From: Blastococcus sp. TBT05-19
Lineage (GTDB): Bacteria > Actinomycetota > Actinomycetes > Mycobacteriales > Geodermatophilaceae
Direction of reading: 5' to 3'
Assembly (NCBI RefSeq): GCF_003319095.1
Contig: NZ_QOHI01000008.1
Location: forward strand, 62,001 to 126,000
DNA length: 64,000 nucleotides
Below, one piece after another: positions 1 to 64,000 of this stretch. Positions within the stretch are counted from its first letter, which is position 1. Each line of letters starts with the position of its first letter. The notes under the pieces were generated by a model. The model worked only from the letters and a program-made list of their open reading frames with translations, was not told the origin of the DNA and ran no database searches. The position numbers and the translations under genes are program-made.

Positions 1-52
1 GGTTCATCTTCCAGTTGCCGGCGATGAGCGGCCGGCGGGTGGCGGTGGCCAT
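1..52 (-). CDS. tpiA: Triosephosphate isomerase, N-terminal fragment (cut by window edge)
   Basis: Only the first 17 codons are inside the window. The minus strand reads MATATRRPLIAGNWKMN, and LIAGNWKMN is the hallmark N-terminal strand of triosephosphate isomerase, carrying the substrate-binding Asn and Lys. The enzyme interconverts dihydroxyacetone phosphate and glyceraldehyde 3-phosphate in the cytoplasm. It starts 11 bases after the pgk stop with a GGGGAG ribosome binding site just upstream, so it is the third gene of a gap-pgk-tpiA operon. The rest of the gene lies outside the window. Confidence 0.9.
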   Translation of the reverse strand, partial: MATATRRPLIAGNWKMN

Positions 53-63
53 GATCTCCCCGT

Positions 64-2324
<2,261 letters not shown>

Positions 2325-2383
2325 TCAGACCCTATCGGGAGGCGCGCGCGGGGGCTCCCGGTCGTCCCGGGAGTGCGCGCGGA

Positions 2384-4039
2384 TCACCCGGTCGGGACGG
2401 GCTCCCCCGCCTCGGACACGTCCACGGAGGCCCCGGTGGCGGCCACGACGCGGTTCCGCCCCGTGGCCTTCGCGGTGTACAGCGCTCGATCGGCGGCCTT
2501 CAGCAGCGCGGACGCCGATCCGCCGTCGTCGGGCCGCACGGCGACCCCGACGCTGATGGTGACCCGCACGTCCTCCCCGTCCAGAGGGTGCACGCTCGCC
2601 GCGAGCTCGCTGCGCAGCTGCTCCGCCCGCCGGACGGCCTGCTCGCGGTCGGCGTCGGGGAGGACCAGGAGGAACTCCTCGCCCCCGAGGCGGACCGCCG
2701 TGTCGCCGTCCCGGACGGCTGCCTGCAACCGCCGGGCGACGGCGGCGAGGACCGTGTCCCCCGCCCCGTGCCCGAAGCGGTCGTTGATGCTCTTGAAGTG
2801 GTCGATGTCGACGGCCAGGACGGCGAGCCCGCCGGCGTGCGAGCCCGCGCCGAGGTCGTCGCCGAGCACCTGCTCGAGGTGGCGGCGGTTGTGCAGACCG
2901 GTGAGCGGATCGCGGACGACCTCCTCGGCCAGCTGGGCGCGCAGCGCGTCGATGACGCGCAGCTGCTCGGCCAACGTCCGGTTCAGCGACTCGACCGCCT
3001 GCTGGCGGGCCTGCTGCTCGCTCACGTCCCGCACCACGAGGATCCGGCCCAGGGAGCGACCACGGGAGTCGGCCACGGGGGTGTCGCGCACGTCGAGCGC
3101 GAGGTCGGGGTTCACCTGGACGGTGCGGTGCCCGTCCCGGCGCTCGGCCCGGGCGAGCACCTCGAGCACCCGCTCACCGGCGATCTCCGCGAGCGGGCGG
3201 CCGGCCAGGCTCTGGGGCCCGAGATCCGGGCGCAGGCGGTGCAGCATGTCCCGGGCGGCCGGGTTGAGGTCGATGAGCACCTCGTGCGGGTCGACCACCA
3301 GGACCGCGTCGGGAACCGTGTCGACCACCTGGTCGCGGGCAACCGGGACCAGCCGCAGGAACCCGAGCCGGACGAGCGCCCAGCAGTCGACGAGCCCCGT
3401 GACCGCGAAGAAGATCGGAGTGGTGTCGACGACGTGCCCGTCGAGCTGGGTGACGACCGTCATCGCCGTGCCGGCGGTGGAGAACAGCGCGGCGGCCAGC
3501 AGGACGCCGATCTGCCGCCGGAAGACGCCGGTCGCGGTCCGCCAGCGCCGGAACAGGCGCAGGTAGGCGGAGGTGACGACGCCGTAGGAGTACAGCGTGT
3601 GGACGGCGAAGACCGGCCCGAAGGTCACCGGCTGCTCAGCGCTCGACCCGGCTGCCCCGTGGCCGACCATGACCAGGTCGCGCGTCGCGGGCAGGGCGGC
3701 CAGGAGGGCGGTCACGGCGTGCGGGACGGCGAGCAGCGCGAGCACGCGGCGCGTCGGGCGCCACGACGGGTCCACGAGCATGCGGGCGACCGAGAAGATG
3801 CCCGTGACCACCACGCCGATGGCGGCCATGAGCACGGGCGGGTATCCCAGCCGCACGACGTCGGAGTCCACGGTGACCAGCAGGGCATCGGCGGCCGACC
3901 AGGCAGCGACGCCGGCCATCGTGACCGCGAGCGCCCTCGCGGCGGGGGTGCGGTCGCGACGGCGCCACGCCAGCGCGGCGGCCAGGACGGCGATGAGCGC
4001 GGCGCCCGCGAACACCACCGCCCACTGCTGTGCCGACAT
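2384..4039 (-). CDS. Membrane-bound diguanylate cyclase (7TM-PAS-GGDEF)
   Basis: Predicted to make cyclic di-GMP from two GTP. The 551-residue protein starts with about 200 residues of hydrophobic helices resembling the seven-helix N-terminal sensor region of histidine kinases. A PAS-like segment follows (VVDTVPDAVLVVDP). A C-terminal GGDEF domain starts at DPLTGLHNRRHLEQVL. The active-site signature is GGEEF near residue 454, and RDGD lies exactly five residues before it. That matches an RxxD inhibitory site, so product feedback is likely. No EAL or HD-GYP domain is present. The ligand of the sensor region cannot be read from sequence. Confidence 0.9.
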   Translation of the reverse strand: MSAQQWAVVFAGAALIAVLAAALAWRRRDRTPAARALAVTMAGVAAWSAADALLVTVDSDVVRLGYPPVLMAAIGVVVTGIFSVARMLVDPSWRPTRRVLALLAVPHAVTALLAALPATRDLVMVGHGAAGSSAEQPVTFGPVFAVHTLYSYGVVTSAYLRLFRRWRTATGVFRRQIGVLLAAALFSTAGTAMTVVTQLDGHVVDTTPIFFAVTGLVDCWALVRLGFLRLVPVARDQVVDTVPDAVLVVDPHEVLIDLNPAARDMLHRLRPDLGPQSLAGRPLAEIAGERVLEVLARAERRDGHRTVQVNPDLALDVRDTPVADSRGRSLGRILVVRDVSEQQARQQAVESLNRTLAEQLRVIDALRAQLAEEVVRDPLTGLHNRRHLEQVLGDDLGAGSHAGGLAVLAVDIDHFKSINDRFGHGAGDTVLAAVARRLQAAVRDGDTAVRLGGEEFLLVLPDADREQAVRRAEQLRSELAASVHPLDGEDVRVTISVGVAVRPDDGGSASALLKAADRALYTAKATGRNRVVAATGASVDVSEAGEPVPTG

Positions 4040-4082
4040 GCGCCTCTCCTCGATCGACCGACCGAGCGCTGTCGCCCGCCGT

Positions 4083-4105
4083 CACCTCGCCCATCGGGCG
4101 AGGTG
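4083..4105 (-). terminator. GC-rich hairpin between whiA and the diguanylate cyclase gene
   Basis: A perfect 10-base-pair stem (CACCTCGCCC pairing with GGGCGAGGTG) with a 3-base loop. It lies 22 bases or more after a second hairpin that follows whiA. No U-tract follows, as is common for actinobacterial terminators. It could also sit in the leader of the downstream cyclase gene. Confidence 0.4.
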
Positions 4106-4214
4106 GGGTGCACCTGGAACAGTCCCACCCCGTCCGGGGGGTGACACGTCCCCCACCTGCGGCGACGTTGCAGAGCGGCCCCTGGCGACGTGCTGGAACC
4201 GGCCCCGTCCCGGA

Positions 4215-4242
4215 CCCCGCCCTGAGCCTGCGAAGGGTGGGG
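4215..4242 (-). terminator. Probable terminator of the uvrC-rapZ-yvcK-whiA operon
   Basis: Just after the whiA stop (minus strand), CCCCGCCCT at 4215-4223 pairs with AGGGTGGGG at 4234-4242: nine pairs, one of them a G-T wobble, with a 10-base loop. There is no U-tract. Its position at the end of the operon supports a termination role. Confidence 0.45.
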
Positions 4243-4256
4243 AGGACGAGGTCCTT

Positions 4257-5237
4257 CTACTGCGCGAGCATGTCGTCGGTGACGACGGACTCCGTGTCGG
4301 GGATGCCGAGGTCCTTCGCACGCTTGTCGGCCATCGCCAGGAGACGCCTTATACGACCGGCGACGGCGTCCTTGGTCATCGGCGGATCGGCTCGCTGGCC
4401 CAGCTCCTCCAACGAGGCCTGGCCGAACTCCAGCCGCAGCCGGCCGGCGACCAGGAGGTGCTCGGGGGCGTCCTCGCCGAGGATCTCCAGCGCCCGCTCC
4501 ACCCGGGCGCTGGCGGCGACGGCCGCGCGGGCCGAGCGGCGCAGGTTGGCGTCGTCGAAGTTGGCCAGCCGGTTGGCGGTCGCCCGGACCTCGCGGCGCA
4601 TGCGCCGCTCCTCCCAGGCCAGCACCGCGTCGTGCGCGCCCATGCGGGTGAGCAGCGCGCTGATGGCGTCGCCGTCGCGGACGACCACGCGGTCGGCACC
4701 GCGCACCTCGCGGGCCTTGGCGGCGATCCCGAGACGACGGGCGGCTCCGACCAGCGCCATGGCCGCCTCCGGGCCGGGGCAGGTCACCTCGAGGGAGGAG
4801 GACCGGCCGGGCTCGGTGAGGGAGCCGTGCGCCAGGAAGGCCCCGCGCCACGCGGCCTCGGCGTCGTTGATGCTGCCGGAGACGACGGCCGGCGGGAGCC
4901 CGCGCACCGGACGGCCGCGCTGGTCGACCAGCCCGGTCTGGCGGGCCAGGCCCTCCCCGTGCTTGGCGATGCGGACCAGGTAGCGCACGCCGCGGCGGAT
5001 GTTGCCGCCGGCCAGCACGCTCACGCCGCTCGTGTAGCCGTAGACCTCGCTGATGTCGCGGCGGAGCCGCCGGGCCACCGAGCCGGTGTCCAGCTCCGCC
5101 TCGATCACCACGCGGCCACCGACGATGTGCAGGCCGCCGGAGAACCGCAGCAGCGCGGTCACCTCGGCCTTGCGCTCGGAGGTCTTCGTGCACTCCACCC
5201 GGGAGAGCTCGTCCTTCACCATGGCGGTCATCGCCAT
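4257..5237 (-). CDS. whiA: WhiA, sporulation/cell-division transcription regulator
   Basis: DNA-binding regulator required for sporulation septation in Streptomyces and conserved in most Gram-positive bacteria. The product begins [14 protein letters not shown], the standard WhiA N-terminus. A LAGLIDADG homing-endonuclease-like fold follows, without recognisable nuclease residues. The C-terminal helix-turn-helix contains [22 protein letters not shown] chose ATG 5237 over an upstream start at 5267 because it matches the family start and has GGGGTGGA eight bases upstream. Length is 326 residues, normal for the family. It is the last gene of the conserved uvrC-rapZ-yvcK-whiA order. Confidence 0.95.
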
Positions 5238-5368
5238 GCTGTCCACCCCCACGTCGCGCCGGGGCATGTCCCCGGCATTCGGGAAAGCGTCATGTGCGCC
5301 GTCCCCTTCCCCCTCGTGCCGCCGAGGCGGCCGTGCCTTCCGTTACCCGGTCGAACAGCCTTACTCCT

Positions 5369-6337
5369 TCACCGCCGACCGACCACCGACGCCAGCGCGG
5401 CCGCGAGGCGCTCCGGGTCGTGCCGCGGTGCACCGTCCGGCTCGGCCACGGGGGCCAGCAGGAGCTCGGCACCGCACTCCCGTGCTGCGTCCAGCAGACC
5501 ACGTCGGTCAACTACTGACTCAGCATCCGCGATCACGCTGTGCAACGCCACTCCGCGCAGGTGCGCGCGCAGCACGGTCAGATGCTCCTCCGGTGAGAAA
5601 CCGTCGGTCTCACCGGGCTGCGGTTCGAGGTTGAGCACCACCACCACCTTGGCCTCGGCGGCCACCAGGGCCGCCCGCAGCTGCGGTACCAGCAGGTGCG
5701 GCAGGACCGAGGTGTACCAGGAGCCGGGGCCGAGCGAGACGACGTCGGCCTCGGCGATCGCGCGCAGGACGTCGGGGTGCACCCGCGGGTCCGACGGCGA
5801 GACCCGGATCTCGCTGACCCGGCCCGGAGTGGCCGCGATCGCCACCTGACCGCGGATGGTCCGCACGCGTGCGGGGTCGTCCGGGTCGACGGTCTCCACG
5901 CGGGCCACCAGGTCCAGCGGCTCGTCGGCCATGGGCAGGACGCGACCGCGGGCCCCGATCAGCTCTCCCAGCTCGTCGAGGGCCCGCACGGTGTCCCCGC
6001 CGTGCAGCTCGGCCAGCCCGGTCAGCAGCAGGTTGCCCACCGGGTGCCCGGCCAGCACCCCGCTGCCGCCGAAGCGGTGCTGGAAGAGCGCCGCGAGCGT
6101 CTGCTGCCGGTCGTCGTCCCCCGCCAGCGCGGCCAGGGCCATGCGCAGGTCACCGGGCGGCAGGACCGGCATCTCCCGCCGGATCCGGCCCGACGAGCCG
6201 CCGTCGTCGGCGACGGTCACGACCGCCGTCAGCTCCGGGGTGATCCGGCGCCAGGCCGCCAGCGCGGCAGCCAGGCCGTGGCCGCCGCCGAACGCGACCA
6301 CCCGGGGCGCCCGCCCCGGGACCGTCGTGCCGCCCAC
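5369..6337 (-). CDS. yvcK: YvcK/CofD-like gluconeogenesis factor family protein
   Basis: Cytoplasmic protein of the YvcK family (UDP-sugar-binding, CofD-like fold), needed in Bacillus and mycobacteria for growth on gluconeogenic carbon and for cell-wall homeostasis. The N-terminal nucleotide-binding segment VVAFGGGHGL, then TVADDGGSSGRIR and PPGDLRMAL, are family signatures; GPGSWYTSVLPHL lies in the C-terminal half. The GTG start at 6337 overlaps the rapZ stop (TAGTG) and gives 322 residues, the usual size. A longer open frame to 6793 is only the shadow of rapZ. Overlap indicates translational coupling with rapZ. Confidence 0.93.
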   Translation of the reverse strand: MGGTTVPGRAPRVVAFGGGHGLAAALAAWRRITPELTAVVTVADDGGSSGRIRREMPVLPPGDLRMALAALAGDDDRQQTLAALFQHRFGGSGVLAGHPVGNLLLTGLAELHGGDTVRALDELGELIGARGRVLPMADEPLDLVARVETVDPDDPARVRTIRGQVAIAATPGRVSEIRVSPSDPRVHPDVLRAIAEADVVSLGPGSWYTSVLPHLLVPQLRAALVAAEAKVVVVLNLEPQPGETDGFSPEEHLTVLRAHLRGVALHSVIADAESVVDRRGLLDAARECGAELLLAPVAEPDGAPRHDPERLAAALASVVGRR

Positions 6338-7311
6338 TACTCGCGACCCAGGTCGCGGTGCCGCGCGACGGCGGCGACGCCCTCGGCGCTCAGCCGGCGC
6401 GCGAACTCCTCGGCGATGGCCACGCTGCGATGCTTCCCGCCGGTGCACCCCACCGCCAGCGTGAGGTAGCGCTTGCCCTCCCGGCGGTAGCCGGGGATCA
6501 GGAGGCGGAGCACCTCGAGGTAGCGGTCGAGGAAGTCGTCGGCCCCCGGCTGCCCGAGGACGTAGTCGCGCACATCGGGGTCGCGCCCGGTGTGCGACCG
6601 CAGCTCCGGGATCCAGTGCGGGTTGGGCAGGAACCGCGCGTCGACGACGAGGTCGGCGTCCAGCGGCAGCCCGTACTTGAAGCCGAAGCTCATCACCGTG
6701 GCGGTGAGCGGCGGTGTGCGGCCCTCGCGGGCGAAGGCGTTCTCCAGGGTGGCCCGCAGCTGGTGGACGTTGAGGTCGCTGGTGTCCACCCACAGGTCGG
6801 CCTCGCCGGCGATGCCCCGGAGCAGGCCTCGCTCGGCGGTGATCCCGTCGGTGAGCGTGCCGGTGCCCTGCAGGGGGTGCTCGCGCCGGTTGGACTCGTA
6901 GCGGCGCACCAGCACCTCGTCGCGGGCGTGCACGTACACGACGCGGGGGCGGTGGCCAGCCTCGGACAGGACGCGGATGGCCTCCTGCAGGTCGCTGGAG
7001 AAGGCCCGGCTGCGCACGTCGACGACCGCGGCGAAGCGGCGGACGTCGCCGCGGGCGCCCAGCTCCACCATGGGCAGCAGCAGCGCCGGCGGCAGGTTCT
7101 CGACCACGAACCAGCCGAGGTCCTCCATCACCCGGCCGGCGCTGTTCTTGCCCGCGCCCGACAGCCCGGTGACGACGACGACCTCGAGCGGCGCGAGCTC
7201 GGTCGACGACGGGTTCAGCGCCGGGGAGAGCCCGTTCTGCGGACCGACGGGGACGCGGTCGTCACCCGACGGCAGCTCCGCGCCCTCGGTCACCTCGGGC
7301 CCGCCGCTCAC
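6337..7311 (-). CDS. rapZ: RapZ-family nucleotide-binding protein (P-loop)
   Basis: In Gammaproteobacteria RapZ is the adaptor for decay of sRNA GlmZ; in actinobacteria the role is less clear, but the gene is always beside yvcK. The 324-residue product has a P-loop [13 protein letters not shown] at about residues 46-58, then [14 protein letters not shown]. The C-terminal domain carries [23 protein letters not shown] and [14 protein letters not shown]. The base after the P-loop Lys encodes Asn rather than Ser/Thr. The GTG start at 7311 overlaps the uvrC stop (GTGA), so translation is probably coupled. The longer frame reaching 8103 is a shadow of uvrC. Confidence 0.93.
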
Positions 7312-9341
7312 GAGGCCACCCGGCCGACCTCGGCGGTCGCGCCGGAGCCGCGCTGCGGAGCGCCCTGCTGCGCCGCGCCCTGCGGAGCGAGGGTCGTCTC
7401 GACCGCCGTCTCCGCCGTCGCCTCGCCGACGGCCGGCTCGGCGACCGCCGTCTGCACCGCCTCCGCCGTGCGCCGGCCGATGCCGGGGACCGCCATGAGC
7501 TCCTCGACCGTGGCCGCGCGCAGCCGCTTGAGGGATCCGAACTGCTTCATCAGCGCCTTCCGCCGGGTCTCGCCGAGCCCCGGGACGTCGTCCAGCAGGG
7601 AGACCAGCATGCTCGTCGACCGCTTCTGCCGGTGGTAGGTGATGGCGAAGCGGTGGGCCTCGTCGCGCACCCGCTGCAGCAGGTACAGCGCCTCGGAGGT
7701 GCGCGGCAGGATCACCGGGTCGCTCTCCCCCGGCAGCCACACCTCCTCCATGCGCTTGGCCAGGCCGCAGACGGCGACGTCGACGATGCCCAGCTCGTCG
7801 AGCGCGCGGGCGGCGGCCGCCACCTGCGGGGCACCGCCGTCGACGACGAGCAGGTTGGGCGGGTAGGCGAACCGGCGGGGGCGGCCCTCCTCCGCGGCGA
7901 CCCCCTGCTCGTCGCGGCGGTCGGCCTCGTCCTTGAGGTGCCGGGCGAACCGACGGCGCACGACCTCGGCCATGGCGGCGGTGTCGTCGGTGCCGTTGGT
8001 GACGGAGAACCGGCGGTAGTCGGACTTCTTCGCCAGCCCGTCCTCGAAGACGACCATGGAGGCGACGACGTTGGTGCCCTGCACGTGGCTGACGTCCATG
8101 CACTCGATGCGCAGCGGGGCGTCGGGCAGCTCCAGGGCCTCCTGCAGCTCCGACAGGGCGAGGGAGCGCGCGGTGAGGTCGCTGGAGCGCTTCACGCGGT
8201 GCCGGGCGAAGGACTCCTTGGCGTTGCGCTCGACGGTCTCCATCAGGCTGCGCTTGTCGCCCCGCTGCGGCACGCGCAGGGAGACCCGGCCTCCCCGCAG
8301 CTCCTCCAGCAGCTCGACGTAGACGTCGGCGTCCTCGGGCAGCTCGGGCACGAGCACCTCGCGGGGCACGGCCTCCCCCGCCTCGCCGACGCCGGTCTGC
8401 TCGTCCACGCCGCCGTAGACCTGCAGCAGGAACTGCTCGACGAGCTCGCCGGTGCTGACCTCCTCGACCTTGTCGATGATCCAGCCGCGCTGACCGCGCA
8501 CCCGCCCGCCGCGGACGTGGAACACCTGGACCGCGGCCTCCAGCTCGTCCTGGGCGAAGGCGACGACGTCGGCGTCGGTGCCGTCACCGAGGACGACGGC
8601 CTGCTTCTCCATGGCGCGCTTCAGCGCTCCGAGGTCGTCGCGCAGCCGCGCCGCCTTCTCGTACTCCATCGCCTCCGCGGCCTCGGCCATCTCGCGCTCG
8701 AGCCGCTTGATCATCGCGTCGGTGCGGCCGGTCATGAAGTCGCAGAAGTCGTCGACGATCTGCCGGTGCTCCTCGGCGCTCACCCGGTCGACGCAGGGCG
8801 CGGCGCACTTGCCGATGTACCCGAGCAGGCAGGGCCGGCCGATCTGCCCGGCGCGCTTGAAGACGCCGGTGGAGCAGGTGCGGGCCGGGAAGACGCGGGT
8901 GAGGGTGTCGAGGGTCTCGCGGATGGCCCAGGCGTGGGCGTACGGGCCGAAGTACCGCACGCCCTTCTTCTTGGGCCCGCGCATGACCTGCAGTCGGGGG
9001 TACTCCTCGTTCAGCGTGACGGCGAGCGAGGGGTAGCTCTTGTCGTCGCGGTAGCGGACGTTGAACCGCGGGTCGAACTCCTTGATCCAGTTGTACTCGA
9101 GCTGGAGGGCCTCGACCTCGGTGCCGACGACGGTCCACTCGACGCTCGCGGCGGTGGTCACCATCTGCCGGGTGCGCGGGTGCAGGCCGGCGACGTCGGC
9201 GAAGTAGCTGTTCAGGCGCTGGCGGAGGCTCTTGGCCTTGCCGACGTAGATGACGCGCCCGTTCGGGTCGCGGAACTTGTAGACCCCGGGGCTCTCCGGG
9301 ATCGATCCGACCGCCGGGCGGTACGTGGACGGATCGGCCAT
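7308..9341 (-). CDS. uvrC: Excinuclease ABC subunit C
   Basis: Nuclease subunit that makes both incisions in nucleotide excision repair after UvrA and UvrB locate a lesion. The N-terminal GIY-YIG domain reads [20 protein letters not shown] at about residues 17-36. A UVR motif ([13 protein letters not shown]) binds UvrB. The RNase H-like domain contains [11 protein letters not shown] and [12 protein letters not shown], and a helix-hairpin-helix ([12 protein letters not shown]) follows. After this an Ala/Gln/Thr-rich tail of about 45 residues is lineage-specific. Length 677 is slightly above average because of that tail. First gene of the uvrC-rapZ-yvcK-whiA operon. Confidence 0.97.
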
Positions 9342-9438
9342 GCCTCCACCCTAGGTCGCGGGGCCGACACGCCGTCAGCGGACGTACCCGTCCGTCCCAC
9401 GCGTCACAGGGAGGCGGTCCTGGACCCCGGGCATGCCA

Positions 9439-9468
9439 CCGGAGCGAGGCCCGAGGGCCTCGCTCCGG
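9439..9468 (-). terminator. Terminator after the small membrane-protein gene
   Basis: A perfect 13-base-pair stem (CCGGAGCGAGGCC with GGCCTCGCTCCGG) and a CGAG loop. It lies 20 bases past the stop at 9488 and upstream of uvrC, so it separates the two transcription units. Confidence 0.6.
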
Positions 9469-9487
9469 AGTGCGTGCGGGGTGGGGC

Positions 9488-9793
9488 TCAGCCGACCGGC
9501 TGCGACCGCCGGACTTCGACGCCCGGCATCCGAGCGGCCGCGGCGGTCGCCCCGCGAACGACCACCCGAGCCGCGCGACGGGCCAGCAGCGCCGCCGACA
9601 GCACCGCGATCGGGGCGGCGGCGAAGTCGAACCCGCTGAACACCGCATCCTTGGTCACGGACACCAGGGAGAGCCCCAGGATGCCGAGCAGGACGACGGT
9701 GGAGAGGATCCCGGACCCTCGCGAGCCCTTGCCCTTCCAGGGCTCGCCGCAGTGGGCCATGTCCGGGTCGCAGTCGGGCGTGAGCGCGCTCAT
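9488..9793 (-). CDS. Small membrane protein, unknown function
   Basis: A 101-residue product starting MSALTPDCDPDMAHC. One hydrophobic helix near residues 32-47 (ILSTVVLLGILGLSLV) and a second near 56-71 (FDFAAAPIAVLSAALL) suggest two membrane spans with an Arg-rich loop and tail (ARRAARVVVRG). I chose ATG 9793 over an upstream frame because AGGAGG lies just before it and a promoter with a palindromic site lies upstream. I do not recognise the family. It stands alone between uvrC and uvrA on the same strand, with its own terminator. Confidence 0.65.
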   Translation of the reverse strand: MSALTPDCDPDMAHCGEPWKGKGSRGSGILSTVVLLGILGLSLVSVTKDAVFSGFDFAAAPIAVLSAALLARRAARVVVRGATAAAARMPGVEVRRSQPVG

Positions 9794-9825
9794 CGCGGCC
9801 TCCTCCTGGGGCGCGCGAGCGCCCC

Positions 9826-9872
9826 GGTGACGTTGGTCACACATAGGGTACGCCTTCGGTGACCTGCCTCAC
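9826..9872 (-). promoter_or_regulatory. Promoter with palindromic GTGAC-GTCAC operator candidate
   Basis: On the minus strand TTGTGA, an 18-base spacer and TACCCT (9845-9850) form a plausible promoter for the gene starting at 9793. A perfect palindrome GTGAC-N4-GTCAC lies at 9827-9840, about at the transcription start. A second GGTGAC-N6-CAC copy lies at 9858-9872, 32 bases away, inside the spacer. Two similar sites about three helical turns apart suggest an operator; the regulator is unknown. Confidence 0.4.
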
Positions 9873-9971
9873 AAGTGCTCGGCGAGATCGCCCGATGCCA
9901 CCACCCTCGGCGTCGTCGCCGGGGCACCGCCGATCCGCCGGGCCACGGGCTCGCGCCCGTGCCCCGGTCGG

Positions 9972-12869
<2,898 letters not shown>

Positions 12870-13018
12870 GTGATCCCTGTCGGTCGCTGGTGGATGTCGC
12901 AGTGCTGCGGTGCGGCCGGGCTGCTCCGGTCGCGGTCCTCCGGGTGCAACGACGGGGTGTCCCGTGGTCGTCCGCCCGGAGGTGTGAGCTGCGCCCGGGT
13001 CGCCCCGCGGACGGACCC

Positions 13019-14464
13019 TCAGCCGGTCGCGGCGGTGGTGGGGTCGAAGGTCGGGGCGTACCGGCGCCACGGCAGACGCCGCTCGAGCTCTCCGGCCATC
13101 CAGAGTAGACGCCCCTCGGCACCGGGCGGCCCGACGAACTGGACGGGCACCGGCGGCCCGTCCGGACGCGTGCCGGCGGGCAACACCGCCGCGGGAAGCC
13201 CGGCGAGGTTCCAGGCAGCGGTCCACGGCGCCCAGCGGGCGTTGGCCGCGATGTTGGCGAGGAAGCCCCGCTCGTGCCAGGGCCGAGCGGGCAGCGGCGG
13301 GCCGGTCGTGACCGGGGTGAGGAGCAGGTCGACGTCGTCGAAGAACGCGGTCATCCGCTCTCGGAAGCGCTCCTGGGTGCGCGGTCGCACCAGGCCGAGC
13401 CGGCGGACCACCCGGCCGACGCGGGCGTGCGTGCGGCTGCGCGGCTGCAGGGCGGCGCGGTCGATGCCCAGGAACTCGGCGTCGTCCTCGGCGCCCGCCA
13501 TCCAGCGGGCCAGGGCGCCGGCCGCGGCGCCGGGGGTGATCGGCGGGTTCCGCCGGACGACGGTGTGCCCGGCCGCGCGCAGCTGCGCGACGACGGCGTC
13601 GAGGGTGGCCCGGGTGGCGGCGTCGGCACCGACCCCGGGAACCGGCGAGCGGCTGCTCACCGCGATCCGGAGCGGGCGGCCCGGGTCCGCCGGGGACGGC
13701 GACTCCTCCCCCGCCAGCACGGCGTGGGCGGCGGCGAGGTCCGCGACGGTGGTGGCCAGGGCGCCGTTCACGGCCATGCCCGACCAGTCGTCGGCGCCGA
13801 TGCCACCGGGCACGACGCCGCGGCCGGGCTTGAGCGTGACCAGCCCGCAGGCCGCGGCGGGCAGCCGCAGCGACCCCATGCCGTCGTTCCCGTGCGCGAT
13901 CGGGACCGACCCGGAGGCGACCGCCGCGGCGCTGCCGCCGGAGCTGCCCGCGGGCGACAGCGCGGTGTCCCACGGGTTGCGGGTCACGGTGCCGGGAGCG
14001 TCGGTGGCGGCGTAGAGGCACAGCTCGGGCACGCGGGTGATGCCGACGACGACGGCGCCGGCCTTGCGCAGCCGCTTCACGACAGGGTGGTCCTTGCCCT
14101 CCGGACCGGCGGAGCGGGCGGACGAGCCGTCGGTGCAGGTCTCCCCGGAGACGGCGACGTTGTCCTTGATCGCGACCGGGACCCCGGCGAGCGGCAGCGC
14201 GAAGCGGGCCGGGCTGGCGTCGACCGCCGCGGCCTCGGCGAGCGCCGCCTCGCGGCGGACCACCCGGAAGGCGCCGATCCGTGCGTCGACCGCCTCGATG
14301 TGGTCGAGGTGCGCGCGGACGACCTCGACCGCGGTCAGCTCACCCGCGTGCACCCGCGCGGCGATCTCCGTGGCGGACAGGCCGACGATCCCTGCCGCCC
14401 CCGGGGTGGCGTTCCCCGTCCGGTCGTCGTCCTGAGCAGTCCCGACACCTCCGCTAGCGTCCAC
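13019..14464 (-). CDS. Amidase signature family hydrolase
   Basis: Cytoplasmic amidohydrolase of the amidase signature family (C-N bond hydrolysis of amides). The Ser-cisSer-Lys triad is visible: Lys in GVPVAIKDN (about K100), cis-Ser in [12 protein letters not shown] (about S175) and the nucleophile in [11 protein letters not shown] (about S198). The protein has 481 residues, usual for the family. The sequence differs from GatA, and no gatB or gatC is adjacent, so glutamyl-tRNA amidation is unlikely; the substrate cannot be told. It is divergent from the metallo-beta-lactamase gene, with only 47 bases between starts, which probably share a promoter region. Confidence 0.88.
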
Positions 14465-14511
14465 CCCTGGACCGTAACGGCGACCGCCGACACTTTCCGA
14501 ACGGAGTCCGG

Positions 14512-15180
14512 ATGAGCACCTCCACCTACACCGGCGACGTCGAGGTCGGCGGCCCCGCCGACGTGCGCGACCTGCCCGGCCTGACCATCAGCAAGGTGGC
14601 GGTCAGCGAGATGGCGAACAACGCCTACCTGCTCCGCTGCACCGCCACCGGCGAGGCGCTGCTCGTCGACGCGGCGGCCGAGCCGGAGACCCTCCTCGCG
14701 CTCATCGGCGACGTCGACGTGCGCACCGTCGTCACCACGCACGGGCACTGGGACCACCACCGTGCGCTGCCCGAGGTCGTCGAGGCGACCGGCGCGGTCA
14801 CCGTCGCGCACCCCGCGGACGCCGCCGACCTCCCGGTGCCGGTGCAGCGGCCGGTCGAGCACGGCGACACGATCCCGGTCGGCGACCAGGTGCTCGAGGT
14901 CGTGCACCTGCGCGGCCACACGCCCGGCAGCATCGCGCTGGTCTGGCGCGGCGAGGGCGACGCGGGCGTGCACGTGTTCACCGGCGACAGCCTCTTCCCG
15001 GGCGGCGTGGGCAACACCCAGCAGGACGCCGACCGGTTCGCCAGCCTGATCGACGACGTCGAGCAGCGGCTGTTCGGCACCCTGCCGGACGACGCGTGGG
15101 TCTACCCGGGGCACGGCAAGGACACCACGATCGGCGCCGAGCGGCCCGCGGTGCCCGAGTGGCGCGCCCGCGGCTGGTAG
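14512..15180 (+). CDS. Metallo-beta-lactamase fold hydrolase (glyoxalase II-like)
   Basis: A 222-residue protein with the di-metal motif THGHWDHH (H77, H79, D81, H82). Further ligands lie in LRGHTPGS, FTGDSLFPGG and the terminal YPGHGKDT. This layout matches short glyoxalase II-like thioesterases and related MBL hydrolases. The actual substrate is not deducible. AACGGAGTCCGG upstream of ATG 14512 may serve as ribosome binding site. It is divergent from the amidase and convergent with the M28 peptidase, with a terminator hairpin between. Confidence 0.88.
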   Translation: MSTSTYTGDVEVGGPADVRDLPGLTISKVAVSEMANNAYLLRCTATGEALLVDAAAEPETLLALIGDVDVRTVVTTHGHWDHHRALPEVVEATGAVTVAHPADAADLPVPVQRPVEHGDTIPVGDQVLEVVHLRGHTPGSIALVWRGEGDAGVHVFTGDSLFPGGVGNTQQDADRFASLIDDVEQRLFGTLPDDAWVYPGHGKDTTIGAERPAVPEWRARGW

Positions 15181-15193
15181 GCCGGGCACGCGA

Positions 15194-15225
15194 CGGCGGG
15201 GCCGGTCCGCAGACCGACCCCGCCG
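15194..15225. terminator. Terminator hairpin between convergent genes
   Basis: CGGCGGGGCCGGTC at 15194-15207 pairs with GACCGACCCCGCCG at 15212-15225 with one mismatch and a 4-base loop. It lies between the stops of the MBL hydrolase (plus) and the M28 peptidase (minus) and can serve both. Confidence 0.6.
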
Positions 15226-15243
15226 CCGTTTCCGGTCCGACCG

Positions 15244-16890
15244 TCAGGCGCTCTCGCGCTCCAGGTCGTGGTCGTGCACGTGGTCGTGCGAGAGGCCGCC
15301 GCCACCGCCGGCGAAGGTGCCCTCAGGGCCGGCCGGGGCCGGCAGCGTGAACGCCGGACCCGGGACCTCCTGGCCCGGGACGCCGTTCACGTCCTGGGTG
15401 GAGTACCCGAAGTGCAGCATCGCGTAGGCGATGAGGTCGCTGTTCACCTCGAGCGCACCGGCGTCGTAGTTGGTGATGTCGTCGCAGGCCTCGTGGTAGC
15501 AGGGGTCGAACTGCTCCCCGGCCGTGCCGCCCCAGATCTCCTGCTGCTCCGGCGTCTTCCGCACCTCGGCACCGGTGAAGAGCCCACCGGACGGGATGCC
15601 GTTCTCGATGAACGCCTGGTAGTCGCTGCGCCCGGAGTACTCGCTGTCGTCGTACGGCTGGCCCACCTTGGTGTAGTAGCCCTCGTAGACGGCCTCGATC
15701 GCCTCGGAGCCCTCCGGCACGACCACCGGGGCGGGGAAGGTCGACTCGTTCGCGTCGTACACGCCCAGGTAGTAGTTCGGCGAGCCCACCATGTCGTAGT
15801 TCATGTAGAGGGCGATCCGCTCGCGCTCCTCGGGCGCGAGGCCCGTGACGTAGTCGGTCGAACCGACCAGCCCCTCCTCCTCGGCCGCCCACCACCCGAA
15901 CCGCAGCGTGTTCGGCGTCTTGGACTTGGCCATCAGCAGCGCCGTCTCCAGCAGGGCCGCCGAGCCCGAGCCGTTGTCGTTGATGCCCGGACCCTCCGTC
16001 ACGCTGTCGAGGTGGGCGCCGGCCATGACCACGTTGTCCACGTTCTCGCCCGGCAGCTCGGCGATCACGTTGTAGTCGGTGCGCTGCTCGGGCTCCTTCA
16101 CGTCGATGAGCGCGGTGGAACCGGCCACGGCCAGCGCCTTGCCCGCGTCGAAGCTCGTGCCGACGACCGGGCCGCGGGCCTCGTACTGGCCGAGCGTCGG
16201 GCTGACCACGCCCTGCCGGTCACCGGCGCCGATCGTGTCGCCCTGGTTCATGATCACGACGGCCTCGGCGCCGGCGGCCTCGGCATTGGTCGCCTTGTCC
16301 TGGAAGGTGCAGCTGCCGCGCTGGACGAGCGCGATGTCAGCGGGCCCGTCGAAGCCGAGGCCGGCGAAGTCGGCCGCCTGGCAGCCGCTGCTGTTGACGC
16401 GGTCGTCCGCCAGGTTCAGGTCCACCGGGATGACCCGCCCCTCGACGGCGCCGTAGCCGGTGCCGGTGGCGATCGCCATGGGGTGCTCGGCGGGCGTCGG
16501 GGTGAGCTGGGCCAGCGTCGAGGGGTAGAAGAACTCGACGGGCACCGGGTCCAGGGTGACCGTGTAGCCGGCGCCCTCCAGCAGACCGGCGACGTACTCG
16601 ACGCTGGCCGCGTACCCCTCGGTGCCCGCGGCCCGCGAGCCCGGGTACACCGGGTCGGTGCTCTCGTCGGCGATCCGCTGGAACGCCTCCATGTGCTCGA
16701 CGACGCCCTCGAGCGTCACGCAGCCGAGCAGCTTGTCGTAGCTGTTGTTCGTCCGGTTGTCGCAGGCGTTGCCCGGTGCGGCGGTGGCCGCGGTGGTGGG
16801 CAGTGCCAGTGCCAGCAGCACTCCGCTGCTGCCGAGGGCGATGGCCCGAGCCGCCGTCCGTCGTGGGGAGGCGGTCCGTCGTTCGCTCAC
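15244..16890 (-). CDS. Secreted M28 family aminopeptidase with PA domain
   Basis: Secreted zinc aminopeptidase. The N-terminus has an Arg-rich region and hydrophobic core (RTAARAIALGSSGVLLALAL) ending in a signal-peptidase site near ATAAPG. A PA domain (GQYEARGPVVGTSFDAGKAL region) is inserted in the middle. The M28 catalytic domain shows AGAHLDSVTEGPGINDNGSG, with metal ligands His and Asp, then WWAAEEEGLVGS with the catalytic Glu, and YMNYDMVGS. Four cysteines in the mature part could form disulfides. The C-terminus ends in a Gly run and HDHVHDHDLERE, a His/Asp-rich tail not usual for the family. Length is 548 residues. Likely feeds extracellular peptide breakdown. Confidence 0.93.
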   Translation of the reverse strand: MSERRTASPRRTAARAIALGSSGVLLALALPTTAATAAPGNACDNRTNNSYDKLLGCVTLEGVVEHMEAFQRIADESTDPVYPGSRAAGTEGYAASVEYVAGLLEGAGYTVTLDPVPVEFFYPSTLAQLTPTPAEHPMAIATGTGYGAVEGRVIPVDLNLADDRVNSSGCQAADFAGLGFDGPADIALVQRGSCTFQDKATNAEAAGAEAVVIMNQGDTIGAGDRQGVVSPTLGQYEARGPVVGTSFDAGKALAVAGSTALIDVKEPEQRTDYNVIAELPGENVDNVVMAGAHLDSVTEGPGINDNGSGSAALLETALLMAKSKTPNTLRFGWWAAEEEGLVGSTDYVTGLAPEERERIALYMNYDMVGSPNYYLGVYDANESTFPAPVVVPEGSEAIEAVYEGYYTKVGQPYDDSEYSGRSDYQAFIENGIPSGGLFTGAEVRKTPEQQEIWGGTAGEQFDPCYHEACDDITNYDAGALEVNSDLIAYAMLHFGYSTQDVNGVPGQEVPGPAFTLPAPAGPEGTFAGGGGGLSHDHVHDHDLERESA

Positions 16891-17117
16891 GCTAGATCCC
16901 TTTCGTCAGCTTCCCGGCGATCGGAACCTCCCGCCGGGCCGACGTCGTTGTCGGCGAGCCGACCCTGACCCGTGGCGCGCACGGTTGCAAAGCGAAAGAT
17001 CACGGTTACTCAGAGGCAGCACATCGGGTAGCGAGCTGTCAACGGCCTCGCGACCTGGGTATTTAGGTGTGACCTGCAACACGCCGCGTGGACGATCTCG
17101 CGGTGAGTCATGAATTC
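16891..17117 (-). promoter_or_regulatory. Leader and promoter region of the M28 peptidase gene
   Basis: This 227-base gap lies between the S9 peptidase stop and the M28 peptidase start (both minus). It is locally less GC-rich. A TTGACA hexamer reads on the minus strand at 17042-17037, but I find no good -10 at the right distance. Two AACCGTG copies occur downstream of it. A promoter is likely here; its exact position is not secure. Confidence 0.3.
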
Positions 17118-19106
17118 TTACTCTGCGTCACGATCTTGCGACACGCTGTCGACCGGGTTCGCCGCCGTCGTCAGCCACCGCGCCCACCAGCGGAGCACGT
17201 GCTCGAACCGGGCCAGCCGGTGGCGGGGACGGCCCGACCGGGACAGCTCGTGCCCCTCGCCGGGGAACACCAGCAGCTCGGCGGGGACGCCGCGCCGGCG
17301 CAGCTCCACGTACAGCCGCTGCCCCTGCTCCAGCGGCGTCCGCCAGTCCTCCTCGGAGTGGACGACGAGGGTCGGCGTCGTGATCGCGGCGGCGGTGACC
17401 ATCGGGCTCTGCCCCGCGACCCGCTCGGGCTCCGTGCCCAGGTACTGGTCGGTGAAGTACCACCCGATGTCGGAGGACCCCACGAAGCTCACCGGATCGG
17501 TCAGCGCGCGCTCCACGACCGCCCCGGCGAAGCGGTCGGTGCGGCCGAGCAGCAGCGCGGCGAGGTAGCCCCCGTACGAGCCGCCCATGATCCCGACGCG
17601 GCCGGCGTCCAGCGCGGCGTCGGCGAGAGCCGCGTCGAGGAAGGCCAGCACGTCGTCGGCGTCGAGGCCGCCCCACCCGTGCCGGACGGCCCGGCCGTGC
17701 GCCGCGCCGTAGCCGGAGGACCCGCGCGGGTTGCACTGCACCACGGCGTACCCGGCGGAGACGTACACCTGGGTCTCGTCGAACAGGCCCCGCTCGTACT
17801 GCCGGAACGGGCCGCCGTGCACGGTGAGCAGCACCGGGTGGGGGCCCGGGCCCGGCGGCGTGGTGACCCAGCCGTGGACCGGGTAGCCGTCCGGCGCCGT
17901 GGCGGTCCGCTCGCTCGGGCGGTGCAGCCGGCCGGTCGCTCCCAGGTCCCGCCCGAACCCGGTCAGCAACCGCCGGCCGGCCGGGGTGAGGGCCAGCAGC
18001 TCGCCCGCCGACCGGTCGTGCGCCACGGTGGCGACGACGACGTCGCCCGCCCCCGCGATCCCCCGCACGACGAAGGGCCCGTCGACCAGCGTCTCGGGCT
18101 CCCCACCGGTCAGCGGCACCCGCAGCAGCTCCACCGCTCCGCGGCGCTCGACGCCCACCAGCACGGCGTCGCCGGCCAGCACCGTGGTGGGGCTCTCGTC
18201 GCCCCGCTGGTGCTCCTCGGCGTCCAGCAGCGGTTCGGGCCGTCCGCCGTCGGCGGGTACCCGGCAGGGCACGGCCTGGCGGGCCACGAAGTCCAGGCCC
18301 TCGGGGCCGAGGTCGGGCACGGCCGTCACGACGATCGATGCCCCGTCGGCCGTGTACGCCGGGCGCGAGCAGCTCCCCCGGCCGTCGGTCACCTGCCGCA
18401 GACCGCTGCCGTCCGGGGCGACGGCGTGCACGTCGCGCACCAGGTCGCGGTCGGCCCGCTCGTGCCGGGCCGAGACGAACGCCAGCTCCCCGCCGTCGGG
18501 GCGCCAGGTGACGTCCTCGCAGTCGGGGGTTCCGGTGGTGACCTGCACGGGCTCGGGCAGCGGCGCCGTGCCGTCGGCGAAGTCGGGCGGCAGGTCGAGG
18601 ACGAACACCTGGCTCGGGCGGTCGCCGGTGAAGCCGACGCCGTCCCGCCGGTACTGCAGGGTGGTGATCAGCCGCGGGGGCTCGGCCGCCGCCTCCACGC
18701 CGTCGACCGTGCCGTAGCGGCCGTGCTCGGGGACCCGGGCGACGTAGGCCAGCCGGCGGGAGTCCGGCGACCACACCGGCGCTCCGGCGCCGAGCGGGTG
18801 GTCGGTGAGCCGGCGCGGTGCGCCGCCGGCGGCGGGCAGCAGCAGGACCTGGGGCTTCCCGCCGGGCTCCGCGCCCAGGTAGGCCAGCCAGCGGCCGTCC
18901 GGCGAGTAGGCGGGGTCGGTGTCGCGCCGGCCGGAGGTGACGGGCCGGGCCGGGCCGGAGGCGTCGGTCGGCACCGCCCACAGCTGGCTGCGGTACTCGT
19001 CGGCCTCGAGGTCGGGCCTGCTCACGGCGACGACGGCGATGCGCCCGTCCGGCGAGACCGTCGCCGTTCCGGGGACGCGCAGGAGCGCGAGATCGGTCGG
19101 CCGCAT
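17118..19106 (-). CDS. S9 family prolyl oligopeptidase-type peptidase
   Basis: Serine peptidase of the acylaminoacyl/dipeptidyl peptidase group. The N-terminal ~380 residues form a beta-propeller with TolB/WD-like repeats (DPAYSPDGRWLAYLG, APVWSPDSRRLAYVA, DVTWRPDGGELAFVS). The C-terminal alpha/beta hydrolase domain has the nucleophile elbow GGSYGGYLAAL, preceded by GRVGIMG, with the acid around VVHSEEDWRTP and the His in FPGEGHELSRS. No signal peptide is apparent, so it is probably cytoplasmic. The propeller restricts access to short peptides in this family. 662 residues, normal length. Confidence 0.93.
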   Translation of the reverse strand: MRPTDLALLRVPGTATVSPDGRIAVVAVSRPDLEADEYRSQLWAVPTDASGPARPVTSGRRDTDPAYSPDGRWLAYLGAEPGGKPQVLLLPAAGGAPRRLTDHPLGAGAPVWSPDSRRLAYVARVPEHGRYGTVDGVEAAAEPPRLITTLQYRRDGVGFTGDRPSQVFVLDLPPDFADGTAPLPEPVQVTTGTPDCEDVTWRPDGGELAFVSARHERADRDLVRDVHAVAPDGSGLRQVTDGRGSCSRPAYTADGASIVVTAVPDLGPEGLDFVARQAVPCRVPADGGRPEPLLDAEEHQRGDESPTTVLAGDAVLVGVERRGAVELLRVPLTGGEPETLVDGPFVVRGIAGAGDVVVATVAHDRSAGELLALTPAGRRLLTGFGRDLGATGRLHRPSERTATAPDGYPVHGWVTTPPGPGPHPVLLTVHGGPFRQYERGLFDETQVYVSAGYAVVQCNPRGSSGYGAAHGRAVRHGWGGLDADDVLAFLDAALADAALDAGRVGIMGGSYGGYLAALLLGRTDRFAGAVVERALTDPVSFVGSSDIGWYFTDQYLGTEPERVAGQSPMVTAAAITTPTLVVHSEEDWRTPLEQGQRLYVELRRRGVPAELLVFPGEGHELSRSGRPRHRLARFEHVLRWWARWLTTAANPVDSVSQDRDAE

Positions 19107-19162
19107 GCCCAGGACGCTATCCGGCCCGGCGGGCGGCCCGGTCCGGACCTCGGGCGCCCGGG

Positions 19163-20158
19163 TCAGACGACGGGGGTCCGGTCGTCGGCCCAGGTGATCC
19201 GCTCGTACCCGTACGCGCGGGCGACGTCGCGGACGGCACCGGCGATCTTCTCCGTCTCCGCGCGCAGCACGAACTCCCCGTCGATGACGTACACCGACAG
19301 CAGCGCCACCGGACCGCGGTGCACCCCGAGGTCCAGGGGCAGCTCCAGGCGAGCGCCGCCGAAGGTCCGGGTGATGAGGGTGCCGCCCCAGTCCAGCTCG
19401 CGGCCCGACTCGGAGGTCGCGTAGACCAGCACCCTGCGCAGGTCGCGCGACTGGTGCAGGTCGACGACCAGCTGCTCGAACTCCTCGCGGTCGGCGCGCA
19501 GCACCGGGGTCGGCGAACCGGGCGGGCCGGCGGCCAGCCCGCGGAGCCGCTCGACGATCGAGGACGTGCCGTCGGTCAGCTCGTACAGCGCGCCGAGGCT
19601 GACGTCGCCGACCGCCGGCGAGCAGACCGCCTCCACGGTCAGGGCGCCGATCCCGCTCTGCAGCCGGTTCAGGGTCACCGTCGGGTCCTGGGGCGTGAGG
19701 ATGACCCGACCGCCGGCAGCCAGCCGGGGCACCGGCCGCGCCGGCTGCTGCGCACGCCGCCGGCCGGCCGCCGGGGCGGGCGGCGCCGCGGCCGGCGCCT
19801 CGGGGAACAGGTCGAGCAGGCCAGCGGGCCCCGACGACGCGGGTGGCACCGGCTCGGACGGCGCCGACAGGTCCAGGCTCGGCGACGGCGTGGGTGCCGG
19901 AGCCGAGGGCGCCGACAGGTCCAGGCTCGAGGACGGCGCGGGCGGGGAGGGCGCCGGGGCCGGGGCCGACAGGTCGAGGTCGGCGCTCGGCGGCCGGACC
20001 GGCGCGGGGCTCGGGGCCGGAGCGGGAGCGGGAGCCGGAGGTGCGGGCGCGGTGGTCCGGCGCGCGGCCGACGACCCGGGCGCGGGCCGCAGGCTGCGGT
20101 GCCGGAGCCAGCCCAGGTCGGTGCGTCGGGGTGCGGTGGCGGGGTCGCGACCGCTCAC
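19163..20158 (-). CDS. TerA-like stress protein with Pro/Ala-rich linker and LDLSAP repeats
   Basis: The C-terminal ~180 residues resemble the TerA-type domain: VILTPQDPTVTLNR, then LGALYELTDGT, matching LGCLYEFTDGS in the TerA-like gene at 29 kb. The N-terminal ~150 residues are disordered Pro/Ala/Ser, with the motif LDLSAP at 61-66, 79-84 and 95-100 and LLDLFP near 114-119. Such short repeats in a linker look like docking motifs. The GTG start at 20158 overlaps the stop of the upstream terD gene (GTGA); the longer frame to 20347 is a shadow of terD. Part of the Ter island, probably cytoplasmic. Exact function unknown. Confidence 0.8.
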   Translation of the reverse strand: MSGRDPATAPRRTDLGWLRHRSLRPAPGSSAARRTTAPAPPAPAPAPAPSPAPVRPPSADLDLSAPAPAPSPPAPSSSLDLSAPSAPAPTPSPSLDLSAPSEPVPPASSGPAGLLDLFPEAPAAAPPAPAAGRRRAQQPARPVPRLAAGGRVILTPQDPTVTLNRLQSGIGALTVEAVCSPAVGDVSLGALYELTDGTSSIVERLRGLAAGPPGSPTPVLRADREEFEQLVVDLHQSRDLRRVLVYATSESGRELDWGGTLITRTFGGARLELPLDLGVHRGPVALLSVYVIDGEFVLRAETEKIAGAVRDVARAYGYERITWADDRTPVV

Positions 20159-20718
20159 AGCGGCAGGCCGTAGTCCGAGGCGACGCCGGCGATGCCGCTG
20201 GCGTAGCCCTCCCCCACGACCTTGAACTTCCAGTCGGAGCGGTGGCGGTACACCTCGCCCAGGACCAGCGCGGTCTCCGTGGACAGGGCCGGCGCCAGGT
20301 TCTCCGACCGCACCAGCTCGCGGTTGTCGGCCCCGTCGCGCACGCACACGCTCAGCTGCCGCAGCTGGCCCAGGGTGCGGCGGGCCGCCGTCCCCTCGTT
20401 GACGAACAGCACGAAGGCCACCCGGGACACCTCGGGCGGCACGTCGGGCAGGTCGATCTCCACCTGCTCCTGGTCCCCGGCGAGGGCGTGCTCCAGCCGG
20501 TGCACGGACAGGTCGGGCGAGGTGAGCTGGTTGACGAAGACGAAGTGCTCGGCGGAGAGCGCCTTGCTCGCGCTGTCGCAGAGGACCGCGGCCAGGACCA
20601 GGTTGTCCTGCAGCACCGGCTCGGCGTTCCCGTTCCAGGTCACCCCGACCACGACCTGCCTGAGCCCGGGGATCTCCCGGGTGAGGGGCACGTTGGCCCC
20701 GCGGCTCATGAGGGGCAT
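20155..20718 (-). CDS. TerD-family protein, divergent (degenerate Ca2+ site)
   Basis: TerD-fold protein of 187 residues. It begins MPLMSRGANVPLTR, equivalent to the [10 protein letters not shown] start of TerD proteins, and ends WKFKVVGEGYASGIAGVASDYGLPL, the typical TerD C-terminus. The two acidic clusters that bind calcium in canonical TerD (DLDASA and GDN..GDDE) read VLCDSAS and ALAGDQEQ here, so calcium binding is doubtful. It starts 14 bases after the gene at 20732 and overlaps the TerA-like gene downstream, forming a three-gene unit. A start at the internal Met (20709) is also possible. Confidence 0.88.
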   Translation of the reverse strand: MPLMSRGANVPLTREIPGLRQVVVGVTWNGNAEPVLQDNLVLAAVLCDSASKALSAEHFVFVNQLTSPDLSVHRLEHALAGDQEQVEIDLPDVPPEVSRVAFVLFVNEGTAARRTLGQLRQLSVCVRDGADNRELVRSENLAPALSTETALVLGEVYRHRSDWKFKVVGEGYASGIAGVASDYGLPL

Positions 20719-20731
20719 CAGCGGTCAGCCA

Positions 20732-21220
20732 TCAGAGGTCGAGATCCGATCCGGAGAACTTGGTGCGCAGGAAGCTGCCCTGGGTCATCAGGGCGTCGAC
20801 GTCCTGCGCCTGGGTCGCCTGCAGGACCGCCACGGCCGAGCCCTCCAGCGCGTCGAGCTGTTCCAGCAGCGACTGGGCCGGGGTGGACCCCGACGGCCGC
20901 GGCACGTCGACGAGGTCCTCGTCGACGGCCAGGTAGGTGCGCAGCGTGGTCGGCAGGTAGTCGCCCACCGCGCCGCGGACCGAGATCGTGGCGTACACGT
21001 CCAGCGGCCGGATCGCCGAGGTGTCGACGATCTCGGCCAGCACGTCGGTGATGCGGCGGGCGGCGACGACCGCCCGGAGCGGCAGGCGGCCGGCGGAGGC
21101 GTTGATCATGCGGTTGACCGAGCCGATCGCCGCCCGCAGCGCCTCCGGGCTGTCGCCCGGGTCGGCGACGGGGGCCGTCGGCGAGGGGGCCGCGGGCTGG
21201 GACCACCGGAACCACGCCAC
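20732..21220 (-). CDS. Conserved Ter-cluster protein of unknown function
   Basis: A 162-residue soluble protein beginning MAWFRWSQPAAP. After a Pro-rich lead it is mostly helical: LRAAIGSVNRMINAS, AVVAARRITDVLAEIV, then a hydrophobic/acidic C-terminal part with LLEQLDALEGSAVAVLQ and VDALMTQGSFLRTKF. I do not recognise enzymatic motifs. It lies directly between telA and a terD gene on the same strand, which points to a partner of TelA or TerD. A helical scaffold or XpaC-like companion of TelA is conceivable but not shown. Confidence 0.8.
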   Translation of the reverse strand: MAWFRWSQPAAPSPTAPVADPGDSPEALRAAIGSVNRMINASAGRLPLRAVVAARRITDVLAEIVDTSAIRPLDVYATISVRGAVGDYLPTTLRTYLAVDEDLVDVPRPSGSTPAQSLLEQLDALEGSAVAVLQATQAQDVDALMTQGSFLRTKFSGSDLDL

Positions 21221-21254
21221 GCCGTTCCCACCCCTTCCGTTCCGACGCTGCGGA

Positions 21255-21274
21255 CCGCCCGGTGCCCCGGGCGG
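21255..21274 (-). terminator. Hairpin after telA
   Basis: CCGCCCGG pairs with CCGGGCGG across a TGCC loop, 8 bases beyond the telA stop. Short but very stable; it may partly separate telA from the next gene, 61 bases downstream. Confidence 0.4.
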
Positions 21275-21281
21275 CTCCGCC

Positions 21282-22505
21282 TCAGTTGCCGGCGATCTCG
21301 TTCTGACGGGTGCGCTCGAGGTAGGGCTTGGCCCGCTGGATCTGCCCCTCGAGCGCCTGGACGGTCTGGGCCATCGAATCGATCGCCTGCGCGCGGAAGG
21401 TGTCGACGGCGTCCATCGTCGCGAACACGTTGTCGAAGGCCGCCTGCAGCTTGGCGACGTCGACGGTCGAGGAGGCCGCCTGCTGGTTGATCGCCGTGCC
21501 CTGGATCCGCAGCTGCTCGGACGTCGACTCGATGAGGTTCGAGGTCACGGTGTTCAGCGCGGTGATCTGGTCGAGGACCAGCTTCTGCCGGCTGAGCGCC
21601 TGGGAGACCATCACCGCGGTCCGCAGGGCCGCGATCGTGGTCGTCTGCGCGCGGTCCACGCCCCGGATCAGCTCGAGGTTGTTGCGGCGGATCAGGTCGA
21701 GGGCCATGTAGCCCTGAACCGCGACCGCCATCTGGGTCATGATGTCCTGCCGCCGCTGGCGGACGGGGAACAGCGCGTCGGAGCGGACGGTGTTCGCGTC
21801 CTCGGTGCGCCCGGCGGCCTCGAGCTCGGCGACCTTGTTCTCCAGCGCGGAGTCGAGGGCCGCGGCGAGCTCGTTGTACTCCCGCAGCTTGCCCATCATC
21901 GACCACATGTTGGCCTTCTCGGTCTCGATGGCCGCGTTGTCCTTGCGCAGCTCGTCCTGACCGGAGTCCAGCGCCTTGATGATGGAGTTCAGGTGCGACT
22001 GGGCCGACTGGTACTTGGCGAAGTAGCGGTCGATCTTGTCCCCACCGGGCAGCCACTTGAGCACGCGCTTGACGCCGGTCAGGTCGGCCCGGTTCGGGTC
22101 CAGCTCGGTGACCGTCTGGCGGAGGTCGACCAGCGTGTTGGACACCTTCGTCTGGGCGTCGAGCTTGCCCTTGCCCATCGCCGCGGCGGGGCGGTCGAGC
22201 ATGCGGTTGGAGACGGCGGCCGAGGCCCGCATCTCGCGGTCGCCCAGCGTCGTGATGGAGCCGACCTTCTCCGAGAAGGCCGGCGACTTGGTGTCCAGCG
22301 ACACGAGGTCGCTGACGAAGGCGGTCGCCTTCGCCCGGAGCTCGGCCTGCTTGGCGTCCTCGATCGGCACCGCGTCGGCCGCCTGCTCGGTGGCCACGAC
22401 GACGACCGGCTGCGGCGGGGCCAGGACCAGGGCACCCGCCGTGGGGGCCGCACCGGTCGCCGCGGCGGACGGGGCGGAGGTGGAGCCGAGGTCCAGCTCG
22501 GACAT
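21282..22505 (-). CDS. telA: TelA-family toxic-anion resistance protein
   Basis: Member of the TelA/KlaA family linked to tellurite and other toxic-anion resistance and found with TerC/TerD. The 407-residue protein starts with a Pro/Ala-rich region of ~50 residues, then a long helical body: SFEKVGSITTLGDRE-like segment, LKWLPGGDKIDRYFAKY, LNSIIKALDSGQDELRKDN, and DALFPVRQRRQDIMTQM, hallmarks of TelA. Coiled-coil character is strong and no signal or membrane helix is seen. ATG 22505 has GAGGAG nine bases upstream; the extension to 22850 lacks family sequence. It is divergent from the lyase gene of the biosynthetic module. Confidence 0.92.
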   Translation of the reverse strand: MSELDLGSTSAPSAAATGAAPTAGALVLAPPQPVVVVATEQAADAVPIEDAKQAELRAKATAFVSDLVSLDTKSPAFSEKVGSITTLGDREMRASAAVSNRMLDRPAAAMGKGKLDAQTKVSNTLVDLRQTVTELDPNRADLTGVKRVLKWLPGGDKIDRYFAKYQSAQSHLNSIIKALDSGQDELRKDNAAIETEKANMWSMMGKLREYNELAAALDSALENKVAELEAAGRTEDANTVRSDALFPVRQRRQDIMTQMAVAVQGYMALDLIRRNNLELIRGVDRAQTTTIAALRTAVMVSQALSRQKLVLDQITALNTVTSNLIESTSEQLRIQGTAINQQAASSTVDVAKLQAAFDNVFATMDAVDTFRAQAIDSMAQTVQALEGQIQRAKPYLERTRQNEIAGN

Positions 22506-22887
22506 GGAGGTCACTCCTCGAAGACGCGTCGGTGCCGACCGGGTGCGGACCGGCCCGCCGGGGAGGCGGGAGACCGCGCCGGGCAGTCGGTTGCAGTCCG
22601 GGAGCATCCCGGCCCGCAGCCGTCTGTCTAACACGCGGCGGTCACGATTCGAACCCTTCGCGGGCAGGATACGGCGGGTGTCACGGCCGCCCGGGGCGTC
22701 GTCACCCGGTCGGTGCCGGGCCTCGACGCTGCCGGCCTCCCGGCCGTCGGAGGGAACCTGCACGCCGGCGACCCGGATCGGCCCGCCGGCCCCCGCCCGT
22801 AGTCTCCGTGCGGGCACCAGGCGGCGGAGGATCCGGCCGCCGTGCCGCACCGGCGACCGAACGCGTGCCGGACCGAGGGGAGGACGA
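22506..22887. promoter_or_regulatory. Divergent promoter region between telA and the Ter biosynthetic module
   Basis: A 382-base gap with no convincing gene. For telA (minus), TTCGAA at 22653-22648, a 16-base spacer and TTAGAC at 22631-22626 is a possible promoter. For the lyase gene (plus), TAGTCT at 22800-22805 is a possible -10 without a clear -35. Frames running through this region have no family sequence. Both units probably start here and may be co-regulated. Confidence 0.35.
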
Positions 22888-24051
22888 GTGCGTCATTTCG
22901 GGTTCCTGACACCGGAGCAGCGGGACTCGCTCTTCCAGCAGGCCCCGGGTTCGTTCGACGCGCGGACCGACCGGCGGACCCTCGCCGTCGCCCTGGGCGC
23001 GACCCTCTACACACCGGGCACCCGCCAGGACTACGCGGCCCGGATCGGGCAGCTGGTCCAGGAGGGCGTCGCCTCCGCCGTGCTGTGCCTCGAGGACGCG
23101 ATCCCCGACGACGACGTCTCCGACGGCGAGCGCAACGTCGTCGCCCAGCTGCGCACCCTGCACGAGAGCGGCCGGGAGACCCCCCAGCTCTTCGTCCGCG
23201 TCCGCCGTCCCGACCAGGTGCGGACCCTCGTCGGTGAGCTCGGACCGGCCGCCGCCGCGCTCACCGGCTTCGTCTTCCCGAAGTTCACCTCCGCGGTGGC
23301 GGAGGACTACCTGGCGGCGCTGACCGAGGCGCGGGCGCAGACGTCCCTGCCGCTGTACGCCATGCCGGTCCTGGAGACCGGCGAGGTGCTGTTCGCCGAG
23401 ACCCGGCTGCCGGAGCTGCTCCGCATCCGCGAGCTGCTGTCCGCCGCCGAGGACGCCGTGCTGGCCGTGCGCATCGGCGCCACCGACCTGTGCGGCCTGT
23501 ACGGGCTCCGCCGCGGGCCCGACCTCACGATCTGGGACCTCGCCCTGGTGCGCGAGGCGCTGGCCGACATCGTCAACGTCTTCGCCCGGGACGACCGCTT
23601 CACCGTGACCGGCGCCGTCTGGGAGCACTTCACCGGCACCGAGCGCCTCTTCAAGCCGCAGCTGCGCCAGACCCCGTTCGGGCGACCGGACCTCCCCGGG
23701 GCACCCGAGCTGCGGTACGACCTGATCCGGCACGACCTCGACGGGCTCATCCGGGAGGTCGTGCTGGACCAGGCGACCGGGATCGTCGGCAAGACGGTCA
23801 TCCACCCCTCGCACGTCCGGCCGGTGCACGCCCTCTCCGTCGTCACCTCCGACGAGCTGGAGGACGCGCGGACGACGCTCGGCATGACCGGCGGCGGGGT
23901 CTCCGGGAACGCCCGGGCCACCCGCATGATCGAGAGCCGGCCGCACGCCCGCTGGGCGGCCCGCACGATGCGCCGCGCCGAGGTGTTCGGCGCGCTCCGG
24001 GAGGACCGCACGTTCGTCGACCTGCTGCACGTCGACGAGGGTCAGGCGTGA
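22888..24051 (+). CDS. HpcH/HpaI aldolase / citrate lyase-like C-C lyase of the Ter module
   Basis: TIM-barrel enzyme of the citrate lyase beta/HpcH-HpaI superfamily, 387 residues. Seen are ASAVLCLEDAIPDDDV, with the acidic metal/substrate residues near 65-75, FVRVRRPDQV, GFVFPKFTSA and MPVLETGEV, then AVRIGATDLCGLYG. The C-terminal extension (KTVIHPSHVRPVHAL) is also typical. In Ter systems this lyase is predicted to help build a nucleoside-like metabolite; no CoA-lyase partner is nearby, so central metabolism is unlikely. GTG 22888 follows AGGGGAGG. The frame extends upstream to 22036 only as a shadow. The stop overlaps the next start (GTGA). Confidence 0.9.
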   Translation: MRHFGFLTPEQRDSLFQQAPGSFDARTDRRTLAVALGATLYTPGTRQDYAARIGQLVQEGVASAVLCLEDAIPDDDVSDGERNVVAQLRTLHESGRETPQLFVRVRRPDQVRTLVGELGPAAAALTGFVFPKFTSAVAEDYLAALTEARAQTSLPLYAMPVLETGEVLFAETRLPELLRIRELLSAAEDAVLAVRIGATDLCGLYGLRRGPDLTIWDLALVREALADIVNVFARDDRFTVTGAVWEHFTGTERLFKPQLRQTPFGRPDLPGAPELRYDLIRHDLDGLIREVVLDQATGIVGKTVIHPSHVRPVHALSVVTSDELEDARTTLGMTGGGVSGNARATRMIESRPHARWAARTMRRAEVFGALREDRTFVDLLHVDEGQA

Positions 24052-25319
24052 GCGGGACGACGAGCTGGGTCACCGCGGAGCTCGGCATCGGGCTCGACGT
24101 CGGGTCACCCCCGGGCAGCCGGGAGGCGGGGGCCGCGGTCCTGGACGGCGTCGAGCTCGGCCTGCGCCGCAACCCGCTGCGGGCGCAGCTCCTGGTCTCC
24201 CGGCTCCTCGGCAAGCACGTGCCCGCACCCGTGGCCGAGGTGCTGGGGACCGGCCACCTGCTGGGCGACCTGGTCCGCGACGCCTGTGCGGGCCGTACGC
24301 CGGTCGTCGTCGGCTTCGCCGAGACCGCCACCGCCCTCGGGCACGCGGTCGCCGCCGTCGCCGGCGCGGACGGGCACCAGGCCCCCTACCTGCACACGAC
24401 CCGACGACCCGCGCCGCGCGGCGCCCAGCTCGTCGAGTTCCGCGAGGAGCACAGCCACGCCACCCAGCAGGGCCTCGCGCTCCTGCCGGGCGGGCTCGCC
24501 GACGCCGCCCTGCACGCCGACGTCCCGCTGGTCCTGGTGGACGACGAGATCAGCACCGGCCGGACGGCGATCAACGCCATCCGCGCCCTGCACGCCGTCC
24601 GACCGCGCAGCCGCTACGTCGTCGCCAGCCTGCTGGACTCGCGGAGCGAGGAGCAGCACCGGGAGCTCGACCGGGTCGCCGCGGACATGGGCGCGTCGGT
24701 CGCCTCCGTCGCGCTCCTGACGGGGACCGTGCGCACCCCCCACGACGTCCTCGAGCGGGCGGCGGCACTGCTCGACCGGCTGCCCGACCCGCCCGCCCCG
24801 GGTGGCGCGCCCGTCCCCGTCACGCGGCGGACGCTGGTCCTGCCCGCCGGGCTCCCGACCCTCGCCGCGCACGGCTGGGACGCCGGCTGCGAGCGGCTGC
24901 TCTCCGACGCGGTCGGTGCCGCCGCCGGGTCGCTGCCCGTCCACCGGGACGCACGCACCCTCGTCCTCGGCGACGAGGAGTTCATGTACCTCCCCCAGCG
25001 GCTGGCCGCGGCCCTCGGCGGCGAGGTGCGCACGTCGACCACCACCCGGAGCCCGGCCGCCGTGGTCGACGTCCCTGGCTACCCGCTGCGCACCGTCCTC
25101 CGGTTCCCCGCCACGGAGGACCCGGGGCGCACCGCCTTCGCGTACAACGTCGCGCCCAGCGGCCGGCCCGATCCGGGGAACGCGCCCGGGTTCGACGACG
25201 TCGTGCTCGTCTCCGACGCACCGGAGGGCGGGCACACCGACGTGCTGCTCGGCCTGCTGGCGGCCAGCGCCCGGCGCTCGGTCCACCTCGTCCGGGTCCG
25301 CGCGGCGGGGGCGGCGTGA
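24048..25319 (+). CDS. Phosphoribosyltransferase with TRSP-type C-terminal domain
   Basis: Two-domain protein of 423 residues. The N-terminal half is a type I phosphoribosyltransferase: the PRPP loop LVLVDDEISTGRT at 161-173 is clear, with VVVGFAETATALG as the pyrophosphate loop near 87-98 and HTTRR downstream. The second half (from about 225) matches the TRSP domain that follows such PRTases in Ter operons, including GDEEFMYLPQRLAAALGG and LVSDAPEGGHTDVL. It is expected to attach or remove a ribose-phosphate on an unknown base-like compound. GTG 24048 overlaps the lyase stop, and its own stop overlaps the next gene, both by GTGA. Confidence 0.88.
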   Translation: MSGTTSWVTAELGIGLDVGSPPGSREAGAAVLDGVELGLRRNPLRAQLLVSRLLGKHVPAPVAEVLGTGHLLGDLVRDACAGRTPVVVGFAETATALGHAVAAVAGADGHQAPYLHTTRRPAPRGAQLVEFREEHSHATQQGLALLPGGLADAALHADVPLVLVDDEISTGRTAINAIRALHAVRPRSRYVVASLLDSRSEEQHRELDRVAADMGASVASVALLTGTVRTPHDVLERAAALLDRLPDPPAPGGAPVPVTRRTLVLPAGLPTLAAHGWDAGCERLLSDAVGAAAGSLPVHRDARTLVLGDEEFMYLPQRLAAALGGEVRTSTTTRSPAAVVDVPGYPLRTVLRFPATEDPGRTAFAYNVAPSGRPDPGNAPGFDDVVLVSDAPEGGHTDVLLGLLAASARRSVHLVRVRAAGAA

Positions 25320-26434
25320 CCGCCGCACACCTCGAGGGCCTGCGCAGCAGCTACGACCCGGCCGAGGTCACGTTCCTGCTGACCGATCTCTCCTCCGTGC
25401 GGCTGGAGCTCGACCTCGCCGAGCGCGAGGCCCGCATCCAGGCCGGCCGGAACTACGCCGAGATGCTGCCGGTCGAGTACCGCCCGGACCAGGCCTACCT
25501 CGAGCTCTTCGAGTCGGTGCTCGCCGACTCCGCCGCGGAGATCGCCGAGCACGTCGGCGTCGTCACCGAGATGGCGCTCGCCGCCCGCGGCGGCCGACCG
25601 GTGCTGGTCTCCCTCGCCCGCGCCGGGACGCCCGTCGGCATCCTCATGCGCCGCTGGGCGCAGCGAGCGCACGGCGTGGCCCTGCCGCACTACTCGGTGA
25701 GCATCGTCCGCGGGCGGGGCATCGACACCGTCGCGCTGGACGCCGTCGTGGCCCGGCACGACCCGGAGGACGTCGTCTTCGTCGACGGGTGGACGGGCAA
25801 GGGCGCCATCGTCACCGAGCTGCACTCCGCGCTCGACGCCTACGAGGCCGACGGCGGACCGCGGCTGCCGCGCGACCTCGCCGTCGTGGCCGATCCCGGC
25901 CACTGCGCCACCCTCTACGGCACCCGGGAGGACGTGCTCGTGCCCTCGGCCTGCCTGAACGCGACCGTCTGCGGGCTGGTCAGCCGCACGGTGCTCAACG
26001 ACGAGCTGATCGGGCCGGGCATGTTCCACGGCGCGAAGGTCTACCGCGAGCTCGCCGACGAGGACCGCTCCGCGCACTTCCTGGACACCGTCAGCCGGCG
26101 GTTCGACGAGGTCACCCCGGCCGTGCAGGCGCGGTGGCGGGCCGAGTACGCCGCCGACCGGGCACCGACCTTCCTCGGCCTCGACGTCGTCCGGCGGCTG
26201 CAGGCCGAGTTCGGGCTGCCGAGCTGGCACCTGGTGAAGCCCAGCGTCGGCGAGACGACCCGCGTGCTGCTGCGCCGGCTGCCGTGGCAGGTGCTCGTGC
26301 GCCCCGACCGGCGGGACGCCCTCCGGCACGTGCTGCTGCTCGCCGAGGCCCGCGGCGTGCCGGTCGTCGACCACCCGGACATGCCCTACAGCTGCGTCGG
26401 GCTCGTGCAGCCGCTCGCCGGAGCGGACTCGTGA
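25316..26434 (+). CDS. StiP-like phosphoribosyltransferase with PELOTA-type RNA-binding C-terminus
   Basis: A 372-residue protein of the family often named cysteine protease StiP. Evidence for a phosphoribosyltransferase fold: VLVSLARAGTPVGIL near 96-110 and the PRPP-type loop VVFVDGWTGKGA near 153-164. The C-terminal ~80 residues (LLRRLPWQVLVRPDRRDAL, LLLAEARGVPVVDH, YSCVGLVQPL) resemble PELOTA/L7Ae-type RNA-binding domains. The strand NYAEMLPVEYRP is family-specific. It is coupled on both sides by GTGA overlaps. Family literature treats it as a second PRTase of the Ter metabolite pathway; protease activity seems unlikely from this sequence. Confidence 0.88.
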   Translation: MTAAHLEGLRSSYDPAEVTFLLTDLSSVRLELDLAEREARIQAGRNYAEMLPVEYRPDQAYLELFESVLADSAAEIAEHVGVVTEMALAARGGRPVLVSLARAGTPVGILMRRWAQRAHGVALPHYSVSIVRGRGIDTVALDAVVARHDPEDVVFVDGWTGKGAIVTELHSALDAYEADGGPRLPRDLAVVADPGHCATLYGTREDVLVPSACLNATVCGLVSRTVLNDELIGPGMFHGAKVYRELADEDRSAHFLDTVSRRFDEVTPAVQARWRAEYAADRAPTFLGLDVVRRLQAEFGLPSWHLVKPSVGETTRVLLRRLPWQVLVRPDRRDALRHVLLLAEARGVPVVDHPDMPYSCVGLVQPLAGADS

Positions 26435-27276
26435 GCGGCCCCGTGCTGGTGAGCACCGATCTCGACCGCACGCTGATCTTCAGCCCGCGGGCCACCGAGC
26501 TGCTCGGCGGAGGGCTGCCCCGCTCGGTCGTCGAGGTGCACGAGGGGCGGGTCATCAGCGAGATGGCCGACGTCGTGCGGGACGGGCTGGCCGAGCTCGC
26601 CCGGTTCCCGGCAGCCGTCACGGTGGTGCCGACGACGACCCGCACCGTGCGTCAGCTGCAGCGCATCGACCTCCCGTTCACCCCGCGGTTCAGCATCGCG
26701 GCATCGGGTGGCGTGGTGCTGGAGCACGGCCGCGTCGACGAGGCCTGGTCCCGGGACACCGCGGCCCGGCTGGCCCGGTGCGCGCCGGTCGCCGAGGTGC
26801 GGGTTGTCCTCGACGGGCTGGTGGAGGCCGGCGTCGTGCTGCGGGCCCACACCGCCGAGGACATGTTCTGCTACGGGATCGTCGACCCTGCCCGCTTCGG
26901 CCCCGAGGAGGTCGAGCGGCTCACCGCCCAGATGCTCCCCCGCTCCTGGCGGGTGGCCCACCAGGGCACGAAGGTCTACGCGCTGCCCGACGCGCTGCAC
27001 AAGGCGCACGCCATCGCCCACGTCCGGGACCGGCTGGCCGCGGAGGCGGGCGACGTCCCCGCCCTCCTGGCCGCCGGCGACACCTGGCTGGACGCCGAGA
27101 TGCTCGAGCTGGCCGACCGCGGCTGGGTGCCGGCGGGCAGCGAGATCTCCCGGTCCGGGCCGCCGCCCTGGCCGCGCGTGACCCTCACCGCCTCCGCCGG
27201 TCACGCGGCGGCCGCCGAGATCGTCGCCGCCTGGCACGAGGCCGTGCTGGGTGCCGGCGAGCAGGCCCGCTCCTGA
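26431..27276 (+). CDS. HAD-superfamily phosphatase of the Ter module
   Basis: Haloacid dehalogenase-fold phosphatase, 281 residues. Motif I is STDLDRTLIFS, with nucleophile D10 and acid D12. Motif II is VVPTTTR near residue 68-74, motif III the Lys in GTKVYALP, and motif IV AAGDTWLDAEML with acidic residues. A C2-type cap lies between (SIAASGGVVLEHG region). It likely removes a phosphate from the product of the two PRTases. Last gene in a four-gene run with GTGA overlaps at each junction (24048, 25316, 26431). The GTG start overlaps the previous stop. Confidence 0.88.
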   Translation: MSGPVLVSTDLDRTLIFSPRATELLGGGLPRSVVEVHEGRVISEMADVVRDGLAELARFPAAVTVVPTTTRTVRQLQRIDLPFTPRFSIAASGGVVLEHGRVDEAWSRDTAARLARCAPVAEVRVVLDGLVEAGVVLRAHTAEDMFCYGIVDPARFGPEEVERLTAQMLPRSWRVAHQGTKVYALPDALHKAHAIAHVRDRLAAEAGDVPALLAAGDTWLDAEMLELADRGWVPAGSEISRSGPPPWPRVTLTASAGHAAAAEIVAAWHEAVLGAGEQARS

Positions 27277-27304
27277 GGTCCGCGGCGCTGGCAGGATGCC
27301 CGGC

Positions 27305-28708
27305 ATGACGACGATGTCCAAGGGCGCCAACCTCCCGGTGACCGCAGCGCGGGTCCGCGCCACGCTCGGCTGGTCCTCGACCGTCGAGGTGGACGCCTCG
27401 GCGCTGCTCCTGACCGACCGCGGCAAGGTGCGGTCCGACGCCGACTTCGTCTTCTACAACCAGCCCCGCAGCGCCGAGGGCAGCGTGCGGCACACCGGGG
27501 CGTCGGGGGCCGCCTCCGGGCAGGACTCGGTCGAGGTGGACCTGACCGACCTGCCCGCGGCCATCGAGAAGGTCGCCGTCGCGGCCAGCGTCGGTGACGG
27601 CACCTTCGGCCAGATCCCCGGCCTGCACCTGCGCCTGACCGACGCGGCCGACGGCGCGGAGATCGCGCGGTTCGACATCTCCGACGCCACCACCGAGACG
27701 GCCTTCGTCTTCGGCGAGCTCTACCGTCGCAACGGCCAGTGGAAGTTCCGCGCCGTCGGTCAGGGCTACGCCTCGGGCCTCGGCGGGCTGGCCACCGACT
27801 TCGGCATCGACGTGGCCGAGGAGCCCGCCGCGGCCGCTCCCCCGGCGGCTCCCCCGCAGCCGGCGACCCCCGCCGTCTCGCTGAAGAAGCAGAAGCAGAT
27901 CTCGCTGGAGAAGCGGGCCGCCGCCGAGGCGCCCCAGCTGGTCGACCTGGTGAAGAAGGCCGCGGTCAGCCTGGAGAAGAAGGGCCTGGGCGAGCACACG
28001 GCCCGGGTCGCGCTGTGCCTGGACATCAGCGGGTCGATGGCCAACCTCTACCGGTCCGGCAAGATCCAGCAGCTCGCCGAGCGCATCCTGGCCCTGGGCC
28101 TGCGGTTCGACGACGACGGCGAGGTCGACGTCTTCCTGTTCGGGACCAACGGCCACCAGGCGGACTCGATGAACCTGGGCAACGTCCGGCAGTACACCGG
28201 CGACCTGCTCCGGCTGCACCCGCTCGAGGGCAGCACCTACTACGGCTCGGCCATGCGGCTCATCCGCCGCCACTACTTCGGCTCCGACGAGCGCCGCACC
28301 AGCCCGCACCAGGACCGCGTCCCGGTGTACGTCATGTTCGTCACCGACGGCGCCACCTTCGACGAGGACGTGACCCGCGAGCAGGTGCGGTCCTCGAGCT
28401 ACGAGCCGCTGTTCTGGCAGTTCATGGCGATCGGGAAGTCGTCCCGGTCGCTGGGCCTGGGCGGGGGCGGCGGCCGCCGGCGCGGGTTCTTCGGCGGCGG
28501 CGGGGGCCCTGCGCCCGGCACCTCCCGGGAGTTCCGCTTCCTCGAGGAGCTGGACGACATGAGCGGCCGGTTCATCGACAACGCCGACTTCTTCAGCGTC
28601 GACGACCCGATGCAGCTCAGCGACGACGAGCTGTTCGACCTGCTCATGACCGAGTACCCCGGGTGGCTCACCCGGGCGCGCGAGCGGGGGCTGCTCCCGC
28701 AGCGCTGA
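27305..28708 (+). CDS. TerD-VWA fusion protein (TerF-like)
   Basis: Fusion of an N-terminal TerD domain (1-170) and a C-terminal von Willebrand A domain. The MIDAS motif is CLDISGSM (D240, S242, S244), with TDGATF later and a Gly-rich loop [18 protein letters not shown] near 385-400. The linker (175-235) is Pro/Ala-rich then Lys-rich, with [13 protein letters not shown] and VSLEKKG. The TerD calcium clusters are eroded (EVDASA kept, [10 protein letters not shown] replaces the second). ATG 27305 was chosen by family start; CAGGAT seven bases upstream suggests a leaderless promoter. It follows the HAD gene by 28 bases. VWA proteins usually bind metal-dependent protein ligands. Confidence 0.92.
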
Positions 28709-28753
28709 GCGGCGGGAGCAGCCGGTGGCCGGGGGCTACTTGCGCCCCCGGCC
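28690..28753. terminator. Back-to-back terminator hairpins between convergent Ter genes
   Basis: GCTGCTCCCGC at 28690-28700 pairs with GCGGGAGCAGC at 28712-28722, overlapping the 3' end of the TerD-VWA gene. GGCCGGGGGC at 28727-28736 pairs with GCCCCCGGCC at 28744-28753, overlapping the last codons of the minus-strand TerA-like gene. Each probably ends transcription from one side. Confidence 0.55.
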
Positions 28754-29433
28754 CCACTCCATACCCCAGCCGTACTCGCGGTCGAGCAGGTCCTGGCCGC
28801 CGTGCACGTAGCGCACCTCGCGGTTGACCGTCAGGTCGTTCCCGGTGTTCGTCAGGAGCGCGATCGCGCACATCGGGGCACGCGGGTCGGACTCGTCCAG
28901 GCGGACCTCGATCGGCGCTCCGCTCGCCGGGTGCATGGTGACGACGCCGTCCGCGGCGGCCCAGTTCGGCACGCCCTGGTAGATGAACGCGAAGACCAGG
29001 ACGCGGCGGATCTCGGCGACCCGGGAGAGGTCGATGCGCAGGTTCTCGCCGCGGTGTTGGTGCCCGACCGGTCGTCGCCGTCGAGGGTGATGATCGGCGG
29101 ACCGGCCGGGTGGCGGGAGGCGAACGCGTTGCCGAGAGCCTGCACCACGCCCTTGGACCCGTCGGTGAACTCGTACAGGCAGCCGAGGTCGAGGTCGATG
29201 CCGCCCTGGGCCGCCGCGGCCATCCGCTTGAGGAAGCCTCCGCCGGCCGGAGCCGCGGGCCGCGCGTTCCAGTTGAGGTTGACCCGCAGCTCGCCGCCGG
29301 CGGCGCCGCGCTTGGTCAGCGAGACGCTCGGCGCGCTCTTCGTCAGCGTGACCTTGCCCAGGTCCACGCCCCCGCCCGCCCCGGTCGGAGCGCCGCCGCC
29401 GGCCGGCGGTCGCTTCGTGTAGTCGATCGGCAT
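28736..29433 (-). pseudogene. TerA-like gene interrupted by a one-base frameshift
   Basis: Two overlapping frames together make one TerA-like protein. The first frame (from 29433) reads MPIDYTKRPPAGGG, VTLTKSAPSVSLTKRGA, LGCLYEFTDGS and ends its good sequence at DGDDRSGTNTA near 29050. The family-like sequence then continues in the next frame from 29047: ENLRIDLSRVAEIRRVLVFA, YQGVPNWAAADGVV, up to EWGRGRK at 28739. The expected codons GCG-GGC-GAG are written GCG-GCG-AG, so one G is missing. With it restored the product would be 232 residues. It may be a real mutation or a sequencing error in a G run. Confidence 0.85.
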
Positions 29434-29486
29434 TCCCTGCGTCCCTTCGTCGCTCGGATGCCGTTCCCCGCCCGACGCCGGGAACG

Positions 29487-29524
29487 ACGACGGCCGGCCC
29501 CCGTGGCGGGGAACCGGCCGTCGT
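29487..29524 (-). terminator. Terminator after the DUF475 gene
   Basis: ACGACGGCCGG at 29487-29497 pairs with CCGGCCGTCGT at 29514-29524. An inner CCCC-GGGG pairing adds to the stem beyond a two-base bulge. It lies just past the DUF475 stop and before the TerA-like gene. Confidence 0.55.
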
Positions 29525-29530
29525 GGTGCG

Positions 29531-30712
29531 TCAGACCTTCTGGTGCTCGTCGGCGCCGACGTGGATCGCGTGCGCCTCCGGCGGGTCCTTCTTCAGCCGC
29601 CGCAGCGAGCCGGCGAAGGCCACACCGATGAAGGCGACACCGATCAGGCCCGTGATCAGCTCCGGGATGTGCCACTGCAGGCTGAGCAGCAGGATGGCCG
29701 CCAGGGCGCCGATGGCCCAGTGCGCACCGTGCTCCAGGTACACGTACTCGTTCAGCGTGCCCTGGCGGACCAGGTAGACGGTGATCGACCGGACGAACAT
29801 CGCCCCGATCAGGCCCAGGCCCAGCGCGATGATGATCGGGTCCGAGGTGATGGCGAAGGCGCCGATCACGCCGTCGAAGCTGAACGACGCGTCCAGGACC
29901 TCGAGGTACAGGAAGAGGAAGAACCCGGCCTTGCCGGTGGCCCGCGCGAGGGTCGTGGGTCCACCGGTGCGCGCCGGCGCCGCGGCGTTGGCAGTGGCGA
30001 CGTCGTCGGCCTTGCCCTGCTCGCCGTGCACGACCCCGGCGGTCGACTCGCTGTCCTCCTCGTCGATCTGGGCGTTCTCGAAGAGCGACCCGAGCCCGTT
30101 CACGGCGAGGTAGGTGACCAGACCGAGGACACCGGAGAGGAGCACCGACTCGCGCTCCTCCCCCTCCACCAGGAACTCGGCGGCGAGGACCAGCAGCACC
30201 AGCGAGATGATCACCGACAGGGCGTCGAGCTTGCCGATGCGGGCCAGCGGGCGCTCGATCCAGGTCAGCCAGGTGATGTCGCGCTCCTCGAACAGCCAGT
30301 CGAGGAAGAGCATCAGCAGGAAGAGGCCACCGAAGGAGGCGATCAGCGGGTGCGCCTCGTTGAGCAGGTAGCCGTAGGTACCCGGCTCCTCCGGGTCGCC
30401 CTTCTCCATCGCCAGCTGGAGCGCCTCGACCGGCCCGAGGTTGGCGGTGATGCCGACGATCAGCAGCGGGAAGACCAGGCGCATGCCGAAGACGGCGATG
30501 AGGATGCCGATGGTCAGGAAGATCTTCTGCCAGAAGTCGCTCATCCGCTCGAGCACCTTGGCGTTCACGACGGCGTTGTCGAACGAGAGGGAGACTTCGA
30601 GGACGCCGAGGATCGCGCAGAGCGCCAGGGCTTCCCAGCTGCCGTAGATGAACGCCACGACGAGGCTGGCGATGGTGACCCCGATGGACCACCCGAACGT
30701 TCGCAGAAACAC
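29531..30712 (-). CDS. DUF475 family integral membrane protein (TerC superfamily)
   Basis: Polytopic membrane protein of 393 residues with about 8-9 hydrophobic segments. It starts VFLRTFGWSIGVTIAS, the DUF475 N-terminus. Two pseudo-symmetric acidic motifs in membrane helices, VSLSFDNAVVN and ASFSFDGVIGAF, resemble the metal-binding motifs of TerC. A hydrophilic loop of about 45 residues (ENAQIDEEDSES to RTGGPTT) separates the halves. GTG 30712 has AAGGA upstream and matches the family start; the track extends further without family sequence. Predicted inner-membrane ion transporter or exporter acting with TerC and TerD proteins; substrate not shown. Confidence 0.9.
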   Translation of the reverse strand: MFLRTFGWSIGVTIASLVVAFIYGSWEALALCAILGVLEVSLSFDNAVVNAKVLERMSDFWQKIFLTIGILIAVFGMRLVFPLLIVGITANLGPVEALQLAMEKGDPEEPGTYGYLLNEAHPLIASFGGLFLLMLFLDWLFEERDITWLTWIERPLARIGKLDALSVIISLVLLVLAAEFLVEGEERESVLLSGVLGLVTYLAVNGLGSLFENAQIDEEDSESTAGVVHGEQGKADDVATANAAAPARTGGPTTLARATGKAGFFLFLYLEVLDASFSFDGVIGAFAITSDPIIIALGLGLIGAMFVRSITVYLVRQGTLNEYVYLEHGAHWAIGALAAILLLSLQWHIPELITGLIGVAFIGVAFAGSLRRLKKDPPEAHAIHVGADEHQKV

Positions 30713-30730
30713 GTGATTCCTTGAGTCATG

Positions 30731-30748
30731 GGCAGCCGGACGGCTGCC
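30731..30748 (-). terminator. Short hairpin between terD and the DUF475 gene
   Basis: GGCAGCC pairs with GGCTGCC around a GGAC loop, between the terD stop at 30789 and the DUF475 start at 30712. It could be a weak terminator or an intercistronic stability hairpin; it ends 18 bases before the start codon. Confidence 0.4.
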
Positions 30749-30788
30749 AGGGGTGCGCGAGATGCCGGGGACTGGCTGCCCCGGCCGA

Positions 30789-31367
30789 TCAGCTGACGTT
30801 GACGCCGAAGTCCTGGGCGATGCCGCGCAGACCGGAGGCGTACCCCTGGCCGACGGCACGGAACTTCCACTCGCCGTTGTTGCGGTAGAGCTCGCCGAAG
30901 ACCATGGCGGTCTCGGTGGAGGCGTCCTCGGACAGGTCGTAGCGGGCGATCTCCGCCCCACCGGCCTGGTCGACGACGCGGATGAAGGCGTTCCGCACCT
31001 GACCGAAGTTCTGGTTCCGCTGGTCGGCCTCGTAGATGCTCACCGGGAAGACGATCTTGTCCACCTCGGCGGGCACGGCCTGCAGGTCCACCTTGACGAC
31101 CTCGTCGTCGCCCTCGCCCTCACCGGTCAGGTTGTCGCCGGTGTGCTCGACGGAGCCGTCGGGGCTGGTCAGGTTGTTGAAGAAGACGAAGTGCGAGTCC
31201 GAGAGGATCTTGCCGTCGGCGCCCAGCATGAGGGCGGACGCGTCGAGGTCGAAGTCGGCGCCGCTGGTCGAGCGCACGTCCCAGCCGAGGCCGATCAGGG
31301 CCGCCGTCATGCTCGGCGCCTGCTTGGTCAGCGAGACGTTGCCGCCCTTGGTCAGACTGACGCCCAC
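30789..31367 (-). CDS. terD: TerD family protein, canonical
   Basis: Calcium-binding TerD protein of 192 residues. The start [15 protein letters not shown] is canonical. Both acidic clusters are intact: [11 protein letters not shown] near residues 38-48 and [15 protein letters not shown] near 76-90. The end reads [26 protein letters not shown]. TerD proteins act in tellurite and oxidative or envelope stress. It is highly similar to the gene at 31524 (shared [19 protein letters not shown] and [10 protein letters not shown]), so the two are a tandem duplicate. A strong terminator precedes it, so it has its own promoter in the ~90 bases upstream. Confidence 0.95.
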
Positions 31368-31459
31368 GTGCGTTCCTCCTCGGCTCCTGCGGATCGGTCA
31401 GTCGCAGAGTAGTTGGCGCGGTTCCGCGCTGTCTCGCAGCGGCGCGGGCTCCACCGACG

Positions 31460-31504
31460 CGACCGCGCCGTCGTCCCCGGGAGAAGCGGACGACGGCGCG
31501 GTCG
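31460..31504 (-). terminator. Strong terminator between two terD genes
   Basis: CGACCGCGCCGTCGTCC at 31460-31476 pairs perfectly with its complement at 31488-31504, a 17-base-pair stem with an 11-base loop. It follows the terD gene ending at 31524 and precedes the next terD (start 31367). Confidence 0.75.
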
Positions 31505-31523
31505 AGGTGGTGCCGCAGGCGGA

Positions 31524-32108
31524 TCAGCCGACGTTGACGCCGAAGTCCTGCGCGATGCCCTTGAGGCCGGAGGCGTAGCCCTGGCCGACGGCGCGGAACT
31601 TCCACTCGGCGCCGTTGCGGTAGAGCTCGCCGAAGACCATGGCGGTCTCGGTGGAGGCGTCCTCGGAGAGGTCGTAGCGGGCCAGCTCCTCGGTGTTGGC
31701 CTGGTTCACCACGCGGATGAAGGCGTTGCGCACCTGGCCGAAGTTCTGGTTCCGCTGGTCGGCCTCGTAGATGCTCACCGGGAAGACGATCTTGTCGACC
31801 TCCGCGGGGACGTTGCCGAGGGTGACCGAGATCTGCTCGTCGTCGCCCGCACCCTCGCCGGTGAGGTTGTCGCCGGTGTGCTCGACGGCGTTCTCGGGGC
31901 TCTTGAGGTTGCCGTAGAAGATGAAGTGCTGGTCGGACAGCACCTTGCCGTCGGCCTTGACCAGGAGCGCCGAGGCGTCCAGGTCGAACTCGGTGCCGGT
32001 CGTGGTGCGGACGTCCCAGCCCAGACCGACGGTGACGGCGGACAGACCGGCGGAGCCGGCCTGCTTGGTGAGGGAGACGTTGCCGCCCTTGCTGAGGCTG
32101 ACGCTCAC
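31524..32108 (-). CDS. terD: TerD family protein, canonical, tandem copy
   Basis: Second canonical TerD, 194 residues. It reads [16 protein letters not shown] at the start, [11 protein letters not shown] and [15 protein letters not shown] for the calcium clusters, and ends [18 protein letters not shown]. Its GTG at 32108 has GGAGG six bases upstream and is better than the frame's earlier start at 32180. Compared with the 30789 copy, the C-terminal two thirds is nearly identical while the stretch at residues 10-75 differs more. It lies between two terminator hairpins and is likely transcribed alone. Confidence 0.95.
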
Positions 32109-32167
32109 TGTTCCTCCAGTTCCTGCGGGCTGGTCGCCCGGATGTCTGTCTCGAAGTCGAACGCTCT

Positions 32168-32194
32168 GACCGGCGGGCACCGTTCCCGCCGGTC
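32168..32194 (-). terminator. Terminator between terD genes
   Basis: GACCGGCGGG at 32168-32177 pairs perfectly with CCCGCCGGTC at 32185-32194 with a 7-base loop. It lies directly beyond the stop of the terD gene at 32198. Confidence 0.6.
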
Positions 32195-32197
32195 GGC

Positions 32198-32776
32198 TCA
32201 GAGGTGCTGGCTGACGGCCGGCATCAGGTCCTGGAACGTCCGGCCGTTCGCGATGGCGCCGATGGCGGTCATGCTCCAGCCGCTGCCGGCGCGCGAGACC
32301 TTCGCCATCACCTGGCTGTTGTGCGTGCCCGAGCCGGTGAGCTCGTAGCGGGCCAGCTCGGTGTCGTTCGCCGTGGTGTCGACCAGCCGGCAGAAGGCGT
32401 TCTCGATCTGGCTGAAGTTCTCGCCGGTGAAGGAGTTCACGACGAAGACGATCTGCGTGATGCTGCTGGGCACCGACTGCAGGTCCACGACGATCGACTC
32501 GTCGTCGCCCTCGCCGGCGCCGGTCCGGTTGTCACCGGTGTGCTGCACGGAGCCGTCCTTGCTGCGGAGCTGCTGGAACCAGGCCTGGTCGACCAGCCGC
32601 CCGCCGGCGTCGAAGAGCAGGGCCGAGGCGTCGAGGTCCACGGACTGGTCCTTGAGCTTGCCGAACATGCCCTTCTTCTTGATCGCATCCCAGCCCAGGC
32701 CCATGCGGACGCGGGTCAGGGTGCCGCCGCCCCGCTTCTCCAGCGAGACGGTCTGACCCTTGCTGAGACTCACCAC
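32198..32776 (-). CDS. TerD family protein, divergent subtype
   Basis: TerD-fold protein of 192 residues that differs from the tandem pair. It starts [18 protein letters not shown]. It has an insert [12 protein letters not shown] before [11 protein letters not shown], and keeps [16 protein letters not shown], so both calcium clusters look intact. The C-terminus ([20 protein letters not shown]) departs from the [12 protein letters not shown] pattern. Two in-frame GTG codons (32776 and 32773) could start it; GGGGAG lies six or nine bases upstream respectively. It follows terC across a 180-base gap and is followed by a terminator. Confidence 0.9.
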
Positions 32777-32860
32777 GTCGATCTCCCCATTCGTCGTACG
32801 TAGCCGGTTCCGTGTCCGGACCGGACGGCCTGCTGACGGTAGCGAAGTCCGGTGCGGGGC

Positions 32861-32880
32861 GGGGGCGGGCCGCCGCCCCC
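32861..32880 (-). terminator. Short GC hairpin downstream of terC
   Basis: GGGGGCGG pairs with CCGCCCCC around a GCCG loop in the gap between terC and the next terD (minus strand). Stable but short, and the area is generally GC-rich, so confidence is limited. Confidence 0.35.
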
Positions 32881-32956
32881 TGCGGGGCGACGGTCCACGG
32901 CTCCCACCTGCGGGTCGTCACCCCGGGCCCCCGCGGCGCGAGAGCCGGCGGACGTC

Positions 32957-33967
32957 CTACGCCCGCTCCTCCGGCTTCGCCGGCACGTGCTCGGCCTGGT
33001 CCCGCTTGGACTTCGCCAGGCTGGCCACCGTCGTCACGACCAGGGTCACGAGGATGACGCTCAAGGAGAGCCAGGTCGGGATCTCCGGGACGAGCGTCAC
33101 GTGCTCACCACCGTTGATGAACGGCAGCTCGTTGGTGTGCAGCGCGTGGATGAGCAGCTTGACGCCGATGAAGCCGAGGATCACCGACAGGCCGTAGGCC
33201 AGGTAGACCAGCCGGTCGAGCAGGCCGTCGATGAGGAAGAAGAGCTGCCGGAGCCCGAGCAGCGCGAACGCGTTGGCGGCGAACACCAGGTAGGTCTCCT
33301 GGGTCAGGCCGAAGATCGCCGGGATCGAGTCGACGGCGAACAGGATGTCGGCGCTGCCGATGGCGACGAGGGCGATCGCGAGGGGCGTGATGTGCCGCTT
33401 GCCGCCGACCTTCGTGACCATGCGGTCGCCGTGGTAGTCGTCCGTGGTGGGCACGGCCTTGCGGGTGAGCCGGAGGAAGAAGTTCTCCGTGAACTCCTCC
33501 TCCTCGTCCTTCCCGGCTCCGCGGGCCTGGGCCCAGGCGGTGTAGATCAGGAAGCCGCCGAAGAGGTAGAAGACCCAGCTGAAGTTCTCGATGGCCGCGG
33601 CGCCCAGGAAGATGAACAGCGTGCGCAGGACCAGCGCGAAGGCGATGCCGAACAGCAGCACCTTCTGCTGCAGCTCGCGCGGCACCGCGAAGCTGGCCAT
33701 CACGAGGACGAACACGAAGAGGTTGTCGACCGACAGGCTCTTCTCGGTGATGTAGCCGGCGAAGTACTCCCCGCCGTACTGGGCCCCGGCGAACCAGAAC
33801 ACCAGCAGGCCGAAGACGACGGCGATCGCGACGTAGATCGCCGACCAGATGGCCGATTCGCGCAGGGTTGGCGCGTGCGGCGTGCGCACGTGGCCGAAGA
33901 AGTCGAACGCGATCATCACCAGGATCGCGCCGACCGTGAGGGCCCACACCCAGAACGGGACGTCCAT
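32957..33967 (-). CDS. terC: TerC family integral membrane protein (Mn2+ exporter type)
   Basis: Inner-membrane protein of 336 residues with seven to nine predicted helices. The two acidic TerC motifs are EKSLSVDNLFVFVLVM (near 75-90) and SADILFAVDSIPAIFGL (near 205-221). Members include Alx/MeeF/MeeY-type manganese exporters. A yybP-ykoY manganese riboswitch lies in the leader, which strongly suggests manganese efflux here as well. A hydrophilic loop GAGKDEEEEFTENFF lies mid-protein and the tail is Lys/Arg/Glu-rich. ATG 33967 has GGAGG eight bases upstream, within the riboswitch expression platform. Confidence 0.95.
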   Translation of the reverse strand: MDVPFWVWALTVGAILVMIAFDFFGHVRTPHAPTLRESAIWSAIYVAIAVVFGLLVFWFAGAQYGGEYFAGYITEKSLSVDNLFVFVLVMASFAVPRELQQKVLLFGIAFALVLRTLFIFLGAAAIENFSWVFYLFGGFLIYTAWAQARGAGKDEEEEFTENFFLRLTRKAVPTTDDYHGDRMVTKVGGKRHITPLAIALVAIGSADILFAVDSIPAIFGLTQETYLVFAANAFALLGLRQLFFLIDGLLDRLVYLAYGLSVILGFIGVKLLIHALHTNELPFINGGEHVTLVPEIPTWLSLSVILVTLVVTTVASLAKSKRDQAEHVPAKPEERA

Positions 33968-34002
33968 GGAACTTTCCTCCGGGAACTGTCAGAGATCAGC
34001 TA

Positions 34003-34103
34003 CCGGAGGTCTCTCCCGCCGCGGTCGGGACCGTGGCCGACAGCGCCGGAGGACATGGGACCTCGTGTTGACGACGCTGCCGTCGGGGGATACTCCCCTC
34101 CGG
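34003..34103 (-). ncRNA. yybP-ykoY (Mn2+) riboswitch in the terC leader
   Basis: The minus strand shows the conserved parts of this riboswitch: P1 strand CCGGAGG followed by GGAGTA, then CGTCGTCAACACG, then GGGAGAGACCTCCGG closing P1. The 5' P1 strand (34103-34097) and 3' strand (34009-34003) pair perfectly over seven bases. The 3' strand CCTCCGG can also pair with the Shine-Dalgarno segment CCGGAGG at 33982-33976. This predicts a translational ON switch when the metal stabilises P1. It lies 35 bases upstream of terC, the classic target gene. Confidence 0.88.
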
Positions 34104-34249
34104 AACCACCTAGGGCACACGTTCCCGTCCACCGGTCCGTGGTTCTCCATGTCGCAACGGTCGACCCACGGATCCGGTTCCCGGCGCTCGGAAAAATTTT
34201 CGGACGCTCACCCGGTGGGACGACCGGCCGCGGCGCGCGGGGCGCCGCG

Positions 34250-36373
<2,124 letters not shown>

Positions 36374-36785
36374 GAAGGTACGTCGGCGGTGTGACAGAAC
36401 GCGCCGCGAGCGCCGCGGGCGGCCGGTGGGGCACCCGGTGACCGAGTGGCAGGGCGGGTACTTGTCTCCTCCCGCGCGGACGCCCTAGCGTGCCTGATCG
36501 CAGGAGCGGTCAGCGCCGGGACCAGCGCCACCCGGGCCTCCACCCGGGCGAGGTCGGCCCCGCCGCCGTGCCATCCGGCCGGACCTGCGCACGACGCCCC
36601 CCGCGGCCCCGCCGTGGGGGGCGTCGTCGTCGCCGGAACCGGGCACGACTCACACCGCGAGCAGGTGTGGCGGACCCCCGGCGCGGGCAACGGGTCCCCG
36701 ACGTCCGTCCCCGGCCGGCGGCGTCGACGCGCGCCGGCCACCCGCCCCAGGCCCCGGGGCCCCTGCGCAGGAGGAACTCCAGACG
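36374..36785. other. Divergent gap between uvrB and glgX with a hairpin and a possible small transcript
   Basis: A 412-base gap without a convincing protein gene. TTGTCT followed after 18 bases by TAGCGT near 36465-36493 (plus strand) looks like a promoter. About 100 bases later there is a strong hairpin: ACGACGCCCCCCGCGG at 36591-36606 pairs with CCGTGGGGGGCGTCGT at 36612-36627 with one G-T wobble. A short RNA ending there, or an attenuated leader of glgX, would fit. AGGAGGAAC lies just upstream of the glgX start. Confidence 0.35.
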
Positions 36786-38894
36786 ATGACCCAGGTATGG
36801 CCCGGTAGCGCCTACCCCCTCGGCGCGACCTACGACGGCACCGGCACCAACTTCGCGATCTACAGCGAAGTGGCCGAGAAGGTCGAGCTGTGCCTCTTCG
36901 ACGAGCAGGGCGGCGAGGAGCGCATCCGCCTCCCGGAGATGGACGGCTACGTCTGGCACGCCTTCCTGCCCGGCATCCACCCCGGCCAGAAGTACGGGTT
37001 CCGGGTGCACGGCCCCTACGAGCCGGAGCAGGGTCTGCGCTGCAACCCCAACAAGCTGCTGCTGGACCCCTACGCCAAGGCGATCGACGGCCAGATCGAC
37101 TGGGACCCGGCCTGCTTCGGGTACGACTTCGAGACCAAGGAGCGCAACGACGAGGACTCCGCGGCGCACATGCCGAAGTCCGTCGTCGTCAACCCGTTCT
37201 TCGACTGGGGCGTGGACCGCCCGCCGAGGACGCCCTACAACCGGACTGTCATCTACGAGGCCCACGTCAAGGGCCTGACCATGACGAACCCCCGGATCCC
37301 CGAGGAGCTGCGCGGCACCTACGCCGGCGTGGCCCACCCGGCGACGATCGAGCACCTCACCGATCTGGGCATCACCGCCATCGAGCTGCTGCCCGTGCAC
37401 CAGTTCGTGCAGGACGACACGCTGCTGCAGAAGGACCTGCGCAACTACTGGGGCTACAACACGATCGGCTTCTTCGCGCCGCACAACGAGTACGCGCAGT
37501 CGAGCAACGGCCAGCAGGTGCAGGAGTTCAAGGGCATGGTCCGCGCCCTGCACGAGGCGGGCATCGAGGTCATCCTCGACGTCGTCTACAACCACACGGC
37601 CGAGGGCAACCACCTGGGCCCGACGCTGTCGTTCAAGGGCATCGACAACCGGACGTACTACCGGCTGGTCGAGGGCGACGAGCAGTACTACATGGACACC
37701 ACCGGGACCGGGAACTCGCTCAACGTCCGGCTCCCCCAGTCGCTGCAGCTGATCATGGACTCCCTGCGCTACTGGGTGACCGAGATGCACGTCGACGGCT
37801 TCCGCTTCGACCTGGCCTCCACCCTCGCCCGCCAGTTCCACGAGGTCGACCGGCTCTCGGCGTTCTTCGACCTGGTCCACCAGGACCCCGTCGTCAGCCA
37901 GGTGAAGCTGATCGCCGAGCCGTGGGACATCGGGGACGGCGGCTACCAGGTCGGCAACTTCCCGGCGCTGTGGACCGAGTGGAACGGCAAGTACCGCGAC
38001 ACCGTCCGCGACTTCTGGCGGGGCGAGGGCGGCACCATCGGCGAGTTCGCCGACCGCATCTCCGGCTCGGCCGACCTGTACCAGCACTCCGGCCGCCGCC
38101 CGGTCGCCAGCATCAACTTCGTCACCGCGCACGACGGCTTCACGATGAGGGACCTGGTCTCCTACAACGAGAAGCACAACGAGGCCAACGGCGAGGGCAA
38201 CAACGACGGCGAGAGCCACAACCGCAGCTGGAACGGCGGCGTCGAGGGCGAGACCGACGACCCGCAGATCCTGCACCTGCGTGCCCGCCAGCAGCGCAAC
38301 TTCATCGCCACCCTGATGCTCAGCCAGGGCGTGCCGATGCTGCTGCACGGCGACGAGCTCGGCCGCACGCAGAACGGCAACAACAACGGCTACTGCCAGG
38401 ACTCCGAGCTGACCTGGATCGACTGGGAGAAGGTCGACGAGGGCCTGCTCGAGTTCACCAAGAAGGTCACCCAGCTCCGCTGCGACCACCCGACGTTCCG
38501 CCGGCGCCGGTTCTTCCACGGCCGGCCCGTGCGCCGCGGCCAGGGCGAGCCGGTGCCGGACATCGACTGGCTGACCCCCGAGGGCGAGTCGATGGCCGAC
38601 GAGGACTGGGACGTCGGCTACGCCAAGTCCCTCGCCGTCTACCTCAACGGCGTGGGCATCCGCGAGATGGACGAGCGCGGCGAGTACGTCAAGGACGACC
38701 ACTTCTACCTGGCGTTCAACGCCTCGGACCAGCCGATCGAGTTCACGCTGCCCGGCGACGACTACTGCCAGGCCTGGACGACGGTGCTCGACACCGCCGA
38801 GATGGGCGAGGTCGAGGCGGTCGAGCTCAAGCCGGGCGAGACCGTGACCGTCGACGGCCGGGCGATCGTGGTCCTGACCGGACCGGCCCAGTGA
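36786..38894 (+). CDS. glgX: Glycogen debranching enzyme GlgX/TreX
   Basis: Cytoplasmic GH13 isoamylase-type enzyme that removes alpha-1,6 branches from glycogen and yields linear maltodextrins for TreY. The 702-residue protein has an N-terminal CBM48 region ([20 protein letters not shown]) and a GH13 barrel. The nucleophile Asp lies in [10 protein letters not shown] near residue 340, the acid Glu in [13 protein letters not shown], and the third acid in [13 protein letters not shown] 36786 has AGGAGGAAC upstream. The treY start overlaps its stop (GTGA), so the two are translationally coupled. Confidence 0.96.
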
Positions 38895-41266
38895 CCGGCC
38901 CCGACCTGGCACCCGGGGAGGAACCGCGCCGCGGCGTCCCCGCGGCCACCTACCGGTTGCAGGTGCACGCGGACTTCACCCTGACCGACGCCGCGGAGGT
39001 CGCGGACTACCTCGCCGACCTGGGTGTCACGCACGCCTACTCCTCCCCCCTGCTGCGCTCGGCCGAAGGCAGCAGCCACGGCTACGACACGGTCGACCAC
39101 GCGCACATCGACGAGGCGCGCGGTGGGCAGGAGGGCTTCGACCGGTTCGTCACCGCGCTGCACGAGCAGGGTCTCGGGCTGGTGCTGGACCTGGTGCCCA
39201 ACCACATGGGCGTCGACGACCCGGCGGCCGCGCCGTGGTGGTGGGACGTGCTCCAGCACGGCCAGGCCTCCGCGCACGCCGGTGCCTTCGACATCGACTG
39301 GGAGTTCGGCTCGGGCAAGGTCCGCATCCCGGTGCTCGGCTCGGCGGACGACGTCGAGAAGCTCGAGGTGGTCGACGGTGAGGGTGGCGCAGCCGAGCTG
39401 CGCTACTACGACAACCGCTTCCCCATCGCCCCGGGGACCGGCGAGGGCACCGCGCAGGAGGTGCACGCCCGCCAGAACTACGAGCTGGTCGACTGGCGCC
39501 GCGCCGACTCCGACCTGAACTACCGCCGCTTCTTCGCGATCAACACCCTCGCGGGGCTCCGGGTCGAGGACCCGGCGGTCTTCGACGCCACCCACGAGCT
39601 CGTGCTGCGGCTCGTGCGCGACGGCGCCGTCGACGGTCTGCGGATCGATCACCCGGACGGGCTGGCCGACCCCAAGGGCTACCTGGACCGGCTGGCCGAG
39701 GCGTCGGGCAACCGGTGGACGGTCGTGGAGAAGATCCTGGAGCCGGGCGAGGACCTGCCGGAGTCCTGGGCGACGGCGGGCACCACGGGGTACGACGCCC
39801 TGGCCGAGGTCGACGAGGTGCTCGTCGACCCGGCCGGCGAGGCGGCGATCACCGCCCTGGACACCGAGCTCGCCGGGCGGCAGGTCGACTACGCGCAGCT
39901 GGTCCACGACTGCAAGCGCGAGGTCACCGACGGGATGCTCGGCTCGGAGGTCGCCCGCCTGGTGCGCGTCATCGGTGAGCGGGGTCGGGCGGCCGGAGAC
40001 ACCGACGCCGCCCAGCAGACCGAGGCGCTGGCCGAGCTGCTGGCGAGCTTCCCCGTCTACCGCAGCTACCTGCCCGACGGTCGCGAGCACCTCGACACGA
40101 CCGTGGCCGCGGTGCGCGAGCGGCGTCCCGACCTGACCGCTGCCCTGGACGCGCTGCACCCCGTGCTGTCGCAGGCCGGGACCGAGGCCGCGACCCGGTT
40201 CGAGCAGACCAGCGGCCCGGTCATGGCCAAGGGCGTGGAGGACAGCGCCTACTACCGCTGGGCCCGCTTCGTGGCGCTCAACGAGGTGGGCGGCGACCCG
40301 GCCGCGTTCGGCAGCACGGTCGCGGAGTTCCACGAGGCCCAGCTGCGCCGGCTCGAGAAGCGGCCCCTGTCGATGACCACGCTGTCGACGCACGACACCA
40401 AGCGCAGCGAGGACGTGCGGGCCCGGCTCGCGGTGCTGGCCGAGCTCCCGTCCGAGTGGGCGCAGCTGGTGCGCGGATGGCTGGTCCGCCACCCGCTGGC
40501 CGACCGGTCGCTCGCCCACCTGGTGTGGCAGAACCTGGTCGGCGCCTGGCCGCTCTCCCGCGAGCGCGCCCACGCCTACGTGGAGAAGGCCGCCCGCGAG
40601 GCCGGCACCTCGACGACCTGGACCAACCCGGTGCAGGAGTTCGAGGAGCAGCTGCACGCGCTCGTCGACGCCGCGTACGACGACCCGACGACGACGGCGG
40701 AGATCGAGGCGTTCGTCGCCCGGATCGCGCCGCTGGGCCGGTCGAACTCGCTGAGCCAGAAGCTGCTGCAGCTGACCATGCCCGGCGTCCCCGACGTCTA
40801 CCAGGGCACCGAGCTGTGGGACCTCTCGCTGGTCGACCCGGACAACCGCCGCCCGGTCGACTACGCGCTGCGCCGGGAGCTGCTGGCCCGGCTCGACGCC
40901 GGCGAGGTCCCCGCGGTCGACGAGACGGGAGCGGCCAAGCTGCTCGTCGTCTCCCGCGTGCTCCGGGCCCGGCGGGACTCCCCCGGGTGGTTCGCCGGCT
41001 ACCGGCCGGTGGAGGTCACCGGCTCGGGAGCCGACCACGTCGTCGCGTTCGACCGGAGCGCGGGGGACGGGAACGGCATGGTCGTCGTCGCCACCCGTCT
41101 GCCGGCGAAGCTAGCGGAGAACGGCTGGGGCGACACCGCGCTCCGGCTGCCCAACGGCGCCTGGCGGGACCTGCTCACCGGTGAGCGGGTCGTCTCCGAC
41201 GTCGCCGGCGTCGCCGCCGACGCGCTGCTCGCGAAGCTCCCGGTCGCCCTGCTCGTCCGCGACTGA
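38891..41266 (+). CDS. treY: Maltooligosyl trehalose synthase
   Basis: GH13 enzyme that turns the reducing-end maltose of a maltodextrin into a trehalose unit. The 791-residue protein starts with [18 protein letters not shown], the usual TreY N-terminus, then [22 protein letters not shown]. Catalytic region: [17 protein letters not shown] with the nucleophile Asp, [11 protein letters not shown] with the acid Glu, and [15 protein letters not shown]. The GTG start at 38891 overlaps glgX. The expected next gene treZ is not adjacent but starts at 44539, beyond a minus-strand exporter operon. The long frame before this start is a shadow of glgX. Confidence 0.96.
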
Positions 41267-41308
41267 GCACATCGTCGTCCTCCGGACGACACCGCGGCCA
41301 GGAGCCGT

Positions 41309-41346
41309 CCCCGAGTGAGCGGAGCCCCGTCGACCGCTCCTCGGGG
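41309..41346. terminator. Terminator between treY and the ABC permease gene
   Basis: CCCCGAGTGAGCGG near 41309-41322 pairs with CCGCTCCTCGGGG near 41334-41346, with one bulged base. It sits in the 120-base gap between the convergent treY and exporter genes. Confidence 0.5.
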
Positions 41347-41389
41347 AGCCTCCGGCCCCCGCTCGTCACGGTCAGGTCCCCCGGCGTGC

Positions 41390-42613
41390 TCAAAAGCGGA
41401 TCGCGTCGATCACCTTGGCGCGGACGGCGATGATCGCCGGCAGCAGCCCCGCCAGCGCACCGACGGCGGTGGCCGCGACCATCCCCTCGATCGCCGCGGC
41501 CACCGGGAAGCCCGGGGCCTCGGCCAGCGGGATGCCGTCGTTGAACCACTGCTCCACCGGCAGGTTGCGCACCAGCACGATCGCCGCCCCGACCGCGGCC
41601 ACGCCGGCCAGCGCGGTGGCGCACACGCTCTCCAGCATCACCGCGGAGAACACCCGCCCGGAGGTGGCCCCGAAGCTGCGCCGGACGCCGATCTCGCGGA
41701 TCCGCTGCCGCACGGTCACCAGCCCGATGTTCAGCACCCCGAGCCCGCCGAGGACCAGCACCACGACGCCGGCGCCGCGGATGGCCAGCCGGAGCATCGC
41801 CAGCGTCTCCTCCATCCCCTGCGCGTCCTGCCGGTAGGCGTCCACCTGCGCCCCGTCGAGCGCCAGCCGCAGGTCGTGGGTGACCGTCTCCATCACCTGG
41901 TCGGCCTGGTCCGTGCCGACCCACAGCTCCAGGCTCGTCGGCCCGCCGTACATCGCCTGCGCGGGGTCCACCGCGCCCGCGTCCCCCCAGGGCCCGCCGG
42001 AGCGGTCCACCCGGTAGGCGATCAGCTCGGTGCCGTAGCCCTCGCGGACGACGCCGACGATCGTGGCCGTCACGGGCGCCGGCCCGCCGAGCACCACCGT
42101 GGGCCGGGAGGACAGGTCCGGGACGCCCAGGGCCTCGAGGAACGCCTCGTTGACCACCAGCGCCGGGCTGAGCGAGCTGCGGTCCCCCTCGCGGAACCAG
42201 CGCCCCTGCACCGGCTCCTTGCGGTGCAGCACGCCGTAGGACGGGGACACCCGCATCGTCTGCACCCGCTGCGTGCCGCCGGGAAGCCGGTAGAGCCCCT
42301 CGCCGTAGGCCATGTTCGCCGACGTCGTGATGCCGTACCGCTCGACGAGGTCGGCGACCGCCGCGTCCCACTCCTCGGCGGCCGGGGGCATCCCGGTCAT
42401 CGGGTCGAAGGCCTGGACGACGATCGTCGCCGCGCGCCCACCCGTGCGCTCGGCGTTCTCCTGCTGTACCTGCGCCACGATCAGGCCCAGCGCCGTCACC
42501 GTCGTCATCGCGAAGACCGCCAGGAAGACGCCGACCAGCGACAGCACGACGCGGCTCTTGTGCACCCGGACCTCGTCCCAGGCCTCCGACAGCGCACCGA
42601 GGACGCCGATCAC
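41390..42613 (-). CDS. MacB-type ABC transporter permease (FtsX domain)
   Basis: Inner-membrane permease of 407 residues. One N-terminal helix (SRVVLSLVGVFLAVFAMTTVTAL) anchors a large external MacB-PCD-like domain. Three C-terminal helices form the FtsX domain, with the motif GLVTVRQRIREIGVRRSFGAT that contacts the ATPase. The last helix reads AVGALAGLLPAIIAV. Its start overlaps the ATPase gene stop (42613 against 42610), part of an operon MFP-ATPase-permease. These mechanotransmission-type systems usually export peptides, lipids or antibiotics across the cell envelope. Confidence 0.93.
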   Translation of the reverse strand: MIGVLGALSEAWDEVRVHKSRVVLSLVGVFLAVFAMTTVTALGLIVAQVQQENAERTGGRAATIVVQAFDPMTGMPPAAEEWDAAVADLVERYGITTSANMAYGEGLYRLPGGTQRVQTMRVSPSYGVLHRKEPVQGRWFREGDRSSLSPALVVNEAFLEALGVPDLSSRPTVVLGGPAPVTATIVGVVREGYGTELIAYRVDRSGGPWGDAGAVDPAQAMYGGPTSLELWVGTDQADQVMETVTHDLRLALDGAQVDAYRQDAQGMEETLAMLRLAIRGAGVVVLVLGGLGVLNIGLVTVRQRIREIGVRRSFGATSGRVFSAVMLESVCATALAGVAAVGAAIVLVRNLPVEQWFNDGIPLAEAPGFPVAAAIEGMVAATAVGALAGLLPAIIAVRAKVIDAIRF

Positions 42614-43338
42614 GCCGTCCCCCGGTCCGAGGTCGCGGCACCCAGGGACCCGGCCTCCACCAGCTGCGACAGCCGGCCGCCGTCGAGCCGGTACCGCCGG
42701 CTCGCGAGCGCGGCCACCGACAGGTCGTGGGTGATGGTGATCAGCGCGGCACCGTTCTCCGCGGTGGCCTGCGCGAGCAGGGCCATCACCTGCGCGCCGG
42801 TCTCCACGTCCAATGCGCCGGTCGGCTCGTCGGCCAGCACCACCCGCGGCGCCCGGACCAGCGCCCGGGCGATCGCCACCCGCTGCTGCTCGCCGCCGGA
42901 GAGCCGCTCGGGCACGTGCTCGGCGCGGGCGCCGAGCCCCACCCGCTCGAGCATCTCCGCGGCGGTCCGCCGGCGGCGGAGGAAGTCGCGGCCGCGGGCG
43001 TAGAGCAGCGGCGCCGCCACGTTCTCCACGGCGGTGCGACGCGGCAGCAGGTTGAACTGCTGGAAGACGAAGCCGAACACCTCGCCCCGCAGCCGTGCCC
43101 GGCGGCGCGCCCGCAGGTGGTCGGTGGGCTCGCCGTCGAGCAGGTAGGTGCCACCGGTGGGGGTGTCGAGCAGACCGAGGATGTTGAGCAGCGTCGACTT
43201 CCCCGACCCGGAGCGGCCGACGATCGACACGTGCTCCCCCGGCGCGATCTCCAGGTCGACCCCGGTGAGGATCGGCAGCAGGGTCCCGTCGGGCAGGACG
43301 ACCTCACGGCTGATGCCGCTCAGCTGCAGCAGGCTCAT
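42610..43338 (-). CDS. MacB-type ABC transporter ATP-binding protein
   Basis: ATPase subunit of 242 residues of the LolD/MacB group. Walker A is VGRSGSGKSTLLN near 40-52, the Q-loop lies in FGFVFQQFNLLP, the signature is RLSGGEQQRVAIARALV, Walker B is VVLADEPTGALD, and the switch His is in ITITHD. The ATG at 43338 overlaps the stop of the membrane-fusion gene (ATGA), and the stop overlaps the permease start. Frames extending to 43641 are shadows. Partner of the permease and adaptor beside it. Confidence 0.95.
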   Translation of the reverse strand: MSLLQLSGISREVVLPDGTLLPILTGVDLEIAPGEHVSIVGRSGSGKSTLLNILGLLDTPTGGTYLLDGEPTDHLRARRRARLRGEVFGFVFQQFNLLPRRTAVENVAAPLLYARGRDFLRRRRTAAEMLERVGLGARAEHVPERLSGGEQQRVAIARALVRAPRVVLADEPTGALDVETGAQVMALLAQATAENGAALITITHDLSVAALASRRYRLDGGRLSQLVEAGSLGAATSDRGTA

Positions 43339-44357
43339 CCGTAGGGCCCGCCCATCATCTGGTCGTCGACGGTGTCGTCGGGCACCGGGATGAACTGGAG
43401 CACCTGCTCGCCCTCGGTCAGCCCCTCGCGCACCTCGATCTGGTCGCCGTCGCTGAGCCCGAGGACGACGGGCCGCTCCTCCTGCGCGCCGTCCTCGCCG
43501 ACCACCCACACGTTGCCCCGCTGCACCGACCCCTGGACGGCGGTGATCGGCACGACCAGCACGTCCTCGGCGGTGCCGGCGTTGACGGCGACGGTCACGG
43601 CCATGCCCGCGAAGACGGTGGTCCCGGCGGGGACGGCGCACCGCGCGGTGGTGCCGCCGCCGGAGGACGGCGGGCCCACGGGCCCGCCCAGGCCGTCGTC
43701 GTCCCCGGTGGGCGCCGGGGCGGCGCCGAGGGCCAGCCCGGTGCAGGTGAACGGTGCCGGTCCGCCCTCCACGGTCACCTCGGCGGTGGACGGCGGGGCG
43801 AGCAGCCGGAACTGCTCGGCCTGGGTCAGCGGCGCGGTCACCGACAGGGTGCCCGGCCCGATGGCGCCCACCTTGTCACCGACCGCGACCACCTGGTCGA
43901 CGAGCGCGTCCATCGCGGAGACGGTGCCGCCGGTGGGGGCGAGGACGGCGACGGTGCGCACCCGCGGCGGCCGCGGGGTGACCGTCGGGTTGCCCTCGGC
44001 GTCGGTGCCCGTGGTCGGCTGCAGCTGCTCCTCGACCCGGATCTCCAGCAGCGGCTGACCGGCGGCGACCGCCGTGCCCTGGCCGGCCAGGATCCGCCGG
44101 ACGGTGCCGGCTGCGGTGGCCCTCACCGGTACGGCGTCGTCGGCGACGACGGTGCCGGTGACCGTCACGGTGTTGGCGACGGTGCCGCGGGCGACCGGCA
44201 CGACCGGCGACGACAGGTCGAGCACCGGCGCACCCGGGCCGGCCGAGACGTCGGTGTCGCTGCCGCCGCGGAAGGCGAGCACGACCAGTGCGACCGCGAT
44301 GACCGACCAGACGATCAGCCGCAGCACGGGGAGGACGAGGGTGCGGACCGTGCCCAC
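43335..44357 (-). CDS. Efflux adaptor / membrane-fusion-like protein of the ABC exporter
   Basis: A 340-residue HlyD/MacA-like protein. An N-terminal membrane helix ([18 protein letters not shown]) is followed by an extracytoplasmic part rich in beta-strands. [20 protein letters not shown] and [28 protein letters not shown] form the lipoyl-like hairpin domain. A Gly/Pro linker ([14 protein letters not shown]) separates the C-terminal domain with [14 protein letters not shown]. In Gram-positive bacteria such adaptors couple export to the wall or to lipoprotein targets. First gene of the three-gene operon inserted between treY and treZ. Confidence 0.88.
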
Positions 44358-44538
44358 GGGCGACCTCCGGCGGATGGGGTACCCAGCGGTACCGGTGGCG
44401 CCGGACGATAGCGGCAGAGAACCCGGTCACAGCCGGTTTTCCGCGCGGCACGCGGGGCACGGCGTCCAGGGTTGGGGTGCCCGAACGCGGGCAGAACTCC
44501 TCCGCCCCCCGCCGTCCCCTCTCATCGGAGGCCCCCGC

Positions 44539-46293
44539 ATGCCCGCTCCCGCCGAGTTCGCCGTCTGGGCCCCGCTGCCCGAACGCGTGCGAGTGCAGGT
44601 CGACGGCACCGTCCACGAGATGCGCCGGGACGAGGGGGGCTGGTGGCGTGCCGAGGTCGACGCGCGGCCGGACGCCGACTACGGCTACCTGCTCGGCGAC
44701 GACGACACCCCCCGGCCCGACCCGCGGTCGCGGCGCCAGCCCGAGGGCGTGCACGGCCTCTCCCGCCGCTTCGACCCCTCCGCCCACTCCTGGGGCGACT
44801 CGGCCTGGACCGGGCGCCCGCTGGCCGGTGGCGTGGTCTACGAGATGCACATCGGGACCTACACCCCCGAGGGCACGCTCGACTCGGCGATCGAGCGGCT
44901 CGACCACCTGGTGGACCTCGGCGTCGACTTCGTCGAGCTGCTGCCGGTCAACGCGTTCAACGGCACCCACAACTGGGGCTACGACGGCGTGCTCTGGTAC
45001 GCCGTCCAGGAGACCTACGGCGGTCCCGAGGCCTACCAGCGGTTCGTCGACGCCTGCCACCAGCGCGGCCTCGGCGTGATCCAGGACGTCGTCTACAACC
45101 ACCTGGGCCCGTCGGGGAACTACCTGCCGCTGTTCTTCCCGGTCTTCGCCGAGGGCGGCTCCAACACCTGGGGCGACTCGATCAACCTGAGCGGCCCGGA
45201 CTCCGACGAGGTCCGCCGCTACATCCTCGACAACGTGCTGATGTGGCTGCGCGACATGCACGTCGACGGTCTGCGCCTCGACGCCGTGCACGCCCTGGTC
45301 GACGAGCGCGCGACGCCGATCCTCGAGCAGATGTCGACCGAGGTGGACCGGCTGTCGGTCGCCGTCGGCCGGCCGCTCACCCTCATCGCGGAGAGCGACC
45401 TCAACGACCCGCGGATGGTGACCCCCCGTGCCGCCGGCGGCAGCGGCATCCACGCGCAGTGGAGCGACGACTTCCACCACTCGCTGCACAGCACCCTGAC
45501 CGGCGAGGGTCAGGGCTACTACGCGGACTTCGCCGAGGCCGGCCTCGGCGGCCTGGCCAAGACGCTGACCGGCGCGTTCTTCCACGACGGCGCGTGGTCC
45601 AGCTTCCGCAGGCGCTCGCACGGCCGCCCGGTGGACACCGCCCGCCTGCCCGGCTGGAAGTTCCTCGGCTACCTGCAGGACCACGACCAGATCGGCAACC
45701 GCGCCACCGGCGACCGCATCTCCGAGACCCTCTCCCCCGACCTGCTCGCCGTGGGCGCGACCCTGGTGCTCACCGCCCCGTTCACCCCGATGCTCTTCAT
45801 GGGCGAGGAGTGGGGGGCGAGGACGCCGTGGCAGTTCTTCACCAGCCACCCCGAGCCGGAGCTGGGCAAGGCGACCGCCGAGGGGCGCATCGGCGAGTTC
45901 GCCGAGCACGGCTGGGACCCCGCGATCGTGCCCGACCCGCAGGACCCGGAGACCTTCACCCGCTCCAAGCTCGACTGGGCCGAGCCCGCGGAGGAGCCGC
46001 ACGCCCGGCTGCTCGCCGTCCACAAGGCGCTGCTGGCGCTGCGCAAGCAGCAGCCCGACCTGGTCGACCCCGACCTGTCGGCGGTCGAGGTGAGCTGGGA
46101 CGACGAGGACCGCACGATCACCGTGCACCGCGGCGGGCTGCGGGTGGTGGCCAACCTGGCCGACCAGCCGCGGGAGGTCGACCTGGACCGGGCCGCGGTC
46201 GGCGTGGTCTTCTCCACCGGTGACGAACCGACGCTGGACGGCACGACCGTGACCCTCCCCGCCGAGAGCGCAGCCGTCCTGACCACCCGCTGA
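44539..46293 (+). CDS. treZ: Maltooligosyl trehalose trehalohydrolase
   Basis: GH13 enzyme that releases trehalose from the TreY product. The 584-residue protein has an N-terminal CBM48-like region ([18 protein letters not shown]) and a GH13 barrel with [24 protein letters not shown]-like segments, nucleophile Asp in [11 protein letters not shown], acid Glu in [12 protein letters not shown], and [14 protein letters not shown] 44539 has GGAGG eight bases upstream. It is separated from treY by the minus-strand exporter operon, so it must have its own promoter in the 181 bases before it. Trehalose is a stress protectant in desiccation-tolerant actinobacteria. Confidence 0.95.
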
Positions 46294-46294
46294 C

Positions 46295-47020
46295 GTGCGA
46301 CGACTGCTCCCCGACCCGGCCCCGCTCGACGACGCGGGGCTGGTCGAGGCCTACCGGTGCCCACCGGGCCGCTGGCTGCGGATGGACTTCATCGCCTCCC
46401 TCGACGGCGCGATCACCGTCGACGGGAAGAGCGAGGGCCTGGGCGCTCCCGGCGACCGCCGGGTGTTCCGGGTGCTGCGCGCGCTGGCCGACGTCGTCCT
46501 CGTCGGGCACGGCACCGCGGCGGCCGAGGGCTACCACCCGGTGCTGCTCGGCTCCGCGGTCGGCCGGCTGCGGGAGTCGCTCGGCCGCACTCCGACGATG
46601 CCGGTCGCGGTCGTGTCCCGGCGGGCGTCCCTGGACCCGACGAGCGGGCTGGTGACCGACGCCGTCTCCCCCACGATCCTGGTCACCTGCGCCGCCGCCG
46701 ACCCTGGCCGGCGGGCAGCCCTGGCCGAGGCCGGCGTCGACGTGCTGGTGTGCGGCGAGGACGACGTCGACCTGCCGGGGGCCCTCGACGCGCTCGCCGA
46801 GCGCGGGCTGGAGCAGGTGACCTGCGAGGGCGGGCCCCAGCTGCTGCGCACGGCGCTGGCGGACGGGGTCGTCGACGAGCTCGACCTCTCGGTCTCCCCG
46901 ACGATGGTGGGCGGCGAGGCGCGCCTGCTCGACGGCGCGCTGCCCTCCCCGGCGCGGCTGACGCTGCGCCAGGTGCTCGAGGAGGACGGCATGCTCTTCA
47001 CCCGGTACTCGGTGGGCTGA
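46295..47020 (+). CDS. RibD C-terminal-type pyrimidine reductase family protein
   Basis: A 241-residue member of the RibD C-terminal (dihydrofolate-reductase-like) family. Seen are RMDFIASLDGAITVDGKSEGLG, LVGHGTAAAEGYHPV near 66-80, then CEGGPQLLRTALADGVVDEL, the NADPH-binding half. No deaminase domain is present, and no other rib gene is nearby, so riboflavin synthesis is possible but not assured. The GTG starts two bases after the treZ stop, in the same strand, so it may be read through from treZ. Confidence 0.85.
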   Translation: MRRLLPDPAPLDDAGLVEAYRCPPGRWLRMDFIASLDGAITVDGKSEGLGAPGDRRVFRVLRALADVVLVGHGTAAAEGYHPVLLGSAVGRLRESLGRTPTMPVAVVSRRASLDPTSGLVTDAVSPTILVTCAAADPGRRAALAEAGVDVLVCGEDDVDLPGALDALAERGLEQVTCEGGPQLLRTALADGVVDELDLSVSPTMVGGEARLLDGALPSPARLTLRQVLEEDGMLFTRYSVG

Positions 47021-47147
47021 CGCCGGCTCTCAGCCGACGAGGGCGACCGCCCCTCGGGTGTGGTCGTGCGGTGGACGGCCGCCGTGCCGGCACCTCCGCA
47101 CGCCGGGCCACGCGCTGCCGTCGGCCCCGGCTGCTTGACTACGCCGC

Positions 47148-48215
47148 ATGGACCTGCCCGTCATGCCGCCGGTGAAGCCGATGCTGGCCAAGGCCGCGAC
47201 CACGGTGCCCACCGGCGACTTCCTGTACGAGCCCAAGTGGGACGGCTTCCGCTGCATCGTCTTCCGCGACGGCGACGAGGTGAAGCTGGGCAGCCGCAAC
47301 GAGCGCCCGCTCACCCGCTACTTCCCGGAGGTCGTGGCCGCGGTCAAGGAGCACCTCCCGGAGCGCTGCGTCGTCGACGGCGAGATCATCGTGCCGCGCG
47401 GCGACCGGCTGCACTTCGAGGCGCTGCTGCAGCGCATCCACCCCGCCGAGTCCCGCATCAACCTGCTGGCCGAGGAGACCCCGGCCTCCTTCGTCGCCTT
47501 CGACCTGCTGGCCCTCGGCGACGAGTCGCTGCTGGAGACGCCCTTCGCCGAGCGCCGCGCCCGCTTGGAGACCGCGCTGTCCGGCATCCGGCCGCCGATC
47601 CACCTGACCAGCGTCACGCGCGACCCGGCCACCGCCGAGCGCTGGTTCGAGACCTTCGAGGGCGCGGGCCTCGACGGCGTCGTCGCCAAGGCCGCCGAGC
47701 TCCCCTACGGCCCCGACCAGCGGTTGATGACCAAGGTGAAGCACGTGCGCACCGCGGACTGCGTCGTCGCCGGTTTCCGCTGGCACAAGAGCGGCCCGAT
47801 CGTGGGCTCGCTGCTGCTGGGGCTGTACTCCGACGGCGAGCTGCAGCACATCGGGGTCGCGGCGTCGTTCCCGATGAAGCGCCGTGCCGAGCTGGTGGAG
47901 GAGCTGGCGCCCTACCGCGCCGAGGCGGTCGACGGGCACCCGTGGCAGGACTGGGCCAACGCCCAGGTGCAGGCCGACGGCGAGCAGCGGATGCCCGGCG
48001 CGGTCAGCCGGTGGAACGCCAAGAAGGACCTGTCGTGGGTCCCGCTGCGCCCGGAACTGGTGGTCGAGATCAAGTACGACCAGCTCGAAGGACGACGACT
48101 TCGTCACACCGGTCAGTTCCTCCGCTGGCGCCCCGACCGGGACCCCCTCAGCTGCACGTACGACCAGCTCGACGTGCCGGTTCGCTACGACCTCGGCGAG
48201 GTGCTGGACAGCTGA
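47148..48215 (+). CDS. ligC: ATP-dependent DNA ligase, LigC type
   Basis: Adenylation-plus-OB-fold ligase of 355 residues without an N-terminal DNA-binding domain. The nucleotidyl motif I is EPKWDGFR with Lys30, followed by motif III (VDGEIIVPRGDRLHFEAL), motif IV (LDGVVAKAA) and motif V (MTKVKHVRTADCVVAG). The OB-fold ends in RHTGQFLRWRPDRDP. Mycobacterial LigC backs up NHEJ and base-excision gap repair. The paired polymerase gene sits 1.7 kb downstream, beyond a lipoprotein gene. No ku gene is in the window. Confidence 0.92.
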   Translation: MDLPVMPPVKPMLAKAATTVPTGDFLYEPKWDGFRCIVFRDGDEVKLGSRNERPLTRYFPEVVAAVKEHLPERCVVDGEIIVPRGDRLHFEALLQRIHPAESRINLLAEETPASFVAFDLLALGDESLLETPFAERRARLETALSGIRPPIHLTSVTRDPATAERWFETFEGAGLDGVVAKAAELPYGPDQRLMTKVKHVRTADCVVAGFRWHKSGPIVGSLLLGLYSDGELQHIGVAASFPMKRRAELVEELAPYRAEAVDGHPWQDWANAQVQADGEQRMPGAVSRWNAKKDLSWVPLRPELVVEIKYDQLEGRRLRHTGQFLRWRPDRDPLSCTYDQLDVPVRYDLGEVLDS

Positions 48216-48287
48216 CCGGCGGTGACGACGGCCCCTCCGACGTCGCCCGATCGGGACCGCGCGTCTGCACCGGGGCCGCAAGCCTCC

Positions 48288-48293
48288 TAGGCT
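48288..48293 (+). promoter_or_regulatory. Leaderless -10 element for the S33 lipoprotein gene
   Basis: TAGGCT lies seven bases before ATG 48301, the spacing expected for a leaderless mRNA. There is no good Shine-Dalgarno sequence at this start, which supports the idea. The -35 is not obvious. Confidence 0.35.
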
Positions 48294-48300
48294 CGTGATC

Positions 48301-49860
48301 ATGCGTCTGCACCGTGGCCTCCCGGCCGTCGCGTCCAGCCTGCTGCTGGCCCTCCCGTTGGCACTGGCCGGCTGCACCTCCTTCGGCGACGAGCCGGAGG
48401 AACCCGCCGCCGCCAGCGCCACCCCCACCGAGGTGGAGGCGACGCCGATCGAGTGGAGCGACTGCGACGCCCAGATCCAGCCGCTGATCGAGGGCCAGCC
48501 CGGCAGCGAGCGCGACCTGTTCTTCGAGTGCGGCCGCACGGACGTGCCGATCAGCTACGACGAGCCCGGCGGCGCGACGCTGCCGCTCTTCCTGGTGCGT
48601 GCGACGCCCGCGGGGCAGACCGAGCGGATCGGCTCCCTGGTGGTCAACCCCGGCGGCCCCGGCGGCTCCGGCGCGGACGCCGCCATCGGCCTGGCGCTCA
48701 CGCTCCCCCAGGACGTGCTGAACCGCTTCGACGTCGTGGGCTTCGACCCGCGCGGCGTCGGCCTGTCCACGCCGGTGGAGTGCATCCCCGCCGAGCTCAA
48801 GGACCGGGTGATCGCCGCCGAGCCGCGGCCGACCACCGCCGAGCAGCTCGACGACGTCTTCGCCCTCACCCGCGAGGTCGCCGACGGCTGCGCCGAGGAG
48901 TACGGCGACGCGCTGGGCACCTTCAACACCGTCGACACCGCCCGCGACATGGAGCAGCTGCGCAGGTCCCTGGGCGACGAGCAGCTGACCTTCCTCGGCT
49001 ACTCGTACGGCACCACCCTGGGCTCCACCTACGCCGAGCTGTTCCCCGACCGGGTGCGGGCGATGGTGCTGGACGCCGCGGTCGACCCGGACACCGACGC
49101 CGTCGCCGACGCCGAGGCCAGCGCCGCCGGCTTCGAGGCGGGCTTCGACGCCTTCGCCGCGAACTGCACGAGCCTCATCGCCGGCTGCCCGCTCGGCGCC
49201 GACCCGCGGCTCTACGTCGAGGAGCTGCTCGCCCAGGCGGCCGGCGCGCCGATCCCCAGCGCCGAGCCGGGCGAGACCCGCCAGGCCACGCCGGGCGTCA
49301 TCCTCACCGCCGTGCAGGCCGCGCTGTACGACACCGCGTCCTGGCCGCAGCTGGCGCAGGGTCTCCGGGCCGCGCGCGAGGGCAACTCCCAGGCGCTGTT
49401 CTCCCTGGCCGACGAGCTCACCGGGCGCCTGCAGGACGACACGTACTCCAACCTGCTCGACGCCAACCTGGCGGTGAACTGCGCCGACACCGAGGAGACG
49501 GTGGAGGAGACCGAGATCCGCCGGCTGGTCGCCGAGTGGAGCCAGGCCTACCCGCTGTTCGGCGCCGGCTCGGCCGCCGGGCTCTACACCTGCTCGGTGT
49601 GGGACGCCGAGCGGACGCCGGTCCCGGAGCGCGACGCCGCCGGCAGCGCCCCGATCCTGGTGATCGGCAACCAGGGCGACCCGGTCACGCCGCTGCCCGG
49701 CGCCGTCGACATGGCGGAGGACCTGAGCGCCGGCGTGCTGCTCACCTGGCAGGGTCAGGGCCACACCGCCTACCCGAAGACCGACTGCGTGACCGCGGCC
49801 GTGAACGCGTACCTGATCGACCTGGTGGCACCGCAGGACGGGCTCACCTGCCCGGCCTGA
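48301..49860 (+). CDS. Secreted S33 peptidase lipoprotein (tripeptidyl aminopeptidase-like)
   Basis: A 519-residue lipoprotein. The signal peptide ends in LPLALAGC, a lipobox with the lipidated Cys at about residue 23-25, then a Glu/Pro-rich linker. The alpha/beta hydrolase has NPGGPGGSG (oxyanion hole), FDPRGVGLST, nucleophile GYSYGTTLG, acid near GNQGDPVTP, and His in GQGHTAY. This matches Streptomyces SlpD/SlpE-type tripeptidyl aminopeptidases. It may cleave peptides at the cell surface. The ATG at 48301 with a likely leaderless promoter was preferred to GTG 48295. It lies between ligC and the polymerase gene. Confidence 0.92.
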   Translation: MRLHRGLPAVASSLLLALPLALAGCTSFGDEPEEPAAASATPTEVEATPIEWSDCDAQIQPLIEGQPGSERDLFFECGRTDVPISYDEPGGATLPLFLVRATPAGQTERIGSLVVNPGGPGGSGADAAIGLALTLPQDVLNRFDVVGFDPRGVGLSTPVECIPAELKDRVIAAEPRPTTAEQLDDVFALTREVADGCAEEYGDALGTFNTVDTARDMEQLRRSLGDEQLTFLGYSYGTTLGSTYAELFPDRVRAMVLDAAVDPDTDAVADAEASAAGFEAGFDAFAANCTSLIAGCPLGADPRLYVEELLAQAAGAPIPSAEPGETRQATPGVILTAVQAALYDTASWPQLAQGLRAAREGNSQALFSLADELTGRLQDDTYSNLLDANLAVNCADTEETVEETEIRRLVAEWSQAYPLFGAGSAAGLYTCSVWDAERTPVPERDAAGSAPILVIGNQGDPVTPLPGAVDMAEDLSAGVLLTWQGQGHTAYPKTDCVTAAVNAYLIDLVAPQDGLTCPA

Positions 49861-49883
49861 CCTACGGCGAGCGGAGCGGCGAG

Positions 49884-50954
49884 ATGGCCAGCAGCAAGGA
49901 CGCCGTCGTCCTCGACGTCGACGGGCACGAGGTGCGCGTCTCGAGCCCCGAGAAGCCGTACTTCGGGGAGAAGGGCATCCGGAAGATCGACGTCGTGGAG
50001 TACTTCGTCGCCGTCGGCGAGGGCATCCTGTTCGCGCTGAAGGACCGGCCGACGACGCTCGAGCGCTGGCCCGGCGGGGTGTTCGAGGGCGCGCGCCTGT
50101 CCACCCGAGTGGACAACACCGGCGACGCGTTCTACCAGAAGCGGGTGCCGAAGAACGCCCCGCCGTGGGTGCCGACGGCGCACATCACCTTCCCCAGCGG
50201 CCGGACCGCCGACGAGATCGCGCCGGACTCGGTCGCCGTCGTGGCGTGGTGCGCCAACCTGGGCACGCTGACCTTCCACCCCTGGCCGGTGGACAAGGCC
50301 GACGTCGAGTCGCCGAACCAGATCCGCATCGACCTCGACCCGCAGCCGGGCACGGACTTCTCCGACGCGGTGTGGGTGGCCCCGCACGTGCGCGAGCTGC
50401 TGCACGAGTTCGGCATGGAGGGCTGGCCGAAGACCTCCGGCGGTCGCGGGGTGCACATCTACGTGCCGATCCAGCCGCGGTGGACCTTCACCGAGGTGCG
50501 CCGCTCGGTGATCGCCTTCGGGCGGGAGCTGGAACGCCGTCTCCCCGACCGCGTGACCATGTCGTGGTGGAAGGAGGAGCGCGGCGAGAAGATCTTCATC
50601 GACTACAACCAGATGGCCCGGGACCGCACGATCGCGAGCGCCTACTCCATCCGGCCCAAGCCGCACGCCCCGGTGTCGGCGCCGGTGGACTGGGACGAGC
50701 TGCCCGACGTCTCACCGTTCGACTTCGACGTCCTCACCATGCCGGCGCGCTTCCGCGAGGTCGGTGACAAGCACGCCGGCCTGGCCGACCACGCCTACGA
50801 CATCTCGGGCCTGCTGGAGCTCGCCGAGAAGCAGGAGGCCGACGCCGGCATGGGCGACCTCCCCTATCCCCCGGACTACCCGAAGATGCCGGGCGAGCCG
50901 ATGCGGGTACAGCCCAGCCGGGCCAAGAAGCCCGCCTCCGCGACCGAGGGCTGA
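49884..50954 (+). CDS. LigD-type DNA polymerase/primase (NHEJ polymerase, Prim-PolC-like)
   Basis: Archaeo-eukaryotic primase-fold polymerase of 356 residues, without fused ligase or nuclease domains. It begins VSSPEKPYFGEKGIRKIDVVEY and has the metal-binding aspartates in RIDLDPQPGTDF (D150, D152), KTSGGRGVHIYVPI with the conserved His, and FIDYNQMARDRTIASAYS. The Lys/Pro-rich tail is specific. In mycobacteria this polymerase works with LigC in short-gap repair. ATG 49884 follows the lipoprotein gene by 23 bases. The longer frame to 48453 is a shadow. Confidence 0.92.
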   Translation: MASSKDAVVLDVDGHEVRVSSPEKPYFGEKGIRKIDVVEYFVAVGEGILFALKDRPTTLERWPGGVFEGARLSTRVDNTGDAFYQKRVPKNAPPWVPTAHITFPSGRTADEIAPDSVAVVAWCANLGTLTFHPWPVDKADVESPNQIRIDLDPQPGTDFSDAVWVAPHVRELLHEFGMEGWPKTSGGRGVHIYVPIQPRWTFTEVRRSVIAFGRELERRLPDRVTMSWWKEERGEKIFIDYNQMARDRTIASAYSIRPKPHAPVSAPVDWDELPDVSPFDFDVLTMPARFREVGDKHAGLADHAYDISGLLELAEKQEADAGMGDLPYPPDYPKMPGEPMRVQPSRAKKPASATEG

Positions 50955-50964
50955 CCGCGCCAGG

Positions 50965-51600
50965 TCACTCTGCCTTCGCGCGCTCGTCCCGCAGAGCCTT
51001 GAACACCCGCCGGCGCAGCACGTCACCGTCGGCCTCGGACACGTCGAGGAAGCGCAGGGACAAGAGCCAGCGCGGGCCCTGCACGTTCTGCCGGACGATC
51101 TCGCCGGTCACATGCACGACCTTCTCCCCGAGGTCGATCATGACATCGGTACGGGTGCCGTTGTCCGGCGGGACGCCCCAGCCGTCGACGAGGGCCCGCA
51201 TGCCGGATTCGCTGAGGTCGACGGTCAGGCCGGGCAGCAATCCGTCCGACCAGGGCATGCTGACGGGCAGCTCCACCCGGGCGCGCACGGTGCGTCGGCG
51301 CTGGCTCCGCTCGGCGGGACCGGTGGCCTGCAGATTCCACAGGACGTCGGTGGTGTCGTCGTCGACTCCCGCGATCTTCGCGGGGAGGGTGCGCTCCTCG
51401 TAGCCGGAGATCCAGTACACCTCGACCTGGTCACCGGACTTCACCGCGGTCTTCCACGCCGTGCCCTCGCCCTCGGGGCGCACGGCGATCACGAACTCGT
51501 TGGAGACCTCGACCGAGGCGGTCACGGTGATCCCGCGGGCCACGAGCGTCACGTCCGCAGAGGTGCTCACCTCCGGCCGGACAGCGTCGGGCTGGCTCAT
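50965..51600 (-). CDS. PilZ domain protein, c-di-GMP receptor candidate
   Basis: A 211-residue protein starting MSQPDAVRPEVSTSA. An N-terminal YcgR-like beta-barrel is followed by a PilZ domain: the RxxxR motif in RRRTVRARVELP near 107-118 and DLSESG near 133-138, both intact. The C-terminal helical part is basic (VLRRRVFKALRDERAK). The start ATG 51600 has GGAGGA before it; an earlier in-frame Met at 51621 is less likely. With the diguanylate cyclase at 2.4 kb it shows that c-di-GMP signalling is used in this strain. Convergent with the polymerase gene, 10 bases away. Confidence 0.88.
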   Translation of the reverse strand: MSQPDAVRPEVSTSADVTLVARGITVTASVEVSNEFVIAVRPEGEGTAWKTAVKSGDQVEVYWISGYEERTLPAKIAGVDDDTTDVLWNLQATGPAERSQRRRTVRARVELPVSMPWSDGLLPGLTVDLSESGMRALVDGWGVPPDNGTRTDVMIDLGEKVVHVTGEIVRQNVQGPRWLLSLRFLDVSEADGDVLRRRVFKALRDERAKAE

Positions 51601-51763
51601 CGGGATCCTCCACCTGTGCACTTCAGAGACGGGTCGGCCTCGTGACCGCGTCGGCGGACGGTAACGACATGCCGTCCTCCACCGTGTGCATCGGCGGGCG
51701 TGTCCTCGACATTTCGTGCCTGCGATCCGTCGTCACCCTCCCGGGTGACCTCCCCGCACGCGC

Positions 51764-52012
51764 TCAGGAGGCGAGCCGGTGCGCCTCCGCTCCCAGCGCG
51801 TGGGCGACCAGGGCAGCGGGACCGGACACCATCATCGCGACGGTCGCGGCCGCGACCACGGCCCGGAGCGCGCCGGCCGACTCCGCGAGGCGGTCGGCAA
51901 GCACGAGGTCCAGGTCGGCGTCGTGCAGGTCCTCGATGTCGTGCAGCGGCACGACGGCCCCGTCCTGGTCGGCGAGGCGGGCGGGAGCGGTGCGGGCGGC
52001 TGCGGTGCGCAT
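51764..52012 (-). CDS. Small protein, unknown, with C-terminal hydrophobic helix
   Basis: An 82-residue product starting MRTAAARTAPARLADQDG. After a charged part with HDIEDLHDADLDLVLADRL there is a hydrophobic stretch (AVVAAATVAMMVSGPAALVAHAL). AGGAGAA lies before ATG 52012; a longer version from 52060 is less likely. Flanked by gaps on both sides and oriented against its neighbour. I do not recognise the family; it may be a small membrane-associated protein. Confidence 0.5.
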   Translation of the reverse strand: MRTAAARTAPARLADQDGAVVPLHDIEDLHDADLDLVLADRLAESAGALRAVVAAATVAMMVSGPAALVAHALGAEAHRLAS

Positions 52013-52239
52013 CGGGGTTCTCCTGGTTCGGCGCGAGATGCCGGATCCGTCCGGCTCCACGACCGTGCGGCACCAGGCGCACGGGAACGCCGAGGGATCC
52101 GCAGGGAAACCGCAAGACCGCCGTGCCCGGGGCCGGTTCCCCCGGACGGGTGAGGCGGCGCGCTCCCTCCCTCCCCTTGCCCTCAGGCATCCCTCGACCG
52201 GGACCGATGCAGGTCAGAGGTACCGACGAAGGGATGGTC

Positions 52240-52647
52240 GTGAGGGTCTGGCTGCTGGTGTACGGCGTGTTCTACGTCGTCATCGAGATGGTCGGCCACT
52301 CCCTGGAGTCCGTCGGCTGGCCGCGGATCACGGCCCTGGACGTGGCGACGGCGGTGACCGACGCCTTCCTCACCGTCTCCGTCGCGCTCGCCGTCCTGCT
52401 CGCCCTCAAGCTGGGCGCCGAGCGGTGGGGGCGGTCGCTCCTCCCCCGCCCGGACGCCGGCGAGCCGTTCGAGCCGGTCCGCGAGGCACCGATCGGCGTC
52501 CGTTGCTGGCGCCCCGAGCCCCTCGCGCTGCCCGCCGCGTCACCCCCGCCGGTGTCCTCCCGCAGCACCTACTCGATCGGCGCCTACACCGGCCGCCGGC
52601 GTCGGGTGGCGCCGTCGTTCCCCGAGGAGCCCGGCCACCTGCTGTGA
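52240..52647 (+). CDS. Small membrane protein, unknown function
   Basis: A 135-residue product beginning VRVWLLVYGVFYVVIEMVGHS. The first hydrophobic helix is at about 2-16 and the second spans DAFLTVSVALAVLLAL near 38-56; the rest is soluble and Pro/Arg-rich. GAAGGG lies six bases before GTG 52240; ATG 52234 is an alternative but has no spacing to that site. The C-terminal tail (YTGRRRRVAPSF) is basic. No known motif. Separated from the cold-shock gene by 156 bases. Confidence 0.6.
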   Translation: MRVWLLVYGVFYVVIEMVGHSLESVGWPRITALDVATAVTDAFLTVSVALAVLLALKLGAERWGRSLLPRPDAGEPFEPVREAPIGVRCWRPEPLALPAASPPPVSSRSTYSIGAYTGRRRRVAPSFPEEPGHLL

Positions 52648-52731
52648 CCGCCCGGCGGCGCAGCGGTGCGGTCCGGAAGAGGTGCAGGTCACAGTTCTGC
52701 TGCAGCGTGTTCCCTTCCGGCGATCTTTGGC

Positions 52732-52737
52732 TAGGGT
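52732..52737 (+). promoter_or_regulatory. cspA: -10 element of the cold-shock gene
   Basis: TAGGGT fits the actinobacterial -10 pattern TANNNT and would start a leader of about 60 bases for cspA. The -35 region is not clear. Cold-shock mRNAs often have long leaders; this one is short. Confidence 0.3.
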
Positions 52738-52803
52738 TGGCACGTCGGGAAGGCCCTGCGCTATGGCAGGACCCCGATGCACCACCTCAGCTAGGAGCGA
52801 GCA

Positions 52804-53007
52804 ATGCCCGAAGGAACTGTCAAGTGGTTCAACGCGGAGAAGGGGTTCGGCTTCGCCACCCCTGACGGCGGCGGACCGGATGTGTTCGTCCACTACTCGG
52901 CCATCCAGACCAGCGGGTACCGCTCGCTCGACGAAGGCCAGCGGATCGCGTTCGACATCGAGCAGGGCCAGAAGGGCCCGCAGGCTGCGAACGTCACCCC
53001 GCTCTGA
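52804..53007 (+). CDS. cspA: Cold-shock protein CspA family
   Basis: Single cold-shock (OB-fold) domain of 67 residues, the usual size. RNA-binding motifs are [11 protein letters not shown] (RNP1) and DVFVHYSAI (RNP2), with [14 protein letters not shown] at the start. It binds single-stranded RNA and acts as a chaperone for mRNA folding. TAGGAG lies just upstream of the ATG. A very strong terminator follows, and the next gene points in the opposite direction, so this is a monocistronic unit. Confidence 0.97.
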
Positions 53008-53020
53008 TCTCCTGATCAGC

Positions 53021-53058
53021 ACAGCGCCCCCGCCCGGTTCTCCGGGCGGGGGCGCTGT
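53021..53058. terminator. Bidirectional terminator after cspA
   Basis: A perfect 17-base-pair stem: positions 53021-53037 pair with 53042-53058 around a TTCT loop. It lies between the cspA stop and the stop of the minus-strand winged-helix-like gene and can act on both. Confidence 0.85.
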
Positions 53059-53073
53059 CGTTCACGGGCCCGG

Positions 53074-53532
53074 TCAGCGCTTGCGGGGCACGTAACCACC
53101 GATCAGCGACTGCATGAGCAGGGCGCCGGAGTCCGGTCCCACGGCGGCGGCCGCGTCGGCCAGGGCACGCCACCGCTGCCGCTCCACCTCGACCGGGGCG
53201 TTCTCGGCCCGCGCCCCGATCTGCTCCAGCAGCCGGTCCCACTCCCCCTGCGGCGTCGGCCAGAGGCCAGCCAGCCGACGCGCCTCGGCTGAGATGGCCG
53301 TGATCCGCACGATGTCGCCGGCGTGGTTGGTGAGCGGCTCGATGTAGCCGGCGGCCGCCAGCGCCTTGGCGGCGGAGACCACCTCGGCCTTGGACAGCCC
53401 GCTGGCGGGCACCACCGCGCCGAGCAGGTAGGGCGATCCACCGTGCTCCGGGCCGTCCACCAGCCGGGCGATGGCCCGCAGCACCGGGAGGTCGCGGGTG
53501 AACCAGGCATCGGGCAGCGGGGAGGAGGTCAC
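53074..53532 (-). CDS. Winged-helix-like protein, MarR-type candidate
   Basis: A 152-residue protein. The middle (YLLGAVVPASGLSKAEVVSAAKALAAAGYIEPLTNHAGDIVRI) looks like a winged helix: a helix-turn-helix then a wing with basic and aromatic residues. It ends GGYVPRKR. The GTG start at 53532 is preferred because the earlier Met (53631) runs into the msrB promoter and adds low-complexity sequence. No ligand or target is clear. Oriented against cspA and divergent from msrB, with about 80 bases between starts. Confidence 0.7.
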   Translation of the reverse strand: MTSSPLPDAWFTRDLPVLRAIARLVDGPEHGGSPYLLGAVVPASGLSKAEVVSAAKALAAAGYIEPLTNHAGDIVRITAISAEARRLAGLWPTPQGEWDRLLEQIGARAENAPVEVERQRWRALADAAAAVGPDSGALLMQSLIGGYVPRKR

Positions 53533-53603
53533 CGGGCCAGTCTCCCCCGTCGGCACCCGGCGCCCGCCCGGGCGGTCCCCCGATCGAGGTGGCGGAACCG
53601 CCG

Positions 53604-53609
53604 TACCGT
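53604..53609 (+). promoter_or_regulatory. msrB: Leaderless -10 element for msrB
   Basis: TACCGT lies six bases before ATG 53616, typical of a leaderless start; GGAGG overlaps but is too close to act as ribosome binding site. Confidence 0.35.
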
Positions 53610-53615
53610 GGAGGC

Positions 53616-54032
53616 ATGACCACCTCCGCATCCCAGCCCAAGGTCAGCAAGACCGACGAGGAGTGGCGCGCGCAGCTGTCCCCCGAGGAGTACGCGGTGC
53701 TCCGCCAGGCGGGGACCGAGCGCGCCTGGACCGGTGAGTACGTCGACACCAAGACCGTCGGCGTCTACGAGTGCCGGGCCTGCGGCGCCGAGCTGTTCCG
53801 CTCGGAGACCAAGTTCGACTCGCACTGCGGCTGGCCGTCGTTCTACGAGGCCTCCGCCGAGGACAACGTGGTGCTCCGCGAGGACCGCAGCTACGGGATG
53901 ATCCGCACCGAGGTTCTGTGCGGGACCTGCCACAGCCACCTCGGCCACCTCTTCGACGACGCCCCGCAGACGCCCACCGGCGACCGCTACTGCATCAACA
54001 GCGTCTCGATCACGCTGAAGCCGGCCGAGTAG
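53616..54032 (+). CDS. msrB: Methionine-R-sulfoxide reductase B
   Basis: Cytoplasmic enzyme that repairs methionine-R-sulfoxide with thioredoxin as electron donor. The 138-residue protein has zinc-binding pairs CRACG and CGTCH, the HCGWPSFYEA segment, and the catalytic Cys in DRYCINSVSI. ATG 53616 gives the family N-terminus (MTTSASQPKVSKTDEEW); a GTG at 53589 would add nine residues and is less likely. A perfect 21-base-pair terminator follows. Confidence 0.96.
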   Translation: MTTSASQPKVSKTDEEWRAQLSPEEYAVLRQAGTERAWTGEYVDTKTVGVYECRACGAELFRSETKFDSHCGWPSFYEASAEDNVVLREDRSYGMIRTEVLCGTCHSHLGHLFDDAPQTPTGDRYCINSVSITLKPAE

Positions 54033-54042
54033 GCGCACCCCG

Positions 54043-54088
54043 ACGCCAGAGGGCGGCCACCGAGCGATCGGTGGCCGCCCTCTGGCGT
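54043..54088. terminator. Perfect 21-bp terminator between msrB and hemQ
   Basis: 54043-54063 pairs with 54068-54088 with no mismatch around a GCGA loop. Both neighbouring genes point toward it, so it can end both transcripts. It is the longest perfect stem found in the window. Confidence 0.9.
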
Positions 54089-54098
54089 ACGGGAGCTG

Positions 54099-54818
54099 CT
54101 ACGCCAGGTCGCCGACCAGCTCCGCGATCGGCTTGCGGGTACCGGTGTAGAACGGCACCTCCTCGCGCACGTGCCGTCGGGCGCGGCTGGCCCGCAGGTC
54201 GCGCATGAGGTCGACGATGCGGTGCAGCTCGTCGGCCTCGAAGGCCAGCATCCACTCGTAGTCGCCCAGCCCGAACGACGCGACGGTGTTGGCCCGCACG
54301 TCGGGGTAGGGCCGCGCCTGCATGCCGTGCTCCTTGAGCATGTCCCGCCGCTCCTCGTCGGGCAGCAGGTACCACTCGTAGGACCGCACGAACGGGTAGA
54401 CGCAGACGAACCGGCGCGGCTCCTCGTCGGCGAGGAACGCCGGGATGTGGCTGCGGTTGAACTCCGCGGGGCGGTGCAGGGCCATCTGCGACCACACCGG
54501 CTCGAGGCGGCGGCCCAGCGCGGTGCGGCGCAGCCGCGTGTAGGCCTCCTGCAGCGCCTCGGCCGAGGAGGAGTGCCACCAGACCATCAGGTCGGCGTCG
54601 GCCCGCAGCCCGCTGAGGTCGTACGTGCCGCGGACGACGACGTCCTTGCCGGCGAGCTCCTCCACCAGGGCGGCCGCCTCGTCACCGGCGGCGGTGCGCT
54701 CGTCGTCACCGAAGGGCTGGGCCAGCTTGAACACCGACCACATCGTGTAGCGGATGGTGGCGTTCAACTCGTTCGCCCGCTTACCGATGCTGCGTTCCTC
54801 GACCTGCTGCTCGCTCAT
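54099..54818 (-). CDS. hemQ: Coproheme decarboxylase HemQ (chlorite dismutase-like)
   Basis: Final enzyme of the coproporphyrin-dependent heme route: it oxidatively decarboxylates coproheme to heme b. The 239-residue protein begins [19 protein letters not shown]. Conserved segments include [49 protein letters not shown], and [27 protein letters not shown] 54818 is chosen over the earlier frame to 54932, which adds low-complexity Arg/Pro sequence. It stands near hemE-cgoX but on a separate unit. Convergent with msrB. Confidence 0.95.
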
Positions 54819-54882
54819 GCGCCCATTGTCCCCCGCCCGGGCCGGCGGGTTCGCCGGGCCCGGGCGGGAACGGGTCGTGCGC

Positions 54883-55041
54883 TCAGCTCGCCGGCCGGTC
54901 CGCCTCGCCGGACCCATCGGTCCGGCGGACATGGGCGGCGCGGCAGTCGGTGCAGGCCGCCATCCACACGTGGTGGCGCAGGCAGCGGGCGAGAGCGGCG
55001 GATGCGGATCGTCTCTTGTTCGGGTGGTGCGTGGTGCTCAC
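54883..55041 (-). CDS. Small Cys/His protein, unknown
   Basis: A 52-residue frame starting with GTG at 55041: a Lys/Arg-rich start, then C20-LR-H23-H24 and AAC30-TD-C33-RAA-H37, a pattern that could bind zinc. It lies between cgoX and hemQ on the same strand. There is no good ribosome binding site, and the frame extends through cgoX as a shadow. I include it because the Cys/His spacing and residue usage look like a real small protein. Confidence 0.35.
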
Positions 55042-55091
55042 GCGTCGTGCAACGTCGGAGGCCGCCCCGTGATGCCGCCTCGGGTCGGGGA

Positions 55092-56459
55092 TCACAGCAG
55101 CGCGTCGACGGCGCGGGTGGCGTCGCGGATGCAGGCCGGGAGGCCCACCCCGCCGAAGGCCGCACCGGCGATGCCGAGACCGGGCACCTCGCCGACCGCC
55201 GCGCGGATCGCGTCGACCCGGGCCGGGTGGCCCACGAGGTACTGCGGCAGCCCCCCGCCCCAGCGCACGACGGCGGTCTGCACCGGCTCCGGGCGCGAGA
55301 GCTCGAGCAGGTCGGCGACGTCGGCCACCACCGCGGCGGTGAGGTCCTCGTCGGTGCGCTGCAGCTCGGACTCGTCGCAGTACCGGCCCACCGACGAGCG
55401 CACGAGCAGCGCGTCCCCGCCCAGGTGCGGCCACTTCGAGGAGGAGACCGTGACGCCCTTGACCAGCCGGCCGGTCACCGGCGGCACCAGCAGCCCGGAA
55501 CCGGCCTCGACGTCCTGCGCCGGGAACGCCATGGCCACGACCGCCATCGAGGCGTACGGGATGCCCTGCAGCGGCTCCACCGCACCGGGTGCGACCCGCC
55601 CCAGCAGCCGGGCGGCCTTGCCCGCGGGCGCGGTGACCAGGACGGCGTCGGCGGTCAGCACCTCGGGCGCCGCCACCTGACCGGTCGAGACCTCGAACCC
55701 GGAGGCGGTCCGGCGGACGGCGTGCGCCGGGGTGCGGAGGCGGACCTCGGCCCGGGCCGCCGCCACCAGCGCGGCCGGCAGCGAGCCGATGCCCTCGTCC
55801 ACGGTCTGGAACACCGGCCCGTCGACGTCGCCGCGGCTGTGAGTACCTGCCTCCCGGGCGGCCGCGGCTGCCGCGAGGACCGATCCCTCACCCAGGTGCG
55901 CGTGCAGCTGCGGCATCGTCGCCTGCAGCGAGAGCTCGTCGGCCCGACCGGCGTAGACGCCGCCCAGGAGCGGCTCGACCAGCCGGTCGACCACCTCGTC
56001 GCCGAGCCGCTCCCGCAGCAGTCCTCCTACGGCGACGTCGCCGTCCACGGCCAGCGGCGGCAGGTCGGCCTCGGCGCGGACCCGCGCGACGCCCTCGGAC
56101 GACAGGAAGCCGTCCAGCCCGTCGGTCGACGCCGGGACGCCGAGCACCGTGCCGGCCGGCAGCGGGAACCGGCCCTCGGGCAGCACGACCGAGGCCTGCG
56201 TGGTGGCCGGCGCGACCAGCCTTGCGCCCAGCCCGAGGGCCTCGACCAGTGCGATCGCCTCGGGGACGCGGGCAAGCATCGCCTCCGGGCCGGTGTCGTA
56301 CCAGTGGCCGGCCAGCTGGATGCGGTGCAGCTTGCCGCCGATCCGGTCGCCGGCCTCGAGGACGACGATCTCGTCGTCGGGGCGGCGTCGCCGCCACTCG
56401 AAGGCCGCGGCGAGGCCGGTGATGCCGGCGCCGACGACGACCAGGCGGCGGCTGCTCAT
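55092..56459 (-). CDS. hemY: Coproporphyrinogen III oxidase CgoX/HemY (protoporphyrinogen oxidase family)
   Basis: FAD-dependent oxidase, 455 residues. The N-terminal dinucleotide-binding motif is [16 protein letters not shown] at 7-22, followed by [13 protein letters not shown]. The C-terminal FAD motif is [20 protein letters not shown]. In Gram-positive bacteria this family makes coproporphyrin III from coproporphyrinogen III, which HemQ then finishes after ferrochelatase. The ATG overlaps the hemE stop (ATGA), so it is coupled to hemE. Called hemG or hemY in other annotations. Confidence 0.94.
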
Positions 56460-57505
56460 GCGCTCGTGAGCTCGTGGACCAGCTCGGTGACGTGGGTGAG
56501 GACGCCGGGGTCGGTGTCGGGCAGGACGCCGTGGCCGAGGTTGAAGACGTGCCCGCGGGCCGCCTTCCCCTGCTCCACCACGCGGCGCACCTCCCGGTCG
56601 ACGGTCTCCCGGTCGGCCAGCAGGACGGCGGGGTCCAGGTTGCCCTGCAGCGACCGACCCGGGCCGACCCGGCGGGCGGCCTCGTCCAGCGGCAGCCGCC
56701 AGTCCACGCCCACGACGTCGGCTCCGGCGTCGCCGATCAGCGGCAGCAGCTCACCGGTGCCGACGCCGAAGTGGATGCGCGGCACGTCGCGCCCACCCAG
56801 CCCGTCGAAGACCGCCCGGGAGTGCGGCAGCACCCGCTCGGCGTAGTCGACCGCCGACAGCACCCCGGCCCACGAGTCGAAGAGCTGGACCGCCGAGGCG
56901 CCGGCGTCCACCTGCGTGCGCAGGAACGTCGACGAGGACACCGAGAGCTTCTGCAGCAGCCGCGACCACGCCTCGGGCTCGGCGTACATGAACGCCTTGG
57001 TGCGCGCGTGCTCCTTCGACGGGCCGCCCTCGATGAGGTAGGTGGCCAGCGTGAACGGGGCACCGGCGAAGCCGATGAGCGGCGTGGCACCGAGCTCGCC
57101 GACCAGCCGGCGCACCGCCGTCTCGAGGAAGCCCAGCTGCGCGGGGTCGAGGTCGGGCAGCGCGTCGACGTCGGCGACCGAGCGCACCGGGTCGGCGATG
57201 ACGGGGCCGATCCCCGGCTTGATCTCGATGTCCACCCCGGCCACCACGAGGGGCAGCACGATGTCGGAGAAGAAGATCGCCGCGTCCACCCCGTGCCGGC
57301 GCACCGGCTGCAGGGTGATCTCGGTGATCAGGTCCGGGTCCTGGCAGGCGTCGAGCATCTTGGTGCCGGCGCGCAGCTCCCGGTACTCCGGCAGCGACCG
57401 CCCTGCCTGACGCATGAACCACACCGGCGTCCGGCTGACCGGGAGGCCACGGGCGGCGCGGACGAGATCGGAATCGGCCGGGGACGCCGACGCGGGAGCA
57501 CTCAC
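56456..57505 (-). CDS. hemE: Uroporphyrinogen decarboxylase
   Basis: Cytoplasmic enzyme that removes the four acetate carboxyls of uroporphyrinogen III. The 349-residue protein shows [18 protein letters not shown] near 27-44 (with the catalytic Arg), [10 protein letters not shown] with the key Asp, [17 protein letters not shown], and [10 protein letters not shown]; the C-terminus has [13 protein letters not shown]. First gene of the hemE-cgoX pair. ATG 57505 is divergent from DUF3000, with 103 bases between. Confidence 0.96.
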
Positions 57506-57597
57506 GAGCGTCGATCCTCCCAGACGACCGCCTCGCGGCGCCCGGCCCGTCGGGCGGACGTCCGGCGCGTCTGCGGCCGAACGTGGTGACCCGGCCT

Positions 57598-57603
57598 ACT
57601 CTG
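57598..57603 (+). promoter_or_regulatory. Leaderless -10 element for the DUF3000 gene
   Basis: TACTCT ends five bases before GTG 57609. No ribosome binding site is visible, so the start is probably leaderless. Confidence 0.35.
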
Positions 57604-57608
57604 CGGTC

Positions 57609-58232
57609 GTGGAGCCGCGCAACCTGGCTGGTGCCGGGGAACCGTCCCGGGACGTCGCCGACGTCCCGGCCGAGTTCCGTGCGGCCCTCGAGTCGCTCGC
57701 GGCGGTGCGCGCCCGGCCCGAGATCGAGCTCGAGCCCATCCCGGCTCCGCAGCGCCTCGCACCCTTCGCGCACGCGATCGGGGCCAACGTGGCCGATCCC
57801 GACGACCCGGACGACGACATCGCCAGCGCGCGGTTCATCGTCCTCTTCGACCCCGAGGGTCACGAGTCCTGGCACGGCACCATGCGCTGCGTCGGCTACC
57901 TCTCCGCGGAGACCGACGAGGAGCTGGTCGACGACGCGATGTTCTCCGAGGTCGCCTGGAGCTGGCTGACCGACGCCCTGGGTGAGGCCGGGGCCGGTCA
58001 CCACGCGGTGGGCGGCACGGTCACCCGGACGGCCTCCACCCGCTTCGGCGACCTGGCCGGCCCCGAGCACTCGGTCGACGTCGAGATGCGCGCCTCCTGG
58101 ACCGCCGAGGACACCGACCTCGGACGGCACCTGCAGGCCTGGCTCGACGTCCTGGGCAACGCGGCCGGGCTGCCCCCGCCCGGGGTGCGGCTGCTGGGTC
58201 CCTCCGACCGGGTCGGCAGCGAGACTCTCTAA
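57609..58232 (+). CDS. DUF3000 family protein
   Basis: A 207-residue protein of the actinobacterial DUF3000 family, recognised by the segment FRAALESLAAVRARPEIELEPIPAPQRLAPFAHAIGA, by GRFVLLHDPE-like IVLFDPEGHESWHGTMR, and by SEVAWSWLTDALG. Function is unknown. In most actinobacteria it sits immediately upstream of RNase D, as here. GTG 57609 is supported by a leaderless promoter. Possibly involved with RNA metabolism, by association only. Confidence 0.85.
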   Translation: MEPRNLAGAGEPSRDVADVPAEFRAALESLAAVRARPEIELEPIPAPQRLAPFAHAIGANVADPDDPDDDIASARFIVLFDPEGHESWHGTMRCVGYLSAETDEELVDDAMFSEVAWSWLTDALGEAGAGHHAVGGTVTRTASTRFGDLAGPEHSVDVEMRASWTAEDTDLGRHLQAWLDVLGNAAGLPPPGVRLLGPSDRVGSETL

Positions 58233-58270
58233 CATCGAACCGGCGCGACGGGCACCAGCCCGCTGAGCCG

Positions 58271-59605
58271 GTGCTCCTCCCCCTGGATCCTGCGGCCCGA
58301 CGGCGGTGGAACCGGCCGGGCGCCGGCGGACCGACCGACGAGGACCGGCAAGAAGGTGGACGGCAACTGAGCACCGACCCCACTCCCGAGCCGGAGCAGC
58401 CGACCGCTCCGGAGGCCATCCCGCTGCTGGCACCCCGCGACGGCCTGCCCCCGGTCATCGAGACCTCCACCCAGCTGGTGGAGTACGCCGAGGCGCTGCG
58501 CGCCGGCACCGGTCCGGTCGCCGTCGACGCCGAGCGCGCCTCCGGCTACCGGTACGGCCAGAAGGCCTACCTGGTCCAGCTGCGGCGCAACGGCTCGGGC
58601 ACCGGGCTGCTCGACCCCGTCCCGCTGCCGGACCTCTCGGTGATCCAGGACGCCATCGCCGACGCCGAGTGGGTGCTGCACGCGGCCAACCAGGACCTGC
58701 CCTGCCTGGGCGAGATCGGCCTGGTCCCCGGCCGGATCTTCGACACCGAGCTTGCGGCGCGGCTCGCCGGTCTCCCCCGCGTGGGCCTCGGTGCCGTCGT
58801 GGAGTCGCTGCTGGGCTACTCGCTGGTCAAGGGGCACTCCGCCGCCGACTGGAGCACCCGGCCGCTGCCCGAGGAGTGGCTGGTCTACGCCGCCCTCGAC
58901 GTCGAGGTGCTGGTCGACCTGCGCGACGCCCTGGCCGCGATCCTCGAGGAGCAGGGCAAGACCGAGTGGGCCCGGCAGGAGTTCGCGGCGATCCTCGCCG
59001 CCGGTCCGCCGGCCCCCAAGCCGGACCCGTGGCGCCGCTCCAAGACCCGGGAGCTGCGCAGCCGCCGTCAGCTCGGCATGCTGCGCGCGATCTGGGAGGC
59101 CCGGGACGAGCTGGCCCGCAAGCGCGACATCGCGCCCGGACGGGTGCTCCCCGACGCCGCGATGGTCGCCGCCGTGCAGGCCGACCCGAAGAACGAGGGC
59201 GCGCTGCTGGAGCTCCCGGTGTTCCGCGGGCGGGCCAACCGCCGCCTGGTGGCGCACTGGTTCAGCGCGCTGGCCCGGGGCAAGGCGATCCCGGAGGACC
59301 AGCTGCCCCCGCACAGCCTCCCGGGCGACGGTCCGCCGGCGGTCAACCGCTGGGCCGATCGCGATCCGGCCGCCGCCACCCGGCTGCAGGTGGCGCGCAC
59401 CGGGCTGGAGGAGCTCAAGGAGAAGCACGGCGGGATCCCGGTGGAGAACATCCTCTCCCCCGACCTGGTGCGCCGGCTGATGTGGAGCCCGCCCGAGCCC
59501 CGCGAGCGCTCCGCCGTCGAGGGCGCGCTGCGCGCCGGTGGTGCGCGCGAGTGGCAGATCGAGCTCACCGCCGACCTGCTCACCGACGCCGCCAACCGCG
59601 CCTGA
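58271..59605 (+). CDS. rnd: Ribonuclease D (DEDD exonuclease, HRDC)
   Basis: 3'-5' exoribonuclease, 412-444 residues depending on start. The DEDD motifs are seen: VAVDAERASGYRYG (DxE), HAANQDLPCLGEIG, and EWLVYAALDVEVL with the Tyr-X3-Asp. A helical HRDC domain follows, and a C-terminal domain with PEPRERSAVEGALRAGGA. The GTG at 58271 is the first canonical start, but CTG 58367 has AGAAGGTGG about eight bases before it and begins the family-like sequence LSTDPTPEPEQP; the true protein probably starts there. It follows DUF3000 closely. Confidence 0.9.
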   Translation: MLLPLDPAARRRWNRPGAGGPTDEDRQEGGRQLSTDPTPEPEQPTAPEAIPLLAPRDGLPPVIETSTQLVEYAEALRAGTGPVAVDAERASGYRYGQKAYLVQLRRNGSGTGLLDPVPLPDLSVIQDAIADAEWVLHAANQDLPCLGEIGLVPGRIFDTELAARLAGLPRVGLGAVVESLLGYSLVKGHSAADWSTRPLPEEWLVYAALDVEVLVDLRDALAAILEEQGKTEWARQEFAAILAAGPPAPKPDPWRRSKTRELRSRRQLGMLRAIWEARDELARKRDIAPGRVLPDAAMVAAVQADPKNEGALLELPVFRGRANRRLVAHWFSALARGKAIPEDQLPPHSLPGDGPPAVNRWADRDPAAATRLQVARTGLEELKEKHGGIPVENILSPDLVRRLMWSPPEPRERSAVEGALRAGGAREWQIELTADLLTDAANRA

Positions 59606-59607
59606 GG

Positions 59608-60096
59608 GTGGAACGGGGCGAGGCGCTGACCCTGCGCTTCGACGACCGCGAGGTCACCGTGTTCTGGGGTCCGGTCGGTGACGTCGACCGCGTGGCCGTC
59701 CGCGACGGGCGGGTGCTCACCTGGTCGTCCCCCGACGACTGCGTCTCCGACGCCGCGCGCCACGCGTGGCGAGGGCTCGGGGACGACGACATCGGCCGGT
59801 CGGCGATGGACTTCGGTCCGGCGCAGGACTGGCTCCGGGGACGACGACCGGCGCTCCCCACGGAGTCGGCGCTGAACCTCTGGAACACCGCCAAGGACGT
59901 CGCCGACAGCGTCGATGCGCCCTGGCGGGACAGGGGCCCGACGGCCGACCGGTGCTACCGCAAGCTTTTCGCCGCGAACGTCCCCTGGGTGTTCGAGCTG
60001 GAGGCGTACCGCCCCCGCTGGCTCGCGGCGGAGCTGCGGTGCGTCCGCACCGTTCTTGGCCGGGCCGTCCACGTGCTGCGCTCCGAGCTGGGCTGA
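59608..60096 (+). CDS. Uncharacterised protein downstream of RNase D
   Basis: A 162-residue soluble protein starting with GTG 59608, two bases after the rnd stop. It begins VERGEALTLRFDDREVTVFWG and contains HAWRGLGDDDIGRSAMDF, a Trp-rich segment (ALNLWNTAKDVADS, RYRKLFAANVPWVFEL) and ends HVLRSELG. I see no catalytic motif or membrane segment. Close spacing suggests co-transcription with rnd. The family is not recognised. Confidence 0.6.
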   Translation: MERGEALTLRFDDREVTVFWGPVGDVDRVAVRDGRVLTWSSPDDCVSDAARHAWRGLGDDDIGRSAMDFGPAQDWLRGRRPALPTESALNLWNTAKDVADSVDAPWRDRGPTADRCYRKLFAANVPWVFELEAYRPRWLAAELRCVRTVLGRAVHVLRSELG

Positions 60097-60115
60097 GCTC
60101 TGCGAACGCCGCCGG

Positions 60116-60146
60116 GGCGCCGTCCGCGTGCTGCGGACGACGCCCC
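60116..60146. terminator. Hairpin downstream of the unknown gene after rnd
   Basis: GGGGCG-CCGTCCGC pairs with GCGGACG-ACGCCCC with one mismatch and a short loop. It is followed by a second, better hairpin at 60161-60198, so termination of the plus-strand unit is likely here. Confidence 0.45.
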
Positions 60147-60160
60147 GTCGGGAACGAGCA

Positions 60161-60198
60161 CCTGCCGCCCGCCGGCCTGAGGCACGGCGGGCGGCAGG
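60161..60198. terminator. Terminator at the end of the sugar ABC operon
   Basis: CCTGCCGCCCGCCG at 60161-60174 pairs perfectly with CGGCGGGCGGCAGG at 60185-60198, with a 10-base loop. It lies directly past the permease stop (minus). Confidence 0.65.
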
Positions 60199-60200
60199 GG

Positions 60201-61478
60201 TCAGTGGCCGGTCGCGGCGGCCCGCCGGCGGGCCAGCGCGTCGACGCTCGCGGCGAGCAGCAGCACGCCACCGGTGATGATGAAGTTCAGGTACGCCTCC
60301 GTGCCCAGCAGGCCGAGCCCGTTGGCGATGATCGCCACCACCAGGCCACCGAGGACGGCGTCGCGCACGCGACCCCGGCCGCCGAAGAGGCTGGTGCCAC
60401 CGATGACCGCCGCACCCACGGCGTACAGCAGCGTGTTGCCACCACCGGAACCCGGCGCGACCGAGCCCAGCCGCGAGGCGGCGACGATGCCGCTGATCGC
60501 CGCCAGCGTCGAGCCGATGACGAAGACCGAGACCTTGATCTTCGTGACGTTGATGCCGGCCCGTCGCGCTGCCTCGGCGTTGCCGCCGACGGCGTAGATG
60601 TGCCGGCCGAAGCTGGTGCGGCCCAGCACGAACGACAGGGCCAGCAGCAGGATGACCACCAGCGGGATGGCGTAGGGGATGCCGGCCAGCACGACACCGG
60701 CAGCCGGCGCCCGGTCGAGGCTGAGGACGGCGGTCACGAGGACGACCACCGCGGCGATCACCCCGATCCGCACCAGCACGACGGCCAGCGGCTGGGAGGC
60801 CAGGCCCTTGGCCTGCTGCGTGCGCCAGCGGTTCAGCTGCAGCACCGCGTAGAGCGCGACGACCACGAGGGCGAGGACCCAGCCCAGCACCACCGGCAGG
60901 TTCTTGTCGCTGATCGCCGAGACCACCTCGTCGCGCACCGGGACGGTGCCGCCCTGCCCGATGAGCCGCAGGGTGACACCCTGCCAGCCGAGGAAGAGCG
61001 CGAGCGTGACGACGAACGACGGGATGCCGATCAGCCCCACGAGGCTGCCGGTGAACAGGCCGATGGCGGCGCCGGTGACGATCGCGGCGAGCACGGCCAC
61101 GTACCAGGGAGCGCCGGCGTCGGCGAGCAGCTTGGCCATGACGGCCGCGCAGACCCCGCTGACGACGCCCGCGGACAGGTCGATGTCCCCGAGCAGCAGG
61201 ATGAAGACCAGGCCCATCGCGAGGATGATGATCGGGGCCGCCTGGTCGGCCAGGTTGGCCATGTTGCGCGGCGTCAGGAAGGTCTCCGGCCGCAGGGCGA
61301 AGAAGAGCAGGCCCAGGGCCAGGATGCCGAGGATCGCGGGCAGCGCACCGAGGTCACCGCCGCGCACCCGGGCGACGTAGGCGCGGGCGGCGCCGCCGAG
61401 CGAGTCGGTCGAGCGGTCGCCCTCGAAGCCGCCGGGCTCCTGCGCGCTCGTGGAGCCGGTGATGGTGTTGCTCGACAT
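60201..61478 (-). CDS. Sugar ABC transporter permease, XylH type
   Basis: Membrane permease of 425 residues with about ten helices. After a soluble lead (~45 residues) come LPAILGILALGLLFFAL, IIILAMGLVFILLLGDIDLSAG, IGIPSFVVTLALFLGW, then the cytoplasmic EAA-like loop GRHIYAVGGNAEAARRAGI, which contacts the ATPase. The GDIDLSAG and NAEAARRAG signatures are typical of ribose/xylose-type permeases. Last gene of the operon with the ATPase three bases upstream. Substrate unknown; a pentose such as xylose is likely by resemblance. Confidence 0.92.
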   Translation of the reverse strand: MSSNTITGSTSAQEPGGFEGDRSTDSLGGAARAYVARVRGGDLGALPAILGILALGLLFFALRPETFLTPRNMANLADQAAPIIILAMGLVFILLLGDIDLSAGVVSGVCAAVMAKLLADAGAPWYVAVLAAIVTGAAIGLFTGSLVGLIGIPSFVVTLALFLGWQGVTLRLIGQGGTVPVRDEVVSAISDKNLPVVLGWVLALVVVALYAVLQLNRWRTQQAKGLASQPLAVVLVRIGVIAAVVVLVTAVLSLDRAPAAGVVLAGIPYAIPLVVILLLALSFVLGRTSFGRHIYAVGGNAEAARRAGINVTKIKVSVFVIGSTLAAISGIVAASRLGSVAPGSGGGNTLLYAVGAAVIGGTSLFGGRGRVRDAVLGGLVVAIIANGLGLLGTEAYLNFIITGGVLLLAASVDALARRRAAATGH

Positions 61479-61481
61479 GGT

Positions 61482-62282
61482 TCAGACCTCCACGGCCGCG
61501 ACGTCGGCGGGCGCGATGCCGATGTCGCCCGACCGGCCCGCGGTGATGAGCTCGATGACCTGACCGCGGTTGACCTCGGAGATCGGGATGTCCGCTGCCA
61601 TGCGGCCCAGGTAGAGGGCGGCGATGCGGTCGGCCACCTCGAAGACGTCGACCATGTTGTGCGAGATGAAGACGACGGCGTGACCGGTGTCGGCCAGCCG
61701 GCGGACGAGGTCGAGCACCTGACGCGTCTGCGCGACGCCGAGGGCCGCCGTCGGCTCGTCGAGGATGACGACCTTGGATTCCCAGAGGACCGCCTTGGCG
61801 ATGGCAACCGTCTGCCGCTGACCGCCGGAGAGGCTCGAGACGAGCTGGCGCACGGACTTGAGCGTGCGGACCGACAGCTTGGCCAGGGTGTCGCGGGCCG
61901 CCTGCTCCATGGAGATCTCGTCGAGGAGCAGGCCGTTCTTGCGCTCCCGGCCGAGGAACATGTTCTGGACGACGTCGAGGTTGTCGGCCAGGGCGAGGTC
62001 CTGGTAGACGACCTCGATCCCGAGCTTGGCGGAGTCCCGCGGACCGGCGATGTCGACGGGGTTGCCGTCGAAGAGGATCTGCCCGCCGTCGATCGGGTGG
62101 ATGCCCGCGATCGACTTGATCAGCGTGCTCTTGCCCGCACCGTTGTCGCCGACGAGCGCGGTGACCTTGCCGGGGTAGACCTTCAGGTCCACACCGTGGA
62201 GGACCTGGTTGGCGCCGAAGCTCTTGTCGACGCCGCGGAGCTCGAGGATGGGGGTTCCATCCGCCGGCTGAGGCACGCTCAC
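61482..62282 (-). CDS. Sugar ABC transporter ATP-binding protein, single-domain
   Basis: ATPase of 266 residues. Walker A is GDNGAGKSTLIK near 45-56, signature SLSGGQRQTVAIAKAVL, Walker B VVILDEPTAALGV, and switch His in VVFISHNM. Unlike RbsA/XylG, which carry two ATPase domains of ~500 residues, this one has only one, so the transporter probably uses two copies. GTG 62282 has AGGAAG upstream. It lies between the binding-protein gene, beyond a hairpin, and the permease gene, three bases away. Confidence 0.93.
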   Translation of the reverse strand: MSVPQPADGTPILELRGVDKSFGANQVLHGVDLKVYPGKVTALVGDNGAGKSTLIKSIAGIHPIDGGQILFDGNPVDIAGPRDSAKLGIEVVYQDLALADNLDVVQNMFLGRERKNGLLLDEISMEQAARDTLAKLSVRTLKSVRQLVSSLSGGQRQTVAIAKAVLWESKVVILDEPTAALGVAQTRQVLDLVRRLADTGHAVVFISHNMVDVFEVADRIAALYLGRMAADIPISEVNRGQVIELITAGRSGDIGIAPADVAAVEV

Positions 62283-62310
62283 GGGCTTCCTCTCTTGACG
62301 ACGAACCGAG

Positions 62311-62342
62311 CGGGGCGCCCTCCGGATCCGGAGGGCGCCCCG
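62311..62342 (-). terminator. Intercistronic hairpin between binding-protein and ATPase genes
   Basis: CGGGGCGCCCTCCGG at 62311-62325 and its complement at 62328-62342 form a 15-base-pair palindrome, with the innermost bases as loop. It lies between the sugar-binding lipoprotein stop and the ATPase start. Such hairpins in ABC operons usually attenuate downstream genes and stabilise the binding-protein mRNA. Confidence 0.6.
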
Positions 62343-62352
62343 ACGGGAGGGA

Positions 62353-63450
62353 TTACTGGATGCCGAGCTCGGTGCAGGCGGCGGCGAACTCGCCGGTGCA
62401 CAGCTCCTCGGCCGTCACGAACTCGTCGTCGACGACGTCCTTGACGTTGTCACGGAAGATCGAGACCGGGGTCAGCAGGACCGACGGGACCTCGCGGTCG
62501 CCCTCGGGGTCCTCGACGGTGCCCGTGGTCTCGGCCTCCTCGTCGTTGATCAGCGCGACGGCCAGGTCCGCGAGCGCGGCGGCCTCCTCGCGGATCGACT
62601 TGTAGACCGTCATGCACTGGTCGCCGGCGAGGATGTTCTGCAGACCCTCGACGGTGGCGTCCTGACCGGTCACGTTGTTGGCGCCCGCGGCGTTGTTGCG
62701 GCCGAGGATCTGGATGACCGAGTTGGCCAGGCCGTCGTTGGCGGCCAGGACACCCTGGATGTCGCCGCCGGCCTGCGTGTACATCTGCTCGAAGATGGTC
62801 GCGGCCTCCTGGTTGTCCCAGCCCGGCACGGCCTGCTCCGCCACCTGCGTGTACTGCGTCATCTCGTCGAGCACCTCGTGGGCGCCCGCCGAGAACAGGG
62901 TGGCGTTGTTGTCGTCCGGCGAGCCGTTGAGGAAGGCGATGTTCGCGGGCTCGTCACCGAGGCACTGCGCGAGGCCCTGGCCCTGCAGCCGGCCGACCTC
63001 GGTGTTGTCGAAGGAGACGTAGTACTCCGCGGAGCCGCCCAGCGTGAGCCGGTCGTAGTCGATGGTCCGCACGCCCTCGGCGGCGGCGGTCTCCTGGATC
63101 TGCGCGCCCGAGGCGGAGTCGAGGTTGACGATCGCCAGGACGGTCACGCCCTCGGTGATCATCTGCTCGGCGATGGTGGCCTGCCGCTGCGCGTCACCCT
63201 CGGCGTTCTGGATCACGGCCTCGACGCCGGCCTCCTCGAAGGCCGCCTCGAGGTAGGGGCGGTCGAAGTTCTCCCAGCGGACCGAGGACTCGGTGTCGGG
63301 GAGGATGACGCCGACCTTGCCGGCCGCGTCGCCGCCGCCGCCGCCGTCGCCGCCGCCGCTGCCGCCGCTGCCCGAGTCGCCGCCGCAGGCAGCCAGACCG
63401 AACACCAGACCGGCGGCGAGCGCCGTCGTCACTGTGCGCCGTCGCACCAT
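62353..63450 (-). CDS. Sugar-binding lipoprotein of the ABC importer, XylF type
   Basis: A 365-residue substrate-binding lipoprotein. The signal peptide MVRRRTVTTALAAGLVFGLAAC has a lipobox LAAC (Cys about residue 22), then a Gly/Ser/Asp linker of ~20 residues. The periplasmic-binding-protein I fold begins KVGVILPDTESSVRWENFDR, a XylF-like stretch, with VLAIVNLDSASGAQIQE, IDYDRLTLGGSAEYYVSFDNTEVG and VLAANDGLANSVIQIL. ATG 63450 is chosen for the signal peptide; the frame runs to 63672 as shadow. Likely binds a pentose. First gene of the operon. Confidence 0.93.
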   Translation of the reverse strand: MVRRRTVTTALAAGLVFGLAACGGDSGSGGSGGGDGGGGGDAAGKVGVILPDTESSVRWENFDRPYLEAAFEEAGVEAVIQNAEGDAQRQATIAEQMITEGVTVLAIVNLDSASGAQIQETAAAEGVRTIDYDRLTLGGSAEYYVSFDNTEVGRLQGQGLAQCLGDEPANIAFLNGSPDDNNATLFSAGAHEVLDEMTQYTQVAEQAVPGWDNQEAATIFEQMYTQAGGDIQGVLAANDGLANSVIQILGRNNAAGANNVTGQDATVEGLQNILAGDQCMTVYKSIREEAAALADLAVALINDEEAETTGTVEDPEGDREVPSVLLTPVSIFRDNVKDVVDDEFVTAEELCTGEFAAACTELGIQ

Positions 63451-63593
63451 GAGGGGGACCTGCCATTTCGTTGGGGTTACAGAGAAATTCCGGCGGCACA
63501 TCTTGCGCGCCCCTTCCCCGTGACCGCAACCACACCCTGTCCTCGTTGCCGGACCGTGATCCGGAACCCCCTCGAACGAGGGCCGCGCTGCGC

Positions 63594-63622
63594 TTGGCCC
63601 GCCGGTTACCGACGGGTAACTT
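63594..63622 (+). promoter_or_regulatory. Promoter of the thiolase gene with palindromic GTTACC-GGTAAC site
   Basis: TTGGCC at 63594-63599, a 17-base spacer and TAACTT at 63617-63622 make a plausible promoter for the thiolase gene. A perfect palindrome GTTACC-GACG-GGTAAC (63605-63620) lies in the spacer and overlaps the -10, a typical repressor position. More GGTTAC copies are at 63475-63480 and 63649-63654. Confidence 0.45.
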
Positions 63623-63672
63623 GAACGCCGCCGGGCCCTGCCGGGTGCGGTTACGAATCCTGCGGAGGTCAC

Positions 63673-64000
63673 ATGTCCCGCTCGCTGCGTGAGGTCGTCT
63701 TCGTCGACGGCGTGCGCACTCCCTTCGGCAAGGCCGGTCCGAAGGGCATCTACGCCGAGACGCGCGCCGACGACCTCGTGGTGCGCTGCATCCGCGAGCT
63801 GCTGCGCCGGAACCCCGCTCTGCCGGCCGACCGGGTGGACGAGGTGGCCATCGCCGCCACCACCCAGATCGGCGACCAGGGCCTGACCCTCGGCCGCACC
63901 GCCGCGCTGCTGGCCGGGCTGCCGAAGTCGGTTCCCGGTTACTCGATCGACCGCATGTGCGCCGGTGCCATGACCGCGGTGACCACCACCGCGTCGGGCA
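63673..64000 (+). CDS. Acetyl-CoA acetyltransferase (thiolase), N-terminal part
   Basis: First 109 codons of a thiolase. It starts MSRSLREVVFVDGVRTPFGK, and the catalytic Cys is in SIDRMCAGAM (about C96). GCGGAGG lies before ATG 63673. Thiolases of this type take part in beta-oxidation or acetoacetyl-CoA formation; which one cannot be told from the fragment. The rest lies beyond the window. Divergent from the sugar ABC operon across 222 bases. Confidence 0.93.
   Translation, partial: MSRSLREVVFVDGVRTPFGKAGPKGIYAETRADDLVVRCIRELLRRNPALPADRVDEVAIAATTQIGDQGLTLGRTAALLAGLPKSVPGYSIDRMCAGAMTAVTTTASG

Follow-up and report, generated by a model that had tools for sequence, protein, structure and literature searches.

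A four-gene Ter module without an ATP-grasp partner in Blastococcus sp. TBT05-19 looks like the usual actinobacterial version of the set

The genes at 22888-27276 of the window, by which we mean the whole 64,000-nucleotide stretch of DNA that was analysed, look like the usual actinobacterial version of the Ter biosynthetic set, for which the lack of an ATP-grasp seems normal. We consider it rather probable that they form an ordinary Ter module of the actinobacterial type with nothing missing, that this module is inherited in one block together with TerD, TelA, TerF-vWA and DUF475 genes, and that they make a nucleoside-like molecule used by the TerD/TelA/vWA machinery as a signal or ligand. We observed the identity and order of the genes, their inheritance together, the fusion of two of them in relatives, and the predicted folds and motif conservation of their products.

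Four plus-strand open reading frames lie in this interval, with a GTGA overlap at all three junctions (24048, 25316 and 26431):
22888..24051, + strand: C-C bond lyase, relative of the CitE/malyl-CoA lyase group (387 aa; PF15617)
24048..25319, + strand: PRTase_2 with C-terminal TRSP, the first phosphoribosyltransferase (423 aa; PF15609 and PF12500)
25316..26434, + strand: StiP PRTase-fold protein with C-terminal PELOTA (L7Ae-like), the second phosphoribosyltransferase (372 aa; PF11202 and PF15608)
26431..27276, + strand: HAD phosphatase of the family of PDB 6d3v, 6d3w and 6cj0 (281 aa; family profile against PDB)

The coordinates and Pfam, with the PDB profile for the HAD protein, confirmed the four genes and three overlaps described in the first-pass annotation, and the gene identities, tight coupling and Ter-system membership proposed there were supported by Pfam, the overlaps and the linked Ter genes. 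PRTase_2-TRSP and StiP-PELOTA occur together, HAD and lyase genes lie in the same operon, and TerD, TerC, TelA and vWA genes are linked; a Ter-type ATP-grasp is absent from the set.

All four genes in the same order were found in 73 of 80 named loci, which are the best 80 of at least 589 relatives and are biased to Streptomyces. Six of the other seven loci run into a contig end, with 2-246 bases of room left, and L011 lacks the lyase; therefore the arrangement is not due to chance. Moreover, a lyase above 300 bits and StiP were found in the identical 31 of 112 family genomes, spaced 1329-1539 bases apart. The possibility that the genes were a true citrate lyase and an orotate PRTase, or that the set was not conserved, was examined, and the set stood.

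The module is surrounded by other Ter genes:
20155..20718, - strand: TerD-domain protein (PF02342)
20732..21220, - strand: small gene between telA and terD, without Pfam match
21282..22514, - strand: TelA, divergent from the module (PF05816, 295 bits on the longer ORF 21282-22850; start by codon composition)
27296..28708, + strand: TerD-vWA (TerF-like) protein (PF02342 and PF10138 on ORF 27251-28708; start by codon composition)
29531..30712, - strand: DUF475 membrane protein, TerC-related (PF04332, 433 bits on ORF 29531-30961; start by codon composition)
30789..31367, - strand: TerD (PF02342, 295 bits)
31524..32108, - strand: TerD (PF02342, 280 bits on ORF 31524-32180; start by codon composition)
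32198..32776, - strand: TerD-domain protein, far end of the presence/absence block (PF02342)
32957..33967, - strand: TerC, retained in relatives without the module (PF03741)

The small gene at 20732..21220 recurs in the TelA-bearing loci L010, L011 and L054 and in genome G017. The site next to uvrB was read in 12 of 22 genus-mates (13 genomes with that of the window; the module-bearing G002 lies outside this sample). TerC adjoins uvrB in all 12 flanks read. The whole Ter block stands at this site in the window and in G017, and it is absent from all 11 module-lacking genus-mates read. Thus, across 13 genomes of the genus, the module is present or absent jointly with TerD, TelA and TerF genes at one site. 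A neighbour gene encoding about 400 aa was present in 60 of the 80 named loci (again the best 80 of at least 589 relatives) and was not found in the window. In this neighbour survey 23 clusters occurred in at least six loci, six of them labelled as module, Ter or L004 query genes; of the other 17 clusters, ten were scanned.

The two PRTase-fold proteins were then compared in domains, loops and fold. PRTase_2-TRSP scored 192 bits for PRTase_2 and 96 bits for TRSP. The PRPP loop of type I PRTases usually contains a pair of neighbouring acidic residues, and PRTase_2 has them as D165 and D166 (also E167) in 18/18 sequences; G171 and T173 of this loop were equally invariant. Its predicted model (pLDDT 88.6) best matched APRT and XPRT in the PDB, and PyrR was among its top sequence matches. 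StiP-PELOTA scored 337 bits for StiP and 102 bits for PELOTA_1, and its predicted model (pLDDT 91.2) best matched PyrR, then HGPRT, with modest TM-scores. The StiP loop V-D-G-W-T-G-K-G holds a single acidic residue and departs from the two-acidics pattern; D-G-W-(T)-G-K-G was invariant in 23/23 sequences, with T in 22 of the 23. Because one of the two usual acidic residues is missing from this divergent loop, StiP, which matches PRTases in predicted fold, may bind rather than catalyse. BLAST between the two PRTases of the window gave no significant similarity. PRTase_3 (PF15610) was found neither in the own genome nor in the controls, so the missing match carries no weight.

The Pfam title of StiP names a cysteine protease. 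No Cys was invariant among the 23 StiP sequences (the best columns hold it in 21, 20 and 19), and no protease appeared among the best 50 PDB matches of the model, which included a few weak ones to selenocysteine lyase and cysteine desulfurase. This title was rejected as unsupported, because StiP has a predicted PRTase fold and lacks an invariant cysteine.

PyrR is a PRTase-fold RNA-binding regulator. It ranks at the top both among the sequence matches of PRTase_2 and among the structural matches of StiP, which, with the altered StiP loop, could mean that both proteins are sensors of PRPP or nucleotides, as PyrR or PurR are, and have no product. However, the PRPP-type loop of PRTase_2 is intact and invariant, and both genes are strictly coupled to a phosphatase and, in most loci, to a lyase; such a role is highly improbable. 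The PyrR-like fold of StiP is also consistent with RNA modification without a free metabolite, in which PELOTA would hold RNA, the PRTases would add phosphoribose and the HAD enzyme would remove phosphate. The PELOTA domain itself, whose profile weakly matched L7Ae ribosomal proteins (best E 0.031), points the same way, and Rit1 ribosylates a tRNA using PRPP. We give RNA modification little chance, as the C-C lyase, and the ATP-grasp in other phyla, better fit a small-molecule pathway.

Within the same 80 named loci (best 80 of at least 589 relatives), PRTase_2 and StiP share one reading frame in 62, an approximate count, since some separate cases (e.g. L022) look like frame breaks and the fused cases L064, L087 and L089 are cut at a contig end. 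On a quick tree, which has several long branches, drops the duplicate rows L129 and L131 and omits rows with a short StiP match, at least five changes between the fused and the separate state were forced by the starred branches.

The HAD protein gave no Pfam match at E<=0.01. Searched against the PDB, its family profile found HAD phosphatases (best E 4.7e-74), and in 15 sequences T69, R71, K191, G216, D217 and D221 were invariant, with D10, D12 and T14 nearly so. The family includes 6d3v, 6d3w and 6cj0, named trehalose phosphatase, which we take to be P. aeruginosa trehalose-6-phosphate phosphatases (TPPs). This naming would suit a sugar-like product: the substrate of the HAD enzyme would then be a disaccharide-type phosphate, for instance trehalose-6-phosphate or a phosphorylated ribosyl-sugar. 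Promiscuity is common among HAD phosphatases, though, and two PRTases indicate phosphoribosyl chemistry. The paper on the extra-chromosomal TPP (ecTPP) is said to be Cross 2018. The HAD of the P. aeruginosa plasmid Ter module L008 is near-identical to the solved "trehalose phosphatase", and its only cysteines, at positions 85 and 231, are those given for ecTPP in the available part of PMC6838324, which adds to the case for a sugar phosphate; the window HAD, however, is 26% identical to that of L008, and we regard a sugar-like product as distinctly improbable. The same part of PMC6838324 describes phosphatase activity of ecTPP and its inhibition (apparent Ki 2.1 uM), and names and assays this relative as a trehalose-6-phosphate phosphatase, a sugar-phosphate enzyme and not a nucleotidase. 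Its assay as a phosphatase of small sugar phosphates also speaks against RNA modification. A published link between the P. aeruginosa TPP and Ter was not found among the papers listed by a literature search.

The lyase matched Pfam C-C_Bond_Lyase (PF15617) with 358 bits, and its PDB profile matches were citrate, malyl-CoA and acyl-CoA lyases (best E 2.8e-13). Residues E69, D70, R104, R106, E163, R195, D200, K302 and H306 were invariant in 17/17 sequences. Against NCBIfam it scored 31 bits for RipC (cut-off 375) and 15 bits for citE (cut-off 443), far under both cut-offs; therefore it is not an ordinary citrate lyase. No module-type lyase was found in the genome of L011 or on the whole record of phage ME3, so the lyase was rejected as an essential step and does not strictly define the Ter module. 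A pathway that builds, ribosylates and dephosphorylates a small molecule had been read from the gene order. Ribosylation followed by dephosphorylation is plausible, but the lyase as builder was not supported, as it seems dispensable.

The missing ATP-grasp had been put down either to a shorter pathway or to another ligase elsewhere. A Pfam scan of window genes between 15 and 39 kb revealed no ATP-grasp, and PF15632, searched against the whole genome, had no match on the contig of the window (C24). In the own genome this search gave one match above the cut-off (63 bits, G000:C7) and two below; the gene above it lies in a polysaccharide-type locus, adjoining an exosortase-like protein and a UDP-GlcNAc 2-epimerase. 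The best own-genome score to a Ter ATP-grasp profile from two plasmids was 21.9 bits, and genus-mates gave partial Ter ATP-grasp matches of up to 60 bits. The suggested search of the whole genome thus yielded no convincing Ter-type partner recognisable by sequence; a generic ATP-grasp may lie elsewhere. PF15632 was rejected as a specific mark of a Ter ligase, given matches in 14/14 control genomes (over the cut-off in 12), the polysaccharide-type own locus and unrelated neighbours in two relatives.

In PLSDB, records with StiP and with Ter ATP-grasp numbered 1052 and 1050 in Klebsiella, 439 and 439 in Escherichia, 364 and 364 in Enterobacter, 350 and 350 in Salmonella, and 130 and 130 in Pseudomonas, the two genes being counted with separate queries under unlike E limits and set side by side at the level of the genus. 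Two Ter ATP-grasp queries matched, by blastp, 2 of 110 sources, the number of plasmids from which the queries came; these sources include the 80 named loci, nearly all actinobacterial. Distant ATP-grasps could escape this search, because the own-genome PF15632 gene (L001) was left unmarked at E 1e-4 though it reached 42 bits in another comparison. Judged by these matches, the Ter ATP-grasp is a feature of the enterobacterial/Pseudomonas form and not of the actinobacterial loci examined. Near-equal plasmid counts against absence in actinobacterial loci do not support the view that its absence is a peculiarity of this window. One viral contig (L169) has the gene order of the window plus a divergent ATP-grasp.

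An unlinked ligase might nevertheless fill the ATP-grasp step, the pathway being the enterobacterial one. Besides the own-genome match and those of the genus-mates, a near full-length Ter-like ATP-grasp of 75-91 bits, far from StiP, was found in 7 of 396 phylum genomes, all seven StiP-positive (at most five candidates were scored per genome, and absences may be overcounted). In 199 genomes of the probable Streptomyces genus, to which those seven belong, the stand-alone ATP-grasp was present in 76 of 195 StiP-positive and 2 of 4 StiP-negative genomes; at most nine candidates were scored per genome, so absences may again be overcounted, and four negatives give little power. It thus shows no association with StiP in this genus. 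In the one neighbourhood scanned, it adjoined a metallophosphatase and a phosphopantetheinyl transferase, which, like the exosortase-like and epimerase neighbours in the own genome, speaks against such a ligase. The idea of a ligase elsewhere was not supported, the sole own-genome match above the cut-off lying in a polysaccharide-type locus, and we consider it very unlikely.

For the preferred reading, a nucleoside-like product of an ordinary actinobacterial module, we infer substrates, reaction order, product and its use as follows. The C-C lyase, seemingly dispensable, would supply or trim an acyl or carboxylate precursor. The intact PRPP-type loop points to PRTase_2 as the enzyme that transfers phosphoribose from PRPP onto a base-like acceptor. 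StiP, with its altered loop, would carry out a second ribosyl-phosphate step on the intermediate of PRTase_2; work on one intermediate would explain why the two are frequently a single polypeptide. The HAD enzyme would then remove phosphate. No ATP-grasp step would be needed in the actinobacterial lineage; the ATP-grasp of enterobacteria and Pseudomonas probably serves to decorate the product. Anantharaman 2012 is reportedly the founding Ter paper. The Ter product is proposed to be nucleoside-derived in the available parts of PMC7824862, PMC5512222 and PMC8115787, which either predict this or cite such a prediction. In the available part of the Klebsiella study, terZ-F alone was enough for tellurite resistance in E. 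coli (PMC8115787); any role of the module in a phenotype is thus hypothetical.

A bolder proposal, which we hold as unlikely, is a Ter metabolite that is something other than a plain nucleoside and is made independently of any ATP-grasp. The PRTases, fused in many actinobacteria, would be one channelled enzyme giving a doubly ribosylated compound or ribosyl-sugar phosphate, the "trehalose-6-phosphate phosphatases" of Ter plasmids would be its final phosphatase, and the PRTase-PRTase-HAD trio would be a stand-alone signal maker, also in phages such as ME3. The actinobacterial form reduces the Ter system to three or four testable proteins, of which many relatives carry two as a natural fusion. 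The phosphatase family already has a crystal structure and an assay under another name, and close relatives that have or lack the block at a single chromosomal site offer natural pairs for metabolomics.

Among known systems, the P. aeruginosa TPP (6d3v, 6d3w, 6cj0) shares the HAD family with the window protein but is named for trehalose metabolism, and its near-identical L008 counterpart has 26% identity to the window protein. The plasmid Ter modules of enterobacteria and Pseudomonas (L005, L008; the putative biosynthetic cluster of Klebsiella in the available part of PMC8115787) have lyase, PRTase_2-TRSP, StiP-PELOTA and HAD as in the window and adjoin TerD, TerC and TerB genes, but they carry an ATP-grasp gene of their own and another gene order; the window has neither ATP-grasp nor TerB among the genes scanned, whereas TelA and DUF475 are present. 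Phage and virus relatives are few (three phage records, two of them one phage, and three viral contigs). The Ter operon of Acinetobacter phage vB_AbaM_ME3 (L007, L171), noted in the available part of PMC7824862, has PRTase_2, HAD and StiP with TerD, vWA and DUF475-like genes; it differs in being lyase-free, and no ATP-grasp match was found in the stretch searched. Prescottella plasmid p1-WH99 (L004), Geodermatophilus obscurus (L036) and a Streptomyces locus (L016) have the four genes in the order of the window, with no ATP-grasp found, and the Streptomyces locus differs from the window in that its two PRTases are fused.

The Ter biosynthetic module in the window was delimited from open reading frames, Pfam matches and a HAD family match, and consists of four genes:

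22888-24051, + strand: C-C_Bond_Lyase gene (Pfam, well above cut-off)
24048-25319, + strand: PRTase_2 with TRSP gene (Pfam, well above cut-off)
25316-26434, + strand: StiP with PELOTA_1 gene (Pfam, well above cut-off)
26431-27276, + strand: HAD-family gene, relative of a solved structure (family profile against PDB)

Each adjoining pair shares a GTGA overlap, and the fourth gene showed no Pfam match at E ≤ 0.01. The module coordinates and gene calls of the first-pass annotation were correct. A Pfam scan for named domains placed TelA, a small gene and TerD to the left on the - strand, and a TerD-vWA (TerF-like) gene followed by DUF475, three TerD genes and TerC to the right. The window's order of lyase, PRTase_2, StiP and HAD was found in 73 of the 80 named loci, which rank highest among 589 relatives. 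Six of the other seven reach contig ends, and the seventh, Catellatospora locus L011, has no lyase, its genome giving generic lyase matches alone (best 33 bits). The window module is a well conserved member of an already known Ter module type. A 162-aa gene without a Pfam match (20732-21220, - strand), between TelA and TerD, was also present in the TelA-bearing loci L010, L011 and L054 and in G017, the genus-mate carrying the module. The L010 contig, which is classified under Candidatus Melainabacteria but may be misbinned actinobacterial DNA, also carries TerD, and of the StiP proteins in the 80 named loci its own is nearest to the window's, at 68-70% identity. In 60 of the 80 named loci there is a further gene of roughly 400 aa (L004:8251-9441, on Prescottella plasmid p1-WH99, and relatives), coiled-coil-like by eye and without a Pfam match; a search of the window did not find it.

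StiP and a lyase scoring above 300 bits were detected in the identical 31 of 112 family genomes, 1329-1539 bases apart; three of the 31 are among the 23 genomes of the window's genus. In family genome G049 the lyase match shares its coordinates and score with the match in G700, the source of Geodermatophilus obscurus locus L036, and the genome groups accordingly place the window in that family (Geodermatophilaceae) but in a different genus. The uvrB flank was examined in 12 of the 22 genus-mates, 11 of which lack the module and show the order uvrB, terC, S9 peptidase. In G017 and the window, the Ter block (TerD genes, DUF475, TerF-vWA, HAD, StiP, PRTase_2, lyase, TelA, small gene, TerD) sits between terC and the S9 peptidase. 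At this site the module and the remaining Ter genes are present or missing jointly, and terC stays. Eight of the 11 module-lacking genus-mates (L177, L178, L183, L184, L185, L186, L187 and L188) have a second TerC-like gene (50-55% identity) adjoining the conserved one, where the Ter block would sit.

PRTase_2-TRSP and StiP-PELOTA form a single open reading frame in 62 of the 80 named loci, are separate in 16 and are cut in 2. A tree built by a quick method from 113 StiP sequences, of which 73 are fused, 38 are separate and 2 were left unscored, has this state changing at least nine times, or at least five by starred branches. Such repeated joining or splitting suggests that the two PRTases likely act together. 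The PRPP-type loop of PRTase_2 was kept in 18/18 sequences (D165, D166, E167, G171, T173), and its predicted model (pLDDT 88.6) best matched APRT and XPRT in PDB. The StiP model (pLDDT 91.2) best matched PyrR, followed by HGPRT, although the TM-scores were modest (for the PyrR matches among the top 11, 0.44-0.56 normalized by target); its loop, D-G-W-T-G-K-G, has one acidic residue. No cysteine was invariant across 23 StiP sequences, which leaves Pfam's naming of the family as a cysteine protease unsupported; the portion of PMC13109261 consulted lists PF11202 as PRTase_1. The lyase profile matched citrate, malyl-CoA and acyl-CoA lyases. The HAD motifs DxDxT, TxR, K and GDxxxD were kept, the first missing from the L004 protein because of its annotated start.

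The first-pass annotation regarded the missing ATP-grasp partners as unusual and raised the possibility of another ligase elsewhere in the genome. A whole-genome search with PF15632 gave a single match over the cut-off, at 63 bits, and two weaker ones of 27 and 16 bits that fell short of it. A profile of two plasmid Ter ATP-grasps reached 21.9 bits at best. The 63-bit gene is an ATP-grasp flanked by genes for an exosortase-like protein and a UDP-GlcNAc 2-epimerase. Since PF15632 matched 14/14 control genomes (12/14 above cut-off), the family name is no specific sign of a Ter ATP-grasp. With the plasmid profile at E ≤ 1e-5, partial matches of at most 60 bits occurred in 24 of 112 family genomes, the window's own not among them; around the G017 match lie a glycosyltransferase, a response regulator that has a PIG-L domain, and a PHP-like protein whose score falls slightly short of the cut-off. 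At E ≤ 1e-8, 10 of 396 phylum genomes matched. Three matches, of 37-45 bits, were partial and came from genomes that gave no StiP match; seven were near full length (75-91 bits), all in StiP-positive genomes of one genus, probably Streptomyces, with the ATP-grasp on another contig than StiP or at least 3.9 Mb away. Across 199 genomes of this probable Streptomyces group, scored for at most nine candidates each, StiP was present in 195 and a stand-alone ATP-grasp in 78 (76/195 StiP-positive versus 2/4 StiP-negative). The two are not associated, with the four StiP-negative genomes giving little power.

On plasmids StiP and ATP-grasp have near-equal counts, the reverse of the picture in the actinobacterial loci examined. 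PLSDB held 2567 StiP and 2498 Ter ATP-grasp records (Klebsiella 1052/1050, Escherichia 439/439, Enterobacter 364/364, Salmonella 350/350, Pseudomonas 130/130), counted by genus rather than as intersected records and with differing queries and E limits. Rhizobium, with 41 StiP records, was outside the ATP-grasp top ten (tenth entry, 7 records). In a BLAST search with two Ter ATP-grasp queries, 2 of the 110 sources gave a match, as many as the plasmids that supplied the queries, at a threshold that left the own-genome PF15632 gene unmarked; the same queries detected a divergent ATP-grasp (26% identity) in viral-collection contig L169. There (7898-13372) it follows the four genes in the window's order, an arrangement intermediate between forms with and without ATP-grasp. 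No ATP-grasp was found among the 10 of 17 unassigned recurrent neighbor clusters scanned with Pfam. As far as the 80 loci, BLAST and profiles go, its absence seems not odd but the actinobacterial form. The Ter locus of an Azospirillum ramasamyi plasmid (L143) has a short annotated ATP-grasp gene, then insertion sequences, and no other module gene annotated. Because phage ME3 and a Catellatospora have PRTase_2, StiP and HAD but not the lyase, this trio seems to be the minimal core.

The HAD family profile matched PDB entries 6d3v, 6d3w and 6cj0, named trehalose phosphatase (E 4.7e-74). Near-identical to these entries, at 535 bits over 251 residues, is the HAD encoded in L008, the Ter module of a P. 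aeruginosa plasmid. Its only cysteines, 85 and 231, occupy the positions that the consulted part of PMC6838324 gives for this species' extra-chromosomal trehalose-6-phosphate phosphatase. That part reports phosphatase activity and inhibition and does not give the assay substrate. Near-identity and matching cysteines indicate that one Ter phosphatase family member has very probably already been produced and its activity measured, and that its structure, or the structure of a protein almost identical to it, is available. No paper joining Ter and this phosphatase was among the open-licence literature entries listed. The value lies in three points that make an old Ter question testable: the fused PRTases, the inheritance of the Ter genes together as a single block, and the connection to a phosphatase already studied. 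With substrates, product and reaction order as we infer them, the module would likely produce a small molecule, ribosylated and then dephosphorylated, that serves TerD, TelA and vWA proteins. It is not needed for tellurite resistance in E. coli, where terZ-F alone confers it according to the Klebsiella work as far as consulted (PMC8115787). The proposed product agrees with the nucleoside-derived Ter product predicted in the consulted parts of PMC7824862, PMC5512222 and PMC8115787.
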